Origin: Oceanobacillus iheyensis HTE831
GTDB taxonomy: Bacteria; Bacillota; Bacilli; Bacillales; Amphibacillaceae
Direction of reading: 5' to 3'
Length of the DNA: 64,000 nucleotides
NCBI RefSeq assembly: GCF_000011245.1
Contig: NC_004193.1
Location: 2,954,501 to 3,018,500, forward strand
How positions within the stretch are numbered: the stretch's first letter is position 1; the number at the start of each line of letters is the position of its first letter. The notes below the pieces were generated by a model. The model was not told the origin of the DNA. It made no database searches and worked only from the letters and a program-made list of their open reading frames with translations. The position numbers and the translations under genes are program-made. This document shows, in pieces, positions 1-64,000 of this stretch.

Positions 1-687
1 CGTTTCACCAAAACCGTGCACAATATTAAAAACACCATCAGGAAGACCAGCTTGATCGATAATTTCTGCCATCCGATTAGCAGTTAATGGTGACCATTCA
101 GCAGGTTTTAAAATGACCGTGTTACCTGTTGCTAATGCTGGAGCAATTTTCCATGTTTCAAGCATAAATGGAGCATTCCAAGGAGTAATAAGTCCTGCGA
201 CACCAACTGCAGAACGTACCGTGTAATTAATGAATTCATCGTCTACTTGGTACACTTCTCCATACATTTGTGATTTCACGGTATCTGCGTAAAAGCGGAA
301 GTTATTCGCAGAACGTGATACTTGTTTTCTCGTTTGGCTGATTGGAAGACCCGTGTCTAATGATTCTAATATTGCAATTTCATCCGTATGCTGTTCAATA
401 AGGTCCCCGATTTTATAAACATATTCCAAGCGTTCCACTTGCTTTAAATTTCCCCACTCCCCTTTAAATGCTTTCTTTGCACTTTGGACAGCTTTGTCAA
501 TATCTGCTGCTTGACCTGAGGCTACACTATTAATCTTCTCATTGGAGAAAGGACTAATATTGTCAAAGGTCCCTCTATCTTCAGCATCCATAAATTCCCC
601 GTTTATATATAGCTTAATATCATCTAGCTTGTTTGCTAATTCTTCATGTTTCCCAGATAAGACATCCACTTCTTGGTTTCCAGACAT
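1..687 (-). CDS. hpaE: 5-carboxymethyl-2-hydroxymuconate semialdehyde dehydrogenase-like ALDH (partial)
   Basis: The open frame starts at ATG 687 and runs off the left edge, so only the first 229 residues are present. The sequence is an NAD-dependent aldehyde dehydrogenase: a PWN-type segment (TPWNAPFMLETWKIAPALA) and a KPAEWSPLTA cofactor-binding stretch are seen, followed by the start of the Rossmann glycine region (NIVHGFGET). The catalytic Cys and Glu lie outside the window. Placement downstream of hpaB and a flavin reductase suggests HpaE, which oxidises the ring-cleavage semialdehyde in the homoprotocatechuate pathway. It could instead be another aldehyde dehydrogenase of the same superfamily. 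It is probably the fourth gene of the hpaB transcription unit. Confidence 0.8.
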   Translation of the reverse strand, partial: MSGNQEVDVLSGKHEELANKLDDIKLYINGEFMDAEDRGTFDNISPFSNEKINSVASGQAADIDKAVQSAKKAFKGEWGNLKQVERLEYVYKIGDLIEQHTDEIAILESLDTGLPISQTRKQVSRSANNFRFYADTVKSQMYGEVYQVDDEFINYTVRSAVGVAGLITPWNAPFMLETWKIAPALATGNTVILKPAEWSPLTANRMAEIIDQAGLPDGVFNIVHGFGET

Positions 688-753
688 AATGTATCCACTC
701 CTTTATTAAAATTTGCTATTTAAGTTATAATGGCTTCATTCAAGATACTTTTC

Positions 754-1227
754 TCAAACGCATTCTTTCTGTCTGTAATTTCCGTACTTGCCACAATAGA
801 AAGTCAATGGATTGCCTTCCGTTAATTCCACATCTAGTACTCTACCGATAAACAAAGTATGGTCCCCAACTACAATCTCTTGATCCACATCACAGACAAT
901 GGAGGCTAACGAATCTTTAATAACCGGTATACCTTGAATAAAATCGAAATCAACACCGTCTTCTTTTTTCTTCTGACCAGCAAAATTCATAGAAATATCT
1001 TGCTGTTCATCTGAGAGGAAGTTTACTGCATATTGTCCGGCTGCTTTAATTTTATTTAGCATATTTGCCTTGTTATCAATAGAGATCGTTATCAGTTTTG
1101 GTTCCAGTGAAATTGACATAAATGCATTCGCTGTCATTCCATGTGCACCAGCACCATCATTTGTTGTGATAACCGTTACACCCGTTGCAAATCTTCCCAT
1201 CGCATTACGAAACTCTCTGCTATCCAT
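754..1227 (-). CDS. hpaC: Flavin reductase component of 4-hydroxyphenylacetate 3-monooxygenase-type system
   Basis: This 157-residue protein has the flavin-reductase-like split-barrel fold, seen in the N-terminal FRNAMGRFATGVTVITT signature, GMTANAF, and the closing GNPLTFYCGKYG. Family members reduce FMN or FAD with NAD(P)H and hand the free reduced flavin to an HpaB-type oxygenase. The gene lies downstream of hpaB and of a FAD-synthetase-like gene on the same strand with short spacers, so it is the natural reductase partner of HpaB. Length is normal for HpaC. Exact cofactor preference cannot be read from the sequence. Confidence 0.85.
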   Translation of the reverse strand: MDSREFRNAMGRFATGVTVITTNDGAGAHGMTANAFMSISLEPKLITISIDNKANMLNKIKAAGQYAVNFLSDEQQDISMNFAGQKKKEDGVDFDFIQGIPVIKDSLASIVCDVDQEIVVGDHTLFIGRVLDVELTEGNPLTFYCGKYGNYRQKECV

Positions 1228-1247
1228 TTAAATTCCTCCTTTAATCT

Positions 1248-2075
1248 TTATACTGAAAGACTCTCTGTAAATTTGACCCTGCTGACAAATTCAATAGAAC
1301 AATCATCACGGAACTCATGAACCGGTTCATTAAGTTCCAACGTATTGTCACCTCTCGAATTAGAAAACTGATGAAACTTTCCGTTCAAGGTTTTTGTGCC
1401 ATGTTTCACCTTCACTAAATAAGATCCAGGACTCGGAAAAATGGATTTTTCGCTTGGATGAACTATTATATTTCCATTTATTTTATACTGGAGAACATGA
1501 ACGCTTACCTCGTAATTTGATCCTAAATAATAAGGAACCAAATCCACATTCCCTTCCTGTATTAATCCCCTTACAAGGGTAGAACTTATCTTTTCTTGCA
1601 AGTAGGTTTTTTTCGGGATAACCGATAAACCAAACCCTAACTTTTCCGATTCTTTTTGGAGGTATGTGGTGTTCCCCTGTGCCTTAAAACCAAATGTGAA
1701 GTCAAAACCTACAACGACATGTTTTGTATTCGAATTAACGATATATTTTTGGATGAATTCAGCCGGAAGGAGTGAAGCGAAAGTGTAATCAAACTCCATG
1801 ACAAATAACTTATCCACTCCTATAGATTCCATTTTTTTGATTTTTTGGGATAATGACATTAGGTACTTACGATTCTTATCACCTTTTAACACTTCATCCG
1901 GATGTGGACTAAATGTCATTGCTGTAAATAAGATATTTTGCTTTCTCGCAAGTTCCTTGGCATGCTTTAATAATTCTTGATGACCTAAGTGGACCCCATC
2001 AAAAAATCCAACTGCCATGATATGCGGTATTTGAGATAGTTGTTTATCCCTATGAGTTAGGTTTATCACTTCCAT
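1248..2075 (-). CDS. Stand-alone FAD synthetase-like (FMN adenylyltransferase) protein
   Basis: The N-terminal ~180 residues match the nucleotidyltransferase half of bacterial RibF/RibC: GFFDGVHLGHQELL carries the HxGH ATP site, and TFSPHPDEVL and SSTLVRGLIQEGNV are typical of the family. The C-terminal ~90 residues lack the recognisable GxGFPTAN riboflavin-kinase motif, so I infer that the protein adenylylates FMN (or has another role) but does not phosphorylate riboflavin. Its position between hpaB and the flavin reductase suggests it tops up FAD for the monooxygenase. A GTG three bases upstream of the chosen ATG is an alternative start; the ATG has better spacing from GGAG. Confidence 0.75.
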   Translation of the reverse strand: MEVINLTHRDKQLSQIPHIMAVGFFDGVHLGHQELLKHAKELARKQNILFTAMTFSPHPDEVLKGDKNRKYLMSLSQKIKKMESIGVDKLFVMEFDYTFASLLPAEFIQKYIVNSNTKHVVVGFDFTFGFKAQGNTTYLQKESEKLGFGLSVIPKKTYLQEKISSTLVRGLIQEGNVDLVPYYLGSNYEVSVHVLQYKINGNIIVHPSEKSIFPSPGSYLVKVKHGTKTLNGKFHQFSNSRGDNTLELNEPVHEFRDDCSIEFVSRVKFTESLSV

Positions 2076-2133
2076 CACAGAATTCTCCTTCCTGCTAAAC
2101 TTAAGTTGTAGTTTACATACGTTTATTAAATTT

Positions 2134-3630
2134 CTACTTTAAGACACTTCCTGTTGGAACGCTTAAAATTTTTGGCTTTTTAATATTTTGGCTTTCTAAA
2201 AACTCATCGACCATTGCTTTGTATGGCTCTTTATCATAATTGTCAAAGTAAGCCATACCCATTTTGACCGGATCGCCAAAGAAATAGTATTCATAATGCG
2301 TCTGACGGCTTCCAAATGAACTCATCGTCATATCCCACGCAAGACGGAATAATTGAACTCGTTCAAAGCCTTCCACATTCTTACCTTGCATAGCTCGATT
2401 TAAGATTGGTCCAAGTTCCTTATTAGCAAAGTCATCATAAGTTGGAATACCCATTAATCCCGATGCACCAAGAACTCTTAATATTTCTGCTAAACGCGGA
2501 TATACTCGTGGAAACCAGTTTCTTGCTGCGTTCAATGCTTCAAAGTCTGGCGTCATCATTCCCCATCGGTCAATTTTTGCATTGTATTCTGCTTTGTACA
2601 GGTGCGATTTCATATTTTCTAATGCGAGCATTATTTCTGTACCTTTGTCTTTCACATGCTGAAATCCGTCAATACCGATTGAATCCATTAGCTTAAGTAC
2701 AACACCAAGTAAAAATTCCACTTTTGCTATATCTTTGGCGATTACCTGATGGGACATGTGTACGACAGCATTTGTTTCAGCAAACGCACCATTACAAATC
2801 TCAGAATCCTCTAGAATGAAGATGCGATCCCAAGGAACAAGTACATTATCAAAGGCAACAATTGCATCTCCTTCTTCAAACTGAGAACCTACTGGATGAT
2901 CGAAGTTATTCTTACCATAATCAAATGATTCACGACTTAGATATCTTAACCCTGGCGTATTATTTGCTATCGCAAAAGCAAGTGAATAAGGATCATCTTT
3001 TGCTCCTGATTTAACTACTGTTGACGGGAAAACAAAAATTTCATCTGTAATTCCTGCTTGGGTTGCAAGTAAGCGAATACCGTCCACGATAACTCCATCA
3101 TCATTCTTCTCTACTACATGCAGAGCCACATTTGCATCTTTTTGTTCTGCTTGAATCTTTGCACGGTTTACTTGCGGATGAATTAATGTGTGTGTAAGGC
3201 TAATATCATTTTCTCTGGCATATTCAGCATATTTCTTTGCGTTTTCAGCAAATAATGAATTGCTTTTACCGTAGTAATCATAAGCTTTTTCCATTGTCAT
3301 CACTTCTGAATTTAAATAGTCTGGAGAGCGTCCCATCAAACCTTTTGTAATTCCCTGCCACTCCATAATCGCTTCTCGACGTTCGATTAACTCTTCAATT
3401 GTTTCCGGTGCCATAAAAGTTTTACTCACTTTATCACCAGTTGTTGGAGATGTATAAAGCATTTTTTCCGGCTTTTCATATTGTAAATCATATAATTTTG
3501 CCATGGATTGGACGGCACCCTTAAATGCGGGATGCGTGGTAACATCTTCTACTCTCTCTCCATGGATATATACGTTGTTATTTGCCTTTTTTAATTTATC
3601 AATGTATTGCTGTCCTGTTTTAGCTGGCAT
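2134..3630 (-). CDS. hpaB: 4-hydroxyphenylacetate 3-monooxygenase, oxygenase component
   Basis: The 498-residue product has the usual length and motifs of the two-component flavin monooxygenase family: TGDKVSKTFMAPETIEEL, HTLIHPQVNRAK, NTPGLRYLSRE, HPVGSQFEEGDAIVAFDNVLVPWDRIF and LGASGLMGIPTYDDF. HpaB uses reduced FAD from HpaC to ortho-hydroxylate 4-hydroxyphenylacetate to homoprotocatechuate. It is the first gene of a minus-strand cluster and is divergent from a LysR regulator. The 365-base divergent region carries a long palindrome that is a good operator candidate. Related phenol hydroxylases share the fold, so the exact substrate is inferred from context. Confidence 0.9.
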   Translation of the reverse strand: MPAKTGQQYIDKLKKANNNVYIHGERVEDVTTHPAFKGAVQSMAKLYDLQYEKPEKMLYTSPTTGDKVSKTFMAPETIEELIERREAIMEWQGITKGLMGRSPDYLNSEVMTMEKAYDYYGKSNSLFAENAKKYAEYARENDISLTHTLIHPQVNRAKIQAEQKDANVALHVVEKNDDGVIVDGIRLLATQAGITDEIFVFPSTVVKSGAKDDPYSLAFAIANNTPGLRYLSRESFDYGKNNFDHPVGSQFEEGDAIVAFDNVLVPWDRIFILEDSEICNGAFAETNAVVHMSHQVIAKDIAKVEFLLGVVLKLMDSIGIDGFQHVKDKGTEIMLALENMKSHLYKAEYNAKIDRWGMMTPDFEALNAARNWFPRVYPRLAEILRVLGASGLMGIPTYDDFANKELGPILNRAMQGKNVEGFERVQLFRLAWDMTMSSFGSRQTHYEYYFFGDPVKMGMAYFDNYDKEPYKAMVDEFLESQNIKKPKILSVPTGSVLK

Positions 3631-3831
3631 AACTTTATCCTCCTTTAATTTTTATCCAATTTTTCTAGTATTTTGGTAGAGTGTTCACGAAATGTATTCG
3701 CTTTCATAAAGAACTAAAAAAATAAAGCATTAGCAAATCGGTCGGTCAATGAAAAACTGTGAATTAAATTTTAAAATATTTTAATAATTCAACCTTGTTT
3801 GTATCTTATCACGGCATAGTATATATGAAAA

Positions 3832-3868
3832 ATATCTAAAAAATATGATTGTCATATATTTTAGATAT
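3832..3868. promoter_or_regulatory. Candidate LysR-type operator palindrome in the hpaB/lysR divergent region
   Basis: Two 17-base arms, ATATCTAAAAAATATGA and TCATATATTTTAGATAT, are separated by TTG and are reverse complements at 16 of 17 positions. It lies about 200 bases upstream of hpaB and 130 upstream of the LysR start. That arrangement is typical of a LysR regulator binding an A/T-rich inverted repeat to control both divergent genes. The rest of the 3631-3995 spacer is AT-rich and holds no gene. Confidence 0.55.
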
Positions 3869-3995
3869 ACATTATATAAAATCCGTTTTACTCAAAGGCT
3901 AGTTAAATTTTTTGACTTTTTTGTTATTTGGTACTATTATTTATACATATTTGGATTATGTATTGCTTAGACAAGAGGTATCGGGGTGAAGAAAG

Positions 3996-4886
3996 ATGGA
4001 TATTAGACAACTGCGTTACTTTTATACGATTGCAACAGAAAAACAAATTACAAGAGCAGCAAAAAAACTTCATATGGCCCAGCCTCCATTAAGCCAAAGT
4101 TTAAAAGCATTAGAAGAAGAAATTGGTGTCCCGCTATTTGAAAGAAATGGCAAGAAAATGGAACTAACGGATGCAGGTGAAGTTTTATACAATAAAGCAG
4201 ATTATTTTTTTAAGTTTTTTGATGAAGCGCTTACAGAAGTTAAAGAAACGGGTGAAGGGCTAAAAGGACAGTTGACCGTAGGCTGTGTAAAAACACTTTT
4301 TTCACACGTACCACAACATATTAAATCTTTTCGCGAGAAATATCCAAACGTTTCATTTGAATTAAGAGAAGGGGACTCTTACCTTCTTGCCGAGCAACTG
4401 AAAAATCGAAACATTGATTTGGCGATCGTTCGTCTTCCTCTAGATATGGAACCTTATTGTAGCCTCTTTCTACCTGATGAAAACTATGTGGCTATTATGC
4501 CAGAACAATGGGCAAATTCCTATGAAACTGACACCATTACGATGAACGAACTTGCCGATTTACCTTTAATATTATTAAGAAGAATTAGCGGCGTTGGTCA
4601 ATACGAGTTGATTATGGACAGATTTGAAAAAAGAGGACTTACTCCCAATATCGTGACAGTTTGTCCGGATGTGGATATGATTCTTGAATTGGTTAATGTG
4701 GAAGTTGGAGCTTCCATTGTTCCAGCATCCACGCTTAAAAAACATTCTATTTCAGGTATAAAAAGTTTTGCTATTAAAGACGAAACGATTATTTCTAAGT
4801 CCGCGATTATTTGGCTAAAGGACCGTTATGTTTCCAAAAGCAAACAACGTTTTATCGATTTTTTTGAGGAGTCCATTGACAAATGA
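3996..4886 (+). CDS. LysR-family transcriptional regulator of the hpa cluster
   Basis: A 296-residue LysR protein. Residues 1-60 form the winged helix-turn-helix (MDIRQLRYFYTIATEKQITRAA, then LHMAQPPLSQSLKALEEEIG and PLFERNGKKMELTDAG). The rest is the periplasmic-binding-like effector domain beginning near GQLTVGCVKTLF. A GGGGTGAAGAAAG ribosome site precedes the ATG. It is transcribed away from hpaB across the palindromic spacer, so it most likely senses an aromatic acid and activates hpaB; the ligand is not known. A strong hairpin terminator follows the stop immediately. Confidence 0.9.
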   Translation: MDIRQLRYFYTIATEKQITRAAKKLHMAQPPLSQSLKALEEEIGVPLFERNGKKMELTDAGEVLYNKADYFFKFFDEALTEVKETGEGLKGQLTVGCVKTLFSHVPQHIKSFREKYPNVSFELREGDSYLLAEQLKNRNIDLAIVRLPLDMEPYCSLFLPDENYVAIMPEQWANSYETDTITMNELADLPLILLRRISGVGQYELIMDRFEKRGLTPNIVTVCPDVDMILELVNVEVGASIVPASTLKKHSISGIKSFAIKDETIISKSAIIWLKDRYVSKSKQRFIDFFEESIDK

Positions 4887-4939
4887 AAAACGGCTAATTC
4901 CTTCAAATTTAATGTAAAAAGAAGGAATTAGCCGTTTTT
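4886..4939. terminator. Bidirectional rho-independent terminator
   Basis: AACGGCTAATTCCTTC and GAAGGAATTAGCCGTT pair perfectly around a ~16-base loop, flanked by A and T tracts. It sits between the convergent LysR gene and nhaC, so it can stop both transcripts. Confidence 0.9.
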
Positions 4940-5021
4940 TAATATACTGTATAAACAACGAATCACACTAGCCAACTATGACCACACTACCAGTTACCTC
5001 ATTCGTAAAACAATGGAAAAC

Positions 5022-6458
5022 CTATCCCATCTTACTCTCTTCCCCCAATTCATCTGAAACAGAGTTTACTACTGCAGCTTCCGTATATGTCAGCGTCTTC
5101 CCAGTAATCCCAAAAAGAATCGTCAATATTGGGCATAACAAGCAAAAGAAAGCAAATGGCAAATACGCTAGAGTCGGTACACCTAAAACACTTGCAATGA
5201 AGACACCGCACACGCTCCATGGAACAAGCGGATTAACTACTGTACCTGCATCCTCTGCAACTCTTGATAGGTTTTTATTTGCTAAACCAAGCTTTTGATA
5301 TTGCGGCTGGAACGTCTCTGTTGTTAAAAGAATAGAAAGATATTGTTCCCCTACCAACAAGTTAACTCCAATCGCATTTAGAGCCGAACTGATGATCACT
5401 GACTTTACAGAACGTAACATTCTTTCCACGGATTCAAATAGTCTTGGAACAATCCCTAACTTAAACAATAAGCCTCCCATTCCTAATGCAAGCAAAATGA
5501 GTGCAATGGTAAAAAACATACTCTCCATTCCGCCCCGTGTTAGCAAAGAATCGATTTGTTCAATACCTGTCTCTGAAACATAGCCTCCATATAGTATTCC
5601 GAGTAGTCCACCAACGGAAGGAATAGCTTGAAAAAACGAGACAAGGATAGCACTAATCGTACCAGCTGTGAGCGCCAATAATGCCGGAGCCTTGAAAATA
5701 GAGAAAATAACTAAGACAGCAAGTGGAATGACTGCATTATACCATTGAATCAGTCCTGTACTTAAAAGCCCTTGCTGATATAACTCCATTTCACTGAAAT
5801 TAGCAGTTGAGATACTCGGTGATATTATTCCGAAAATCACCAGTCCAATCAGGAAGGCTGGTACTGTAGTCCACATCATATTTCGTATATGATCAAACAA
5901 ATCGACCTTCATAATACTTGAGGCCATATTCGTTGTATCTGACATAGGTGACATTTTATCACCGAAGAAAGCACCGGATACAATTGCCCCTGCCGTGATA
6001 GCTACCGAAATATCGAGAGCCTGCGATATCCCGATAAAAGCCAATCCGACTGTAGCCACTGTTGTCAAAGAACTCCCTACACAAACACCAACCACAGAGG
6101 TTACGATTAAAACAATCGCATAATAAAAACGTGGGGTCACTAATTCAAAACCAGCATAGATCAAAGTTGGGATGGTTCCACTATAAATCCAGGCAGCTAT
6201 CAAAATACCGATCATAAAAAAGAGGAAGACAGCACCCATTCCAGAAGTGGCTCCTTCAGAAAACCCTTCCTGTAACTTTTCATAAGGGACCTTTTTAATG
6301 ATTCCATATACGATTAACAATAATAGTGAAATTGTTAAAGGGATATGAGGCGGAGCTTCATAATAGATAATACTGACACTCATAATAGCGATGATAGCTG
6401 TGATTACAAGGATAGCCTCTAGAAAAGACGGCATTTGTTCAGATTTAATTCGAAACAT
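5022..6458 (-). CDS. nhaC: NhaC-family Na+/H+ antiporter
   Basis: The product has 478 residues and about 11-12 hydrophobic segments. Signature stretches of the NhaC family are visible: GAIVSGAFFGDKMSPMSDTTNMASS and, near the C-terminus, GTVVNPLVPWSVCGVF. Family members exchange Na+ (or link Na+ to malate/lactate) for protons across the cytoplasmic membrane. It is the last gene of the phenylalanine/2-oxoacid dehydrogenase operon, 31 bases after the E2 gene, and is followed by a terminator. The context hints at balancing ions or carrying a catabolic acid, but plain sodium export is equally possible. Confidence 0.88.
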   Translation of the reverse strand: MFRIKSEQMPSFLEAILVITAIIAIMSVSIIYYEAPPHIPLTISLLLLIVYGIIKKVPYEKLQEGFSEGATSGMGAVFLFFMIGILIAAWIYSGTIPTLIYAGFELVTPRFYYAIVLIVTSVVGVCVGSSLTTVATVGLAFIGISQALDISVAITAGAIVSGAFFGDKMSPMSDTTNMASSIMKVDLFDHIRNMMWTTVPAFLIGLVIFGIISPSISTANFSEMELYQQGLLSTGLIQWYNAVIPLAVLVIFSIFKAPALLALTAGTISAILVSFFQAIPSVGGLLGILYGGYVSETGIEQIDSLLTRGGMESMFFTIALILLALGMGGLLFKLGIVPRLFESVERMLRSVKSVIISSALNAIGVNLLVGEQYLSILLTTETFQPQYQKLGLANKNLSRVAEDAGTVVNPLVPWSVCGVFIASVLGVPTLAYLPFAFFCLLCPILTILFGITGKTLTYTEAAVVNSVSDELGEESKMG

Positions 6459-6489
6459 AATGCATCTCCTTCATTTTTTATTTGATAGA

Positions 6490-7752
6490 TTAACGGAGTT
6501 CTATTAGTAGTAATCTTGGATTTTCGATTAATGCTTTGAACTTATTTGTAAAGGCTATTGCGTTTCCTCCATCGGTGACACGATGATCAAATGTTAGTGT
6601 CACATTCATCATCGATCGGATAACGATCTCGTCATTATCGTTTACCACGGGTGCTTTTTTCGTTTTGTGAAAAGCCATTAACGCGACTTCTGGATAATTG
6701 ATAATTGGTGTTGCACCGATACTTCCCATTGGTCCAACATTGCTGATCGTAAAGGTGCTTCCCGTCATCTCTTTCAAAGATAGTGTATTTTCTTTTGCTT
6801 TTTTCATCAGTTCCTTCATTTCTCGGTGAATGGTGCGGATTGACTTTATATCAGCGCTCTGAATAACCGGAACAATTAACCCTTCTTCTGTATCCGTTGC
6901 AATTCCCATATGAATTCCTTTTTCCAATCTAATTTCCTCTTTTTCCTCATGAAGCTTAGCATTAAAGATTGGATATTCTTTCAACGCTATTGTTAGCGCT
7001 TTAATAAAAAACGCTGCAACAGATATATCCGCATCGGACTTAATTTCTTTTCGGAACTCCAGTAACTCAGTCATATCAACTTCTTCCATGTGATGAACAT
7101 GTGGGATTGTATAAATAGATGTAGTCATTTTTTTGGCAATTTGTTTGCGCCGGCCTTTGAATGGAATAATCTCTGCTTCCTCTTCCTTAGCATCCACCTG
7201 TTCTTCTGTCTCTTGAAAGAATTGGTTTTGTAACTGTTCTACTTCTGGCTTAACCTTTGTCGCAGCGCTCTCTCTATTCTGAGAAAACTGCTGAACATCC
7301 TCAATCATAATGCGTCCATCTTTGCCAGTTCCTTCTACCAATTCAATATCTACATCAAGTTCTCTAGCAACCTTCCTAGTGTATGGTGATGCTTTTATTC
7401 GTTTAGGCCCGTTTTTCTGTTTCGTTTCTGTATGTTGGTTATCACTCGCGCTTAATTGTGTAGCTTGATTACCTTCTGCTCGTTGTATTTCTGAAGACTT
7501 CGTTTTCTCCATTGCATCCTCTGATTCAATCGTCATAATCGTTGTACCGACTGAAATCGTTGTTCCTTCAGCAATAAAAATTTCTTTTACTGTCCCTTTG
7601 GCTGGCGCTGTTATTTCAGCAACCATTTTTTCTGTCTGCATTTCTACAATGGGCTGATCTTCCTCAACCTGATCCCCTTCTTGAATAAAATAAGTCAGGA
7701 TATCCCCCTCTGTCATCCCTTCTCCAATATCATGCAATTTAACTTCTACCAT
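6490..7752 (-). CDS. bkdB: 2-oxoacid dehydrogenase E2 (lipoamide acyltransferase), branched-chain type
   Basis: The domains in order are: an N-terminal lipoyl domain with the lipoylated Lys near residue 42 (QTEKMVAEI), an Ala/Gln/Glu-rich linker, an E3/E1-binding domain (ASPYTRKVARELDVDIELV then GTGKDGRIMIEDV), and the acyltransferase core ending with the HxxxDG active site (TFDHRVTDGGNA). It forms the core of the complex with the E1 genes directly upstream. I chose ATG 7752 because GGAGG lies 8 bases before it; the in-frame GTG nine bases earlier is inside the ribosome site. No E3 lipoamide dehydrogenase gene is present, so E3 must come from elsewhere. Confidence 0.9.
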   Translation of the reverse strand: MVEVKLHDIGEGMTEGDILTYFIQEGDQVEEDQPIVEMQTEKMVAEITAPAKGTVKEIFIAEGTTISVGTTIMTIESEDAMEKTKSSEIQRAEGNQATQLSASDNQHTETKQKNGPKRIKASPYTRKVARELDVDIELVEGTGKDGRIMIEDVQQFSQNRESAATKVKPEVEQLQNQFFQETEEQVDAKEEEAEIIPFKGRRKQIAKKMTTSIYTIPHVHHMEEVDMTELLEFRKEIKSDADISVAAFFIKALTIALKEYPIFNAKLHEEKEEIRLEKGIHMGIATDTEEGLIVPVIQSADIKSIRTIHREMKELMKKAKENTLSLKEMTGSTFTISNVGPMGSIGATPIINYPEVALMAFHKTKKAPVVNDNDEIVIRSMMNVTLTFDHRVTDGGNAIAFTNKFKALIENPRLLLIELR

Positions 7753-7766
7753 TCGTTCCACCTCCC

Positions 7767-8762
7767 TTAAAAATTAATCACTTGGTTAATCGCATCCATT
7801 ACACGTGCTGGTGTTGGGATATTATGTTCTTCCAAAGCCCAAAATGGAACATGAACATCGGCACCAGTAACACGCTCAATCGGTGATTTCATATATAAGA
7901 ATGAAGTATCATTAACAATCGAAATAATATCATTTCCCAGTCCTCCGGTAGCTGGTGCTTCATGAACAACTACACAGCGTCCGGTTTTCTGAACTGATTC
8001 GGCGATAATAGCTCTATCAATCGGATACAGGGTGCGTAAATCGATAACTTCACAGGTAATACCTTTTTCCGCTGCCTGTTCGGCTGCCTTCATCGCTACG
8101 GGTACCATTGCTCCCCAGGCAATCACCGTTACATCATCCCCCTCGCGCAAATACTTACCTTTTCCGATTTCAATTTCATATTTTTCTTCTGGTACTTCGC
8201 CTCTAACTGCACGATATAATTTTAATGGCTCAAGAAATAGTACCGGATCTGGATCCTCGATTGCAGAAATAAGAAGCCCTTTTGCATCGTAGGGACTAGA
8301 TGGACAAACGACTTTTATCCCTGGCATATGGGTAAATAATGCTTCCATGCTATCCGAATGAATTTCCGGGGCACGTACTCCCGCTCCATATGGTGCACGA
8401 ATTACAAGTGGTACAGTAAAAACACCTTTGGTACGGTAACGCATTCTTGTTGCATGCGTCATAATTTGTTCATATGCAGGATAAATAAAACCTGAAAACT
8501 GAATTTCTGCTACCGGAAGCAGTCCGTTGATTGCCATCCCAATAGAGGACCCGATGATTCCAGCTTCACTCAACGGTGTATCAAAAACCCTCTTCTCACC
8601 AAACTCCTCCTGCAATCCATCGGTTGCTCGAAAGACCCCACCATTTTTGCCGACATCTTCTCCTAATACAACGACTTCTTCTCTTTCGTGAAGCATTGTA
8701 CGCATTCCGTCCGTGATTGCCTGAATAAGGGTCAATTGTTTCGTTTTCGTTATGGTTATCAT
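7767..8762 (-). CDS. bkdAB: 2-oxoacid dehydrogenase E1 beta subunit
   Basis: A 331-residue transketolase-like pyrimidine-binding subunit, with VLGEDVGKNGGVFRATDGL, EAGIIGSSIGMAINGL and RAPYGAGVRAPEIHSDS. Together with the alpha subunit encoded immediately upstream it forms the thiamine-diphosphate E1 that decarboxylates a 2-oxoacid and acylates E2. The start ATG lies directly next to the stop of the alpha gene, indicating tight translational coupling. The substrate may be branched-chain oxoacids or phenylpyruvate; the phenylalanine dehydrogenase in the operon favours the latter or a mixed role. Confidence 0.9.
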   Translation of the reverse strand: MITITKTKQLTLIQAITDGMRTMLHEREEVVVLGEDVGKNGGVFRATDGLQEEFGEKRVFDTPLSEAGIIGSSIGMAINGLLPVAEIQFSGFIYPAYEQIMTHATRMRYRTKGVFTVPLVIRAPYGAGVRAPEIHSDSMEALFTHMPGIKVVCPSSPYDAKGLLISAIEDPDPVLFLEPLKLYRAVRGEVPEEKYEIEIGKGKYLREGDDVTVIAWGAMVPVAMKAAEQAAEKGITCEVIDLRTLYPIDRAIIAESVQKTGRCVVVHEAPATGGLGNDIISIVNDTSFLYMKSPIERVTGADVHVPFWALEEHNIPTPARVMDAINQVINF

Positions 8763-9839
8763 CTATTTCACCCCTCGCAAATGTTTTATATATTCTTCTT
8801 TTTGCTGTTCAATCGTCCATGTCGGTTTTTCGAACATATAATCATAAATATCATTTACATCGGCAGGTGGCATAGTCTCTAAATCTTTTACCGCCCCATC
8901 GATTTCTTCTTTTACTTCCTCTTTTAGTTGTTCTACGACTGCTTCATCCCAGAAACCATAGGCTTTCATAAATAGTTCCAATCTGGTAATCGGATCATTC
9001 TGACGATGTTTTTCATTTTCTTCTTTTTGATTACGATACTTGGTAGGATCGTCTGCAGTTGTATGGGCACCATATCGCCATGTTACGGCTTCAATTAAGC
9101 TTGGTCCCTCGCCATTTCTCGCTCGTTCTAATGCCTTTTTTGTTTCAAAATATGCTGCAAAAATATCATTTCCGTCAATTCGAATACCGGGGATTTCATA
9201 TGCAACTGACTTTTGTACAATTGTCTCCGAATTCATTTGTCTCGATATTGGGGTTGAAATCGCATATTGATTATTCTGATTGAAGAAGACAACCGGTGCT
9301 TGAAATACACTTGCAAAGTTTAACCCTTCATGAAAATCCCCTTCAGAGGTCGCCCCGTCTCCAAAATAAGCAATTACAGCTTGTGAAGAATTTTTATATT
9401 TATTGGCCATTGCTATACCAGCTGCAAGCGGAAGCTGTGTTGCAATTGGTACGGAAGGAGGCAAAATATTCTTTCCTTCAGGCGGGAGATTCCCTTCCAC
9501 TCGCCCATTCCATGAGGATAGAATAGTATAAGACTTTCCAAATGTAATACTAGCAGCATGATCCCGATACGTTGGCAACATCCAATCATCTTCATCAAGT
9601 GCTAGAGCACTTCCTACCTGTGCTCCTTCCTGTCCTTCAAATCCTGGATACGTACCAATTCTTCCTTGGCGCTGCAAGTTGATTGCCTTTTGATCAAATG
9701 CCCGCATACAAATCAGTTGCCGATAAAATTGCTGCACTAATGCTTTATCAATTTGTTCTAAATATGACGTATCAGTAATTTTTCCATTTTGATCCATGAT
9801 TCGTATCATTGGAAATTCTTCCTGCATATTTCGTTTCAT
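8763..9839 (-). CDS. bkdAA: 2-oxoacid dehydrogenase E1 alpha subunit
   Basis: The thiamine-diphosphate-binding motif runs from GDGATSEGDFHEGLNFAS to FFNQNNQYAIS. RQGRIGTYPGFEGQEGAQVG and YRYGAHTTADDPTKYR are typical of PdhA/BkdA alpha chains. The chosen ATG 9839 has GAGG eight bases upstream; an in-frame GTG further upstream overlaps the ribosome site. The gene follows phenylalanine dehydrogenase by about 60 bases and is contiguous with the beta gene. Whether the complex is pyruvate- or branched-chain-type cannot be settled by eye; the context makes a catabolic oxoacid complex more likely. Confidence 0.9.
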   Translation of the reverse strand: MKRNMQEEFPMIRIMDQNGKITDTSYLEQIDKALVQQFYRQLICMRAFDQKAINLQRQGRIGTYPGFEGQEGAQVGSALALDEDDWMLPTYRDHAASITFGKSYTILSSWNGRVEGNLPPEGKNILPPSVPIATQLPLAAGIAMANKYKNSSQAVIAYFGDGATSEGDFHEGLNFASVFQAPVVFFNQNNQYAISTPISRQMNSETIVQKSVAYEIPGIRIDGNDIFAAYFETKKALERARNGEGPSLIEAVTWRYGAHTTADDPTKYRNQKEENEKHRQNDPITRLELFMKAYGFWDEAVVEQLKEEVKEEIDGAVKDLETMPPADVNDIYDYMFEKPTWTIEQQKEEYIKHLRGVK

Positions 9840-9899
9840 GGTCAGCACCTCTTTAGCTCCAAATTTTTGTTCCCATAAGTAAAATCTTTCTTAAAGGAA

Positions 9900-11039
9900 T
9901 TACTCTCTGATATTCCATTTCGGTCTTCGCTTGCGAGAATAAAAGTTATTTCGATTCCGCTGTTCTTCCAATACACTGCGTACTTTCCTATTTGCCGCTT
10001 CTACTGTTGTAATCGCATCCAATTCAGCTTGTACATAGATATCTAAAAGGGAACGGTATATCGCTTTTGTCTTTACAAGTACTCGTTTCGTATTCGGGCC
10101 ATATAGTTCATCAGCAACTTGTATCAGTCCTCCGGCATTGACAATATAATCTGGTGCATATAAAATCCCTTTCTCTTGCAACATTTTCGCATGGGCCGGG
10201 CTTTGCAATTGATTGTTTGCCGAACCGACAATCGCTTTTACTTTCAACTGACCAATCGTCTGATCATTGATAATCGCCCCCATTGCACAAGGGATAAAAA
10301 TATCTGCATCCGTACTGTAAATAGCTTCACTATCTACCTGTTCTACTTCACCATTTGTATCTTTCGCTTTTGTGTTAAGCTGTGTCATCACATCTTGATT
10401 AAGATCCGTAATATACAATTTTGCTCCAGCTTCCAATAGTTGTTCGGCAACCTTATAACCGACTTTTCCTAACCCTTGAATCGCATAAGTTCTGTTTCCT
10501 AAATCATTATTATTAAATAGGTATTCATTGGTTGCCTCTAAAGCATGGATTACTCCACAAGCGGTGGAGATGGAAGAGTCTCCACTACCTCCATATACTT
10601 CAGGAATTCCATTGATAAAATTCGTTTCTTTAAATGCCTCCACAAAGTCATCGGTTGTTGTTCCCATATCTGTACCTGTATAAAAACGTCCATTCAAAGA
10701 GTCAACAAATTGTCCAAATGACCGAAATAATGCAGGAGACTTGTCTTTTTCAGGATCGCCAATGATGACTGCTTTTCCTCCACCAAAATCAAGACCCGAA
10801 GCTGCACATTTATAGGTCATTCCTTCTGACAGTCGCAGGACATCTTCCAATGCATCATCCACACTTTTATATGGATACATCCTTGTTCCGCCCAATGCAG
10901 GACCAAGTGTAGTATCATGAATGGCAATAATTGCTTGAAGTCCCGTTGCCGGATCATTACAGAACACTACCTGTTCATGGTTAGCTATTTTTTCAAATGT
11001 ATTTTTCTCCTTCGGTTTGACAAATTCAAGCTGTTTCAA
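9900..11039 (-). CDS. pdh: Phenylalanine dehydrogenase
   Basis: A 379-residue Glu/Leu/Phe/Val dehydrogenase. It matches what I recall of Bacillus/Sporosarcina phenylalanine dehydrogenases over its length: [54 protein letters not shown] and the C-terminal RRPKWNIRE. The segment VYGGSGDSS is the phenylalanine-type substrate loop rather than the leucine-dehydrogenase FGSSGNPS type. The catalytic Lys lies in EGMTYKCAA. It deaminates L-Phe to phenylpyruvate with NAD+. Translation apparently starts at TTG with GGAGG seven bases upstream. The 2-oxoacid dehydrogenase genes directly downstream would then make phenylacetyl-CoA. Confidence 0.88.
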
Positions 11040-11053
11040 AAAAACACCTCCAT

Positions 11054-11455
11054 TTATTTAGCTGCAATTTGTATATCTAATTTGCTTTTCATCGTATTTT
11101 TGGGCAGAATTGACTGCTTCACTTCACCTTCTCCGATGATAACGCTTTCATTTCTAGCAATAACTTTTGTTACTACTTGTTTTTCCGTAATACTTGTTAC
11201 AACAGCTTCCAATTTAACTTTCGTCCCTAATGCTGATGGGGCGATGTGTTTAAGTTTCACAGCAGCTCCAACGCTTTCCTCTTGTTCTTTCAGAAAAGGA
11301 AGTAACAAGTCCCTTGATACCCATTCCATGTGATAGACCATGGAAGCAGTGGAATAAGCTGGATGTACTACTTCGTCGCCAAATTGAGCAAACATATCTT
11401 CCGTCACTTCTATTTCAAGAGTGGACTGATACCCAACGTTCAATCCTTCCTTCAT
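11054..11455 (-). CDS. Hotdog-fold thioesterase-like protein (FlK-like)
   Basis: The 133-residue protein resembles FlK-type acyl-CoA thioesterases: [29 protein letters not shown] contains the Thr/Glu-bearing YST and His-Met-Glu segments, followed by [19 protein letters not shown]. It is the first gene of the phenylalanine operon, 14 bases before the dehydrogenase. A possible role is hydrolysing a dead-end acyl-CoA (for example an aryl-acetyl-CoA) made by the downstream complex; this is inference. The start is ATG 11455 with AAGGGTGAAAG upstream. Confidence 0.65.
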
Positions 11456-11570
11456 ATTCTTTCACCCTTTCTCTGGATCGGAGCATATTTGGTTGAATGC
11501 ATCCTTATGAAATTGAAAAGTAATAGTGAAATTTTACTATTTTTAATATTTTCAAAATATTACAACTCTG

Positions 11571-11599
11571 ATTATATCTACCCGACAGTTAACTGTCAA
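11571..11599 (-). promoter_or_regulatory. Sigma-A promoter of the phenylalanine/2-oxoacid dehydrogenase operon
   Basis: On the minus strand TTGACA (11599-11594) and TATAAT (11576-11571) are both perfect and exactly 17 bases apart. Transcription would begin near 11564, about 110 bases upstream of the thioesterase start. Confidence 0.8.
11584..11597. promoter_or_regulatory. Palindromic operator overlapping the promoter
   Basis: GACAGTTAACTGTC is a perfect 14-base palindrome covering part of the -35 box and the spacer. A repressor bound here would block RNA polymerase. The GntR-family regulator encoded just upstream is the obvious candidate, but no binding data are available. Confidence 0.55.
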
Positions 11600-11624
11600 C
11601 CAAAAATCAAAACAAAATAAAAAC

Positions 11625-11649
11625 CTTAATCCGGTTTAATTGGATTAAG
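11625..11649 (-). terminator. Terminator of the GntR gene
   Basis: CTTAATCC and GGATTAAG form a short stem overlapping the gntR stop codon. On the minus strand they are followed by a T-rich run (GTTTTTATTTTG). Confidence 0.6.
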
Positions 11650-12286
11650 ATTTAATATGCATCAGTACACCTTCCAGCGCCTTTTTAATATGGACACTCA
11701 TTAAATTACCTGCTTCTTCTTCATTCCCGCTTAGCATCAATTCAAAAATTTGTTCGTGGTCTTCAATAAAGGAAGGGTAAAACGATCCCCCGACCATACT
11801 TTTTCGCATATAATGCGTTTTAACTTTGATAACTTCCAGCAATTTAATCAGTTGTCCATTGTTAGAAGCTTCGGTAATAATTGTATGGAATTGCTGATCC
11901 AGCTGACCAAGCTCTGGAGAATCCGGTTTCACTTTTTTCGTTTCTTGTACATTATTAGCTAAGCTTTCCTTCACTTCTTCAGTCAGATTCTTAATTGCAA
12001 GGCGGACTGCTAACACTTCAAGACTTTCCCTGCACTCAAATATATCCACAACATCCTCTACTGTTGGCTCATACACCTTTACGAAACCGTCGTTATATAT
12101 TAATAAGCCATCCTGCGTTAACATCCGAATCGCTTCTCTTACTGTTCCCCTGCTAGTGCCTAACTTACTTGCAATCTTCGCTTCTACGACACGTTCATCA
12201 GGCTTTAAATTACCTTCCATAATTGATTCTTTGATTAAATTATAGGCTTGTAAATGCAGGGATTCTGACTTAATAATCTTCCCCAT
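11645..12286 (-). CDS. GntR-family (FCD/FadR subfamily) transcriptional regulator
   Basis: A 213-residue protein. The winged helix spans residues ~8-75 (AYNLIKESIMEGNLKPDERV, ASKLGTSRGTVREAIRMLTQDGLL). The helical FCD effector domain follows, with the metal/ligand-type residues spread over ESLEVLAVRLA, LDQQFHTIITEASNN and EDHEQIFELMLSG. It lies immediately upstream of, and on the same strand as, the phenylalanine operon but is separated from it by a terminator and a new promoter. It probably represses that operon through the palindrome in the promoter; the effector is unknown. Confidence 0.85.
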   Translation of the reverse strand: MGKIIKSESLHLQAYNLIKESIMEGNLKPDERVVEAKIASKLGTSRGTVREAIRMLTQDGLLIYNDGFVKVYEPTVEDVVDIFECRESLEVLAVRLAIKNLTEEVKESLANNVQETKKVKPDSPELGQLDQQFHTIITEASNNGQLIKLLEVIKVKTHYMRKSMVGGSFYPSFIEDHEQIFELMLSGNEEEAGNLMSVHIKKALEGVLMHIKS

Positions 12287-12853
12287 AGTAACAGCTCCTT
12301 CTGCTAGACTTCACTGAATAGTTGTAATTCTTTCTGTTTACTAATATAGCATAAAAATATGCTAGGCGGATAGGCGTTGTTCCATAGGTTAATCGTTTGT
12401 GGTAAGCAAAAGCAGCCAAATATGATTGATAATAAATATACATAGAACTACAGAACTATTCCGATCAACATTGGAATTAGTAGGAAAGCTACTGAATTTA
12501 CTTCATTAGATTCTAAAATCTCACAACACTGATACATGACTAGAATTTCGCTGTCCTTGTTGTAACCAAAAAATACTCGGAGAAAACCTTAATTTGAGAG
12601 AGTTAGTGGATATTTTATAGTAAACTAAACGTTCTATTCTCTTTTAATTTGGCAAACCTCTATTTTTAAAAAAATTATTCACAATTACTTCGGTTGAGCA
12701 GATCAATAACTATGGATGCCCTTTAAAGTAAATACGTAGTCGACAGGTTTTTGTTTTAATTATATACAAAACCCGTAGAATTTAATTCATCTCTACGGGT
12801 TTTAGTATATTTAAGATTCAGCTTTAAACCAATAAGATTTAGAGGTGAACTCA
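12287..12853. other. Long AT-rich intergenic stretch
   Basis: No credible gene, RNA or repeat is seen apart from a terminator hairpin at 12768-12803 and the pseudogene to the right. With the neighbouring permease remnant it looks like decayed sequence. Confidence 0.5.
12768..12803. terminator. Hairpin terminator
   Basis: AAAACCCGTAGA and TCTACGGGTTTT form a perfect 12-base stem with a 12-base loop. On the minus strand it would have terminated the GntP-like gene that survives only as a fragment at 12854-13006. Confidence 0.7.
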
Positions 12854-13006
12854 CTAAAAAATATGTGCACCGACCAACGTGATAATCAATACTACAATAC
12901 CAGCAATCGCCTCACTAGTAGTATACGTTTTCAGTCCGCCTTTCACTGTTAAACCGGCAATCTTGGTAGTGATCCAGAATCCACTGTCATTAACATGCCC
13001 AAGCAT
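12854..13006 (-). pseudogene. Remnant of a GntP-family gluconate permease (C-terminal ~50 residues)
   Basis: A 50-codon frame ending at TAG 12854 encodes GHVNDSGFWITTKIAGLTVK followed by LKTYTTSEAIAG and a hydrophobic tail. This is the conserved C-terminus of gluconate:H+ symporters of the GntP family, whose full length is about 450 residues. Nothing upstream restores the rest. The fragment still has its terminator downstream. It is best read as the remains of a deleted transporter gene. Confidence 0.7.
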
Positions 13007-13063
13007 TAACTAGCTTAGTTATACTTTCTAAATGAAGATAGTGGACGAATGATCCTAATTACA

Positions 13064-13098
13064 AATACTACGAGAGACAATTAATCTCTCGTAGTATT
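13064..13098 (-). terminator. Hairpin terminator after the DUF218 gene
   Basis: AATACTACGAGAGA and TCTCTCGTAGTATT form a perfect 14-base stem with a 7-base loop, 45 bases beyond the stop of the minus-strand gene. The T-run on the minus strand is short (ATTTGTAATT). Confidence 0.65.
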
Positions 13099-13143
13099 AC
13101 CTCTCTATGAATCTTGCTGATTAATCCGCCCAAAAATCCATCA

Positions 13144-14454
13144 CTATAATTCTTCTAATAAATATTCTGTGTTGCGCATTAGAAAATCATATGCATAATC
13201 AGAAATAAGCTCTTCATCTCTCTGGTATTCCAAGAGATTTTGAAAACTATTTAAATGCTTTAACAGTTTTTCATTTTGTTCTGTTTCTTCAAAACGTTTC
13301 AATGCAGCAAGATGAACCTCCAGTGACCTTGCCACATGATCATCGAAAAATTCCCCATCATCGTGTAAGTTTTGCACTTGTAGTTGCAAATTATCCAGAG
13401 AAGGTGCTTCCACACTAACATTTATATGTTTATTTATTGTTTTCCCATTTTCTTCATAACGAATGTTAATTTCTTGATTTCCTATCACAGTAGGATCGAA
13501 TCCAGTAACCTCTGAAAGCTCGGTAACATCACGTTGGTAACCATTATCATATTCCGCATACACATTTACATTTAATTTTTCATGTAAAATATATTCGTGG
13601 TCACCTTGAATATCCAATTGTTCTAGTTGGGAAATTGGCAAATCATTAGATTCCTCTACTCCCGCTATTTGATACATCCCTCTTACTTTTAGAGAAAATG
13701 GTTCTTCTGTTTTATCTTCTCGATACCAACCAGCATTACCTTTTCCTAAAAATTCAATGGAGGATTTTTCAAGTTCTTTCGCCTTTAATTGAGACATCGT
13801 GTAATAGAATATACTGCTCCTCTTCAAATGATATTGACTGGTTATCATGGAAAATGAATCTATATCTTCGTATTGATTGTACAAAATCTCAAAACTGTTC
13901 GAGGCGTTTTCAACCGTATTTGAGCTTTCATTCTCTACAATAATTCTGTCTTCTGAAAGGCCGTGATCCACTAACCAATCATGCATTCGATCGCCTTCTG
14001 TCCAACCATTCTTCTCTACTCCACCAGTTACTAAAACATAAGCGTTAGGATATTTCTCTGCACTATTTAGCGCAACTTCTAATCTACCAATTAATTCGTC
14101 TCTCATCTCCCCATTACTATCTAAAGCAAATCCTAAGACAACAAATACATGACTATCATCTTCTGGCAAACCATCAGGAGCTACATTTAAATTCTCTTCC
14201 ATTTCATTCTCGATCCAGTCCCACTGATCAATGACTGAATTCCATATCCTATAATCTTCCGGGTATTCTTCATCTATCAAATCGAGCGTTCTAATAACGT
14301 CAGTACGTGCTTCTTCACCATAATAATATATTAATTCACTTATTCGTTCATCCAGACTCTCTTGCGTGTTATGACTTTCTGCTGATACAGTTGAAAAAGA
14401 TAGAAAACCAATGATCAATAGTGTACTGATAAACATCATATGAATTTTTTTCAT
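13144..14454 (-). CDS. Secreted DUF218 (YdcF/ElyC-like) protein with Ig-like and FIMAH-like domains
   Basis: Residues 1-25 are a signal peptide ending VSA. Residues ~100-235 are a DUF218 domain (HVFVVLGFALDSNGEMRDEL, YVLVTGGVEKNGWTEGDRM, IIVENESSNTVENA, SQYHLKRS). Residues ~275-350 resemble a bacterial Ig-like (group 3) domain, with a YDNGYQRDVT-type motif and GFDPTVIGNQEINIRY. The last ~85 residues resemble the helical FIMAH domain found at the ends of secreted Bacillus proteins. DUF218 proteins are linked to envelope polysaccharide metabolism, but the reaction is unknown. No LPXTG anchor is seen. It appears monocistronic. Confidence 0.75.
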   Translation of the reverse strand: MKKIHMMFISTLLIIGFLSFSTVSAESHNTQESLDERISELIYYYGEEARTDVIRTLDLIDEEYPEDYRIWNSVIDQWDWIENEMEENLNVAPDGLPEDDSHVFVVLGFALDSNGEMRDELIGRLEVALNSAEKYPNAYVLVTGGVEKNGWTEGDRMHDWLVDHGLSEDRIIVENESSNTVENASNSFEILYNQYEDIDSFSMITSQYHLKRSSIFYYTMSQLKAKELEKSSIEFLGKGNAGWYREDKTEEPFSLKVRGMYQIAGVEESNDLPISQLEQLDIQGDHEYILHEKLNVNVYAEYDNGYQRDVTELSEVTGFDPTVIGNQEINIRYEENGKTINKHINVSVEAPSLDNLQLQVQNLHDDGEFFDDHVARSLEVHLAALKRFEETEQNEKLLKHLNSFQNLLEYQRDEELISDYAYDFLMRNTEYLLEEL

Positions 14455-14642
14455 TTCCTACACCTCTCCTTGTTCTTATTGAATTATCTTCCCTCAACTT
14501 TTCACATATCTATCAACCTTTTAAAGAATTGATTAAAAACTAGCGCGTTCAACCACCTCCCTTGGGATTGTATGTTATTAGTTATGTGGAATATTCAAAA
14601 ATATTTACGTCTTTTATGAAAGTTAAACTAGGTTATATATTC

Positions 14643-15428
14643 TCAATTTTTAAATGTTTTATAATCAACTATTATCTCATTGATAAAACTATGCATTGCA
14701 ATAAAAGCTGCGATAAAAAACGCAATGAAAAATATTTCTAAATTTGTATCGTTACTAGGAATAGAACTATATTCAATAAAATATTGTCTAATAATAACTA
14801 TTACTATCCCAAAATAAACAATTATTCTTCTAACTCTTTTTTCATTATCATTTTTTGTACCAATAAAAATATAAGTAACCGCAGATATTGGTAAGACGAG
14901 TAACAGGAAATACTGATGGCTCAAGTCAATATTAGGAAAAGATATAATACCTACTAACAATAAATAGATAACTATAAAGTGAACCATAATGCTAGGTATA
15001 GAATTAATAATTATATTTAATCTAGAAATAATATATTTATCTTTATTAAATTTCAATAGGGTTTTACGTATAAATGGTACATAATTATTATTTTTCAATT
15101 TTTTTATTTCAAAAAATACTCTTGTTAATGTTAAAAGTAAAACTACATAAACAATCAATAGAATGATAAAAATTATAGGTTTCTTATAGAAAGCTAAGCA
15201 TAAAATCAATAGAGAAAAAATAATAAAAGTATTTATTATATCTAATACTATTAAAAATATAGACCAGCTTTTTATCTTTGATTTCAATAATTTTGTTACT
15301 ATATAATCGCCTAATCGATCTACAAGTGGCACCAGAACTTTATAAACAATTAAAAAACCTAAAGAAATAAATATAATAAAAGTAATGAAATAGAGAATTA
15401 ATCCCTTTGTATCATTCACAGTATACAT
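14643..15428 (-). CDS. Unrecognised multi-pass membrane protein
   Basis: I do not recognise the family. The 261-residue product has about seven hydrophobic segments, with basic loops such as KLLKSKIKSW and FNKDKYIIS, and a long charged cytoplasmic-looking stretch around FFEIKKLKNNNYV. The ATG at 15428 directly abuts AGAGAGG, so the in-frame GTG at 15419 (nine bases from that site) may be the true start. It lies just beyond the terminator of the exopolysaccharide cluster on the same strand. Its base composition is very AT-rich like the glycosyltransferase genes, which may mean it was acquired with the cluster. Confidence 0.6.
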   Translation of the reverse strand: MYTVNDTKGLILYFITFIIFISLGFLIVYKVLVPLVDRLGDYIVTKLLKSKIKSWSIFLIVLDIINTFIIFSLLILCLAFYKKPIIFIILLIVYVVLLLTLTRVFFEIKKLKNNNYVPFIRKTLLKFNKDKYIISRLNIIINSIPSIMVHFIVIYLLLVGIISFPNIDLSHQYFLLLVLPISAVTYIFIGTKNDNEKRVRRIIVYFGIVIVIIRQYFIEYSSIPSNDTNLEIFFIAFFIAAFIAMHSFINEIIVDYKTFKN

Positions 15429-15442
15429 CCTCTCTATAAAAA

Positions 15443-15471
15443 AGAGAGATGAAAAATCATTTCACCTCTCT
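15443..15471 (-). terminator. Terminator at the end of the exopolysaccharide cluster
   Basis: On the minus strand AGAGAGGTGAAA pairs with TTTCATCTCTCT (one mismatch) and is followed by TTTTTT. It lies 18 bases after the stop of the UDP-glucuronate epimerase gene. Confidence 0.75.
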
Positions 15472-15488
15472 AAAAAATATAGTTATAG

Positions 15489-16511
15489 TTATACTTCTAC
15501 TTTAACTCCATAATACTCCACATACCAGTCTGTAAACTGCTGCAAGCCTTCTTCAATAGAAGTTTGCGGTCTAAACCCTACAGCATCATATAATTGTTTC
15601 GTAGATGCATACGTTGCGGGTACATCACCTGGTTTGATAGGTTCAAAATGCTTTTCAAATTCTACTTTTTCACCAAGAGAATTGCTTAAGCACTTCTCTA
15701 ATGTCTCAATAAATACCATGAGTTTTTCTGGATTACTATTTCCAATATTGTATACCTTATGTTGTACTTCTCCTACTGGGCTATGAGGAATCAAACGCTC
15801 AATTCCCTCCACAATATCATCAATATATGTGAAGTCACGATACAAGTCATTTTCAAAATCTCCGTTGTTAAAGATTTGAATAGGTTCTCCATGGAATAAC
15901 TTATTCGTAAAGCCAAAGTAAGCCATATCAGGTCTGCCCATTGGTCCATAGACCGTAAAGAAACGTAGTCCAGTCGCAGGAATACCATACAGGTGACTAT
16001 ATGTATGAGCCATTAATTCATTTGACTTTTTCGTAGATGCATATAGTGAGACCGGATTATCTACAAAGTCCGTCTCTTCAAACGGCACTTTTTTATTAGC
16101 ACCATATACTGAACTTGATGATGCATAAATTAAGTGGTCTACAAGATGATGGCGACACGCCTCTAAGATATTATAAAAACCAATTACATTACTTTGCATA
16201 TATACATCTGGGTTCTCTATAGAATAACGAACCCCAGCCTGTGCTGCTAAATTCACTACGATTGAAGGCTTGTACTCTTCAAATATACTAAGTACTAATT
16301 CCTTATCCGAAATATCACCTTTAATAAACGTAAAATTATTGTAGGGTTGTAATAATTTAAGCCTTGTTTCTTTAAGGTTCACATCATAATAATCATTTAC
16401 ATTATCTAATCCGATTACGTTAAACCCTTGATCTAATAGTCTTCGAGATAAGAAATGTCCGATAAATCCCGCTGCTCCGGTTATTAAGTAAACCTTGTTT
16501 TCTTTAGTCAA
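15489..16511 (-). CDS. UDP-glucuronate 4-epimerase (CapI/GAE type)
   Basis: A 340-residue extended short-chain dehydrogenase. The NAD motif GAAGFIGHFLSRRLLDQGF is followed by LDNVNDYYDVNLKETRLKLL, which is characteristic of UDP-glucuronate epimerases. The YASTKKSNE catalytic Tyr/Lys and RFFTVYGPMGRPDMA are also present. It should interconvert UDP-glucuronate and UDP-galacturonate. The gene overlaps by 8 bases the UDP-glucose dehydrogenase upstream, which makes its substrate, so the pair is a dedicated uronic-acid supply module at the end of the cluster. Confidence 0.88.
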   Translation of the reverse strand: MTKENKVYLITGAAGFIGHFLSRRLLDQGFNVIGLDNVNDYYDVNLKETRLKLLQPYNNFTFIKGDISDKELVLSIFEEYKPSIVVNLAAQAGVRYSIENPDVYMQSNVIGFYNILEACRHHLVDHLIYASSSSVYGANKKVPFEETDFVDNPVSLYASTKKSNELMAHTYSHLYGIPATGLRFFTVYGPMGRPDMAYFGFTNKLFHGEPIQIFNNGDFENDLYRDFTYIDDIVEGIERLIPHSPVGEVQHKVYNIGNSNPEKLMVFIETLEKCLSNSLGEKVEFEKHFEPIKPGDVPATYASTKQLYDAVGFRPQTSIEEGLQQFTDWYVEYYGVKVEV

Positions 16512-17862
16512 CGATTTCCATCTCCTTTACTCGAGTATCAACAGTCGACGGTCTTCCCACTGAATAGTACTCAACACTAGCCTCTACCATTTCTTTGACT
16601 GGATGAATATTTCTGCCATCGTAAACAAGTGGAGTGCGCATTAAGTCTGCAAATTTTTGAGGAGATACTTCTTTTATCTCTCCCCATTCTGTAAAGATAA
16701 AGCACACATTAGCATCTTCTAGTGCATGTTCTGGATTAGAAACATACGTAATACTTCCATTTCCATGTTTCCCTTCTGGATGCACCTTAGCAAAGTTCTC
16801 TGCTCCAACTGGATCGTACGCATAAATATCCGCTCCTTCAGACAACAACATTGGAATATTCTCTAAGGAAGGTGCTTCGCGTAAATCATCGGTACCCGGT
16901 TTAAAAGTTAATCCTAGTACAGCGACTTTAAGTCCGCTAAATGTAATTAAACGTTTACTTGCTTTTTTATAAAGCATTGACTTCTGCTGGTTATTTACAT
17001 CAATGGCTGCCTTCACTGTTTTTAGTTCATAGCCATTTTGACGAGCAATGTATTCAAGGGCTTTCGTATCTTTCGGGAAACAAGAACCACCATATCCAAT
17101 CCCCGCATTTAAGAATTTACTCCCTATTCTGTCATCAAAACTCATTCCTCTAGCTACGTCCTGAACATCTGCCCCTACCAACTCACAAAGATTTGCAATA
17201 TCATTCATATAAGAAATCTTTAATGCAAGAAAGTCATTGGATGCATATTTAATCATTTCTGCTGATTTTCTATTTACCGAAACAATTGGAAGACCGAATG
17301 GCTCGTAGATATCTGTTAGTATCTTCTCCGCCCATTCAGTTTCTGTTCCAATGACAATACGATCCGCCTCTAATGTATCTTTCACCGCAGAACCTTGTGC
17401 AAGAAACTCAGGGTTAGAAGCTATTTCAACTCGAACATCTTTTATAAGGAAATCTTTAATGAACTGTTCTACCTTATCATTCGTTCCTACAGGTACGGTA
17501 GATTTCACCACTACTAAACAATCATTCTTGATAGACTCTGCAACTTGTCTTGCAACAGTAGCTAAGTACGATAGATTCGCAGATCCATCTTCCCTTTCAG
17601 GAGTACCTACTCCTATAAATACTGCTTCCGCATCTTTATATGCAGATTGATAATCCGTAGTAAAATGTAAACGTCCAGCTTCTATGTTCTTTACCATTAA
17701 CGCTTCTAAACCAGTTTCGTAGATAGGAGATCTCCCATCACGCATCATCTGAACCTTTTGTTCGTCTATATCTACGCAAGTGACATTATGCCCGTTCTCT
17801 GCCATACACACGCCGGTTACTAGTCCGACGTAGCCTGTTCCGGCTACTGAAATTTTTTTCAT
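16504..17862 (-). CDS. ugd: UDP-glucose 6-dehydrogenase (TuaD/Ugd-like)
   Basis: The product has 452 residues. It has the Rossmann motif VAGTGYVGLVTGVCMAENGHNV, the PEFLAQGSAVKD stretch, and the catalytic cysteine in GIGYGGSCFPKDTKAL. It oxidises UDP-glucose to UDP-glucuronate. An 8-base overlap with the downstream epimerase indicates co-transcription. A separate dehydrogenase for N-acetyl sugars lies at 28.1-29.4 kb. The 356-base gap upstream suggests that this pair could have its own promoter, though I could not identify a convincing one. Confidence 0.92.
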   Translation of the reverse strand: MKKISVAGTGYVGLVTGVCMAENGHNVTCVDIDEQKVQMMRDGRSPIYETGLEALMVKNIEAGRLHFTTDYQSAYKDAEAVFIGVGTPEREDGSANLSYLATVARQVAESIKNDCLVVVKSTVPVGTNDKVEQFIKDFLIKDVRVEIASNPEFLAQGSAVKDTLEADRIVIGTETEWAEKILTDIYEPFGLPIVSVNRKSAEMIKYASNDFLALKISYMNDIANLCELVGADVQDVARGMSFDDRIGSKFLNAGIGYGGSCFPKDTKALEYIARQNGYELKTVKAAIDVNNQQKSMLYKKASKRLITFSGLKVAVLGLTFKPGTDDLREAPSLENIPMLLSEGADIYAYDPVGAENFAKVHPEGKHGNGSITYVSNPEHALEDANVCFIFTEWGEIKEVSPQKFADLMRTPLVYDGRNIHPVKEMVEASVEYYSVGRPSTVDTRVKEMEIVD

Positions 17863-18060
17863 ATCAATAATCTCCTCTAATGAAGCAGTTATATTTATTT
17901 ACTTAGTTCAATCTCAAAATTAAAGGTATTAGTAAGCATATCTTATTTAAATTCCTAATAGACAACGCAATGCAAAATGATATAAAAGTACATATTATTA
18001 GATTTCAGAAATAAGTATTGATAACAAGATAGATAATTGGATAAATATTCATTTTTATCA
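17863..18060. other. AT-rich gap upstream of ugd
   Basis: No gene is seen. The stretch holds the AGAGGAG ribosome site of ugd and AT-rich sequence that may carry its promoter; no clear -35/-10 pair was found. It adjoins a protease remnant at 18061-18166. Confidence 0.4.
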
Positions 18061-18166
18061 CAAATAGTTTCCATTGGATCGTTGTCGTCAAAAACAAAAT
18101 CATATCCTTTTAAACATTATTCAGATGCGAGTGATTACAATCAATTCCTGTGTCAATGACACTTAC
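18061..18166 (-). pseudogene. Decayed fragment of a subtilisin-like (S8) protease
   Basis: Reading the minus strand from 18166 gives VSVIDTGIDCNHSHLNN, which matches the catalytic-Asp motif of subtilases. It is then interrupted by a stop and continues one frame over as KGYDFVFDDNDPME, the stretch that normally follows in these proteases. The His motif (HGTHVAG) and the rest are missing. It is a small frameshifted relic inside the gap between the flippase and ugd genes. Confidence 0.5.
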
Positions 18167-18218
18167 TTATTTCCTTCACCATTCTATCTTTCTTCATGAA
18201 AGTAGTAATGCCTTTTCA

Positions 18219-19481
18219 TTAACTTTTCCCATAAGCAAACTTCATTATGGAGAAAAAGTAAATTATATAAACTAACGAAAAAACTGTTGTTATTGATAAC
18301 AAATACTGATTAATATTAAAATGCAAAAATTTTGAAAGAATAAAGCAACCGATTGAAGATATTATAAACAAAAGTTGAAGCATAAGTTCTAATTGTTGTT
18401 TTTTGACTACTTGTAAACCGTAAGCAACCGTATTTACTACAAATCTGATTCCAAACATAGGAGCCAAAATTTGAACATAGACTCCAGCTTCTTTCCAACC
18501 TTGACCAAAAGCAATTTCAAATGCCAGTGGTGAAAAGAAATACAATATTAAAACCATAGGAATAGAAATTAAAAATAATATAATACTCGTTCTTTTAAAG
18601 CTTTTTATAAACATACCAGTTTGGTCATACTCTCTTGAGGCTTCTTGAAAAAAAACCTTTGCAATATTATTACTCATTATTGTAAGAGGCAACCCCAAAA
18701 ATTTATAAGATATAGAATAGAATCCTAGTACAGCTAATCCAAACAAAGATTCAATAAAAAGCGATATAGATGCATAAGAAAAACGATTAGCAAAAGTCGC
18801 TGGAGCTGAATAAATTGGTAAACGATAATGACTTTTCATAACATCAATCATTTCATACTTGTTAGACACAAAAATATCCTTCATTTTAGATCTCATAGTC
18901 ATTGATTGCTTTTTAAGCCCTGCTAACATTCCAACTGTATGAGAGAATAATAATCCTAAAACACCAAGTTTTAAAATTCCTAAAACCACAGAACCAATAT
19001 TTTGTGTTAATGATTTCATTACATAAACAGAAGTCATTACTTTATATTCTTTATAGCGATTATTATAAGATTCAAGTACTCTCATTAACCCATTAACTAT
19101 TAACAAAACAAAGATAAAAATAATTGCATAAGAATAGTTTTGATATTCAGTTTTTATTATAAAGTAATAAGATCCGTAACCAATTGCAAATATTAAACTC
19201 AATACAATTGTAATAAGAAAAGATAATTTTATAAGTGGAAATAGCCTTTTTTTATTTGGCTCAGTAACAATTGCAATATCATATCTCGCGCATATGATAC
19301 CTCCAAATATACCTTCAGCAGTTAATATTAATGCATATACTCCCAGCTCTTCTGGAGAATATATTCTTGTTAATAGTGGAGCTACTAATATAGTTAAAGC
19401 TTGTGCAAATATTGAACCCGTTATTAATGTTATAATTGACTTATAAAATCCTTCATTAAAAATCTTTTTAATTTTATTCAT
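18219..19481 (-). CDS. Wzx-like polysaccharide flippase
   Basis: A 420-residue polytopic protein with about 12-14 hydrophobic segments. It begins with a short basic N-terminus and GSIFAQALTILVAPLLTRIYSPEELG, the hallmark of the oligosaccharide flippase (MOP superfamily) N-terminal segment. YSPEELGVYALILT and RYDIAIVTEP are further family features. It should move the lipid-linked repeat unit across the membrane for the Wzy-like polymerase encoded at 21.3-22.7 kb. It overlaps the upstream glycosyltransferase gene by 8 bases. Confidence 0.85.
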   Translation of the reverse strand: MNKIKKIFNEGFYKSIITLITGSIFAQALTILVAPLLTRIYSPEELGVYALILTAEGIFGGIICARYDIAIVTEPNKKRLFPLIKLSFLITIVLSLIFAIGYGSYYFIIKTEYQNYSYAIIFIFVLLIVNGLMRVLESYNNRYKEYKVMTSVYVMKSLTQNIGSVVLGILKLGVLGLLFSHTVGMLAGLKKQSMTMRSKMKDIFVSNKYEMIDVMKSHYRLPIYSAPATFANRFSYASISLFIESLFGLAVLGFYSISYKFLGLPLTIMSNNIAKVFFQEASREYDQTGMFIKSFKRTSIILFLISIPMVLILYFFSPLAFEIAFGQGWKEAGVYVQILAPMFGIRFVVNTVAYGLQVVKKQQLELMLQLLFIISSIGCFILSKFLHFNINQYLLSITTVFSLVYIIYFFSIMKFAYGKS

Positions 19482-20703
19482 AATAGTACTTTTCTTCCTG
19501 TATTATTGAGCGAATATTCGAGTAATATTTTTTTGATAAAGAAATATCACTTAATTGACTAACCGTCTGTTTAGCGTTATGTTTAATTCTCATTTGTTCA
19601 TTAGGACTCAAATTCATTACTTTGTAAATTGTCTGATAAATGGCATTTTCATTAGTAGACTCCGTCAAGAATCCATTCTCACCATCTAATATTATCCCAT
19701 CAATACCTTGTCCCCTTGTAGCTATTACAATACAGCCTGCTGCCATAGCTTCTAAATACACAAGCCCTAATGTTTCTTTAATACTAACCATAATAAAAAT
19801 ATCTTGATCTTGCATTATTTTAAAAGTTTTATTTCTACTTACTCTACCTACAAATTTAATTCTTTCAGATATGCCTAAATCTAAAGATAAGTTTTTAATA
19901 TTTTCCTTTTCTTCTCCCTCACCTACAATAGTGAAAGAATATGCTAAACTTTTATTAATTTCTTTTAAGGCCAAAACAGATTTAGCAACATTTTTATTAC
20001 TATCTAACCTACCAGCGTACATCAGTTTAATATCTTCTTTTGTGTTATAAGTAGAATTAGATAATTTTACTTTTAAATATTCCTCTGGTATGCCTGATAA
20101 ACACATAAATGACTTATTCTTAGTTCCTATTAGTTTTTCAAATTCCTTTTTAATAATATATGATCTAAAACCTATAGCATCATATTTTTCAAAGTATTCT
20201 TTCCAAAAAGGTAGAGAATATCTATTCTTAATATTCTTAATATCAAATGAATGAATTATAGCTATTTTCTTAGGAAGTATATCCATATTTATCATTAAAT
20301 CCTTATAATAACTAGGAAAATGTACTACCCCTATTTCAGGACTAAATTGTTCATTTTCAAAATATTCAAATAAAATCTCGGCATATTTTTTATTAAAATA
20401 CGATAGAGTTTTTATAGATTTAGGTAGCAGTAGCAGATACTCTAAAAAAAGAATATGGTTTCCGTAATCATCTTTGTATAGGTAGTTTTTATAGTTCGAT
20501 TTTACTGGCAACACTTTTAGAATTTGTCTCCATGCATCTTTAAATCCATGCATAAATGAATGTACTATAAGAATATCATTAGAATTAGTAAACTCTTTCA
20601 ATAAGTAATATACTGCCTTTGTATCCTCAAACAAGTCATCTCTATGTTTTATTGGATAAAATGGTGTAATTATAGTAATTCTATTCTTCTTATTTTTTTC
20701 CAT
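19474..20703 (-). CDS. Glycosyltransferase family 4-like protein
   Basis: A 409-residue GT-B protein. Its C-terminal half carries the nucleotide-sugar site: LMYAGRLDSNKNVAKSV, FTIVGEGEEKENIKNL, IKFVGRV and the E-x7-E motif ETLGLVYLEAMAAGCIVIAT. The N-terminal ~180 residues are poorly conserved acceptor-domain sequence. It overlaps both neighbours (the acetyltransferase upstream and the flippase downstream), so it belongs to the exopolysaccharide transcript. Sugar specificity cannot be told. Confidence 0.82.
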   Translation of the reverse strand: MEKNKKNRITIITPFYPIKHRDDLFEDTKAVYYLLKEFTNSNDILIVHSFMHGFKDAWRQILKVLPVKSNYKNYLYKDDYGNHILFLEYLLLLPKSIKTLSYFNKKYAEILFEYFENEQFSPEIGVVHFPSYYKDLMINMDILPKKIAIIHSFDIKNIKNRYSLPFWKEYFEKYDAIGFRSYIIKKEFEKLIGTKNKSFMCLSGIPEEYLKVKLSNSTYNTKEDIKLMYAGRLDSNKNVAKSVLALKEINKSLAYSFTIVGEGEEKENIKNLSLDLGISERIKFVGRVSRNKTFKIMQDQDIFIMVSIKETLGLVYLEAMAAGCIVIATRGQGIDGIILDGENGFLTESTNENAIYQTIYKVMNLSPNEQMRIKHNAKQTVSQLSDISLSKKYYSNIRSIIQEEKYYYE

Positions 20704-21262
20704 TTAAATCTAACCTTCTTAAAATTTTTGCGGGGTTACCTGCAATTATACAGTGGCCATCTGGAAAACTCTTAGTGACTACTGATCCAGCTCCGACAAT
20801 AGTTCCTTCTCCTAAATATGTCCCAGGTAGTATAGTAGAGTTCATACCTATCCAACATCCTTTTCCTATAGTAATTTCCTTTGCTTCCTCATGTTTTTCT
20901 AGGTCACCAATTTTATGATTTTGTGTAATTAATCCCACATTAGGAGCAATATATGTTCCTTCACCTATAATAATTTTCCCTTGAAAACTTTGGTAATAGC
21001 AACCAAAATTTTGAAAGTTATTCATGTCATTAGGGCTAAATATAATATTACGATGATCCCCCACATTATTTCTATGTGATACAGGAAAAGGAATTTTTCT
21101 ATTATACCCAATTATTTTTTGCATAATAATACAACGCCAGCACCACCGCCAACCTTTTGAAGAATTATCAAACCAACGACCTTTTAAATATTTTTTATCA
21201 TAAACGAATGACATAATTATTCTAGATATTACTATAAAAAGTTTGATGAGTATATTCTTCAA
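20690..21262 (-). CDS. Hexapeptide-repeat (left-handed beta-helix) acetyltransferase
   Basis: The 190-residue product carries hexapeptide repeats from about residue 95 on (IIGEGTYIAPNVGLITQNH, IGKGCWIGMNSTILPGTYLG, GTIVGAGSVVTKSFPDG and the closing AGNPAKILR). This is the fold of serine/maltose/virginiamycin-type O-acetyltransferases. The N-terminus has a hydrophobic segment, so it may be membrane-associated. It overlaps both flanking genes. It probably O-acetylates the exopolysaccharide repeat unit or a precursor. Confidence 0.82.
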   Translation of the reverse strand: MKNILIKLFIVISRIIMSFVYDKKYLKGRWFDNSSKGWRWCWRCIIMQKIIGYNRKIPFPVSHRNNVGDHRNIIFSPNDMNNFQNFGCYYQSFQGKIIIGEGTYIAPNVGLITQNHKIGDLEKHEEAKEITIGKGCWIGMNSTILPGTYLGEGTIVGAGSVVTKSFPDGHCIIAGNPAKILRRLDLNGKK

Positions 21263-22698
21263 TTATAATTTCTCCTTTCCATATTCCCAATAAATTTACT
21301 ATTGTTTAATTCTTTTATTCTCAATCTTTTTTTTTCTAACATATAAATATAAATTATTATTACAAGTAATAGTACAACATCTAGTCTATTTCGCATTATC
21401 GCAGATAAATCAGAGTTGTTAAGTATACCTATCATTGAAAAAGAAATTCTATAAAGTAGAATAGTTATAGCGATATTACCTTTAAAAAAATAAAATACTT
21501 TATCTAACATACGAAGAAGTCGTCCTATCACAAAACACATTGGTAATAATGAAATATATCCGAATTGATAAAAATTGAAAGTCAAAAAATCAACTGGTAT
21601 TCCTCCAGTAGTATTTACTCCTAAAAAAGCACCATAAGCCTCTGTATTAAAAGTAGATACTGAGGTAATTGCCTCTTTACTCAAGCCAAATAAACTTAAT
21701 AGCGAACTTGGTATCATTGTAAATGGCCATATAACATAATCATACATATACCGAAATCCAGAGAAGTCTATTAACTCATATCTTAATGAAAAATTAGCAA
21801 ATGGATAACTGAATTCTTTTAAAAACTGACTAATATAATTCTCACTTTGCTCTATTTCATAATACCCATAAGCTAAATATTGAAATATTGCATCTAAATA
21901 AGAAAGTAAAAATAAACCTAAGCCGAATAAAAGCACTAAACCAAACATTCCTCTTTTTTTAATTTTACCAATCACAAAAAAGAATGGTAAAAAGAAAATT
22001 ATAAGGGGAGCTCTTCCTTGATTATATAATAGATATAAAACTGCAAAAAATAATGATATAAAAAACATGAATATCATTATTTTATCTTTTTTCATACGAT
22101 ATAAAAACAAATACAAATAAGGCGGAATTAAAATTACCACCGAGAGTGTAATTAGTTGTAAATAACTAGAGTTAATATATTCAGTAGGTGATTTATCTAA
22201 GCCTCTAGTCATAGAACCTAAAGCTAAATAGTTCTTCAAAGAACCAACTTCAATGATTAGCAATACTATACTAAGTATACCAACTAGAAATATAGTATTT
22301 GTAATTAGTTTAACTCTTTTATATAATAAATTGTTATCTATTAAACTTCTTTTATAGGCTTCCTTGAATTCAATGTTACCTGTAGACTTAAATCTTATAT
22401 GATACGATGTAATAATTATAAGTAAACAAATAGAACTGATTAAGAAATTAAAGAAGATTTCACTATCACTCATCCTATTTAAAAGAATTGTAAACAGTGA
22501 AGTATTATCTCTATAAGATTTGAAGAATGTTTGAATAAACGGTACCAAAAAATAAAATATAGAGAATGTTAAAACAAAAATACTTAATCCATTAAAACCA
22601 TATTTAGATATAATTTTTTTTACAAATAAGTATATAAGAACAAATATGCAAATATAAATTATAAAAGCCGAATAAGAAAATATACTTTCAATTACCAT
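21259..22698 (-). CDS. Wzy-like O-antigen/polysaccharide polymerase
   Basis: A roughly 480-residue protein with about 11-12 hydrophobic segments and a large loop between two of them near residues 300-360 (FSYPFANFSLRYELIDFSG and later). The topology and position fit an oligosaccharide-repeat polymerase, and no other gene in the cluster can fill this role. Sequence conservation in this family is low, so the call rests mainly on topology and context. ATG 22698 is preferred (GGAG six bases upstream) over the TTG 12 bases earlier. The stop overlaps the acetyltransferase start. Confidence 0.7.
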   Translation of the reverse strand: MVIESIFSYSAFIIYICIFVLIYLFVKKIISKYGFNGLSIFVLTFSIFYFLVPFIQTFFKSYRDNTSLFTILLNRMSDSEIFFNFLISSICLLIIITSYHIRFKSTGNIEFKEAYKRSLIDNNLLYKRVKLITNTIFLVGILSIVLLIIEVGSLKNYLALGSMTRGLDKSPTEYINSSYLQLITLSVVILIPPYLYLFLYRMKKDKIMIFMFFISLFFAVLYLLYNQGRAPLIIFFLPFFFVIGKIKKRGMFGLVLLFGLGLFLLSYLDAIFQYLAYGYYEIEQSENYISQFLKEFSYPFANFSLRYELIDFSGFRYMYDYVIWPFTMIPSSLLSLFGLSKEAITSVSTFNTEAYGAFLGVNTTGGIPVDFLTFNFYQFGYISLLPMCFVIGRLLRMLDKVFYFFKGNIAITILLYRISFSMIGILNNSDLSAIMRNRLDVVLLLVIIIYIYMLEKKRLRIKELNNSKFIGNMERRNYN

Positions 22699-22724
22699 AA
22701 TTAACTCCAATCAAAACATAAATA

Positions 22725-23636
22725 TTAAAGATTAAATCCATAGCTCTTTTTAAACATTCGGCGATATCCTAAATGAGTGAAATACTTAAAGATATCAATC
22801 AAACTAACATCCTCGTTTTTAACCATGCTATATCCTGCTTTAAAATCTCTGATGGTTAATACTTTATAACGAAATAATTGAAGATTAATTATCTTATAAA
22901 ATTTTACTTTCTCTACTTCTGATAGTTCATCTATTTGTAATTTAAATGTAGATAAATAATGATTTGTGATTTTATCCATATTAAAAAATCTTTTAGTAGA
23001 GTGCCTATGATAAATAAGTCCCATTTCATCAACATAAGCCAATTTATATTTTTTTAATAACCTCACAGTAAACTCAATATCTTGATTTCTTTGAAAGCTT
23101 TCATCAAACCCGCCTAACTCATTAAATACTTCTCTACGTAACATTAAGTTTGAACCAGCCTGAATAAACAAATTTCTACAAAGTTCATCAAAATATAAAT
23201 TACCTTCCTTTTTTTCAGCACAAACTGTATCAATCTTCCCATTTTTTAATCTTTTATATTTTGTGTAGCAAGCACCCCAACTACTATCTAGTTTTTCTAA
23301 CCTATTAACCTGCGCTTCTACTTTACTTGGTAAGAACTCATCATCATCATCCAACAACATAATATATTCTCCTTTGGAGTTTTGAAAAGCTGTATTTCTA
23401 GCTGCTGATCCATTCTTATTATACTCATGTTTAATATATTTCACTTTTGAATTTTTTTTATATCCTAGCATTACCCCCTCAGTTTCTAACCTTTCATCTG
23501 TATTAGGATTATTATCGTCTACAACTATGACTTCAATATTAGTATAAGTCTGATTTAATACAGAATCAATTGCCCTTGATAGTGTTAGAGGTCTTTGGTA
23601 AGTAGGAATTAAAATACTAACTAATTTAGTTTTCAT
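22725..23636 (-). CDS. Family 2 glycosyltransferase
   Basis: A 303-residue GT-A enzyme. VSILIPTYQRPLTLSRAIDS opens the nucleotide-binding domain. VIVVDDNNPN and LLDDDDEFLP give the Asp-rich metal site, and GGFDESFQRNQDIEFTVRLL holds the catalytic-base region. It adds one sugar to the lipid-linked repeat unit. It lies between the polymerase gene and a family 4 transferase gene with short spacers on the same strand. Donor and acceptor are unknown. Confidence 0.88.
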   Translation of the reverse strand: MKTKLVSILIPTYQRPLTLSRAIDSVLNQTYTNIEVIVVDDNNPNTDERLETEGVMLGYKKNSKVKYIKHEYNKNGSAARNTAFQNSKGEYIMLLDDDDEFLPSKVEAQVNRLEKLDSSWGACYTKYKRLKNGKIDTVCAEKKEGNLYFDELCRNLFIQAGSNLMLRREVFNELGGFDESFQRNQDIEFTVRLLKKYKLAYVDEMGLIYHRHSTKRFFNMDKITNHYLSTFKLQIDELSEVEKVKFYKIINLQLFRYKVLTIRDFKAGYSMVKNEDVSLIDIFKYFTHLGYRRMFKKSYGFNL

Positions 23637-23660
23637 CCTATATCACATCATTTCAAGTTA

Positions 23661-24749
23661 TTATTTTATTTTTCCAATCATATTTAAATACATGTTAACA
23701 ATTATTTTTCGATCAAATTCTTTTTCTGCTTTCCTTCTTCCTGAAACTCCCATCGATTTTTGAGCCTCAAAATCTAACTCTAAAAATTGTTCAACCTTAG
23801 CTATCAAGTCTTGACTATTTTCTTGTTCTACTATAAAACCATTAACTTTATCATCAACAATCTCACGGCAACCACTTCTATTAGTAGTTATAATTGGTCT
23901 TCCTGCTGCAGCACTTTCTAATAACACATTAGACATTCCTTCAGGATAATAACTTGGATGGATCGTACAATGTATATCTTTCAAAATTTCTCTAATATCT
24001 TCTATTATATTGTGATTTATTATAATTCCTTTTTTTTGATATTCGTCTAATTTATTCTTATAATTCTCTTCATTGAATCCACAAACATGAAATCTTGTTT
24101 GCGGGTATTTATCTCTTATAAACTTTGCTGTTTCTAAATATTCATCAATCCCTTTTTGTTTCATTATTCTTGATATAAAAACAAAGTCAACCGTCTTTTG
24201 AACAGGGTAATCTAATATTCTAAAATAATCTAGATTTACACCAGAACCTGGTAAGAGAATATGCTTATTAGTAGCAATTCTATTTCTCTTAAAGAAATTC
24301 ATGTTTTCTTCATTTTGAAAGAATAATGTGTTCACTTTCTTTAAGGAAAATTTATATAACATAGTTGTAATCTTCTGCATCAGCCCACCATTTTCAACAG
24401 CTGTACCTAAACCAGTAATATTAGCAATATACGGGACGTCTAACAAGCTACATGCTATGCCCCCATAAACATTTGGTTTAATAGTGTAAGTTAAAACTAC
24501 ATTGGGATTAATTTCCCTAATTATTTTTTTATAATGTAAAATTAATCTAATATCAGTAACAGGATTTTTCCCCCTTCTACTTACAGACGTGTCAACAATC
24601 TTGCAACCCATACTTTCAAATTTTGTTATATATTTATCAACTGGAGAGGATATGTATACCTCATATTCTTCCTCTAATAATCTCTCAATTAACTCTCTCC
24701 TAAAATTGTATAAACCCATTCCGAAGTTAGCAAGAATCAATACTCTCAT
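23661..24749 (-). CDS. Family 4 glycosyltransferase (PglA/EpsD-like)
   Basis: From ATG 24749 the product is 362 residues, starting MRVLILANFGMGLYNFRREL. This start overlaps the upstream stop as ATGA; a longer frame upstream is only the tail region of the neighbouring gene. The GT-B donor site is seen in VFVSRIMKQKGIDEYLE-like sequence and HPSYYPEGMSNVLLESAAAGRPIITT. PNVVLTYTIKPNVYGG and NITGLGTA are typical of transferases that add the second sugar after a bacillosamine-type primer. The call as PglA/EpsD-like rests on similarity and context. Confidence 0.82.
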   Translation of the reverse strand: MRVLILANFGMGLYNFRRELIERLLEEEYEVYISSPVDKYITKFESMGCKIVDTSVSRRGKNPVTDIRLILHYKKIIREINPNVVLTYTIKPNVYGGIACSLLDVPYIANITGLGTAVENGGLMQKITTMLYKFSLKKVNTLFFQNEENMNFFKRNRIATNKHILLPGSGVNLDYFRILDYPVQKTVDFVFISRIMKQKGIDEYLETAKFIRDKYPQTRFHVCGFNEENYKNKLDEYQKKGIIINHNIIEDIREILKDIHCTIHPSYYPEGMSNVLLESAAAGRPIITTNRSGCREIVDDKVNGFIVEQENSQDLIAKVEQFLELDFEAQKSMGVSGRRKAEKEFDRKIIVNMYLNMIGKIK

Positions 24750-25372
24750 GTTGAAATTCTCCTTGTAGGTACACCTACATATGTACCGCTTTCTTTTATA
24801 TTTTCTTTTACAAATGAATTGGCTCCGATAATACATTCTTTTGTAATGTCTACATTGTTATTAACAATAGATCCTATACCAAGCCAAGAACTTTTTCCAA
24901 TTATTACAGTTCCTGCTAAATGTACTCCCGGAGAAATATGAACAAAGTCACCAATACAATTGTCGTGATCTATAGTTGCACCGGTATTGATAATGCATCC
25001 CTTACCAATCTTTGTACAACTATTAATTACTGTACCTGCCATCACTACTGATCCTTTTCCAATGTTTACATTGAAACCTATTACAGCATCAGGATGAATC
25101 AAGGTTGCTACTGTTGCGTCAAGAAACTCTAATTGATTATAAATATTCTCCCTAACATTATTATTACCTATCCCAACAACGATTTGATAATCATTAATAT
25201 AATTTACAAAATCACTGGAAATTCCAATTACTTTTAGACCTATACAATTGTTAATTGATTGATTATCATCCAAAAATGCAATTTCATCCCATTGATTCAT
25301 TTTTTTAGCGATATCCGCTATTACTTTACCATGACCACTAGCACCAATAATCAACAATTTTTTATTACTCAT
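24746..25372 (-). CDS. epsM: UDP-4-amino-sugar N-acetyltransferase (PglD/EpsM-like)
   Basis: The N-terminal Rossmann-like half (KLLIIGASGHGKVIADIAKK, AFLDDN, VVGIGNNNVRENIY) is followed by hexapeptide repeats (IGFNVNIGKGSVVMAGTVIN, TGATIDHDNCIGDFVHISPG with the catalytic His, and ANSFVKENI). This architecture is that of PglD, NeuD and EpsM. It should acetylate the 4-amino group of the UDP-sugar made by the aminotransferase to give UDP-diacetylbacillosamine. ATG 25372 has AAAAGGA upstream and overlaps the sugar-transferase stop, so I prefer it to earlier in-frame ATGs. Confidence 0.85.
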   Translation of the reverse strand: MSNKKLLIIGASGHGKVIADIAKKMNQWDEIAFLDDNQSINNCIGLKVIGISSDFVNYINDYQIVVGIGNNNVRENIYNQLEFLDATVATLIHPDAVIGFNVNIGKGSVVMAGTVINSCTKIGKGCIINTGATIDHDNCIGDFVHISPGVHLAGTVIIGKSSWLGIGSIVNNNVDITKECIIGANSFVKENIKESGTYVGVPTRRIST

Positions 25373-26012
25373 TATAAAACTTTTCCTTTTCATTCCCTTG
25401 AAATGGTTCAATCGTAGCAGTAGTTTCAGAATTTATACCTTCACGTATAAAGACCTTTTTAAAAGTTAAAAAAAATACCTTGCAATCTAATAAAAAGCTA
25501 ATATTATCAACATATTGAACATCAAAATCAAACTTTTGTTTCCAAACTATTGCATTTCTACCATTTATTTGGGCTAAACCAGATAAGCCTGGCCTAACCT
25601 CATGTCTTCTCTTTTGTTGCTCATTATATAATGGGAGATATCGAATTAATAAAGGGCGTGGACCAATAATAGACATATCACCTTTTACAATATTAATCAA
25701 TTCGGGTAATTCATCTAATGAAGTTGATCTTAAAAATTTACCAAATCTACATAACCTATCACTATCAGGAAGTAGTTCACCATGTTCATCTTTTGCATTT
25801 GTCATTGTCCGAAACTTATACATCGTAAATATTCTCTCGTCTAACCCAGGTCTCTCTTGTTTAAATAAAACAGGAGAACCTAACTTTAATCTAACCAGAA
25901 TGGTAACTATTAGCAGTATTGGACTTAATATAACGATTGCAATAGACGATAGAATAAAGTCTAGAAGTCTCTTGACATACTTTTGGTATACACCTTTTGT
26001 ATCTTGATTCAT
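25365..26012 (-). CDS. epsL: Undecaprenyl-phosphate sugar-1-phosphate transferase (PglC/EpsL-like)
   Basis: A roughly 215-residue monotopic bacterial sugar transferase. One N-terminal hydrophobic segment (FILSSIAIVILSPILLIVTI) is followed by FKQERPGLDERIFTMYKFRTM, LRSTSLDELPELINIVKGDMS with the catalytic Asp-Glu, and GPRPLLIRYLP and RPGLSGLAQINGRN. It loads the first sugar phosphate, presumably diacetylbacillosamine phosphate, onto the lipid carrier. ATG 26012 follows a GGGGG ribosome site and overlaps the aminotransferase stop by one base; a GTG 12 bases earlier is inside that site. Confidence 0.9.
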   Translation of the reverse strand: MNQDTKGVYQKYVKRLLDFILSSIAIVILSPILLIVTILVRLKLGSPVLFKQERPGLDERIFTMYKFRTMTNAKDEHGELLPDSDRLCRFGKFLRSTSLDELPELINIVKGDMSIIGPRPLLIRYLPLYNEQQKRRHEVRPGLSGLAQINGRNAIVWKQKFDFDVQYVDNISFLLDCKVFFLTFKKVFIREGINSETTATIEPFQGNEKEKFYNE

Positions 26013-27127
26013 TATTTCCCCCACCCCCCTTTAATTATATCAACCACTTTACCTAGTTCTTCATCCGTCATCTTAGTATCGCTTGGCAAGCAAACACCAT
26101 TCTCGAACAATTTCTCTGAGACCCCTTCTCCAATAAAATCATATTTTTCAAAGAATGGTTGCATATGCATGGGTTTCCAAACCGGTCTTGACTCAATATT
26201 TTCAAATTCCAATGCATTAAATATATCAATCGGTCTAACACTTCCAGTTAATTGTATAGAACTCAGCCAGTAATTTGGGTTATCCCACTCATTTTCTGGC
26301 ATAAATTTAATACCTTCCAATTGTCCTAACTCACTTTTATAAAAATCATATATGTACTTTTTCTTTTCTACTCGTTTATCTAATACTTTGAGTTGTCCTC
26401 TTCCAATTCCTGCAGATATATTACTCATTCTATAATTATAACCTAACTCACTGTGCTGATAATGACGTGCTTGGTCTCGAGATTGTGTAGCCCAAAAACG
26501 CGTTTTCGCAATTTTTTCTCGATTGTTAGAAACAAGCATCCCACCACCAGAAGTGGTGATAATCTTATTTCCATTAAATGAGAAGATGCCGTAATCGCCA
26601 AAAGTCCCTGTATGCTTACCTTTATAGTAAGTACCTAAAGACTCTGCAGCATCTTCTATTACAGCTACATTATGCTTATTACAAACTTCCATAACTCTAT
26701 CCATATCAGCAGATAAGCCATACAAATGAACAACAATAACTGCTTTAACTCCTGGATATTTTCTAAAAGCTTCTTCTAATGCTTCAGGGTCCATATTCCA
26801 TGATTTTTCATCACTATCAATAAATACAGGTGTTGCGTTTTGATAAATAATTGGATTGGCACTTGCTGAAAAAGTAAGTGTAGTACAAAAAACAATATCT
26901 CCTTCACCCACCCCTGCAGCTTTCAAGGCCAAGTGAATTGCTGCAGTTCCAGAAGAAAGGGCTGCAGCAGATTTTATTCCTACTTTATTTGCAAGTTCTA
27001 TTTCAAATTGATTAACGTTTTCTCCAAGTGGAGCAATCCAATTTGTATCAAAAGCTTCTTTCACATATTCTTGTTCATATCCTTCATCACTCATATGAGG
27101 TGATGATAAAAATATCCGCTCTCTCAT
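26012..27127 (-). CDS. epsN: UDP-sugar 4-aminotransferase (PglE/EpsN-like, DegT family)
   Basis: A roughly 371-residue PLP enzyme: ALSSGTAAIHLALKAAGVG, VIVVHLYGLSADMD, VIEDAAESLGTYYKGKHTGT and the PLP Lys in FSFNGNKIITTSGGGM. It should convert the UDP-4-keto sugar produced by the EpsC-like dehydratase to the 4-amino sugar. Aligned with B. subtilis EpsN, whose N-terminus as I recall it reads HKKIYLSPPHMS, the start is ATG 27127 (RERIFLSSPHMS). The ATG 12 bases upstream is only three bases from the ribosome site. Confidence 0.9.
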   Translation of the reverse strand: MRERIFLSSPHMSDEGYEQEYVKEAFDTNWIAPLGENVNQFEIELANKVGIKSAAALSSGTAAIHLALKAAGVGEGDIVFCTTLTFSASANPIIYQNATPVFIDSDEKSWNMDPEALEEAFRKYPGVKAVIVVHLYGLSADMDRVMEVCNKHNVAVIEDAAESLGTYYKGKHTGTFGDYGIFSFNGNKIITTSGGGMLVSNNREKIAKTRFWATQSRDQARHYQHSELGYNYRMSNISAGIGRGQLKVLDKRVEKKKYIYDFYKSELGQLEGIKFMPENEWDNPNYWLSSIQLTGSVRPIDIFNALEFENIESRPVWKPMHMQPFFEKYDFIGEGVSEKLFENGVCLPSDTKMTDEELGKVVDIIKGGWGK

Positions 27128-27147
27128 GGTTGCATACACCCTTCTAT

Positions 27148-28035
27148 CTAATAATTCGTTTTTATCGCTTTTTCTGTAACTTTCTCTTCCAAATAACTAA
27201 ACAACTCATCTTTTATTTCGGCATTTTCCAATGCTAAATCAATAGTAGTTTTCACAAAACCTAATTTTTCTCCTACGTCATATCGTTTTCCCAGGAAATC
27301 ATAGGCATATACTGGTTGAATCTCATTCAACATCTGAATCGCATCCGTTAGTTGGATCTCCCCACCAGCACCAATTTGTTGCTTGTCAAGGAATTGGAAA
27401 ATCTCTGGATTAAATACGTATCTTCCCATAATTGCTAGATTTGAAGGTGCAGTTCCTTGGGCTGGTTTTTCTACAAAGTGATTAACCTTATAACGACGCC
27501 CTTCGATCATACTTGGATCTACAATTCCGTAACGATGCGTTTCCGTATCAGGTACCTGTTGGACACCAACAACCGAGCTTTGCGTTTCTTCATACTGCTC
27601 GATTAACTGTCGAAGTCCCGGTGTATCTGCACGGACTATGTCGTCCCCAAGCAAGACAGCAAAGGGTTCGTTTCCAATAAATTTACGCGCACACCATACA
27701 GCATGTCCTAAACCTTTTGGTTCTTTTTGCCTTATGTAGTGAAGGTCTACACTAGAAGCGTGATTAACCTTATCTAGTAAATCAAACTTCTCTTTCTTTA
27801 CTAGATTATCTTCTAGTTCAAAATTATGATCGAAATGATCCTCGATTGCACGCTTTCCTTTACCTGTAACGATAATAATATCTTCAATACCAGATTCAAT
27901 TGCTTCTTCAACAATGTATTGAATTGTTGGTTTATCAACAATTGGCAGCATTTCTTTTGGCATTGCTTTTGTTGCAGGTAAGAAACGCGTCCCTAGCCCC
28001 GCAGCGGGAATAATTGCTTTTTTTATAGTTCTCAT
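27148..28035 (-). CDS. galU: UTP-glucose-1-phosphate uridylyltransferase
   Basis: A 295-residue nucleotidyltransferase. [20 protein letters not shown] and [20 protein letters not shown] form the nucleotide and Mg site. [17 protein letters not shown] and [15 protein letters not shown] are typical of GalU/GtaB. It makes UDP-glucose, the substrate of the UDP-glucose dehydrogenase of the same cluster and of teichoic-acid glycosylation. ATG 28035 has GGAGG eight bases upstream; a longer frame upstream overlaps the preceding gene and is rejected. It lies between the two sets of UDP-sugar genes. Confidence 0.93.
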
Positions 28036-28060
28036 TTTTATTGCCTCCAAAAATATATTC

Positions 28061-29407
28061 TTATAACTTATAATAGTTACTCTTTTCCACGAATTCCGAC
28101 GGAATAGCATTGCGGGTATCAAAAATTAAATTAGTATTTTCGGCGATTGTCTTATAATCAAAACTGTTATGATCTGTTGTAATTAAAACTAAATCTGCTT
28201 CACTTAATATCTCATTCGTAATGTTAGCATTAGTTGAATATTCTTTTTCTAGTAAAGTAAACTTTTGAACATTTGGATCTATGACATTCCAATTTGCTTT
28301 TGCACGCTCTAATTGTTCCAGAATTGAAATAACAGGAGATTCACGAAAGTCATCAATATCTTTTTTGTATGCTACACCTAATACTAAGATATTAGATCCA
28401 TTTAACGCTTTACCTTCTTTATTTAATAAATCCATACACCTATTAATGACATAATCAGGCATTAAATTATTTATTTCACCAGCAGTTTCAATTAATTTAG
28501 TATGGTAATTAAACTCTCTGGCTTTCCAGGTTAAATACCATGGATCAATAGGTATACAATGACCACCCAAACCTGGGCCTGGATAAAATGGCATGAACCC
28601 ATATGGCTTAGTCGCAGCTGCATCTATAACTTCCCATACATCAATCCCCATTTTATTACATAATATCGCCATTTCATTTGCTAAACCTATATTTATATTT
28701 CTAAACGTATTCTCTAATATTTTTTCCATTTCAGCTACTGCAGGAGTTGATACTTCGTGTATATCTGCTTGTAAAACATTTCGATACATAGTTGCAGCTA
28801 CCTTCGTACAACTCTTCGTTATACCTCCAACTACTTTCGGAGTATTAGCAGTGTTAAATTGTTTATTGCCAGGATCAACGCGTTCTGGAGAATATGCTAA
28901 GAAAAAATCTTCTCCACATTTCAAACCTGACTCTTCCAGTAAAGGTTTAAGTACTTCCTCCGTAGTACCTGGATATGTTGTACTCTCAAGCACCACCAAC
29001 ATTCCTTTATGTAGGTATTGTGAAATCTTAGCAGTTGCACTTTCAACATAGGAAATATCAGCTTGTTTGTGTATATCTAAAGGAGTTGGAACACATATAA
29101 CTACGACATCAACATTATTTATTAAAGAATAATCATTAGTTGCATAAAATTTATCTTTATTAATTACTTGAATTAACTCTTCGTCATTAACATCACCTAT
29201 ATAATTTATACCCTGTGCCAGTTTTTCAATCTTTTCCAGTTGTACATCAAATCCAATAACTTTATAGCCAGCTTTCGCTTTTTCTACGGCTAAAGGGAGC
29301 CCTACGTATCCTAAACCAACAACACCAAGCGTTGCTGATTTATTATTAATTTTCTCAGTTAATCTGTCAGCTAATGAATTTTTAAATTCTACTGTGTTTA
29401 TAGTCAT
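28061..29407 (-). CDS. UDP-N-acetyl-sugar 6-dehydrogenase (WecC/WbpA-like)
   Basis: The product has 448 residues. It has the NAD motif [50 protein letters not shown] and the catalytic Cys in [18 protein letters not shown]. The LGYVGLP / GGHCIP pattern separates this class, which oxidises UDP-GlcNAc or UDP-ManNAc, from the UDP-glucose dehydrogenase at 16.5-17.9 kb. It should provide an acidic N-acetyl sugar for the exopolysaccharide. Which epimer is used cannot be told; no dedicated 2-epimerase gene is seen nearby. Confidence 0.88.
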
Positions 29408-29456
29408 TTCTTACCCCTCATCATATGAATCATAATTTATATGAACTGTTTAAAAT

Positions 29457-31283
29457 TTAAGCCTTCATCGTCTCCAAAATTCGACGCTCTGCAAAGACAA
29501 TATTCATCATTTCATCTTTTAAGGTTTGTGTATTGAACCCTTCAAAATGGATTAATAGGTTCGTAATCAATTGCTGGTCTACTTCTACCGTTTTTCCAAT
29601 GTATATCTTTTCATACACCTGTTCAGGGAACACTTCATCCTCACCTAGTAATTCCTCGAACATTTTCTCTCCAGGTCGGATTCCTGTATATTTAATTTCA
29701 ATTTCGTCTTCGTTATATCCAGATAAGCGAATCAAATTTCGAGCGAGGTCGGCAATTTTCACTGGATTTCCCATATCAAGCACAAAGATTTCTCCGCCTC
29801 TTGCCAAGGTCCCTGCTTGTACTACCAATCGAGATGCTTCTGGAATAGTCATAAAGTACCGAGTCATCTCTGGGTGAGTAACCGTAATAGGTCCCCCTTG
29901 TTCCATCTGCTTCTTAAAGAGCGGGATCACACTTCCTCGACTACCCAGTACATTTCCAAATCTCACTGCGACAAATTTCGTACTGCTCCGCGATGCTAAG
30001 TCTTGTACGACCATTTCTGCTATCCGTTTGCTTGCCCCCATTACATTGGTTGGGTTCACTGCTTTATCGGTAGATACCATGACGAATGTGCTGACGCCAA
30101 ATGCATCGGCTGCTTCTGCGACATTTTTCGTACCGATAATGTTATTCTTAATCGCCTCATGCGGGTTATATTCCATCAGTGGAACATGTTTATGTGCAGC
30201 CGCATGATACACAACTGCTGGATGATGTTCTTGCATAATTTGATACATGCGATCTCGGTCTTGAACATCGCCAATAAGTGGGACAATTTCAATCTCAGAA
30301 TCCTTATAGTTGGTTCTTAATTCCATATCAATGTTATAAATGCTAAATTCTCCATGCCCAACTAGTAAAATCTTCTGAGGTTTAAATCGCATCACTTGTC
30401 GACAAACTTCTGACCCAATCGAACCGCCAGCACCTGTTACCATAACCGTATTTTCTGTCACATATTCCGATATTGCTTGAATGTCTAGTTTCACAGGTTC
30501 TCTTCCTAAGAGATCCTCTACTTCTACATTCTTCAAATGACTGACCGATACTTTACCAGTCATTAAGTCTTCTATTTTCGGTATCATTTGAACCTTTGCT
30601 TCCGTCTCTCCACAAAGCTCAACAATTCTCTTAAGTTCACCGTTTCTTAATGATGGAATCGCAATTACAATATGTTCAATTTTGAAATCCTTTACTTTTT
30701 CGGGAATGTCACTTGCTCTGCCAACAACAGGAAGATTATATACTTCCATCTTCTGTTTCGCTATATCATCATCTATAAATGCAACTGGGTAGATTTCTGA
30801 TTGATGTTCATTCTGAAGTTGCCTTGCAATCATTGCTCCTGCAGATCCTGCACCAATAATAAGCGTGCGTTTTTGATTTGCATTCTGCTTAATATAGCGA
30901 TCTCGGACAACTCTCCACATAAATCGAGATCCACCGATTAATACAATATGTAATAACCATGTGATTACTAGTGCTCTCCGGTAAATCATTCCATTTGCGA
31001 TTAATTGCACAACTGCAACTGATAAAACAGTTAGTGTCACTGCTTGTACAATCGCTAATAATTCTCTTACACTCGCATATGCCCATACTTTGTTATATAA
31101 CTTATAAATAAATGCATAAATATGATGGAATACGAGCAACGCAAGTGCACTTAAGCCTAATTCTTCAAATAGTAATATCTCCGGATAGGATGGATAAACA
31201 ACCCAAAACGAGATAAAAATTGCCGTGCTGACAATTGCCGAATCAAGAAGAATAAGCAATGCTAATCTTTGCTTATATGACAT
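29457..31283 (-). CDS. epsC: UDP-N-acetylglucosamine 4,6-dehydratase (EpsC/PglF/CapD-like)
   Basis: A roughly 608-residue membrane protein. Four N-terminal hydrophobic segments (residues ~5-125) are followed by a first Rossmann domain (RTLIIGAGSAGAMIARQL), then the dehydratase domain with VTGAGGSIGSEVCRQVMRF and MVSTDKAVNPTNVMGASKR. The usual catalytic Tyr is Met, as is normal for this family. It starts bacillosamine synthesis from UDP-GlcNAc. Start ATG 31283 is chosen because GGAG lies nine bases upstream. Together with the EpsL, M and N homologues downstream it completes the diacetylbacillosamine module. Confidence 0.9.
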   Translation of the reverse strand: MSYKQRLALLILLDSAIVSTAIFISFWVVYPSYPEILLFEELGLSALALLVFHHIYAFIYKLYNKVWAYASVRELLAIVQAVTLTVLSVAVVQLIANGMIYRRALVITWLLHIVLIGGSRFMWRVVRDRYIKQNANQKRTLIIGAGSAGAMIARQLQNEHQSEIYPVAFIDDDIAKQKMEVYNLPVVGRASDIPEKVKDFKIEHIVIAIPSLRNGELKRIVELCGETEAKVQMIPKIEDLMTGKVSVSHLKNVEVEDLLGREPVKLDIQAISEYVTENTVMVTGAGGSIGSEVCRQVMRFKPQKILLVGHGEFSIYNIDMELRTNYKDSEIEIVPLIGDVQDRDRMYQIMQEHHPAVVYHAAAHKHVPLMEYNPHEAIKNNIIGTKNVAEAADAFGVSTFVMVSTDKAVNPTNVMGASKRIAEMVVQDLASRSSTKFVAVRFGNVLGSRGSVIPLFKKQMEQGGPITVTHPEMTRYFMTIPEASRLVVQAGTLARGGEIFVLDMGNPVKIADLARNLIRLSGYNEDEIEIKYTGIRPGEKMFEELLGEDEVFPEQVYEKIYIGKTVEVDQQLITNLLIHFEGFNTQTLKDEMMNIVFAERRILETMKA

Positions 31284-31307
31284 GTATGTACACTCCATTC
31301 TAAGAAA

Positions 31308-32003
31308 CTATAAGATAACACTATATTCATTATTTTCCTTATCGATAAAAGAGTCAGAAATCAGATTATTTAAATATTCTACCATGTTTTTCCTGCCCTT
31401 TATATGCAACTTTCGATATAGATTACTTACGTGGATCTTCACAGTTCCTTCTGTAATGCCTAATTCAATCGCAATGTTAAGATTTCTTAATCCGTCTTTT
31501 ACATGATAAGCGACATACGCTTCCCTGATACTAATGTCAATTCCATTCTCAGATAACCTTTGATAGAAAATGTCAAAATTTGTTTGTTTTAAATCCTTCA
31601 CTCGTTCTAACAGTCCTTTATGAATAGAAATCGGTAAATAAAAATAATCTTTTTGTAAGTGGTCGATAGCTTGTTTCAATTCCTTTTTGTCAATCTGTGA
31701 CTTCTCAAAGATACTATCTACCTGGCATTCAATCATGGCATACATTTCTGTTTGCTTGATGGTCGGAACAAAGAAAATAACCTTGAAATCAGGTCGTTCT
31801 TCTTTTAATTCGTTTACTTTCTTTAATACATCTTCCTTTGGAAGCGACTCCAAATCAAATATGAAAACATGCGGTCTGGAGTTTAGGTTCATAATCCCTA
31901 TTTTCCTATCCCAAGACAAAAATTCTACTGCTTCACTATCCAATAGTTTATGTATATATTGCTCCTCTTCATTACCAATACTTACATACACAACCTTTAA
32001 CAT
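31308..32003 (-). CDS. LuxR-type regulator with atypical receiver domain (1)
   Basis: A 231-residue two-domain protein. The N-terminal ~120 residues look like a response-regulator receiver but lack the usual acidic pair after the first strand (VVYVSIGNEEE). The FIFDLES strand keeps a candidate phosphorylation Asp. The C-terminal GerE/LuxR helix-turn-helix is clear: REAYVAYHVKDGLRNLNIAIEL then GITEGTVKIHVSNLYRKLHI. It lies just upstream of the dehydratase gene in the exopolysaccharide cluster, so it is probably a local regulator. No partner kinase is encoded nearby. It is paralogous to the next gene. Confidence 0.78.
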   Translation of the reverse strand: MLKVVYVSIGNEEEQYIHKLLDSEAVEFLSWDRKIGIMNLNSRPHVFIFDLESLPKEDVLKKVNELKEERPDFKVIFFVPTIKQTEMYAMIECQVDSIFEKSQIDKKELKQAIDHLQKDYFYLPISIHKGLLERVKDLKQTNFDIFYQRLSENGIDISIREAYVAYHVKDGLRNLNIAIELGITEGTVKIHVSNLYRKLHIKGRKNMVEYLNNLISDSFIDKENNEYSVIL

Positions 32004-32079
32004 ATTTATTCCGCCTCATCTCGTAATCATCTAATCAAAAGATGTATATATATCATACTATAGACCCAAAAATAAAATT

Positions 32080-32106
32080 AGTGACTTTTTGTCATAAAAA
32101 GTCACT
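32080..32106 (-). terminator. Internal hairpin terminator/attenuator within the exopolysaccharide cluster
   Basis: AGTGACTTTTT and AAAAAGTCACT form a perfect 11-base stem that overlaps the stop of the second LuxR gene. On the minus strand it is followed by AATTTTATTTTT. Confidence 0.65.
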
Positions 32107-32757
32107 TTTAGAAAAATATTCCTCTGATTGGAAAACCTTATTTAAATATTCAATTGTTTTCGAGCGATTATGGATATGAAGTTTATTATAGATTTCACTA
32201 ATGTAATTTTTTACTGTTCCTTCACCAAGAAATAATTTTGAAGCTATTTGATGATTATTGTGGTTTGTCATTAACAGGAATGCAATGTCTACTTCCCGCT
32301 TGGTAAAGTGAATACCATGTTGTTTAATCTTTTCTTGAAATAGTTCCTTTTTATCAATGACAACTTCTTTTAATTGTTCAGAAACTACATTCTTTACTTC
32401 AAAAGGAAAGACAGTAGCTCCGGCTTTCACAATACGAAGTGTCTCTATACTTTGTTTGATAAATAAATCATAAGGGATGACTGCATCAAGTCCGATAAGC
32501 ATCCCCTGTAGTAATTGGTCTTTATTTGGTGTGATGTAGATGAGGATTACCTTGCTATCAGGTAATAGTTGTTTCATATTTTTTGCTTTTTGAAGTGTAT
32601 GTTTATCTATATATTCTTCATATAAGATAACAATATCAGGATTTGCTTGTTTGAATGATTCGTCAAACTCTATCAGTTTAAGAGATTCATCTTGATTTAA
32701 GTAATTTTTCAAGTTAACTTGATCGTTGGTCTTTTCCTCGGCTAATAATACTTTCAT
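32092..32757 (-). CDS. LuxR-type regulator with degenerate receiver domain (2)
   Basis: A 221-residue paralogue of the previous regulator. The C-terminal DNA-binding domain is intact (KREVDIAFLLMTNHNNHQIA then LFLGEGTVKNYISEIYNKLH). In the N-terminal domain the strand that should end in the phospho-acceptor Asp reads DIVILYEEYI, and the signalling Lys is not found near VIPYDLF, so phosphorylation is unlikely. It may sense a ligand or act through partner binding. A hairpin terminator overlaps its stop codon. It follows the PHP phosphatase gene. Confidence 0.75.
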   Translation of the reverse strand: MKVLLAEEKTNDQVNLKNYLNQDESLKLIEFDESFKQANPDIVILYEEYIDKHTLQKAKNMKQLLPDSKVILIYITPNKDQLLQGMLIGLDAVIPYDLFIKQSIETLRIVKAGATVFPFEVKNVVSEQLKEVVIDKKELFQEKIKQHGIHFTKREVDIAFLLMTNHNNHQIASKLFLGEGTVKNYISEIYNKLHIHNRSKTIEYLNKVFQSEEYFSKSDFL

Positions 32758-32876
32758 GCTAAATTACCCCTTTAATCCAGTATGCGCTTCCCCCCAGAAT
32801 TGCATATGAATAAATCCTGATGTAAGTAAAACATTCCCTATAATTCTTTTTTCAGAGAGTTTTTGTGTCTATGGTG

Positions 32877-33641
32877 TTAAAAGAGCCCTAAAAATTTCTT
32901 TTTCTTTGGTTGCGTTGGTTCCATTCGGTTTACATTATGATTATCTACAAGTAACTGTGCATTTTCTTGGAGCATATATACATAATCATTTCCAAATTTA
33001 CTATGCACATGATCAAATGCTTCAGCCATGACGAATTTACGAGATTTTATATTATGAGCATCCGATGCAATAAAATGTGTCTGATTACATTCGATGAGTT
33101 GATGAGCATATTTCTGCACATCTTTACCAAACTTCCCAATTAGGCTCGCTGCAGTAAGTTGCGTAAGTGCACCATTCTTCACAAAATTGTATAGCTTGTC
33201 TGGATGTTCTATCAGCTCTTGATTACGTTCTGGATGGACAATAACTGGCGTATACCCTTTCAATTGAATATCAAATAACATTTGTTTTGCATAACGTGGC
33301 ACACTAGCTGACGGAAATTCGACAAATAGATACTTTGAATAATTAATTGGCAATAAATCATCTGAATCTATCTCCATCATCATATCGCCATTAATTCTCG
33401 TTTCTTGTCCTGGTAAAACCTCCACTGGAATTTGGTGATCAGAAATTAATTGATTTAATATATCCACATTGTGAATAATGGAAGATTTGTCATTAAAGTA
33501 TGAACCATTTCGGTGATGTGGTGTCGCGACAATGGTAGAAATACCTTGCGAAGCCGCTTGTTTTGCCATGGCAATGCTATCTTCTTCCGTTTTTGCACCA
33601 TCATCAATGCCAGGTAAAATATGTGTATGAATATCTATCAC
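32877..33641 (-). CDS. ywqE: PHP-family protein tyrosine phosphatase (YwqE/CpsB-like)
   Basis: From GTG 33641, which has GGAAGG upstream, the product is 254 residues and begins IDIHTHILPGIDDGAK. The metal-binding PHP motifs follow: VATPHHRNG, IVHPERNQE and IASDAHN. Members dephosphorylate the tyrosine cluster of the capsule kinase (here at 34.0-34.7 kb), so it controls chain length or polymer assembly. The more upstream ATG gives a non-homologous extension and is rejected. The gene is separated from the kinase by about 357 bases and a terminator. Confidence 0.9.
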   Translation of the reverse strand: MIDIHTHILPGIDDGAKTEEDSIAMAKQAASQGISTIVATPHHRNGSYFNDKSSIIHNVDILNQLISDHQIPVEVLPGQETRINGDMMMEIDSDDLLPINYSKYLFVEFPSASVPRYAKQMLFDIQLKGYTPVIVHPERNQELIEHPDKLYNFVKNGALTQLTAASLIGKFGKDVQKYAHQLIECNQTHFIASDAHNIKSRKFVMAEAFDHVHSKFGNDYVYMLQENAQLLVDNHNVNRMEPTQPKKKKFLGLF

Positions 33642-33960
33642 AGTTGAAAAACCTTCCTTTCTATATATTAATCTATCAAATATCAATTATTCGAATTATT
33701 TAACTATTCAAGCGTATTATACGTTAGTTTTCTGAGGAATACAATAAATAACCTAATATTTCGTATGTCTTTCGGTATAAAACACAATTAACAATAGGTA
33801 AAATTTACCACTGTTCTATACTAGCAAAATTACTCACAATTATCTACGTTTTTTCAGTAATAGAAAAGTCATAGATTTTATCTTCCAATCGCATGATTTT
33901 AGATAAATGACAAAGTTTATCATCATGTATAAATTAGTATTGTATCCAGACAACGAAAAG
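33642..33960. other. Gap between kinase and phosphatase genes
   Basis: No gene is seen. On the minus strand TGCTAGTATAGAAC near 33820 resembles a weak extended -10 promoter that could start the phosphatase transcript. A 13-base palindrome, GGTAAAATTTACC, lies at about 33797-33809. Both are tentative. Confidence 0.3.
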
Positions 33961-33990
33961 AAGAGCGCATCCTAACTTCGCTGCGCTCTT
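33961..33990 (-). terminator. Hairpin terminator after the BY-kinase gene
   Basis: AAGAGCGCA and TGCGCTCTT form a 9-base GC-rich stem with a 12-base loop, starting 9 bases after the kinase stop. On the minus strand it is followed by CTTTTC. Confidence 0.65.
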
Positions 33991-33998
33991 TTAGTTAT

Positions 33999-34694
33999 TT
34001 AACTTCCATAGTAATAATAGTAATTTGCATCTTTCTTATCACGATCATTTAATACTGCACCGAGTACATTTGCGTTTACGGATTGTAGTGCTTCCATCGC
34101 TCGATTAGCTGCATCGTTTTCCGTTTGTTTACTTCTCACGACAAGAATCGTGCCGTCAACAAAGTTTGACATTACTTGTGCGTCTGTCACCGCAAGTACA
34201 GGTGGCATATCAAAAATGACAATATCATAGGATTGCTTCGCTTCTTCAATAAAAAATTGCATACGTTTTGAACCAAGTAATTCCGAAGGGTTAGGAGGGA
34301 TTGGACCACAAGAAATTAAATCCAAATTCTCTACATCACTAGATTCTACGGCATCTCTTAACGAAGTCTCACCTACAAGAATATTGCTGAGTCCTCGAAG
34401 ATTATCCAAGCGGAAAGTGTAATGTATGGTTGGTTTACGTAAATCAGCGTCTACTAATAACACACGTTTTCCTTGCTGAGCGTAAACAATCGCCAAATTC
34501 GCTGTCGTCATTGATTTCCCTTCGGAAGGGCCAGCAGAAGTAAGTAATATACTTCTTAAATCAGAGTCAACAGATGCAAACTGCAGGTTCGTACGGATAG
34601 TTCGGTATTGCTCTGAAATTGGCGATCGTGGATTAATCTTTGTAATTAAATGACGCATTTTATTATTGACATTAGACAGTTTTTTTCGCGCCAT
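33999..34694 (-). CDS. ywqD: Capsular exopolysaccharide BY-type tyrosine kinase (YwqD/CpsD-like)
   Basis: The product has 231 residues from ATG 34694, which has AAGGAG eight bases upstream; the GTG nine bases earlier is too close to it. Walker A is SAGPSEGKSMTTANLA, Walker A' is VLLVDADLRKPT, and Walker B is IVIFDMPPVLAVTDA. The C-terminus ends in the autophosphorylated tyrosine cluster NYYYYYGS. It works with the membrane modulator encoded immediately upstream (overlap of about 23 bases) and is reset by the PHP phosphatase. Confidence 0.93.
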   Translation of the reverse strand: MARKKLSNVNNKMRHLITKINPRSPISEQYRTIRTNLQFASVDSDLRSILLTSAGPSEGKSMTTANLAIVYAQQGKRVLLVDADLRKPTIHYTFRLDNLRGLSNILVGETSLRDAVESSDVENLDLISCGPIPPNPSELLGSKRMQFFIEEAKQSYDIVIFDMPPVLAVTDAQVMSNFVDGTILVVRSKQTENDAANRAMEALQSVNANVLGAVLNDRDKKDANYYYYYGS

Positions 34695-35439
34695 CAAAAC
34701 CACTCCTTACTGATTTATTTACCGAGGATGCCCGACCAAATTGTTCATTACGGACATCTTTTTCATCCATATGTGAGATGACACCTAGTACTGGAATATT
34801 CAATTGTTTCTCGATATCCTGTTCTGTCTTAATGGTATTATCTAAGTACTCTAGTAAGAATGCGATACCTACTCCTACCATCGCACCCAATACCATCGCA
34901 ATTGCGATATTTAGAATCGGGTTAGGAGCAACTGGTGACGGTTCTTCGGCAAGTTCTGCCTGAGAAAGAACGGAAACATTATCTACATTCATAATATCTG
35001 GAATTTCATCTTGGAATACTTGAACAGTGGTATTAGCTATATCTGTTGCTAATAGAGGATCCGGGTCCGTAGCCGTAACTGTCACTACTTGAGAATTTTC
35101 CTCACTAGCCACACTAATTTTCTCGGATAGTTGACTACTAGTTAAATCTAATTGTAATTCAGTCGCTACCGTATCAAGAATCGCTGGACTTTTAATAATA
35201 ACGTTATATGTATTAATAATTTCAACATTGGTGCGAATATCTGTCTGCGTGAACTGGTTAGCCTGTTCTTGATTGCTCTGATTAACAATAAATTGCGAAC
35301 TATTTTCATATTTTGGTGTCATGACAAAATAACTTATAATTGCTGCTGCAAGCGCCGCGACTAAAATAAACGTAAAAATTAATAAAAGGCGCTTCTTGAT
35401 GACCTCAAAGATTTCCTTGAGGGAAATTGTCTCCTCCAT
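34672..35439 (-). CDS. ywqC: Wzz-type capsule chain-length modulator / kinase activator (YwqC/CpsC-like)
   Basis: A 255-residue protein with a membrane segment at each end (LLLIFTFILVAALAAAIISY and ILNIAIAMVLGAMVGVGIAF) and an extracellular Wzz domain between. A Pro-rich stretch (EEPSPVAPNP) precedes the second segment, as in the family. The cytoplasmic C-terminal tail activates the BY-kinase encoded downstream. ATG 35439 is preferred because GGAGG lies seven bases upstream. It is the first gene of the exopolysaccharide cluster. Confidence 0.9.
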   Translation of the reverse strand: MEETISLKEIFEVIKKRLLLIFTFILVAALAAAIISYFVMTPKYENSSQFIVNQSNQEQANQFTQTDIRTNVEIINTYNVIIKSPAILDTVATELQLDLTSSQLSEKISVASEENSQVVTVTATDPDPLLATDIANTTVQVFQDEIPDIMNVDNVSVLSQAELAEEPSPVAPNPILNIAIAMVLGAMVGVGIAFLLEYLDNTIKTEQDIEKQLNIPVLGVISHMDEKDVRNEQFGRASSVNKSVRSGFDGAKKTV

Positions 35440-35639
35440 TTCTGTACCTCCAATATATTGTGTCATCTTATGTTGATGACAGCATGAATAAAGTATTAAA
35501 TGCCTCGAGAGTAAAAGATCAATATCTACTAAATCGATTGCTTAGATTATGCTAAACCATAGTGTACGTTGACTATTTCTACAAAACGATCCCAACAATC
35601 TTCCAAAATTATCCTTTATCAAACGACATTATAACCCGA

Positions 35640-35648
35640 ATTATATCA
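35640..35648 (-). promoter_or_regulatory. Candidate extended -10 promoter of the exopolysaccharide cluster
   Basis: TGATATAAT on the minus strand is a perfect TGnTATAAT extended -10 element, about 200 bases upstream of ywqC. The -35 region 17 bases earlier is weak. Confidence 0.4.
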
Positions 35649-35748
35649 TAATACGATTTAAATTCTAGATTTATTTTATAAAGTTTAGAAAATAAGTTAT
35701 ATTTTTTAGGCTGAATTACCCACCTACAACAACATTGTTCATCTCTAT

Positions 35749-35765
35749 ATTACAAATAGATTACA
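35749..35765 (-). promoter_or_regulatory. Candidate WalR (YycF) box
   Basis: TGTAAT-CTATT-TGTAAT on the minus strand fits the WalR direct-repeat consensus TGTWAH-N5-TGTWAH. It lies about 240 bases upstream of a LysM-NlpC/P60 hydrolase, a typical WalR target, and about 310 bases upstream of ywqC. The orientation favours the latter. Confidence 0.4.
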
Positions 35766-36003
35766 AATACCCTAGTAATCTATAAAATTATGTCATAAAA
35801 CGATATAATATGATTACATTATTGTTAATAATTGGATATGAATATAAAATCAACCAATCAAATTATAATTGAACCACGTCTTTAGACCTACTATTTTTCT
35901 TACATATCCTGACTACCTCAATTTACCTACCTACTAAATTCATGAGGAAGTCTACTAAAATTAAAATCCTAACATTATTAATCTCAACTGAGGGGGACTA
36001 CAA

Positions 36004-37083
36004 ATGGCAAATAAGAAAATCTTTTTTTCTGTGACAGCAAGTGCAGTAGTAGCATCAGCATTTTTTGCAGTAGATGAAGCAGAAGCAGCATCGCACAAAG
36101 TACAATCTGGAGACTCTTTATGGAAGATTGCACAGCAATATGGCACATCTGTTTCAACTTTAAAGTCTATTAATAATTTATCTACGGATGTTATTTATCC
36201 AAATCAAGTATTGAAAACAAGTAAGTCTAGTTCAGGGAATTCCAATAACTCAAACTCTGGTAATTCCGGTTCTAGCTCAAGTAATTCAAATAACTCCACC
36301 TACACGGTTAAACGTGGAGACACATTAAGCGGAATTGCTTCTAAGCACGGTATTTCATTATCTAATTTGATGAAGTGGAATAACCTATCAACTACATTAA
36401 TTTATCCTGGTGATAAATTTGTCGTAAGTAAAAATGGTTCAAGTAATTCCGGATCAAATAACTCCGGTTCTAACTCAGGAAATTCAAATAGTGGCAATTC
36501 TAATTCTGGAAGCTCAAAAGTACATTCAGTTAAATCAGGTGATACATTATCCGCGCTTGCGTATAAGTACAATACAACTGTATCGAATTTGAAAAAATGG
36601 AATAACTTAAACTCCAGCCTTATCTATGTTGGACAGAAATTAAAGGTTTCTTCAAGTGGAAGCAGTGGCAATAATAATAGTAATAATGGCGGTAGTGATT
36701 CTTCTAATGTAGATGTTGATTACAATGTAGATAAATTAATTAGCACAGCAAAAAGCTTAAACGGAACTCCTTACGTATGGGGAGGATCTACACCAAGTGG
36801 ATTTGACTGCAGTGGGTTCATCTATCACGTATATAATAAAGCAGGCAAAGACATTTCTCGTACTTCCAGCCAAGGATATTTCGATCGTTCCTACTATGTA
36901 AATTCACCACAAAAAGGTGATTTGGTATTCTTCAAGAATACGTATAAATCTGGTATTTCCCACTTAGGAATTTACATTGGCAATAATCAATTCATCCACG
37001 CAGGATCAAGCGGCGTACAAATTACTAGTCTAGATAATAGCTACTGGAGCAAGCACTTCGATAGCTTCAAACGTTTTTATTAA
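36004..37083 (+). CDS. LysM-NlpC/P60 peptidoglycan endopeptidase (LytE/LytF/CwlS-like)
   Basis: A 359-residue secreted enzyme. The signal peptide runs to about residue 28 (ends EAEAA). Three LysM domains at ~30-72, ~98-141 and ~175-218 ([48 protein letters not shown]) are joined by Ser/Asn/Gly-rich linkers. A C-terminal NlpC/P60 domain follows, with catalytic Cys in [11 protein letters not shown] and His in [10 protein letters not shown] and FIHAGS. It cleaves D-gamma-glutamyl-meso-DAP bonds. GAGGGGG precedes ATG. A possible WalR box lies upstream. Confidence 0.93.
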
Positions 37084-37154
37084 TATGATATGAACTAAGT
37101 GTGGTTAGGACATAACAAAAAATATTAGTCAAAAGACGAATGAAAGCTAAAATA

Positions 37155-37332
37155 AGCGTAAGAAATATACGGAGACTCCTTGAAAATCAAAAATTGATTT
37201 TCTGCGTGCGATGCAATGCTGTCGCAGTCTTCCTTGTCCTATGGGAGCAAGGCCTAGGTGAGACCACGGAATGCGGAGCATCCGGAGGCTCACCAGCCGC
37301 CTTAGGATAAGCGCTGTATATTTCTGAAGCGG
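37155..37332. repeat. Dispersed Bacillaceae-type structured repeat (GGAGACTCC...GTGAGACC...GGAGGCTCACC)
   Basis: AGAAATATAC at the left pairs with GTATATTTCT at the right. Between them lie GGAGACTCC, AGGTGAGACCACGGAATGC and GGAGGCTCACCAGCCGCC. This layout and wording are familiar from non-coding repeats scattered through Bacillaceae genomes. Short frames across it are spurious. Copies elsewhere in the genome cannot be checked here. Confidence 0.55.
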
Positions 37333-37422
37333 GTTTTTAATACCCATTCATTCGGATTTTTCTTTTGCGAAATACTTTTTGGCCAACCTCATTTAATTTA
37401 AGATAATTGTACCTCATATTAA

Positions 37423-37473
37423 AAAAAAGGGATTATCCCATGTATTATTTTACATGTGGATGATCCCTTTTTT
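37423..37473. terminator. Bidirectional terminator
   Basis: AAAAAAGGGATTATCCCATGTA and its counterpart TACATGTGGATGATCCCTTTTTT form a long, nearly perfect stem. It sits between the convergent LysM hydrolase and NERD genes. Confidence 0.85.
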
Positions 37474-38425
37474 ACTTCAAGAACCATTTCTGCTGTTTCT
37501 TATTAAATACATAATTTGCATGTTTTAATAAATGTTTTACGATATGTCTTGATTTTACATGAAGCCATCTTGATGCTTCTCTGTTGGTTAACGAGCGCTG
37601 GAAGATGTAATAATAATCCATCAATGCTTGCCGATGTGCATGTTTCGAATTATGTTCACAAGACTGACATTGCCATTTTCCATTATGACGAATCATACCT
37701 AATTTCCCGCATTCCGGGCACCCAACTCCAGTTAAGACATCGCCTTCCTTTATACTATATTTCTTCATGATGTTGATTTTCTTTTTTTTACATACAGATT
37801 TCAAACGATCCCCCAGTTTCTGATGATCAATCTTTGGTGAATGAACCGATTTCTTCTCTTCCGTATCTGTTATGGTTTTATGGAGTTTATTAACCATTAC
37901 CACGGAGTCATTCATCGGTACCGTATCTTGCATGATCTTCATCATTATTTTCGGATCACTAATGACGATAAAAGCCTCTATCGATAAATGATGTATATCT
38001 TGAGATTCCAACCATTTTTGTAATTGAATTTTTTTAAATTCTAATTGTTGGAATGGAAATAATTCCTCAATAATAAGTTTGGGTTTATATGGCACATTTT
38101 GAATTTGTTCGGAAGTAAATTCAAATGCCGGTTCAACAATGTCGTTATTTACATCAATAATATAGATGGTATATGGTGTAATAATCAAATTATCTACTTC
38201 TAGATATTGGTTTTCAACTTTAATATACACTTCATGCAATATCGTATAAGATGCGCCAATCGCTTTTAAAGAAAAATCAACGGAAGTCATACCAAGAAAA
38301 TGTCGGTGACTTTTAGAGTAATGTTGTTCAATTATCTCTTTCTCTGTAAAGTCGGCTCTCAATCTGGCCAATATTGATTCATATGAATTCAATATAATTG
38401 GCTTCTTCCTTTTCTTGATAATCAT
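37472..38425 (-). CDS. NERD-domain protein with C-terminal zinc ribbon
   Basis: A 317-residue protein. The NERD (nuclease-related) domain occupies about residues 40-150 (HRHFLGMTSVDFSLKAIGA, EVYIKVENQYLEVDNLIIT, IYIIDVNN). A zinc-ribbon-like motif follows near residues 235-260 (CPECGKLGM and CQSCEH). NERD proteins in bacilli are usually chromosomal, single-domain and of unknown function, with a predicted nuclease fold. It is monocistronic, convergent with the LysM hydrolase, and divergent from the cupin gene. Confidence 0.8.
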   Translation of the reverse strand: MIIKKRKKPIILNSYESILARLRADFTEKEIIEQHYSKSHRHFLGMTSVDFSLKAIGASYTILHEVYIKVENQYLEVDNLIITPYTIYIIDVNNDIVEPAFEFTSEQIQNVPYKPKLIIEELFPFQQLEFKKIQLQKWLESQDIHHLSIEAFIVISDPKIMMKIMQDTVPMNDSVVMVNKLHKTITDTEEKKSVHSPKIDHQKLGDRLKSVCKKKKINIMKKYSIKEGDVLTGVGCPECGKLGMIRHNGKWQCQSCEHNSKHAHRQALMDYYYIFQRSLTNREASRWLHVKSRHIVKHLLKHANYVFNKKQQKWFLK

Positions 38426-38654
38426 TCAAAATCACATTCCTCTATCTATCTCTAAATCTCACAAATACTTGGGTTTATGAATAATCTTTTTAACTATAAA
38501 TTTCACAGCAATTCTCTTATTCTACCATCAAATTGTCGTTCATTTATATATAAAGCATTGCCTAAAGTACCATATACAAATCTAGGTTATTGTCACAACC
38601 ATTCCATTCTTCACATAGGCTACTATTGAAAATTTTACGAATGGAGTTGTAATT

Positions 38655-39662
38655 ATGGCAGGATTATCACCTATGGAGTTTTATTCAAATCCAAATAGAC
38701 AGTACTTTTTAGACGTAAATCAAGAGCGCCTATTCACCCGTAACGACGAAAATTACATTAATCGTCTAGGCAGAGATGTATTAGATACACTTGGAGATGT
38801 ATCTTTATTAGATATATATTTAAGTACCGGTCGCGTAGTAGAACCGCATTATCATCCGAATGCGGCTGAGCTGGTCTATTGTATTTCCGGAAGTGCCGTT
38901 GTATCACTAATTAATCCATTCACAAATGAGAAAAAGAATTTTACAATTACTCCAGGAGAAGTCGCAAATATACCTAAAGGTTGGTGGCATTGGGAGGAAG
39001 CTTCCGAAGATCAAACTCATTTAATAGCTATATTTGATGCACCATATCCAGAGTATATTCTTGGTTCGGATATCCTAACAAAAACACCTGTGGAAGTGAT
39101 GGCACATACGTATTGTCTTGATCCAGATACGTTTAGCGAAGCGATCGCACCAATTGGTAACCAATCCATTGTTATTGGACCAACAGACGCCTGTGTACAA
39201 AATCGCGAAGAGCGAAATTCAGGAACCACTGAACAAGAATCTATCGAGGAAACGAATCCAAGCAATCAAGACCAGATAGATCAACCTATATATCAACACA
39301 CTTTACCACAGTTCACACCAGCAAATTTACAAGCACTTGCATACCATACACAACCAGCCAACTCATCTCCGAATCAATCGGATAATTGGGAAAATCAACA
39401 AATTCAAGGACAACCAGAAAATCAATCGAATTGGCATCCAGAACAGCAACCTTATCTATTATACCCACAAATGAATCAAGTAGGTACAAATTTAAACTAT
39501 CCACTCCAACAGACAATGTATCCGAATCACGCAGCATCTCAACATCATCCTATTAATCATTACCCCCAACAACCTAGAAATTATGATCAACCAGTAAATA
39601 ATTTTAATGGCGGACCAGTATATTACTACCCGAATCCAAATGGAAATAACGATTCTGTATAG
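38655..39662 (+). CDS. Germin-like cupin protein with Gln/Asn/Pro-rich tail
   Basis: The first ~170 of 335 residues form a cupin with a complete metal site: EPHYHPNAAELVYCISG gives His, His and Glu, and PKGWWHWEEA gives the last His. This resembles oxalate-decarboxylase/germin domains, usually manganese enzymes. From about residue 185 on the sequence is low-complexity (Gln, Asn, Pro, His, Tyr), like spore-coat or surface proteins. The function is unknown; a spore-surface or storage role is a guess. GGAGTTG precedes ATG. A small gene follows 75 bases downstream. Confidence 0.75.
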   Translation: MAGLSPMEFYSNPNRQYFLDVNQERLFTRNDENYINRLGRDVLDTLGDVSLLDIYLSTGRVVEPHYHPNAAELVYCISGSAVVSLINPFTNEKKNFTITPGEVANIPKGWWHWEEASEDQTHLIAIFDAPYPEYILGSDILTKTPVEVMAHTYCLDPDTFSEAIAPIGNQSIVIGPTDACVQNREERNSGTTEQESIEETNPSNQDQIDQPIYQHTLPQFTPANLQALAYHTQPANSSPNQSDNWENQQIQGQPENQSNWHPEQQPYLLYPQMNQVGTNLNYPLQQTMYPNHAASQHHPINHYPQQPRNYDQPVNNFNGGPVYYYPNPNGNNDSV

Positions 39663-39737
39663 GACTCAAGTCCGGTAATATTCGCAACTCCTTGTCCATA
39701 CACTGTACAAATGGACTTTTTGAGGAGGGAATAACGA

Positions 39738-40130
39738 ATGAAAACAGGCGACTATTCTGTTACAGAAGATATGCTATCACGATACTTTGAATTAAATAAG
39801 CTACGAAAAGAAATTGACTCCGAAATGAAAGAACTTAAAGAGGTATTTCATTCCTATATGGACCACCGAGTAGGAGAAAATAAAAAAGGGGAATATTCAG
39901 AGGGAAGTTATCAGTTAGTACGGCAAATTAGAAAAGCAGAAAAATACCGGGAAACGGAAACCGTAGAGAAATTAGAAGAAATGCAATTACATGATTTGAT
40001 TCTGGTGCAAAAGAAACCAGATGTCACAAAGATTAATGCAGCCGCCGAATTAGGATTGCTCAGGACGGATGAACTTGAGGAATTAAAGACAACCAGCTAT
40101 ACACAGGCTATTGCAGTGAAGAAAGTGTAG
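39738..40130 (+). CDS. Hypothetical 130-residue helical protein
   Basis: I do not recognise a named family. The protein is charged and largely helical (LSRYFELNKLRKEIDSEMKELKEVF, then SEGSYQLVRQIRKAEKY), with no signal peptide or membrane segment. A strong GAGGAGGG site precedes the ATG. It follows the cupin gene on the same strand, so the two may be co-transcribed. Its look resembles small phage/host-nuclease-inhibitor-like or sporulation-associated proteins, but no function should be assigned. Confidence 0.65.
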   Translation: MKTGDYSVTEDMLSRYFELNKLRKEIDSEMKELKEVFHSYMDHRVGENKKGEYSEGSYQLVRQIRKAEKYRETETVEKLEEMQLHDLILVQKKPDVTKINAAAELGLLRTDELEELKTTSYTQAIAVKKV

Positions 40131-40178
40131 GCTGCTTAGGACTGGAGAAACAACTAAATTATCACGCTAAACCGTAAT

Positions 40179-40263
40179 GAAATGCGCCAGGTAATTGGTA
40201 TCTAGGATTGTTAATGATTCGGAATAATCCTTTTCACCAATTTAACTAATGGTGCATTTTTTG
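40179..40263 (+). terminator. Possible imperfect terminator hairpin
   Basis: AAATGCGCCA pairs with TGGTGCATTT (one G-T pair) at the base of a long imperfect stem that also pairs TTGGT with ACCAA, followed by TTTTTTG. It lies about 50 bases after the 130-residue gene. Confidence 0.45.
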
Positions 40264-40402
40264 TTTCGGGATTTATGTGGTTGGCTTGTGCTAATGTTAT
40301 AAGTGTGGGTTCTTTTGCTATACGTTGCTCCTGTGTAGAGTAAGCTAAATTTACAGGATTACCTACACTCATTACCAATATTGATTTTGGAATATCATCT
40401 TT

Positions 40403-40757
40403 ATGAGTTACCTTTTTTCTTTCTCTCTTGAATTATGGGCACTCATCTCTTCTATGAGTTACCTTTTTTCTCTTCTCACTTGAATTATGGGCACTCATCA
40501 CTTCTATGAGTTACCTTTTTTCTCTTCTCAATTGAATTATGGGCACTCATCGCTGCTATGAGTTACTTTTTTTCCTTTCTCAATTGAATTATCGGCACTC
40601 ATTGCCTCTATGAGTTACCTTTTTTCCTTTCTCACTTGAATTATGGGCACTCATTGCCTCTATGAGTTACCTTTTTTCCCTCCTCACTTGAATTATGGGC
40701 ACTCATCGCCTCTATGAGTTACCTTTTTTCTCGATTCCTCGATTTCTGGGCACTCAT
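40403..40757. repeat. Seven-copy 51-52-bp tandem repeat with internal inverted motifs
   Basis: Copies begin at 40403, 40454, 40506, 40558, 40610, 40662 and 40714. Each starts ATGAGTTACCTTTTTT and ends GAATTATGGGCACTCAT plus a short variable spacer. ATGAGT at the start and ACTCAT at the end are reverse complements, so every unit, and every junction between units, can fold. The period is not a multiple of three, so it is not a coding repeat. The spacer from 40131 to 40884 holds nothing else apart from the hairpin at its left end. Confidence 0.85.
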
Positions 40758-40884
40758 CACCACATCGTCATTCATCACTTGACTTCCACTTGCAGTATAA
40801 ATAATCCATCATATTATTTTATTTCATAATTTTTATTTATTTGTACATATTAAAGTTGAAATATATTATTGTGAGGTGATTATC

Positions 40885-41055
40885 GTGGGTAGGGATGAAC
40901 ATAAGAAGTCTAAGAATAATTTTCTTTCACAAACTCCTGAAAATCAAAAGTCAGATGGGCGTGATATTGAGTTCTCAGAGGAATTAGCAGATTATGATGA
41001 CAAAGAGGCTCAAGCTAGAAGCAGTGCAGCTGATAAGCGTGCCAAAGGAAAGTAA
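40885..41055 (+). CDS. YfhD-like small protein
   Basis: A 56-residue, highly charged protein starting at GTG 40885 with GAGGTGAT upstream. Its middle, QKSDGRDIEFSEELADYDDKEAQAR, matches the conserved core of the YfhD family of Bacillaceae (SDGRDVEYS-x-E-x-ADHDDLEAQARA). Members are small, soluble and of unknown function. It is monocistronic: the tandem repeat lies upstream and a strong terminator begins nine bases after the stop. Confidence 0.75.
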   Translation: MGRDEHKKSKNNFLSQTPENQKSDGRDIEFSEELADYDDKEAQARSSAADKRAKGK

Positions 41056-41064
41056 CTAATGCAT

Positions 41065-41097
41065 AAAGAGGCGATTCTACTAAGAATCGCCTCTTTT
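41065..41097 (+). terminator. Rho-independent terminator
   Basis: AAAGAGGCGATTCT and AGAATCGCCTCTTT form a perfect 14-base stem with a 4-base loop, followed by T. It ends the YfhD-like gene. Confidence 0.9.
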
Positions 41098-41198
41098 GCT
41101 TCATCGTAAATTTAATAGGTGGTTAGTTCAGCAGTGAGCCTCTAATTAACTTCCCCCTATTTACAGCCTTAATCAAACGTTTGATCAAGACTCCTCTA

Positions 41199-42374
41199 TT
41201 ACTTACGGTAAGCCGTTTCTCCACGGCATATCGTATATTCAATGTCCATTTGATCATTCACAAGGAGAATATCTGCATCCTTTCCTACATCAATGCTTCC
41301 CTTCTGATCAAAAATGCCAACTTGCTTAGCCGGGTTTACAGAAGCCATTCGGACAATGTCTTCTATTTCTACGCCGTTTAAATCTAGCATATTCTTGACG
41401 CCATCGATCATTCGCAGCACACTTCCAGCTAGACTACCATTTTCAAGTGTTGCTCTTCCCTCTTTTACTGTTACAGGTTGACCGCCTAATTCATAATCTC
41501 CGTCTTCTAATCCTTTTGCGCGCATCGCATCTGTAATAATAATAATTCGTTCTGCTCCCATGGAATCGTAAATTAACTGCATCATCTCTGGTACCACATG
41601 CACTTCATCTGTGATTAATTCAGCACGTAGATCTTCTAATTGAAAAGCTGCTCCGACCGCGCCTATATCACGGTGGTGAATACCGTTCATCGCATTACAT
41701 AAATGCGTTAATTGGCGAACTCCTTGATTTACAGCTGTTTTCATTTGAGCGAATGAAGCATCTGTATGGCCAGCTGAAACATTTACCCCTGAATGATACA
41801 AGCTTTCAATGAATTCCCCATCCACATCATGCTCTGGTGCCATTGTAATGGTGCGAATACTATTTCCAGATGCATGCTGCCAATGTCGAAATTGATCTAA
41901 ATTCGGTTCTGCAATATACTCTTTCGGTTGTGCCCCGGCTTTCGACACTTCGACAAATGGTCCTTCCAGGTGAACACCTACCATTTCTGCTATACCAGGT
42001 TTATTGTCAAACGAATCTACATTCAAAAGAGCTTTTTCAATCTCTTCAGGTGATTGGGTAATTGTCGTAGCCAAAAAACTTGTCGTACCTTCACCAGGAA
42101 GATTCTCTGCTAATCGGAGTAATGTATCCTCCTTCGCATCCATCACGTCTACGCCATAACCGCCATGAATATGCCCATCAATAAACCCTGGGATTGCACT
42201 CCATTCGTATTTTGCATCAATTATTTCCGTATCTTCTGTTGGCTCAAAATGCTCTTCCGCAGAAATAAATCGATCAATTTTTCCGTTTTTTAATAATAAT
42301 CCAGCGTTCATGACTTGTTTATCTTCCATATAGATTGTTTTTATTTTTTTAATCCAAACTGCATCATTCCCCAT
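41199..42374 (-). CDS. nagA: N-acetylglucosamine-6-phosphate deacetylase
   Basis: A 391-residue amidohydrolase. It carries PGFIDGHIHGGYGVDVMD, the metal Glu in GVHLEGPFVEVSKAGAQ, VNVSAGHTDASF, TQLTHLCNAMNG-like RQLTHLCNAM, and the catalytic Asp in IIITDAMRAKG. It removes the acetyl group from GlcNAc-6-P derived from wall turnover or amino-sugar uptake. No nagB or nagR is adjacent, so it stands alone here. A near-perfect palindrome centred on AAACGTTT lies just after its stop (41170-41191); its role is unclear. Confidence 0.92.
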   Translation of the reverse strand: MGNDAVWIKKIKTIYMEDKQVMNAGLLLKNGKIDRFISAEEHFEPTEDTEIIDAKYEWSAIPGFIDGHIHGGYGVDVMDAKEDTLLRLAENLPGEGTTSFLATTITQSPEEIEKALLNVDSFDNKPGIAEMVGVHLEGPFVEVSKAGAQPKEYIAEPNLDQFRHWQHASGNSIRTITMAPEHDVDGEFIESLYHSGVNVSAGHTDASFAQMKTAVNQGVRQLTHLCNAMNGIHHRDIGAVGAAFQLEDLRAELITDEVHVVPEMMQLIYDSMGAERIIIITDAMRAKGLEDGDYELGGQPVTVKEGRATLENGSLAGSVLRMIDGVKNMLDLNGVEIEDIVRMASVNPAKQVGIFDQKGSIDVGKDADILLVNDQMDIEYTICRGETAYRK

Positions 42375-42609
42375 GACTCAATACACTCCCATTCATTACC
42401 TCACATTATGTATATCATTAACCACTATTATATACGTTAAGATGTAAACAAAAAAGATTTCTGTCTATATTTCCCGGGAAATGATAGATTATCAATTAAA
42501 TTGTCAAATTTTTATCCAAAAACAAGAAATTTTTCTATAATTATATTGTAGGTTTAGTCCATATAGTTATATAATAAAGAAATAAGTGTTTTACTTGGAG
42601 GGGAAAAAT

Positions 42610-42996
42610 ATTACTACCGTCTTAACATATGGTACATTTGACATGTTACATATTGGACATATTAATATACTTAAACGAGCCAAAAGTTTAGGTGATTATT
42701 TAATAGTAGGAATTTCAACAGATGAATTCAATACATTGAAATCTAAAAAATCTTACTATTCATATCCAGATCGTAAACGAATTGTAGAAGCCATACGTTA
42801 TGTGGATAAAGTGATTCCTGAATCCACTTGGGAACAAAAGTTAGAAGATATTAAGAAATATAATGTCGATTATTTTGTAATGGGAAGTGATTGGGAAGGT
42901 AAATTTGATTATTTGAATTCGTATTGTGAAGTAATATACTTATCGAGAACAGAAGGTATATCAACTTCCAAGATAAAAGATGACTTCTCTCAGTAA
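42610..42996 (+). CDS. tagD: Glycerol-3-phosphate cytidylyltransferase, apparent AUU start
   Basis: The protein matches TagD throughout: VLTYGTFDMLHIGHINILKRA holds the HxGH CTP site, followed by STDEFNTLKSKKSYYSYPDR, YVDKVIPESTWEQK, VMGSDWEGKFDYL and LSRTEGISTSKIK. It makes CDP-glycerol for wall teichoic acid. GGAGGGG lies seven bases before an ATT at 42610, and starting there gives 128 residues, the usual TagD length. The only upstream alternatives are a GTG at 42586 lacking a ribosome site and a TTG at 42595 inside it, so an AUU start is the best reading. Confidence 0.85.
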   Translation: MTTVLTYGTFDMLHIGHINILKRAKSLGDYLIVGISTDEFNTLKSKKSYYSYPDRKRIVEAIRYVDKVIPESTWEQKLEDIKKYNVDYFVMGSDWEGKFDYLNSYCEVIYLSRTEGISTSKIKDDFSQ

Positions 42997-43021
42997 ATTA
43001 CCATATTAGCCAATTTCCGAC

Positions 43022-43044
43022 AAATTACATTTGAAATGTAATTT
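43022..43044. promoter_or_regulatory. Perfect 23-base palindrome upstream of the LCP gene
   Basis: AAATTACATTT-G-AAATGTAATTT is a perfect inverted repeat placed just upstream of the -35 box of the LCP gene. It may be an operator, or the end of the tagD transcript, although no T-run beyond TTTT follows. Confidence 0.45.
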
Positions 43045-43048
43045 TAAA

Positions 43049-43077
43049 TTTACGTAAAGTTCCGTTCGTAGTACAAT
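43049..43077 (+). promoter_or_regulatory. Candidate sigma-A promoter of the LCP gene
   Basis: TTTACG and TACAAT are separated by exactly 17 bases, about 55 bases upstream of the start codon. Confidence 0.5.
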
Positions 43078-43132
43078 AAAATATGGTTGTCAAGAAATTC
43101 AACCTAATTCCTTTTGAAAAGGAGATTCAAAT

Positions 43133-44197
43133 ATGAAGAAGAATAAATCTGTACCAACACGTACAGTGATGAGAAAAAAGAAAAAACGTAAAATAAGAAA
43201 GCGTGTCTTATTTATTTTACTACCAATAGCTATAGTATTTTTTGGTGTGTTAGGCTACGGCGTTCATTTATATGTTCAAGCTCAAAATGCAGTCTCTAAT
43301 TCCTATGAGGATGAAGGTAGAGAAAAGTCAGCACTTCGAGAAAATCAAGTAGATCCAAATATCGATAATGTTTCCATATTAATTATTGGTACCGATGCAA
43401 ATGAACATCGTGATAATGCGGATAATGCAAGATCAGATGCGCTAATGCTAGCTACCTTCAATAAAAGTGAAGAAAGTGTCAATCTAGTTAGTATACCTCG
43501 TGATTCCTATGTGCATATACCCGAAGTGGGTCGTCAAGACAAAATCACCCATGCACATGCGTACGGTGGGCCAAAAGCGACGATTGAAACTGTAGAAAAT
43601 CTGATGGATATACCAGTAGATTATTATGTTCGTGTAGATTTCCATGCGTTTGTAGATGTTGTGGACGCTATTGGCGGAATCAATGTCGATGTCCCTTATG
43701 AATTTAAAGAATCTAATTCTATGGACAAACGTGATGCTATTCACTTATTAGCTGGTGAGCAAACAGTAAATGGTGAAGAAGCCCTTGCCTTAGCTCGTAC
43801 TAGAAAATTAGATAATGATATCGAACGTGGAAAACGACAAATGGAAATTCTTAATGCAGTAGCGAAAAAAGCTGCATCCGTCAATTCCGTCTTTAATTTC
43901 GACGATGTCATAAATGCTGTCGGTGACAACATGTCTACAAATATGAGCTTTAAAGAGATGCGAACTTTCGTAAGTTATGTAACAGGTGGATTAAAAATTA
44001 ATAACTCAACCTTAGAAGGATCTGATTATCAGCCTGGTTCTACGTATTACTGGCAATTGGATGAAGTAGCACTTCAAGAAACAAAATCTATGCTGCAAGA
44101 GCACCTAGAGATATCGAATCCAACAGTGAATACTGATGCCGAATCATATAACGAGACAAACGAAACTCAAGAGTCACAAGACGCTCAAAATTATTAA
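43133..44197 (+). CDS. LytR-CpsA-Psr (LCP) family glycopolymer-peptidoglycan ligase
   Basis: A 354-residue protein. A very basic cytoplasmic N-terminus (residues 1-24) is followed by a membrane segment (RVLFILLPIAIVFFGVLGYG) and the extracellular LCP domain: IIGTDANEHRDNADNARSDALML, VSIPRDSYVHIPE, FHAFVDVVDAIGGINVDVP and LARTRKLDNDIERGKRQ, which carry the phosphate-binding Arg and Asp residues. The enzyme transfers teichoic acid or capsule from its lipid carrier to peptidoglycan. The acidic, Asn/Gln-rich C-terminus is probably disordered. It lies between tagD and the convergent tagO, consistent with wall teichoic acid assembly. Confidence 0.92.
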   Translation: MKKNKSVPTRTVMRKKKKRKIRKRVLFILLPIAIVFFGVLGYGVHLYVQAQNAVSNSYEDEGREKSALRENQVDPNIDNVSILIIGTDANEHRDNADNARSDALMLATFNKSEESVNLVSIPRDSYVHIPEVGRQDKITHAHAYGGPKATIETVENLMDIPVDYYVRVDFHAFVDVVDAIGGINVDVPYEFKESNSMDKRDAIHLLAGEQTVNGEEALALARTRKLDNDIERGKRQMEILNAVAKKAASVNSVFNFDDVINAVGDNMSTNMSFKEMRTFVSYVTGGLKINNSTLEGSDYQPGSTYYWQLDEVALQETKSMLQEHLEISNPTVNTDAESYNETNETQESQDAQNY

Positions 44198-44238
44198 AAA
44201 AACTACCAATCTACAATTTGTAGATTGGTAGTTTTTTT
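44196..44238. terminator. Bidirectional terminator
   Basis: AAAAAAACTACCAATCTACA and TGTAGATTGGTAGTTTTTTT form a long perfect stem with a 3-base loop. It separates the convergent LCP and tagO genes. Confidence 0.92.
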
Positions 44239-45316
44239 ATCTATTAATTTTCACTTTATCTCCCAAAATCCGTAATTGTGAGAGTATCGGTTTTTTTCTG
44301 CCAGCGATGCCAACTATTTCGGAGAACAGCTGAATGGCAAATAATATTAAACATCCTATCATAAATGAAGTAATCATACGAGCACTATTAAAAATAACGG
44401 CCATTACTCCAAAATAAATACTAAATCCATATATAATCAAAACAGATTTCCTGTGTGAGTATCCCTTACTCATTAACAAGTAATGTATATGTTTATTGTC
44501 GGCGACTGCAATCCCCTTATGATTACTTAACCGTCTTAAGATGGCCAGTATGGTATCAAATATAGGTATTGCTAAAACAATTGCCGGAACAATAAAACTA
44601 AAGAACGCAATATTTTTAAACAGTCCTAGCATGGAAACAATAGCAATAGAATAGCCTAATAATAATGCACCTGTATCCCCCATAAAGATTTTAGAAGGAT
44701 AGAAATTATAAGGTAAGAAACCTAACGTACTTCCAATCAGTATCACACATAATCCTATCACTAAAATACGATAGTCCATAATAGCCATCACAAGAATACT
44801 GGCTAAACCAATGATAGATATACCAGCAGCTAGTCCATCCAATCCGTCTATTAGATTAATTGCATTAGCAGCAGCTACAATCCATAGAATAGATAATGCG
44901 ATGCCAATATAATCATCTAAAAAGACAGTACCAGCAAACGGAATCGTTAGTTTCTCAATTACGAGGCCTGAAGATGTAACAACAGAAGCCGCCATTAATT
45001 GACCAGCCAGCTTATAGCTTGGCCGCAAATTAAACATATCATCTAATAAACCCGTTAGTAGCATAATTACAGCACCAATAATTACTCCTGTCATCTCTGG
45101 AGAGTCAGGTGATAAATATATAAATCCTACAGCGATACCAATAAATATCGCTAAGCCCCCCATACTCGGCTTTGGCACTTTATGCATTTTTCTTACTTGA
45201 TCTGGTCTATCTACAAAATTTAACATATGCAATATTTTTATCATCAACGGTGTAACAATAAGAACTGTTCCAATGGATAAAAGAAAGGCAATGAACAACT
45301 CTTCTATCGACCACAT
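44237..45316 (-). CDS. tagO: Undecaprenyl-phosphate GlcNAc-1-phosphate transferase
   Basis: A 359-residue protein with about 10-11 membrane segments and the cytoplasmic motifs of the WecA/TagO/MraY family: KMHKVPKPSMGGLAIF, LLDDMFNLRPSYKL (the Asp pair), NAINLIDGLDGLAAG, FMGDTGALLLGY and the HIHYLLMSKGYSHRK loop. It starts the linkage unit of wall teichoic acid by loading GlcNAc-phosphate onto the lipid carrier. Its position next to tagD and an LCP gene supports TagO rather than a capsule enzyme. Confidence 0.92.
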   Translation of the reverse strand: MWSIEELFIAFLLSIGTVLIVTPLMIKILHMLNFVDRPDQVRKMHKVPKPSMGGLAIFIGIAVGFIYLSPDSPEMTGVIIGAVIMLLTGLLDDMFNLRPSYKLAGQLMAASVVTSSGLVIEKLTIPFAGTVFLDDYIGIALSILWIVAAANAINLIDGLDGLAAGISIIGLASILVMAIMDYRILVIGLCVILIGSTLGFLPYNFYPSKIFMGDTGALLLGYSIAIVSMLGLFKNIAFFSFIVPAIVLAIPIFDTILAILRRLSNHKGIAVADNKHIHYLLMSKGYSHRKSVLIIYGFSIYFGVMAVIFNSARMITSFMIGCLILFAIQLFSEIVGIAGRKKPILSQLRILGDKVKINR

Positions 45317-45404
45317 ATTAATCCCTACTTTTCAAGGAGTTTTGTATATTCTTGTATATTCTATCATATTTTTATTATATTGGGTGTTTTAATGTAGAAA
45401 TATA

Positions 45405-45435
45405 GAAAAAACCACTGACAATGGGCGTCAGTGGT
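45405..45435 (-). terminator. Terminator of the glucosaminidase gene
   Basis: ACCACTGAC and GTCAGTGGT form a perfect 9-base stem, followed on the minus strand by TTTTTTC. It lies 14 bases after the stop. Confidence 0.85.
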
Positions 45436-45448
45436 GATTATATCATTA

Positions 45449-48400
45449 TTAACGATATTGTGGTATATCAAATTTGTACATTGGATTATCCAATTGATCG
45501 TAAATACTCTGAATGTTATTTACTTGTTTTGTTGCCCAAGCAATATCTGTTGCATATTGATGAGTAGCAGGATTAGCAGGGTTCCAACGCATTTTGTATA
45601 GGGTATCTTGTCCAATATGGATATACCTTTCTCCTATAAATTTAGCGCCTCCTATAATTGCTTGTTCAGGAGAAAACCAGCCTTCATTATATGCGCGAAT
45701 TGCGCCACCTTCTCTAGCATTACTATCAACTGCACCTATACCAAACATATTATAAGATGTTCTAATATTCGTAAGGCTAGATCTATTAGATGGAGTCACC
45801 AATACTGGATTTCCACTACTGTTTTTACCTACTTCAATTCCTGTAGCTAGATCCGAAGTTCCATGTCCTGTCTCTAATAAAGCATGGGATATTAAGTAAA
45901 CTTCATTTACACCATGTTGATGACTAGCGCTGATAAAGGACTGTCCTTTACCGCTTAAAATGCCTTTTCCAGAAAGTACATTATTCAACGACGCTGCGCT
46001 AACACCCACACTTTCTGAAAGTACAAGATGTTGGAAAATATCATTGTTGTCTGGATCTAAGTACTGTAACACATCCTGTTCAGTTGCATTTCTCCATGTT
46101 TGATATGAAATTTCATGCCATGTGCTGCCTTCTTCAATTATGTTAACAGTAGTTCCTTTAGGAATTACACCATATTTATGGCTGCTGCTGCTCTTCGCAG
46201 AGCGTACATTTACGTTAGCTGTAGTTTTTCCAACAAGTGTATTTTTACTAGCTAATGAAGAATGTACGTATAGCACTTGTCCTCTATAACGAATTTTGTA
46301 CCATTTCGTACTTCCACTATAAATAGCTCCTGTTACTTCTTCCATAAATTCAATTTCCGTCCCATTGCCAACATTAAATGCCACTTTACTGATCAGCTGC
46401 GGAGCGGTACGTAAATTTACACTAGTGCCAGTTATTGCCGCCGTCCTAGTTAAATCAATATAACTACTATGGACATAAGCTGGAAGATTACGGTAGGCAT
46501 CCGTTTGTGGACTTACTGACATTTGTTTTGATAATGCTTGTGTTAATGTTGTTGGATAAGGTGTATATTCTATAATCCAGCGATTCTCAACAGCTTCTTC
46601 AATTGCAGCTAATGTAATCTCATCTGCAATACCACTAACTGGAAGACCATTATCTTCTTGGAATTGCTTTAATCTTGTTTCTGTCCAATTTCCGAAATAA
46701 TCACTTATAGCGATACCATCATAGCCTAGGTGATTTAGGTTTTCTTTTAATGTAATAATATCTGGATGGCTATTGCCTAGCTGTAATGGATGATTAAAAA
46801 TGTTATCAAGTTTAGCAATGGTTACTTCATCTGCTATTCCATTTTCTAATAATCCATAATGTGATTGAAACTTCCTTACTTGGGTTTCTGTAAAACTACC
46901 ATATAGGGTAGAAACAGTTATATAACCAAAACCAATACGATTTAACTTCTCTTTTATTTCTACAGTTCCATCGTGACGTTTACCATTTTGGAACGGACTA
47001 TTGTAAACACTTGAAATTTTTTCTTCCGTAGTATGATCGACTATTCCTGTTACAGTTAGATGATAATATTTTTGGAATTGTTTCACTCGTGTTTCTGTCC
47101 AACCTCCATAGTAATTCGTTTCAGATATACCACCAAATCCAATGGCATTAAGCTGTTTCTTAATCTCTATGATATCTTCATGACGGTCTCCCAGCTGGAA
47201 ACTTGCATTATAATAAGCTTCATTCAATTTTATCCAGGTATTCTCATCTGCTATTCCATTTTCCACTAATCCGTATTCTCTTTGGAATCGTTTTACTTGT
47301 GATTTAGTAAAATTGCCATATAAAGTGGATACTGTAATATGACCATAGCCTAGACGGTTCAACTTTTCTTTTAGTTCTATCGTATCTTCGTGACGTTTCC
47401 CTGCTTGGAAAGGACTATTATAGACTTCATCCAGTTTATTTTGGGTAGCTTCATCTGCTTTACCAGTCACATTTAAGTTATAGTATTCCTGAAATTGTCG
47501 GACGCGAGTTTCTGTCCAGCCACCAAAGTAATCCGTCTCGGATATACGATCGAAACCAACCGCATTTAGCTTTTTCTTTAGCAATATAATTGCACTATGA
47601 CGGTCTCCTAATTCAAATACATCGGTAGATGCCAATTCCTCCAGCTTCGCTAACGTTGGTCCATCCGCAATTCCATTCACACGCAATCCTTGATCACGCT
47701 GGAACTCTTTCACTTGGCTTTCCATGTAATCCCCAAATAACGTCGTTACCGTAATCGGTCCATATCCGATACTATTCAGCTTTTCTTTGATTGCTTTTGT
47801 ATCTTCATGACGTTCGCCATTTTGGAACGGACTATTGTAGACGCTATCTAGTGTTTCTTGTGTTGCTGGACCTACTTTTCCATCCACACTCAATCCATAA
47901 TATTGCTGGAATTGTTTGACACGGGTCTCTGTCCAACCTCCAAAGTAATTGGTTTCAGATATGCCACCAAAACCGATCGCATTTAGCTTTTCTTTGATAG
48001 TAATAATTGCATTATGACGGTCTCCTAATTCAAATACATCGGTAGATGCCAATTCCTCCAGCTTCGCTAGTGTACGCTCATCCGCAATTCCATTCACGCG
48101 CAATCCTTGATCACGCTGGAACTCTTTTACTTGGCTTTCCATGTAGTTGCCAAATAACGTCGTTACCGTAATCGGTCCATAACCGATACTATTCAGCTTT
48201 TCTTTGATTGCTTTTGTATCTTCATGACGTTTGCCATTTTGGAAAGGGCTATTGTAGACACTATCTAATTTATTGATGGTTTTTTGATCTACTTTCCCTG
48301 TTATGGATAATTGGTAATATGTTTGGAACTGGGTCACACGCGTTTCCGTCCAATTACCGAAGTAATCCGTTTCTGTGATACCATCAAAACCAATGTGATT

Positions 48401-48796
48401 CAATTTTTCTTTAATCTCTACAAGATCTTCATGGCGATCTCCTTTTTCATATGGAAGAGATGCTGCTGCAAAAGGTTTTATTCTTAATTCTTCTGCTTCC
48501 TCTTCAGACTGTTTTTGTTGATTGTCAGTTGATTCGACAGCTTCTGTAGTTGTATTTTCTTGAACATTCTCTACTTCCTCTAGGACTGATTCATTAGAAA
48601 CTTCTTCATCTGATGTTTCCTGCTTTACATCATTGTTCTCAAGAATTTCACCTTGACCTTCTTCTACATTATCTTCCTTAGAAGTTACTTCCTGTGCCTT
48701 GTTTTCTATATCTGCCTCATTAGCATGAGTAATTGCTGGACTAAAGTGGAATAAGACAATAACACTAATCAAAAATATTTGAAAGTATTTCCTCAC
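45449..48796 (-). CDS. Giant autolysin: nine PG-binding-like repeats, SH3b, C-terminal glucosaminidase
   Basis: A 1115-residue secreted protein. The signal peptide ends THA (residue ~25), then an acidic linker runs to ~115. Nine ~70-residue repeats (~116-740) of the PG_binding_1 type alternate between form A (YFGGWTETRVKQFQ) and form B (TLFGNYMESQVKEFQ) as ABABABABA. Two SH3-like domains follow (~775-885, SVNLRTAPQ and NVNVRSAKS). The C-terminus is a LytD-like glucosaminidase, with the catalytic Glu in SHALLETGHGTSDLATG and YNMFGIGA. GTG start with GGAGG ten bases upstream. It is the paralogue of the next gene and probably cuts or remodels the wall. Confidence 0.88.
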   Translation of the reverse strand: MRKYFQIFLISVIVLFHFSPAITHANEADIENKAQEVTSKEDNVEEGQGEILENNDVKQETSDEEVSNESVLEEVENVQENTTTEAVESTDNQQKQSEEEAEELRIKPFAAASLPYEKGDRHEDLVEIKEKLNHIGFDGITETDYFGNWTETRVTQFQTYYQLSITGKVDQKTINKLDSVYNSPFQNGKRHEDTKAIKEKLNSIGYGPITVTTLFGNYMESQVKEFQRDQGLRVNGIADERTLAKLEELASTDVFELGDRHNAIITIKEKLNAIGFGGISETNYFGGWTETRVKQFQQYYGLSVDGKVGPATQETLDSVYNSPFQNGERHEDTKAIKEKLNSIGYGPITVTTLFGDYMESQVKEFQRDQGLRVNGIADGPTLAKLEELASTDVFELGDRHSAIILLKKKLNAVGFDRISETDYFGGWTETRVRQFQEYYNLNVTGKADEATQNKLDEVYNSPFQAGKRHEDTIELKEKLNRLGYGHITVSTLYGNFTKSQVKRFQREYGLVENGIADENTWIKLNEAYYNASFQLGDRHEDIIEIKKQLNAIGFGGISETNYYGGWTETRVKQFQKYYHLTVTGIVDHTTEEKISSVYNSPFQNGKRHDGTVEIKEKLNRIGFGYITVSTLYGSFTETQVRKFQSHYGLLENGIADEVTIAKLDNIFNHPLQLGNSHPDIITLKENLNHLGYDGIAISDYFGNWTETRLKQFQEDNGLPVSGIADEITLAAIEEAVENRWIIEYTPYPTTLTQALSKQMSVSPQTDAYRNLPAYVHSSYIDLTRTAAITGTSVNLRTAPQLISKVAFNVGNGTEIEFMEEVTGAIYSGSTKWYKIRYRGQVLYVHSSLASKNTLVGKTTANVNVRSAKSSSSHKYGVIPKGTTVNIIEEGSTWHEISYQTWRNATEQDVLQYLDPDNNDIFQHLVLSESVGVSAASLNNVLSGKGILSGKGQSFISASHQHGVNEVYLISHALLETGHGTSDLATGIEVGKNSSGNPVLVTPSNRSSLTNIRTSYNMFGIGAVDSNAREGGAIRAYNEGWFSPEQAIIGGAKFIGERYIHIGQDTLYKMRWNPANPATHQYATDIAWATKQVNNIQSIYDQLDNPMYKFDIPQYR
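46580..48451 (-). repeat. Nine ~210-bp coding repeats of the glucosaminidase autolysin
   Basis: Approximate limits of the repeat block. Repeats 1-5 closely match those of the amidase gene at the DNA level, differing only at scattered positions, and repeats 2 and 4 within this gene are nearly identical. Confidence 0.8.
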
Positions 48797-48876
48797 TTTA
48801 GTTTCACCTCCTTGATTTTATAAAATACTACTAATCTAATATCGGTTATTATTATTAAAATTGAATAGATTATTAA

Positions 48877-48906
48877 AAAAAGACTACCTTATTTGATAGT
48901 CTTTTT
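48877..48906 (-). terminator. Terminator of the amidase gene
   Basis: AAAAAGACTA and TAGTCTTTTT form a 10-base stem with a 10-base loop, followed on the minus strand by TTAATAATC. It lies eight bases beyond the stop. Confidence 0.8.
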
Positions 48907-48913
48907 AATAGAA

Positions 48914-51730
48914 TTATCTTCTTTTTAAATTATAAGAATTCGCTATTGCATCTGCGGTTATTTGAGCCAAATATGTACGATAACTTGGATCTTTTAAAAG
49001 CATATTTTCAACAAAATTATCGATAAACATATATTCTAATAGAATAGAAGACATATTTGTATTTCTTAATACATTAAAGTTTGCTGTCTTCTTACCTCGA
49101 TCATTTACATTAATGTTATTAATTAAATAAGAATGAACATCAGATTGTCTTTGCTTTGTTTCATTTGAAACATTTCCATTATGGATATATGTTTCAAATC
49201 CATTTGCCGATCCATTAAAAGCGTTGGTATGGAAACTAACAAAATAATCTGCTCCCCAACGGTTTGCCATATTAGCTCTTTCCGTTAATTCTATAAAAGT
49301 ATCATCTGTTCTTGACATATTTACAAGAACTCCCTTATATTTCGATGATAAGAATTGTTCCGTCTGAAGCGCTATATCTAACACGACATCTTTTTCGTTA
49401 ATACCATAACCTTGCCCTCCAGGATCATTTCCTCCATGACCTGGGTCTAGAAATACTCTAATTACACTATCATCTAGTTTCTGAATCGTTTTTGTATCTG
49501 CTATACCACTAACCGGAAGATTATAATCTGATTGGAATTGCTTTAATCTTGTTTCTGTCCAATTTCCAAAATAATCGCTTATAGTGATACCATCATAACC
49601 TAGCGCATTAAGCATTTCTTTCATCTCAATTACGCGAGAATCTGATTTACCTTTTTGTAATGGACTATTATATATTTCATTAATCATATCCATAGTTACT
49701 TCATCAGCTATTCCATTGACCTTCAAGCCATAATACTCTTGAAACTTCTTCACTTGGGATTCTGTAAAACTACCATATAGGGTAGAAACAGTTATATAAC
49801 CGAAACCAATACGATTGAGTTTCTCTTTTAATTCAATGGTTCCGTCATGACGTTTACCATTTTGGTATGGACTATTATACACGTCCGATAGCTTTTGCTG
49901 TGTTTGTTCGTCAGCGGTACCAGTAACCGAAAGACCATAATATCGTTGGAATTGTTCGACACGAGTTTCCGTCCATTTTCCAAAGTAGTTCGTTTCAGTT
50001 ATACCACCAAATCCAATGGCATTAAGTTGCTTCTTAATCTCTATGATATCTTCATGACGGTCTCCCAGCTGGAAACCTGTTTTATAATAGACTTCATTCA
50101 ATTTTATCCAGGTATTTTCATCTGCTATTCCATTTACGACTAATCCAAAATCACGTTGGAATTCTTTTACTTGTGATTTTGTATAGTTGCCATATAAAGT
50201 AGATACTGTAATATGACCATAGCCTAGACGATTCAACTTTTCTTTTAGTTCTATCGTATCTTCGTGACGTTTCCCTGCTTGGAAAGGACTATTATAGACT
50301 TCATCCAGTTTATTTTGAGTAGCTTCATCTGCTTTTCCAGTCACATTTAGGTTATAATATTCCTGAAATTGTCGGACGCGAGTCTCTGTCCAGCCACCAA
50401 AATAATCCGTCTCGGATATACGATCGAAGCCAATCGCATTTAGCTTTTGTTTGATAGTAATAATTGCACTATGACGGTCTCCTAATTCAAATACATCGGT
50501 AGATGCCAATTCCTCCAGCTTCGCTAACGTTGGTGCATCCGCAATTCCATTCTCGCGTAATCCTTGATCACGCTGGAACTCTTTCACTTGGCTTTCCATG
50601 TAGTTGCCAAATAACGTCGTTACCGTGATTGGCCCATATCCAATGCTATTTAGCTTTTCTTTGATTGCTTTTGTATCTTCATGACGTTTGCCATTCTGGA
50701 ACGGACTATTGTAGACGCTATCTAGTGTTTCTTGTGTTGCTGGACCTACTTTTCCATCCACACTCAATCCATAATATTGCTGGAATTGTTTGACACGGGT
50801 CTCTGTCCAACCTCCAAAGTAATTGGTTTCAGATATACCACCAAAACCGATCGCATTTAGCTTTTCTTTGATAATAATAATTGCATTATGACGGTCTCCT
50901 AATTCAAATACATCGGTAGATGCCAATTCTTCCAGCTTCGCTAGCGTACGCTCATCCGCAATTCCATTCACGCGCAATCCTTGATCACGTTGGAACTCTT
51001 TCACTTGGCTTTCCATGTAATTGCCAAATAACGTTGTTACCGTAATCGGTCCATATCCGATACTATTCAGCTTTTCTTTAATCGCCTTTGTATCTTCATG
51101 GCGTTTGCCATTTTGGAAAGGGCTATTGTAAACACTATCTAATTTATTGATGGTTTTTTGATCTACTTTCCCTGTTACGGATAATTGGTAATATGTTTGG
51201 AACTGGGTCACACGCGTTTCCGTCCAATTACCGAAGTAATCCGTTTCTGTGATACCATCAAAACCAATATGATTTAATTTTTCTTTGATCTCTACAAGAT
51301 CCTCATGGCGATCTCCTTTTTCATATGGAATTGAAGCATCCACTGCAAAAGGTTCCACCTGCTCAGAATCAGATTTTCCTTCTTCCTCTTCCTCTCGAGG
51401 AGTTGTTTCTTGTTCTTCCGAAGAATTTTCATTAGAAATATGTTCTTCTTCAGAATCTTCCTCCTCTTTGTTATCTACTTCTTTATCTTGGGATGAAGAG
51501 TTTTCATTTTCTTGAGAAGATTCGTTATTATCTTCTTCTACTTCCTCTTGAAAATCATCTTTTTGAGGAACATCACTATCTTTATTTACCTCTTCACTAG
51601 ATTGATTTTCCTTTTGAGAAGTTTGCTCTTCTTCTCCATTACTCGCCGTATTGGCATGAGTAATTGCTGGACTAAAGTGAAACAAAACCATAATACTTAT
51701 CAATAATATTACGAAATTCTTCCTTATCAC
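48914..51730 (-). CDS. Giant autolysin: nine PG-binding-like repeats with C-terminal Amidase_3
   Basis: A 938-residue secreted protein. The signal peptide ends THA, a very acidic Glu/Ser/Asn-rich linker runs to ~135, and nine ABABABABA repeats follow (~136-760), nearly identical in the first half to those of the neighbouring glucosaminidase gene. The C-terminal N-acetylmuramoyl-L-alanine amidase carries the zinc His in FLDPGHGGNDPGG, Glu in IELTERANMANRWGA, His in FVSFHTNAFNG and the catalytic Glu in LLEYMFIDN. I chose GTG 51730 because it sits in the same leader context (GGAGGTGA-ACTAAA) as the paralogue; the GTG 12 bases upstream is inside the ribosome site. Confidence 0.88.
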   Translation of the reverse strand: MIRKNFVILLISIMVLFHFSPAITHANTASNGEEEQTSQKENQSSEEVNKDSDVPQKDDFQEEVEEDNNESSQENENSSSQDKEVDNKEEEDSEEEHISNENSSEEQETTPREEEEEGKSDSEQVEPFAVDASIPYEKGDRHEDLVEIKEKLNHIGFDGITETDYFGNWTETRVTQFQTYYQLSVTGKVDQKTINKLDSVYNSPFQNGKRHEDTKAIKEKLNSIGYGPITVTTLFGNYMESQVKEFQRDQGLRVNGIADERTLAKLEELASTDVFELGDRHNAIIIIKEKLNAIGFGGISETNYFGGWTETRVKQFQQYYGLSVDGKVGPATQETLDSVYNSPFQNGKRHEDTKAIKEKLNSIGYGPITVTTLFGNYMESQVKEFQRDQGLRENGIADAPTLAKLEELASTDVFELGDRHSAIITIKQKLNAIGFDRISETDYFGGWTETRVRQFQEYYNLNVTGKADEATQNKLDEVYNSPFQAGKRHEDTIELKEKLNRLGYGHITVSTLYGNYTKSQVKEFQRDFGLVVNGIADENTWIKLNEVYYKTGFQLGDRHEDIIEIKKQLNAIGFGGITETNYFGKWTETRVEQFQRYYGLSVTGTADEQTQQKLSDVYNSPYQNGKRHDGTIELKEKLNRIGFGYITVSTLYGSFTESQVKKFQEYYGLKVNGIADEVTMDMINEIYNSPLQKGKSDSRVIEMKEMLNALGYDGITISDYFGNWTETRLKQFQSDYNLPVSGIADTKTIQKLDDSVIRVFLDPGHGGNDPGGQGYGINEKDVVLDIALQTEQFLSSKYKGVLVNMSRTDDTFIELTERANMANRWGADYFVSFHTNAFNGSANGFETYIHNGNVSNETKQRQSDVHSYLINNINVNDRGKKTANFNVLRNTNMSSILLEYMFIDNFVENMLLKDPSYRTYLAQITADAIANSYNLKRR
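49455..51325 (-). repeat. Nine ~210-bp coding repeats of the amidase autolysin
   Basis: Approximate limits. The block is a direct-repeat partner of the block at 46580-48451; upstream leaders (ACTAATCTA-TATxGGT) are also shared, indicating duplication of the whole gene front. Confidence 0.8.
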
Positions 51731-51906
51731 TTTAGTTCTCACCTCCTTTATACTTATACTAACTTACTAATCTAGTATTGGTAAAGGTTTACAATAAATA
51801 AAATTACATCTTTGTATCTAATTTGTAATTAATATTTAAGATTATGTAATCACATTTTCGTGTATAGTACCGTATAAACCTTTATTTAATAAATGGAGTG
51901 AACATT

Positions 51907-52920
51907 ATGTATTTATGCTATATGAGAAACTATAAAAAACCCTTTGAATTCGTACGATTGCTAGCAAAAGCCAGTAAATATTATGGAATTGATATAATAT
52001 ACTGCCATCCTTCGCAAGTAGATACAACAGAAGGAAAGATTAGTGGAAAGATACTATTAAATAATCGTTGGGAGTCTATTACTGTTCCTATTCCTGAATA
52101 TATCGACTTAAATGCCTATTGTTATAAATATAAAGAAACGATCGATTACTTGAAAAAGAAAAGTACTCTATCATCACCAAGAAGATTTGGTTCTAAAGAA
52201 AGTGTATACAAAAAACTTATTGATGATGGACAATTTGCTAAAATCGTACCTCCTACACTATTAATTAATAGTGAAAATGATTTTCGCTTACTAATAGAAG
52301 ATTATAACAAAGTAATTTTGAAGCCAAAGAAAGGGCATAAAGGGCAAGGAATTTATAAGATAAATATTGTTGAAGATAATTATCATGTAACACAAGATTG
52401 TGAGGAAAAAATATTTAATCAATCTGAAATGGAATCCTTTCTTCAAAAACAGATTATACCTAATAACTACCTCGGACAGAAATATGTAGAGTCAACAACG
52501 AGTAATGGTGATCCGTTTGATTGTCGAATTCGTCTTGAAAAAAATGGCGAAGGTAAGTGGGAAGTAGTTGTTTACTTGGTTCGTATAGGTTCAGGTAATA
52601 AAGTCGTTTCAAATGTTTCACAAGGAGGAAGTGTGAACAAGCTGCTACCATTTATAAAATATAATTATCCTGATAACTGGAATGAAATTAAAGAACAAAT
52701 TGATTATATTGCAGAAAATTTACCTGAAAAAATCGAACAGCTATTTAATAAGAAAACCTCTTTTCTTGGGATTGACTTAGGAATTGATAAAGGAGGAAGT
52801 GTATACTTGTTTGAGGTGAATTCAGCGCCTGGTGTAGAATTCGGAGAGGGTGAACTAGCCAATATTAAATCCGATTATTATAACTATATATTAAAAAACA
52901 AAAAGCTTAGTAAGAATTAA
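51907..52920 (+). CDS. YheC/YheD-like ATP-grasp protein (1)
   Basis: A 337-residue protein starting at ATG 51907 (GGAG eight bases upstream; a GTG nine bases earlier is inside the site). It has a pre-ATP-grasp domain to ~90 (ASKYYGIDIIYCHPSQVD). The ATP-grasp domain follows, with VILKPKKGHKGQGIYKI as the glycine-rich loop, KYVESTTSNGDPFDCRIRLE, and the metal Asp/Glu/Asn in SFLGIDLGIDKGG and LFEVNSAPG. It is most like the YheC/YheD (spore-coat-associated) family of unknown ligases. It is divergent from the autolysins and convergent with a paralogue; a terminator separates the two. Confidence 0.82.
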   Translation: MYLCYMRNYKKPFEFVRLLAKASKYYGIDIIYCHPSQVDTTEGKISGKILLNNRWESITVPIPEYIDLNAYCYKYKETIDYLKKKSTLSSPRRFGSKESVYKKLIDDGQFAKIVPPTLLINSENDFRLLIEDYNKVILKPKKGHKGQGIYKINIVEDNYHVTQDCEEKIFNQSEMESFLQKQIIPNNYLGQKYVESTTSNGDPFDCRIRLEKNGEGKWEVVVYLVRIGSGNKVVSNVSQGGSVNKLLPFIKYNYPDNWNEIKEQIDYIAENLPEKIEQLFNKKTSFLGIDLGIDKGGSVYLFEVNSAPGVEFGEGELANIKSDYYNYILKNKKLSKN

Positions 52921-52922
52921 AC

Positions 52923-52960
52923 AAAAGCAGACTATCGAAAAATGTTCGACAGTCTGCTTT
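52923..52960. terminator. Bidirectional terminator
   Basis: AAAGCAGACT-TCGAA and TTCGA-AGTCTGCTTT form a long stem with one mismatched position, between the two convergent YheC/D-like genes. Confidence 0.8.
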
Positions 52961-53011
52961 ATTCATATGTGCTTTATGAATGGAAATTATTGAGTAGAGA
53001 GATCAAATAAA

Positions 53012-54220
53012 TTACTTATTCTTAAGTAACTTACCAACTTTACGAATGAAACTCGTCATTTTCCATGACGTGCTTGACTTTATTTGATTTATTTCTTTAT
53101 CTTTTTTCGCCTTTTCTAATCTCAATTGTTTTACTTCTTGTTGCAATTTATCAATTTGGCCACTGTTTTTGTTTTTGTTTTTGTTTCTGCCTTTGTCTGG
53201 AATATCCAGTAATTCTCTTATCGCATAGGAATAATAATTACTTCTGTGATAAGCTACTTCAGAAATTAAAGCAATTGTACTTGGACCATCATTCACTTCA
53301 AACAAGTATAATTTTCCGCTTCGATCAATTCCGATGTCCATTCCCATATACATAATATGTGTATTTCTCAATTCCTCCATCTTTTTAGGAATGGACTCTC
53401 CTACTTCTTTTAAGGAATCATAAATGTCAGACCAATTATCTTTAAAATTAGCTTTTAGAAAAGGTTTTGGATCACTTATCCCTCCTCCTTGGTTAACATT
53501 AGAAATAATGGATTGTCCAATTCCGATTCTTATATACATTTTTGCAACTGACCAATTCCCACTGCCATCTTTTTCGACATGAATTCTACAATCAAACGGA
53601 TCTCCTTGAGTCGTCCTTGATGATACATATTTTTGGAGGATATATCCTTTTCGGTGAATAGTACGATAATAAAATTCTTCAAGCTCTTGTAAATTCAAGG
53701 TTTTCATTTCTGTCTCAAAACCTATACGAAAAGTATCTTCATTCTCCATTTCCAAGAAGTGTACACCTTTTCCTCGAAGTCCTCTAATAGGTTTCAATAC
53801 TGTTTTTTTATAAACCTTTACATAGTTTAACAGTTCCTCAAATGACTTTATTTTTTGAGTTGGAATTACTAAATGAGAAAAATTACTATCTTCCTTTAAT
53901 ATGTCTTGTAATTTTTGTTTACTAAGAGTGTTCTCTCGATTATCTGAAAGAAATGTATTGGCTCTAAGATAATCCATAATCTCCTTATTTTTCTTTTTAA
54001 AGCAATATGGAGAAATATCAATAAATCTAGGTATCTTCGTTGATTTGGTTTTCCATTTACCATTATTCAATACCTTCCCGCGTACCGTACCAGAATCTAT
54101 GTTTACATCTTTTGGTCTTAAGTATATTAAATCTATATCATAGGATTTGGCAATCAGTGCTGTGATAGTTGCTAATTCTGTCGGCTGATTAAAGTTTGTC
54201 ATAAAACCAATTTCTTGCAT
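53012..54220 (-). CDS. YheC/YheD-like ATP-grasp protein (2) with coiled coil and SWK tail
   Basis: A 402-residue paralogue of the preceding gene, in the opposite orientation. The ATP-grasp residues are conserved: VLKPIRGLRGKGVHFLEM, KYVSSRTTQGDPFDCRIHVEK, YMGMDIGIDRSGK and LFEVNDGPS. After the enzyme a Lys/Asn-rich linker and a predicted coiled coil (KLQQEVKQLRLEKAKKDKE) lead to the tail SSTSWKMTSFIRKVGKLL. The same SWK-x-T tail occurs on three other ATP-grasp proteins in the array and is known from glycosyltransferases of surface polysaccharide loci. Its substrate is unknown. It precedes no other gene on its strand before the terminator. Confidence 0.82.
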   Translation of the reverse strand: MQEIGFMTNFNQPTELATITALIAKSYDIDLIYLRPKDVNIDSGTVRGKVLNNGKWKTKSTKIPRFIDISPYCFKKKNKEIMDYLRANTFLSDNRENTLSKQKLQDILKEDSNFSHLVIPTQKIKSFEELLNYVKVYKKTVLKPIRGLRGKGVHFLEMENEDTFRIGFETEMKTLNLQELEEFYYRTIHRKGYILQKYVSSRTTQGDPFDCRIHVEKDGSGNWSVAKMYIRIGIGQSIISNVNQGGGISDPKPFLKANFKDNWSDIYDSLKEVGESIPKKMEELRNTHIMYMGMDIGIDRSGKLYLFEVNDGPSTIALISEVAYHRSNYYSYAIRELLDIPDKGRNKNKNKNSGQIDKLQQEVKQLRLEKAKKDKEINQIKSSTSWKMTSFIRKVGKLLKNK

Positions 54221-54243
54221 GAATAAATCCCACTTTCCTATTC

Positions 54244-55689
54244 TTAGCTTATTATTCGGAAACCAACTTTTGTAGGTTTCCCAGAAAACTCTACTTCTTT
54301 ATCTTCAATGTGTTTTACGATCGATTTTCTTGATCCTTTTTGAACAAATTTCTTAAAATCTTCAACTGATTTCTGGTTTTCACTAATAAGATAAATCTCT
54401 ACTTCATTCTTCGTTATTTTCTTAGCATAACCATAAAGATTTCTTCTTAAAGCTTGTCTTCTAATATAAGTCATATACCCAACTTTGTTAAGTTGACCTG
54501 TTACTATATACTTCCTAGCATAAACGTCCTTTTTGGGTGTTTCTACAACCTTTAATTCTTCAACCGCCCAACTCTTTAAAGGTTCTAATAAGCTAAGATA
54601 ATCAAAATAAAATGGTGATCTGTATTTCCCTTTTGTTTCCGGGAAATAATAATCAATTATTGCTGCTGGTACATCCTTTGATTCGCCAATTAAAGGAAAT
54701 GGATGGAATCCAATTTCAGCAGTTGCGTTGATTTCAAGTACAACACCATTACTTGGATCGCTTGGATCTACAATTATATCAACACCACCATGAGGAATAG
54801 AAGGCAACGCCTTTAAAGCATCTACCGCTATTTGCCTAACAGATGGAGATAATTCATCAGTAGCTTCAATGGGATCACCACCAGAAGAAAGATTACTTTT
54901 CTCTCTTAAAATTACTTGTTCCCCTTTTTCAGGCACACTATTTAAATCATACCCGACTCTTTCAAGCATAAATGTTATCTCATAATCTGCCTCGATTGGT
55001 TTAGGAGATAAATACGGGTTCTTCTTTCTCTCTTCATTCTTTAGATCAATTAGTTTCTGCACGGTGTGCTTTCCATCTCCAATAATATTGGCCGGCTTTC
55101 TGTTCGTAGCACCAATCACTTGATCCCCGACTACATAAATACGGTACTCTTCACCTGGATAATGTTTTTCAACCAAATATTCCTTGTGGGAAAATTTAGA
55201 CCTTAATTCTTTCAATATACCCTTTAATTCTTCTTCTGAATTAATATTTGTATAAACACCTTTACCCATACTTCCTTTGAGAGGTTTTATAATTACTGGA
55301 TAATCTATTTCATTGGCATAGTTTATGATATCATTATCTTCCTCTAATACTTTTCCTAGGGGAATTGGTACATTGCTTTTCTGCAGATATGATTTCGTTT
55401 CTTCCTTATCCTGACAAATTCTAACTGCTTTATTAGTTACTTTATCGCCTCTAGAACGGAAAAAATAATGCGTTTTACTACCATCACTTAATGAATAAAA
55501 CTTTCCATGTGTACTACTATTCAAGCGATCTAACTTACATTTACTTGTTTCATCATTATACCAAGTTAGGTTTAATCCTCTTCTCCAACCTTCTAATGCA
55601 ACTAAATATGAACATAACTTAAATCCTGTTATATCTTTTACTACTCTTTTATTTAAGTGTGGAAGAAGTACCACTTCTTGAGATTTCAT
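54244..55689 (-). CDS. CphA-like ATP-grasp ligase with pseudo-acylphosphatase domain (1)
   Basis: A 481-residue protein. The shared N-terminal domain (SYLVALEGWRRGLNLTWYND, THYFFRSRGDKV) is followed by a cyanophycin-synthetase-like ATP-grasp domain (YPVIIKPLKGSMGKGVYTNI, RKPANIIGDGKHTVQKLID, NLSSGGDPIEATDEL, metal site EINATAEIGFHP). A C-terminal acylphosphatase-like domain (YIVTGQLNKVGYMTYIRRQA) completes it. The catalytic Arg and Asn of acylphosphatase are replaced by Met and Lys. It lacks the SWK tail of its sisters. ATG 55689 has GAGGAG seven bases upstream; a much longer in-frame extension overlaps the opposite-strand gene and is spurious. Confidence 0.83.
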   Translation of the reverse strand: MKSQEVVLLPHLNKRVVKDITGFKLCSYLVALEGWRRGLNLTWYNDETSKCKLDRLNSSTHGKFYSLSDGSKTHYFFRSRGDKVTNKAVRICQDKEETKSYLQKSNVPIPLGKVLEEDNDIINYANEIDYPVIIKPLKGSMGKGVYTNINSEEELKGILKELRSKFSHKEYLVEKHYPGEEYRIYVVGDQVIGATNRKPANIIGDGKHTVQKLIDLKNEERKKNPYLSPKPIEADYEITFMLERVGYDLNSVPEKGEQVILREKSNLSSGGDPIEATDELSPSVRQIAVDALKALPSIPHGGVDIIVDPSDPSNGVVLEINATAEIGFHPFPLIGESKDVPAAIIDYYFPETKGKYRSPFYFDYLSLLEPLKSWAVEELKVVETPKKDVYARKYIVTGQLNKVGYMTYIRRQALRRNLYGYAKKITKNEVEIYLISENQKSVEDFKKFVQKGSRKSIVKHIEDKEVEFSGKPTKVGFRIIS

Positions 55690-55847
55690 TATCATTCTCC
55701 TCAAATTCTTATAATTGAAACATTCTATACTATATATTATATTTAAATACATTATAAATAAAAAGCTATAACTACAAAATGGAATGAATAAGCAACTATG
55801 GTATAATATTATCGGGGAATAATACCTGTAAGTAAAGGGGAATAGAT

Positions 55848-57512
55848 ATGGTAGACAATCGCTTTTTAGAAAGTTTAACTCATGATATACCTGAAAAAGC
55901 AAATAATTATATGCTTAGCACATATAGTATAATTTTAGAAGCCTGGCGTAGAGGATTAGATATTAACATACGTATATTAAAAGAAAAATCTGGATCGATA
56001 GAACCTTACTACTCAATTAGTAATGGTGATAAAGTTCATCATTTTAGTGCTACAAGAGGTGATTTGGTTTCCAAGGAAGCTAAGGAGCTTACTAAAAATA
56101 AAGTAACGACCAAACAAATTCTAAATAAATATAAGGTTCCAACTCCTGAAGGCAAAGAATTTGAGGAAGAAGCTACTACAGAAGAAATTATTAGTTATGC
56201 TACAGCAATCGATTATCCTTTAGTAGTAAAGCCTGTATCTGGTACAGGTGGAAAAGGTGTTATTGCAGGAATTCAAAACGAAGAAGAGTTAGTAGAAGCG
56301 TTAGAATACGTGCGAGAAAAGTTAAATTCACCTAGAATTATTCTTGAAAAGTATTTTGAAGGTGAAGATTATCGGATTTATGTGATAGATGGACAAGTCA
56401 TTGCAGCATTAAAGAGGATAAAAGCTAATATTATAGGAAACGGAAATGACACTATAAAGAACTTAATAGATAAAAAGAATAAGTATCGTTCTCAGCTCCC
56501 ATCATTGACAAATCGGCCAATTAAAGTAGATGATGAAACAAAAACGCTTATCCGAAGAGCAGGATATACAATGGATTCTGTTTTACCTGATGGTGAATTA
56601 CTGTATATTAAAACGAAGAATAATGTATCGGCCGGCGGGGACTCTATTGATATAACAGAACAACTATCTGAAAGTATTAAACAAATCGCAATTGATGCAA
56701 CTAATTGTTTTGGATCACTTCCCCATTGTGGCTTAGATTTGATGGTTGATGAAGCTAATGACAAGGCAGTTATTATAGAAATCAATTCACGAGCCCATAT
56801 TACACAGCATCTATTTCCAATGGAAGGCCAAGCTAGGGATATCCCTGGAAGTTTAATTGATTTTTACTTTCCTGAGACCAAAAATTATAATCGCTTAGAT
56901 TCTTTTAAAATGTTTATTGATTTCGAATATATTTATGATTCCTGTATAAGTAGAGAAGCTGCTGAAATACGCATACCAAAGAAACCAGAAGGTCCAATCT
57001 TATTAACACGTTATTTAATAAACGGCGTAAAATTAACAGATAAATTTGCAGCTCGAGTTAAACGATTAGCTTATAATACTCAAGTTAGTGGTTATATAAA
57101 ACCTTTAAATAATGGTGATATCTCTATTATCGTTGGAGGCAATGAAAATAAGATTGAACAATTTAAAAAGAGCTTAAATAAATATCTACCTAAATTCAGT
57201 AAAAAATATGAAATTACAGCTAAGAAACGTACTACCCCTATACCTCACGGATTTCATATACATGATAATAAAGCTCAGGATTCTAATAATGCAGTATCGG
57301 CTTCTACAAATGAATATATGAAGAAATATAGTAATCTTCAATCTGATTATCAACAACTTATAAGGAAAGTTGCTGAATATGAAAAAAGAGAGAGATTATT
57401 AGAAATAACTCAAAAACAAAATAAGCAATTGAAGAAAAGGCTTAAATTAATGGAAAATAGTACTTCTTGGAAAATCACTAAACCAATTAGGAAATTAACA
57501 CGAAAAAAATAA
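55848..57512 (+). CDS. CphA-like ATP-grasp ligase with pseudo-acylphosphatase domain and SWK tail (2)
   Basis: A 554-residue member of the same family, the only one on the plus strand. N-terminal domain: IILEAWRRGLDINI and HHFSATRGDLV. ATP-grasp: YPLVVKPVSGTGGKGVIAGI, KRIKANIIGNGNDTIKNLID, NNVSAGGDSIDITEQL and EINSRAHITQHLF. The acylphosphatase-like domain (NGVKLTDKFAARVKRLAYNT) lacks the catalytic Arg and Asn. A coiled-coil stretch (~510-540) ends in STSWKITKPIRKLTRKK. It is the most divergent of the four. AAAGGGG precedes ATG; a terminator follows. Confidence 0.83.
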   Translation: MVDNRFLESLTHDIPEKANNYMLSTYSIILEAWRRGLDINIRILKEKSGSIEPYYSISNGDKVHHFSATRGDLVSKEAKELTKNKVTTKQILNKYKVPTPEGKEFEEEATTEEIISYATAIDYPLVVKPVSGTGGKGVIAGIQNEEELVEALEYVREKLNSPRIILEKYFEGEDYRIYVIDGQVIAALKRIKANIIGNGNDTIKNLIDKKNKYRSQLPSLTNRPIKVDDETKTLIRRAGYTMDSVLPDGELLYIKTKNNVSAGGDSIDITEQLSESIKQIAIDATNCFGSLPHCGLDLMVDEANDKAVIIEINSRAHITQHLFPMEGQARDIPGSLIDFYFPETKNYNRLDSFKMFIDFEYIYDSCISREAAEIRIPKKPEGPILLTRYLINGVKLTDKFAARVKRLAYNTQVSGYIKPLNNGDISIIVGGNENKIEQFKKSLNKYLPKFSKKYEITAKKRTTPIPHGFHIHDNKAQDSNNAVSASTNEYMKKYSNLQSDYQQLIRKVAEYEKRERLLEITQKQNKQLKKRLKLMENSTSWKITKPIRKLTRKK

Positions 57513-57528
57513 TTAGCCTCGCTTACCT

Positions 57529-57572
57529 AAAAAAGTCCGAACCTCCCACTTAGGGTGATTCAGGACTTTTTT
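57529..57572. terminator. Bidirectional terminator
   Basis: AAAAAAGTCC and GGACTTTTTT bracket a loop with further partial pairing (ACCTCCCACT/AGGGTGATT). It lies between the convergent ligase and CapA genes. Confidence 0.75.
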
Positions 57573-57574
57573 AA

Positions 57575-58606
57575 TTATCTTACTTCTAACTCTGGCATCC
57601 ATTTTGTTAATCGATTATTCAATTCACTAAATACTTCTAAACTATCAAATGTATCGTGTATAGTTTTAATATAAGGATTTTTTTCAATATACTTATTGAA
57701 ATGATGCATTTGATAATTTTCTTTTTTACTTGCTGCTACATATGTCAAATCGATTTTAGGGTTTGTAATAGTAATCTTGCTGTCCGAATTCTTTTCAATA
57801 TCTATTGATAATGCTCCTCCAATTTGACGATAGAGGCCTTTTTGGCCAGAGTAAAAATTTCCTAAAGAATAAATAACAAAGGTTTTCTTTCCACGTGAAT
57901 TAGTAATCCACTCAGCAGGTTGCAATACATGTGGATGATGCCCAAGAATAATATCCGCTCCAGCGTCAGACAATGAAGAAGCAATATCGACTTGTGCTGA
58001 ACCCGGTATAAGTGCATACTCTCTTCCAAAGTGAGTAGCAACAACTACAACATCTGGATTCTCTTCTTTTTTTAAACGTTCTATCTCTCTTCTAATACCT
58101 GCTGTTGATCCGTTTACAATTCGATTCAATAAATACTCTTTCTTTTTTGGTGGATTCTTACCTAATGTTACAGCAGTGTACGATAGCACAGCAATTTTGA
58201 TACCATTTTTTTCAACAATCCGGAATTTCTGCTGATCTTTTTTTGATTTATGTGATCCAACGTAATCTAATCCTATACTTTCTAAGTTACTAATTGATTT
58301 CAACACGCCTTCTTCGCCATAATCCAGACTGTGATTATTTGAATTAGTAACTATATTGGTACCAAATTCTTGGAGATTTTCAGCTAATTCTATCGGATTA
58401 TTAAATTCTGGGAAAGAAGACAGACCAAGCTCTTCTCCCGCTACTATTGATTCTAGATTAACAATTGATACGTCGCCATTACCAATCAACTTTTGTGCAG
58501 GAGCCATCTTGTCTTTAAAATCATATTTACCGTTCTTTTTACTAATGTCGTATATTCTGGAATGTAATAATACATCACCAGTAGCTACAAGTTTAACCTT
58601 CGACAT
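57575..58606 (-). CDS. capA: CapA/PgsA-type poly-gamma-glutamate capsule protein
   Basis: A 343-residue calcineurin-like phosphoesterase-fold protein: VATGDVLLHSRIYD, SIVNLESIVAG, VTNSNNHSLDYGEEG, VVVATHFGREYALIP and DIILGHHPHVLQPAEW are the conserved metal-site motifs of the CapA family. In B. subtilis/anthracis CapA/PgsA works with the CapB/CapC ligase and exporter; no CapB or CapC homologue is present here. It has no obvious membrane anchor. It is the only non-ligase gene of the array and lies 20 bases after an ATP-grasp gene on the same strand, so a shared transcript is likely. Confidence 0.85.
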   Translation of the reverse strand: MSKVKLVATGDVLLHSRIYDISKKNGKYDFKDKMAPAQKLIGNGDVSIVNLESIVAGEELGLSSFPEFNNPIELAENLQEFGTNIVTNSNNHSLDYGEEGVLKSISNLESIGLDYVGSHKSKKDQQKFRIVEKNGIKIAVLSYTAVTLGKNPPKKKEYLLNRIVNGSTAGIRREIERLKKEENPDVVVVATHFGREYALIPGSAQVDIASSLSDAGADIILGHHPHVLQPAEWITNSRGKKTFVIYSLGNFYSGQKGLYRQIGGALSIDIEKNSDSKITITNPKIDLTYVAASKKENYQMHHFNKYIEKNPYIKTIHDTFDSLEVFSELNNRLTKWMPELEVR

Positions 58607-58626
58607 TGTAACACCTCCAAATCCCT

Positions 58627-60279
58627 TTATTTATTTTTTGTCTTTATTAGTCCTCCCAGCTTTCTTACAGGTTCCGTATACTTCCAAGAGCTACTTCTTA
58701 AAATATGTTTTAAGTCTTTATCAGCTCGGTTTTTTAACTTCCTCATACGTTGCAAATCTCTGTCCATCTTACGTAAAGCATGTTGTACAGATCGTACATT
58801 ATTTGTATTATACTGTTCAGAAATTTCGAACCCAACTGTTATTGGATCTTCGTATACTTCCTCTTTGATTTTAGAAATACTTGATCCTTGTGGATACCCT
58901 TGTATGATATCTTTAAAACCTTCAACAGTTTTCTTATCGGTACTAGCGACAACTATTTCAATCTCATCGAATACAATACTTTTAACGTAACCATGTAAAT
59001 TATGTTGTATGGCTTGTTGCTTCAGCCATTTATGGAAGTTATATCTTTGTACATTCCCTTTTACAATATATTGTTTCGCATACAGTTCTCCTATTGGTGC
59101 CGGAGCTACCTCCACTTCTAAAGCAGCTCTATTTTCAAGAGGTTCTAGCAAGGTAATTAAATCAAAATATACTTTTGATTTTCTCGTGTCTACTTGTCCT
59201 TTTGTTTCCGGGAAATAATAATCAACGATTGCTTTAGGAATATCTCTTGCTTTTCCTTCTATTGGATATAGAGCACCACCAATTTGTGCTGTAGGATTTA
59301 ATTCTATAACCACAGCCGCACCTTTTAAATCTCCGCGATCATTTACAATAATGTCTACTCCCCCGTGTGGAAAGTCTGGGACAGCTTTCAAAGCATCAAT
59401 TGCAATTTTTTTGTACTCTTCAGGAAGGCTGTCAGTTACATCTACTGGATCCCCACCAGAAGATACATTTGTCTTCTCACGTAGATAAATAACCTTTCCT
59501 TTATCCGGAACACTCTGTAGACTATATCCTGCCTCTTCAATAAATTCTAAGATTTCTACATCCATATGAATAAGACAGCTGTTGAGCCGAGCATTCTGTT
59601 TTCGTACATTATTCTTCATACTGATTAATTCTTCTATTGTATGTTCCCCATCCCCAATAATATTGGCGGGTACGCGATTATAAGCTGCAACTACTTCATC
59701 ACCAACAACATATACACGATATTCCTTACCACTTACATATTGTTCTACAACGACTTCTTTATAATCTAACTCCGTTCTTACATAGTGTAATGCTTTTATT
59801 AATTGCTCTTCATTTTTTATATTTGTTACTACACCGTTCCCAAGACTGGCATTGGTTGGTTTAAGGACTAGAGGAAACCCTAGGGTCTTACTATATTCAA
59901 TAATTTCTTCATTCGTACTTTCCGGCTCAAATCCTTTTCCTAATGGAATAGGTACACCAGCTTTTTCCATATAGATTTTCGTATCATCTTTCTCAGAACC
60001 TATATCAACAGCTTCATTAGAAACAAGGTCTCCACGTGTTCGAAAGAAGTAATGGGTTTGTTCTTCAGAGGAAAGTGAAAATAATCTTCCAGGTGGATTC
60101 ACTCCGAATATAATCATATCTTGAAAATGCTCAGAGTCTTTTGTATACCACTTTAATTTTAGTCCTCTTCTCCAGCCTTCCAATGCTACTGCAAAAGCAT
60201 CAAGTCTTGTTTTTCTTGCATTTCTTGTTATTTCATTTGTTAAATGAGGAAGACTAATTCCTAATGGTCTCTCTTTCAT
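58627..60279 (-). CDS. CphA-like ATP-grasp ligase with pseudo-acylphosphatase domain and SWK tail (3)
   Basis: A 550-residue protein. Shared N-terminal domain (AVALEGWRRGLKLKWYTK, THYFFRTRGDLVSNEAVDIG). ATP-grasp: FPLVLKPTNASLGNGVVTNI, NRVPANIIGDGEHTIEELIS, NVSSGGDPVDVTDSL, FPHGGVDIIVND and ELNPTAQIGGALYPIEGKA. The acylphosphatase-like domain (YIVKGNVQRYNFHKWLKQQA) has His and Ser in place of the catalytic Arg and Asn. The tail is SSSWKYTEPVRKLGGLI. It lies 20 bases upstream of capA and 22 bases downstream of another ligase, so an operon running from the window's right edge to capA is likely. Confidence 0.85.
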   Translation of the reverse strand: MKERPLGISLPHLTNEITRNARKTRLDAFAVALEGWRRGLKLKWYTKDSEHFQDMIIFGVNPPGRLFSLSSEEQTHYFFRTRGDLVSNEAVDIGSEKDDTKIYMEKAGVPIPLGKGFEPESTNEEIIEYSKTLGFPLVLKPTNASLGNGVVTNIKNEEQLIKALHYVRTELDYKEVVVEQYVSGKEYRVYVVGDEVVAAYNRVPANIIGDGEHTIEELISMKNNVRKQNARLNSCLIHMDVEILEFIEEAGYSLQSVPDKGKVIYLREKTNVSSGGDPVDVTDSLPEEYKKIAIDALKAVPDFPHGGVDIIVNDRGDLKGAAVVIELNPTAQIGGALYPIEGKARDIPKAIVDYYFPETKGQVDTRKSKVYFDLITLLEPLENRAALEVEVAPAPIGELYAKQYIVKGNVQRYNFHKWLKQQAIQHNLHGYVKSIVFDEIEIVVASTDKKTVEGFKDIIQGYPQGSSISKIKEEVYEDPITVGFEISEQYNTNNVRSVQHALRKMDRDLQRMRKLKNRADKDLKHILRSSSWKYTEPVRKLGGLIKTKNK

Positions 60280-60301
60280 TCTTTATTCCTCCTATTTTTC
60301 C

Positions 60302-61921
60302 TTACTTCTTCAATTTCTTAAACATGGAGCCGACTGCTCGTACTGGCGTCGTTGCTTTCCAAGAGAAGCTTTCATAATACTTCCTACGCTCTACTTCTGC
60401 TTTCTTTAGTGCTCTTTCTGTTACTTCTAACTCTTGCTTATACATCTTTAATTCTTCCAGTTGTGTTTTTAAATCTGTCTTTATTTCAAATCCGACTTTT
60501 ATAGGTTCATCGTAATTCTCTTCACTAACTTCCATTACTTGTGCTCTTTCTTCGTCTTCCCAGAAAGCATGTTTGAAGTCATCCACCATTTCGGGGTCTG
60601 CTCCTCCAACAACTACTTCTAAGTCTCCATTATCCATCTTCATAATATAACCGTGGAGAAAACGCTCAAACGCTTGTTTTCTCAAACCTCGGTGATAACC
60701 TAGCTCTTGTACATTCCCAGTAACAATATATTTTTTCATATAAATTTTCTCTTGCGGACAAGGAGTTACTGTTGTAACAACCGCATCTCTATTTTGAAGT
60801 GGATCAAGAACATCATGAAAATCAAAATAGGTATTTGTTTTCTTCTTGTCTGATATAGTTTCTGGAAAGTAATAATCGATTATCGCATTTGGAATATCGC
60901 GTGACTTTCCTTGAATAGGATAAAGCAATCCTCCTAATTGCGAGGTTGGATTTAGCTCAATAATGTATGACTCATTCGTATCAGGATCACAAATCATATC
61001 TACGGCACCATGAGCAAGTCCTGGTACAGCTTGAACCGCCTTTACAGCATAGTCTTTTACATGCTGAGGAAGTTCATCAAAGACATCAATCGGATCACCG
61101 CCTAAAGAAATATTACCTTTTGAATTTAGGTATACCTGTTCTCCATTTTCTGGTACTGACTCTAAGGTATACCCTTGTCTTCCAATATAATTAATACTTT
61201 CATCATCAGCCTTTATTAAACAACTAACCAATCTTGGATTCAGTTTACGTTCGTTGTTCTTAATATCGATTAATGCACGTACAGTATTTACGCCATCTCC
61301 AATAATATTTGGTGGCATACGGTGCATAGCAGCTACAGCTTTATCACCAACAACATACAGTCTGTAATCTTTCCCTGGAATAAATTGCTCTAAGATAATA
61401 TCTTGATAACCTAATTCATTTCGTAAGTAGTCTAATGAATACTCTAGTTCACTAGAGCTTGTGATATTAGAAATTACCCCTCTTCCAAAGCTACCATCAG
61501 TTGGTTTGATTACAATTGGATAACCTACCTGTCCAGCATACTCAATAATCTCTTGATTCGTTATCTCTTTTTTAAATTGCTTTCCATCCGGAACACGTAC
61601 CCCATTCTCAGATAGTATCTTTTTTGTTCTTTCTTTATCTTTACCAATATCTACTGCATCATTAGAAACTTTATCTCCTCGAGTACGGAAGAAGTAATGT
61701 GTGTTTTGCTTAGAACTTAATGAAAATAATTGTCCCGGTCTATCCACAAACCATGTCCTCATTTCACTAAATTTCTCCGAATCTTTAACATGCCATCTTA
61801 ATTTAAGCCCTCTTCTCCAACCTTCAAGGGCTATTACATAAGAATCAAGTAAATTTCCGTGTGCATCTGCAACTATGTCTTCAGAAAGGTGTGATAGCCA
61901 TTCTGCATTATTCTCATTCAT
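60302..61921 (-). CDS. CphA-like ATP-grasp ligase with pseudo-acylphosphatase domain and SWK tail (4)
   Basis: A 539-residue protein. Shared N-terminal domain (VIALEGWRRGLKLRWHVK, THYFFRTRGDKVSNDAVDIG). ATP-grasp: YPIVIKPTDGSFGRGVISNI, HRMPPNIIGDGVNTVRALID, NISLGGDPIDVFDEL, LAHGAVDMICDPDTN and ELNPTSQLGGLLYPIQGKS. The acylphosphatase-like domain (YIVTGNVQELGYHRGLRKQA) keeps the VQ-x-x-GY scaffold but has His for Arg and Lys for Asn. The tail is FSWKATTPVRAVGSMFKKL. It resembles gene (3) closely, suggesting recent duplication. It lies 18 bases downstream of the TupA-like gene. Confidence 0.85.
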   Translation of the reverse strand: MNENNAEWLSHLSEDIVADAHGNLLDSYVIALEGWRRGLKLRWHVKDSEKFSEMRTWFVDRPGQLFSLSSKQNTHYFFRTRGDKVSNDAVDIGKDKERTKKILSENGVRVPDGKQFKKEITNQEIIEYAGQVGYPIVIKPTDGSFGRGVISNITSSSELEYSLDYLRNELGYQDIILEQFIPGKDYRLYVVGDKAVAAMHRMPPNIIGDGVNTVRALIDIKNNERKLNPRLVSCLIKADDESINYIGRQGYTLESVPENGEQVYLNSKGNISLGGDPIDVFDELPQHVKDYAVKAVQAVPGLAHGAVDMICDPDTNESYIIELNPTSQLGGLLYPIQGKSRDIPNAIIDYYFPETISDKKKTNTYFDFHDVLDPLQNRDAVVTTVTPCPQEKIYMKKYIVTGNVQELGYHRGLRKQAFERFLHGYIMKMDNGDLEVVVGGADPEMVDDFKHAFWEDEERAQVMEVSEENYDEPIKVGFEIKTDLKTQLEELKMYKQELEVTERALKKAEVERRKYYESFSWKATTPVRAVGSMFKKLKK

Positions 61922-61939
61922 TTGTTATCCTCCTAAAAC

Positions 61940-63349
61940 CTATCCTACACTATCATTATTTGCTTCTTGTTTTATTTTTTTATATTCTTCAAATTGCTTT
62001 CCATTTATTAAATCATGTTCGAGCTTACCTTGTGCTTCTACAAAGTAATCCCCCAGCAATTCATCCGTTTCGTCATCAAACTCATCATAGTTCCCTGGTT
62101 TTGGTGTGAATTCTCCAAATACTAATCCATCCTCAGATTTGAGAAAATCAATACGAATAAAAGGAGAAGGGATACGCGAACTAATTGTTGCGGCTAATTC
62201 CATCTCATCATTCGTTACACCTAAACCTTCAAACAAACTATTATTATACTTTCCAGTAAACACTCTGTTCCCTTCAGCGTCCCACCAGCAATATTTCGAT
62301 TCTGGTGTACGGATTATTTCAAGTACTAACCCTACTTGTCCATAAAAACAATAAAATTTTATATCTCTAGCCGGTGTCTTATCATTATTATCCTCTAATA
62401 TTAATTCTTCTATTACCCATTGATCTTTTTCTACTCTCTTCTCTACTATGTCCTTTTCCATGCGGCTTAACAGTAAATCCCAATTGGATAGTATTTCTCC
62501 ATTTTTCACGTTTATTATATCATTAATTTCATTAACAATATAAACACCTCTTCCACCTGCCCCATTTACTGGTTTAATTACGATATTGGCTTTTTGAGGA
62601 ATTTGTTTATACGTGTAGGACTCTACACTTAACCAAGGTATTCGAACTTGTTGAGATTCCATAAAACGATAAGCTATTTTCTTGTCATCTAAGACCATTT
62701 CAGGAAGTTCACCAGTTATTTGATACTGCCTCATTCGATTCGTTAAACTTGCTCGATAGGATGCCACATGCTTCAATGAAAAATCATCATCTGAAAATGC
62801 TGATCGAATCATAAATTCAGGTGTTTTTTCTTTTAGAACTTTAAATAATTTTTGGTATATATGTTGCTTGTATTCTTGTGGTTCTGAACTAAATATCCTA
62901 GCAATCGATTGTAATAAAAAGTTAAAATTCGCCTCGGCTATTCTATGTTGGTCAATATATTGATTTATCAGCTCAATAATTTCACCATTATCTTTTTTGT
63001 TTTTTGCATATCTCCAAATACTTTCATAATCAAATTCCTGTACTTGCATACGAAGTCGATCTGTTTCTTCTTTTAATGTTGATAACTTAAGGTGGTATGT
63101 CATTATTTCTTCTTCTAAATGCTCGATATATACATCCTTTTCCTTGCTAGAAGAAGCTAACTTTCGCAGTCTTGCGGTTTTCTTCATTGTGTTACTTTCT
63201 ATGATTTGTTGAATTAACTTTTCATGTTTTTTAATTTCTACTTTCGTCTTATCAATTTTAGCTTCTGTTTCTATAAGTTGATCTAATTTTTCGGAATAAT
63301 CTCTTCCTGCAATATTACTTTCTTTATCTGCTTCATTTATTTGAGTCAT
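61940..63349 (-). CDS. TupA-like ATP-grasp protein with N-terminal coiled coil
   Basis: About 469 residues from ATG 63349 (GGGAGG ten bases upstream). Residues ~10-120 form a long coiled coil. The middle is a helical region. The C-terminal half is an ATP-grasp domain: NIVIKPVNGAGGRGVYIVNE, WVIEELI, DIKFYCFYGQVGLVLEIIR, PSPFIRIDFLKSEDGLVFGEF and TPKPGNYDEF. The FYCF...RIDF...GE-T pattern resembles the TupA-like family, whose founder is needed for teichuronopeptide in alkaliphilic Bacillus. It overlaps the upstream gene by 17 bases. The substrate is unknown. Confidence 0.7.
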   Translation of the reverse strand: MTQINEADKESNIAGRDYSEKLDQLIETEAKIDKTKVEIKKHEKLIQQIIESNTMKKTARLRKLASSSKEKDVYIEHLEEEIMTYHLKLSTLKEETDRLRMQVQEFDYESIWRYAKNKKDNGEIIELINQYIDQHRIAEANFNFLLQSIARIFSSEPQEYKQHIYQKLFKVLKEKTPEFMIRSAFSDDDFSLKHVASYRASLTNRMRQYQITGELPEMVLDDKKIAYRFMESQQVRIPWLSVESYTYKQIPQKANIVIKPVNGAGGRGVYIVNEINDIINVKNGEILSNWDLLLSRMEKDIVEKRVEKDQWVIEELILEDNNDKTPARDIKFYCFYGQVGLVLEIIRTPESKYCWWDAEGNRVFTGKYNNSLFEGLGVTNDEMELAATISSRIPSPFIRIDFLKSEDGLVFGEFTPKPGNYDEFDDETDELLGDYFVEAQGKLEHDLINGKQFEEYKKIKQEANNDSVG

Positions 63350-63995
63350 ACTGTACTGACCTCCCGTCCGATCGTAACACCCAATCACTTATATTAGGTG
63401 TATTACGATTATTCCCACACTCCCAATTCACATGTGATAGTTGAATATACCTCAATGCATTTGCTTGCTTTTCGCTTAATTGTTCGCGGATATGTTGATT
63501 TAACGGCATCCATTTTGTAGTACATTTTGTATATCTCTGAATACGTTGTGCACATTTTCTTAAATCATAGGTGGAATCTTTGCTATTAGGTACTTCATTG
63601 ACAACAACTCTTGTTACTTTTGTACTTAATTCAGGAACGTAAGTTTGTCTTTCCTGGAATACTAACGGATTGTATACAACAGTTAGGTCACTATAAATTT
63701 TTTCTCCATAAACTAACATCGCTACATAATTACCATCTATCATTTTCCTATAATTAGTATGGATGTTCTTCTTTAAAATTAGGTTATACTTGCCCATTTG
63801 AATTAAGCCAACGGTCAATCCTTGTTCTTTAAATTGTTCCAACTGTTTGTAGATAAAATCATCTGAAATTCGAAAATCAGCTACAAGTACAATATCTACT
63901 ATATGTTTAGCCTCTTTCAATCGATTTGGTCTCATTGGTCGCGGTACAGGAAAGAACCTTTCTTCTGCGTTATAAGGTAGATAATAATTACTCAT
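63333..63995 (-). CDS. Glycosyltransferase-associated domain protein (possibly partial)
   Basis: A 220-residue frame. IVDIVLVADFRISDDFIYKQLEQF and LTVGLIQMGKYNLILKK resemble the central (non-GT-A) module of large surface-polysaccharide glycosyltransferases, which reads DVVxVSDFR. TKWMPLNQHIREQL fits the same module. The ATG at 63995 is five bases from the window edge and the frame is open upstream, so the true start may lie outside. Its stop overlaps the TupA-like gene, suggesting one transcript. The function is only inferred. Confidence 0.55.
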   Translation of the reverse strand: MSNYYLPYNAEERFFPVPRPMRPNRLKEAKHIVDIVLVADFRISDDFIYKQLEQFKEQGLTVGLIQMGKYNLILKKNIHTNYRKMIDGNYVAMLVYGEKIYSDLTVVYNPLVFQERQTYVPELSTKVTRVVVNEVPNSKDSTYDLRKCAQRIQRYTKCTTKWMPLNQHIREQLSEKQANALRYIQLSHVNWECGNNRNTPNISDWVLRSDGRSVQYDSNK

Positions 63996-64000
63996 CTTAT

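Follow-up and report, generated by a model that had tools for sequence, protein, structure and literature searches.

A seven-ligase ATP-grasp array in Oceanobacillus iheyensis as a candidate for the peptide-making part of a wall-polymer locus of the teichuronopeptide type

Teichuronopeptide (TUP) and the gene tupA of Bacillus halodurans C-125 offer the obvious starting point for comparison, as excerpts of that literature describe a TupA-family protein, an alkaliphilic member of the Bacillaceae and a uronic-acid polymer carrying an acidic peptide, all of which resemble what is described here for Oceanobacillus iheyensis HTE831, a salt- and alkali-tolerant bacterium. Passages of one review (PMC3815933) call the B. 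halodurans enzyme that synthesises the polyglutamate of TUP unidentified and suggest an ATP-grasp enzyme for this role; they also report that this TUP-making organism lacks the pgs operon and that its polyglutamate contains the L form only. The O. iheyensis system is not as separate from known ones as an initial annotation of this DNA had it, in that TupA points to teichuronopeptide biosynthesis (the source name carried by several of its relatives) and, according to extracts of the sources, a tupA homologue of O. iheyensis was mentioned in a 2004 review, and the homologue OB2920 is noted in PMC8153356. In its accessible portions, however, the TUP literature links tupA alone to the polymer and is silent on both the exporter and the array of CphA-like, YheCD and CapA genes, and a wider search of titles, abstract openings and passages gave no account of a CphA-like array together with TupA. 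A second precedent is the TupA-like domain of Campylobacter jejuni Cj1438, which, in the passages available (PMC11800379), joins small amines, serinol being named, in amide linkage to glucuronic acid (GlcA), at the C6 carboxylate as reported for Cj1438C; this too is a TupA-like ATP-grasp domain in a glycan locus with GlcA, but it is fused to a glycosyltransferase and makes small amides, whereas the TupA of O. iheyensis stands alone, and several more ligases come after it in an array. Two other systems are relevant: cyanophycin synthetase CphA1, whose ATP-grasp G-domain fold and carboxylate-activating residues are common to the Cph proteins described below, and PgsBCA/CapBCA, which resemble the present locus in having a PGA_cap protein and, probably, in making an amide polymer of acidic character. 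The abstract of Iyer et al. 2009, on amidoligases, is said to mention teichuronopeptides and capsular polymers, and the ligase idea may already be partly in print there.

The DNA analysed (the window) is 64,000 nucleotides long, and its interval 51907..63995 holds seven ATP-grasp ligases, a CapA gene and part of a glycosyltransferase gene, all as open frames (Table 1). The initial inventory of two YheC/D-like, four CphA-like and one TupA-like protein plus CapA was borne out by open frames and Pfam; the "glycosyltransferase-like fragment" at 63333-63995 does belong to a glycosyltransferase, of type GT2, of which the window edge has left only the C-terminal part.

Table 1 Genes and other features of the array and its surroundings, in window numbering continued past base 64000.
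Position	Strand	Feature	Remarks
48914..51742	-	Secreted wall protein, PG-binding-like repeats, C-terminal amidase-like domain	Domains by eye
51898..52920	+	YheCD1, PF14398 ATP-grasp ligase, no tail	Pfam
52924..52960	-	Terminator-like hairpin, 16-pair stem	Between convergent YheCD1 and YheCD2 ends
53012..54220	-	YheCD2, PF14398 ATP-grasp ligase, C-terminal STSWK tail	Pfam
54244..55692	-	Cph4, accessory CphA-like ligase, degenerate acylphosphatase, no tail	Pfam; start near 55690 guessed
55848..57512	+	Cph3, accessory CphA-like ligase, degenerate acylphosphatase, C-terminal tail	Pfam
57575..58606	-	CapA/PGA_cap, PF09587, 242 bits, no N-terminal membrane anchor	Pfam
58627..60279	-	Cph2, architecture as Cph1	Pfam
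60302..61921	-	Cph1: CphA-type ATP-grasp (~20-357), degenerate acylphosphatase (397-480), C-terminal helix, SxSWK tail	
61940..63388	-	TupA, PF14305 ATP-grasp, residues 213-450, 327 bits (cut-off 25)	Pfam
63333..65510	-	GT2 glycosyltransferase, 725 aa	Genome C1:3017833-3020010; C-terminal end alone inside window
65470-67437	-	Second GT2 glycosyltransferase	Outside window
67460-69025	-	Double-NBD ABC ATPase	Outside window
69041-69868	-	ABC-2 permease	Outside window
69959-70783	-	GT2	Outside window
70725-71885	-	GT4	Outside window
71908-73029	-	GT4	Outside window
74311-75633	-	UDP-glucose dehydrogenase	Outside window
75642-76526	-	GalU	Outside window
76685-78004	+	WecC-like UDP-sugar dehydrogenase	Outside window
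83923-85014		TagO-like (by eye)	Outside window

Two of the starts call for comment. For YheCD1 an ATG at about 51908, with a GGAG-like stretch upstream, is likelier than 51898, while for Cph4 the listed TTG start (54244-55902) looks over-extended, the more probable one being an ATG near 55690, with which an overlap with the divergent gene at 55848 is not required. The hairpin is possibly the 3' end of a minus-strand unit; six terminator-like sites were found where shuffling led one to expect 5.3, the other five having stems of 5-6 pairs. A promoter scan picked up 73 sites, with 54.6 expected, and did not point to a usable start. TupA, the only PF14305 match in the genome, has an N-terminal coiled-coil-like stretch in which a degenerate version of the tail motif can be made out by eye; it matched no solved structure by sequence up to E 0.1.

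What gives the array its setting is the sequence beyond the window, where the same strand carries the glycosyltransferases, ABC ATPase and permease, UDP-glucose dehydrogenase and GalU; with these, the making of a glucuronic-acid backbone and its export are both provided for next to the ligases. TupA, Cph1, Cph2 and CapA prolong a one-strand run starting outside, which makes the array the distal portion of a locus for a uronic-acid wall glycan exported by an ABC transporter. Among 20 relatives, a UDP-glucose dehydrogenase lies nearby in 8, and either this or a WecC-like enzyme in 17. The earlier proposal of ligases that build or modify an extracellular polymer is therefore supported, and indeed more strongly than the window by itself allowed, because the array lies within this exporter/glycosyltransferase/UDP-uronate locus.

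As regards the Cph proteins, comparison of sequences indicates that "CphA-like" applies to the ATP-grasp domain only: cyanophycin synthetase NCBIfam models are their best matches, scoring 204-230 bits over that domain alone where the cut-offs are 850-877, and no Mur-ligase domain was matched by Pfam in any of the four at E 0.1. Where CphA1 has its Mur-ligase M domain they have a degenerate acylphosphatase, mostly together with the tail, and, unlike CphA1, they are encoded in a wall-glycan locus; a cyanophycin locus is accordingly ruled out by the missing Mur-ligase domain. The carboxylate-activating residues of cyanophycin synthetase are kept in the family, Lys96, Lys139, Asp308, Glu322 and Asn324 (Cph1 numbering) being invariant in 46 aligned members including the four window copies, and by eye both YheCD copies retain E-x-N and TupA carries E-F-T, in agreement with the intact metal/ATP sites first annotated. 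His267 and Arg458 of CphA1, in contrast, are not retained in the window copies, and the P-loop residue at the His267 site is clade-specific (Phe/Tyr in 13/13 Cph1, Leu in 12/12 Cph2). Neither the Arg nor the Asn that we take to be the catalytic motif of acylphosphatases occurs in any of the four (among the 46 members both occur in 5, Arg alone in 3, Asn alone in 15 and neither in 23), and acylphosphatase activity in the window copies is doubtful because of this loss. None of the seven ligases has a strongly hydrophobic stretch, so that all look cytosolic, although the locus itself includes an exporter.

Conservation was assessed in 62 relatives' loci, which, being drawn from the best 80 of 125 Cph matches, give no measure of how frequent Cph is elsewhere; two of them (L053 and L065) overlap, and all counts in this paragraph refer to these best 80. 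TupA abuts the first CphA-like ligase in 56 of the 62, and the Cph1 clade (support 86) takes in the first gene after TupA in 55/56, the Cph2 clade (support 100) the second in 42/56; the single origin of Cph1 is less sure than that of Cph2 because of its lower support in what was a quick tree. The first two ligases are thus mostly position-specific orthologues, the remainder of the array being variable. In the 51 loci that extend 8 kb or more downstream of TupA, at least two Cph genes are present in all and at least three in 45, relatives of the secreted wall protein lie downstream in 29, and CapA, free or fused, occurs in only 26, which does not support it as the organising gene; nor is the array centred on CapA, as the initial annotation had it, since the run starts outside the window. 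Exporter and glycosyltransferases are tied to the ligases by gene order in 46/47 loci. A chance cluster is ruled out by the neighbourhood surveys, co-occurrence being far above chance, and of the two outcomes that the initial annotation said would refute it, random co-occurrence and ligases with no link to the surface, neither materialised. The names of the array-bearing Bacillota suggest salty or alkaline habitats.

Taking all this together, the most likely function of the locus is to link chains of acidic peptide to a cell-wall polymer of sugar acids. We consider it probable, with good though not complete confidence, that this is a wall-polymer locus of the teichuronopeptide type in which the seven ligases form the half that builds the peptide, working as follows. 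While the uronic-acid glycan is lipid-linked and in the cytoplasm, TupA would turn a uronate carboxylate into an acyl-phosphate and couple to it the amine of the first amino acid, by analogy with Cj1438; Cph1, Cph2, the accessory Cph proteins and YheCD would lengthen the chain by adding residues, most likely Glu or Asp, to its C-terminal carboxylate; the shared coiled-coil/SxSWKxTxPhR tail would hold ligases together at the site of glycan assembly; and the ABC transporter would export the finished glycopeptide, which, once fixed to the wall, would make it strongly anionic.

A more specific version of this scheme, to which we give perhaps one chance in five, is that the product is an ordered hetero-peptide rather than a homopolymer: TupA, Cph1 and Cph2 would add set residues in order on each uronate, the accessory Cph and YheCD proteins would add species-specific ones, and cytosolic CapA would invert the C-terminal residue of the lengthening chain in the manner of MslH, presenting a D-residue to the ligase that follows. 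It draws on the position-specific clades with their clade-specific residue at the His267 site, on fusions of CapA to an ATP-grasp domain (six relatives), on the fold of CapA and on racemase distribution. The solved fold nearest to CapA is that of the lasso-peptide epimerase MslH, at 20% identity. MslH His88, Asp91 and His295 align with CapA H92, D95 and H226 (invariant in 17 aligned locus proteins), and Asp11 corresponds, by motif only, to D11, such residues being found in metallophosphoesterases as well. Of the MslH calcium ligands, Asn87 and His259 have counterparts in N91 and H192 and Glu44 lies outside the part of the alignment examined, but His261 aligns with G194, and this missing ligand weakens the idea, as does the L-only polyglutamate reported in excerpts on TUP. 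CapA looks cytosolic enough, its top 19-residue hydropathy mean being 0.98 and PGA_cap beginning at residue 5, and no membrane anchor was seen by eye in the 17 proteins. Asp/Glu racemases occur mostly where CapA is absent (CapA in 1/7 racemase loci vs 24/43 others), though not significantly so (p 0.098), and since they were chosen by eye among unassigned ORFs and then confirmed, their 7/62 (best 80 of 125 matches) is a lower bound. If true, the hetero-peptide would amount to a second, peptidoglycan-like wall glycopeptide, in which ATP-grasp enzymes take the place of Mur ligases and uronic acid carries the stem peptides.

Rather improbable is the rival view that the ligases only decorate the glycan, with one amino acid or amine per uronate, giving an amidated polysaccharide devoid of peptide chains. 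Excerpts on the C. jejuni enzyme describe just such GlcA amides (PMC11800379), and TupA does occur without Cph, as in G171 and as 300-aa forms in Cph-less loci; yet CphA1, the nearest relative of known structure, adds to the C-terminus of a peptide, and the multiple Cph genes of the best-80 loci, the racemases of some, and a Mur-ligase-type plus Ddl-like ligase in L030 suit a chain better.

Distinctly improbable is the proposal that PgsBC, encoded elsewhere, makes polyglutamate which the locus ligases just link to the glycan or trim. The B. halodurans passages, with their TUP-maker reported to lack pgs (PMC3815933), stand against it, and PgsB over cut-off is missing from 20/30 (family sample) and 10/20 (order sample) array genomes, even though it is enriched among them. 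These samples share at least two genomes (G085/G447 and G047/G278, at identical coordinates), and left out of the order count are TupA matches with E values above 1e-40, some of them in frames >400 aa, as well as CapA-fused or other frames >520 aa. In the family sample, G013, G031 and G114 carry TupA in 789-866-aa frames and have no Cph. O. iheyensis does have pgsB with, by eye, pgsC-like and gamma-glutamyltransferase-like genes at genome 220743-224265, with no PGA_cap match beside them; this is its one PgsB over cut-off, at 220 kb, ~0.8 Mb from the array if the contig is circular. The absence of a CapB/CapC partner thus holds for the locus, where neither PgsB nor PgsC was found, but not for the genome. 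The locus differs from PgsBCA/CapBCA in this respect, in its unanchored CapA and in having ATP-grasp instead of Mur-like ligases, and a standard PGA capsule is ruled out for it, as had been said from the outset for capsule and cyanophycin loci alike. Finally, a cytosolic storage or spore polymer unrelated to the surface (a cyanophycin-like reserve peptide, or a YheCD-type spore function, YheC/D of B. subtilis being known from spores) is hardly credible, despite the cytosolic look of the ligases, their CphA similarity and a peptidase-S51 protein in one relative (L055), given Cph proteins without a Mur-ligase domain, the conserved exporter and glycosyltransferase gene order in the best-80 loci, and the presence of the locus in the non-spore-formers Salinicoccus and Lacicoccus.

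TUP is a classic explanation of how alkaliphilic Bacillus copes with alkaline surroundings, and the seven ligases of the peptide-building scheme may be the missing makers of its peptide part; at all events the array supplies definite candidate genes for TUP peptide synthesis, and does so in an organism that is not a pathogen and whose genome is finished. The locus also suggests what cytosolic CapA proteins might do, and the array points to a family of wall glycopeptides in the Bacillota with interchangeable ligase modules.

The ligase array around TupA, the four CphA-like ligases (Cph1 to Cph4) and the PF14398 ligases (YheCD1, YheCD2) forms part of a real, conserved locus of known kind, most likely one for a teichuronopeptide-type wall polymer. 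Pfam bears out all seven ATP-grasp proteins of the initial annotation as well as its CapA protein, and the gene run extends beyond the window edge at base 64000 into the rest of the genome (one contig of 3,630,528 bases, of which the window is part). From the GT4 gene ending at 73029 to CapA (57575) the genes follow one another closely on a single strand; Cph4 and YheCD2 share the strand of the TupA-Cph1-Cph2-CapA run, while Cph3 and YheCD1 lie opposite. TupA has 482 aa in the window, close to the 489 aa of its B. halodurans counterpart.

Features of the locus and of the separate pgsB cluster (window numbering continued past 64000)
Feature	Window	Genome	Strand
GT2 with long N-terminal extension	63333-65510		
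Second GT2 with long N-terminal extension	65470-67437		
ABC ATPase, two nucleotide-binding domains (NBDs) in a single chain	67460-69025	C1:3021960-3023525	
ABC-2 permease, the only one beside this ATPase	69041-69868		
GT2, then two GT4	69959-73029		
UDP-glucose dehydrogenase	74311-75633		
GalU	75642-76526		
WecC-like dehydrogenase	76685-78004		+
TagO-like protein (by eye)	83923-85014	C1:3038423-3039514	
Hairpin, 16-pair stem, near end of Cph4/YheCD2-strand genes	52924-52960		
pgsB (above cut-off), then pgsC-like and gamma-glutamyltransferase-like genes (by eye)		G000:C1:220743-224265 (L079:5744-9266)	

For the double-NBD ATPase, most of 54 frames from relatives have 503-577 aa. TagO-like transferases, read by eye, stand at both ends of the whole locus (one at window 44237-45316, the other at C1:3038423-3039514). 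Adjoining the array are two long secreted proteins (45449-48796 and 48914-51742) with very similar peptidoglycan-binding-like repeats and differing C-terminal wall-hydrolase-like domains, which by eye are likely to be a duplicated pair.

When named genomes were scanned for members of the CphA-like family, the best 80 of 125 matches yielded 62 loci, and in 56 of these TupA stands directly upstream of the first Cph (gap -83 to +123 bp). Of the six exceptions, L056 lies at a contig edge, L066 is on a short contig and L065 is the latter half of a locus counted before; the remaining three (L057, L060, L064) have a different exporter context, and their Cph proteins form a small clade of their own. 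An ABC ATPase, permease and GT of the same kind occur in 46 of the 47 loci having at least 7 kb upstream. Where at least 8 kb downstream was present (51 loci), at least two Cph were found in all 51 and at least three in 45, together with CapA, free or fused (26), YheCD (22) and a protein related to the wall amidase-like one (29). In L057, L060, L064 and L147, Cph stands beside exporter-like genes with other neighbours and no TupA; they represent a second type of locus built on this ligase family.

Two partly overlapping whole-genome samples were also searched. Cph occurs in 34 of 146 genomes of the family sample, TupA adjoining it in 30; the other four are G065 and, with ATP-grasp-only matches, G009, G012 and G123. 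In the order sample (397 genomes) Cph occurs in 21 and a strong TupA match (frame of 400-520 aa) in 20, all of which also have Cph, adjacent within 250 bp in 19; in G452 the two are split across contigs, and G156 has Cph but no TupA of this class. TupA can occur without the array: G171 (L146, contig C166; family sample of 41 genomes) has exporter-GT-GT-TupA, then a GT2 gene and genes of nucleotide-sugar-like type, and lacks Cph. Nor was Cph found in the fetched 3.7-kb loci of TupA forms of about 300 aa, or in three family-sample genomes with TupA in 789-866-aa frames.

The ligases themselves divide into fixed and variable positions. A quickly built tree from 214 Cph rows places 55 of 56 first-position proteins in one clade with Cph1 (support 86); the clade of Cph2 (support 100) takes in 42 of 56 second-position proteins, and Cph3 and Cph4 belong to accessory clades. 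The site of CphA His267 is Phe or Tyr in 13/13 Cph1, Leu in 12/12 Cph2, and Gly, Met, Leu, Ala or Gln in accessory Cph (21 rows). At the variable end, relatives carry Asp/Glu racemases (L008, L023, L030, L031, L032, L045, L047), Mur-ligase-type proteins (L008, L030), a Ddl-like ligase (L030), peptidase S51 (L055) and ATPgrasp_ST proteins (L026, L055). Because CapA is also fused there to TupA (L039, L044, L059, L068) or ATPgrasp_ST (L058, L067), it is suggested to be a pathway partner of the ligases. An acylphosphatase precedes YheCD in one fused protein at L010:13397-14956 and, by similar sequence, L013:13398-14957, the Arg of its motif being retained (by eye). The distal end encodes a 567-589-aa protein weakly matching GH127 (L039:19391-21094, L044:14401-16170); proteins of similar length occur in L049, L056, L058, L059 and L061, and one in L055 (13470-15191) gave no match when scanned.

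A tail motif, [ST]x[ST][WFM][RK]x[TSA]x[PFLAS][ILVF]R, stands at the C-terminal end (relative position 0.94-0.97) in 105 of 218 Cph ORFs and in 6 of 36 from the YheCD class. Among 61 TupA-class ORFs ten contain it, nine of them close to the N-terminus and the tenth at relative position 0.31; of 424 unassigned ORFs a single one does, and this encodes an ATPgrasp_ST protein. No GT, ABC, CapA or amidase-class ORF carries it, nor does any of 4,400 shuffled Cph sequences. Within the window, the motif is present in Cph1, Cph2, Cph3 and YheCD2 and absent from Cph4 and YheCD1. It forms the last helix of the Cph1 model, following a 35-residue helix, and we infer a tethering role.

Next to the pgsB cluster no PGA_cap match was found. 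In the family sample, PgsB scores above cut-off in 17 of 146 genomes, and these 17 include 10 of the 30 that carry the array (p 0.0002). The corresponding figures for the order sample are 69 of 397 genomes and 10 of the 20 with the array. The array thus does not generally depend on PgsBC, but in O. iheyensis both could contribute.

In passages of PMC8153356, OB2920 is the tupA-like protein of O. iheyensis, and a single, ambiguous sentence mentions a polyglutamate gene cluster in C-125. The relevant passages of PMC3815933 describe B. halodurans as without a pgs or cap operon and its polymer as L only, state that ATP-grasp ligases in general phosphorylate the donor carboxyl, and propose that a system still to be identified, for example an L-PGA synthetase of the ATP-grasp type, is at work. 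Polyglucuronic acid with covalently bound acidic polypeptide appears in an excerpt of PMC5938343, and formation of an amide on GlcA by a TupA-like domain in one of PMC11800379. Titles, abstract openings and passages returned by the literature search contained no description of the ligase array. Through the array locus, the question of what makes the teichuronopeptide peptide becomes testable gene by gene.
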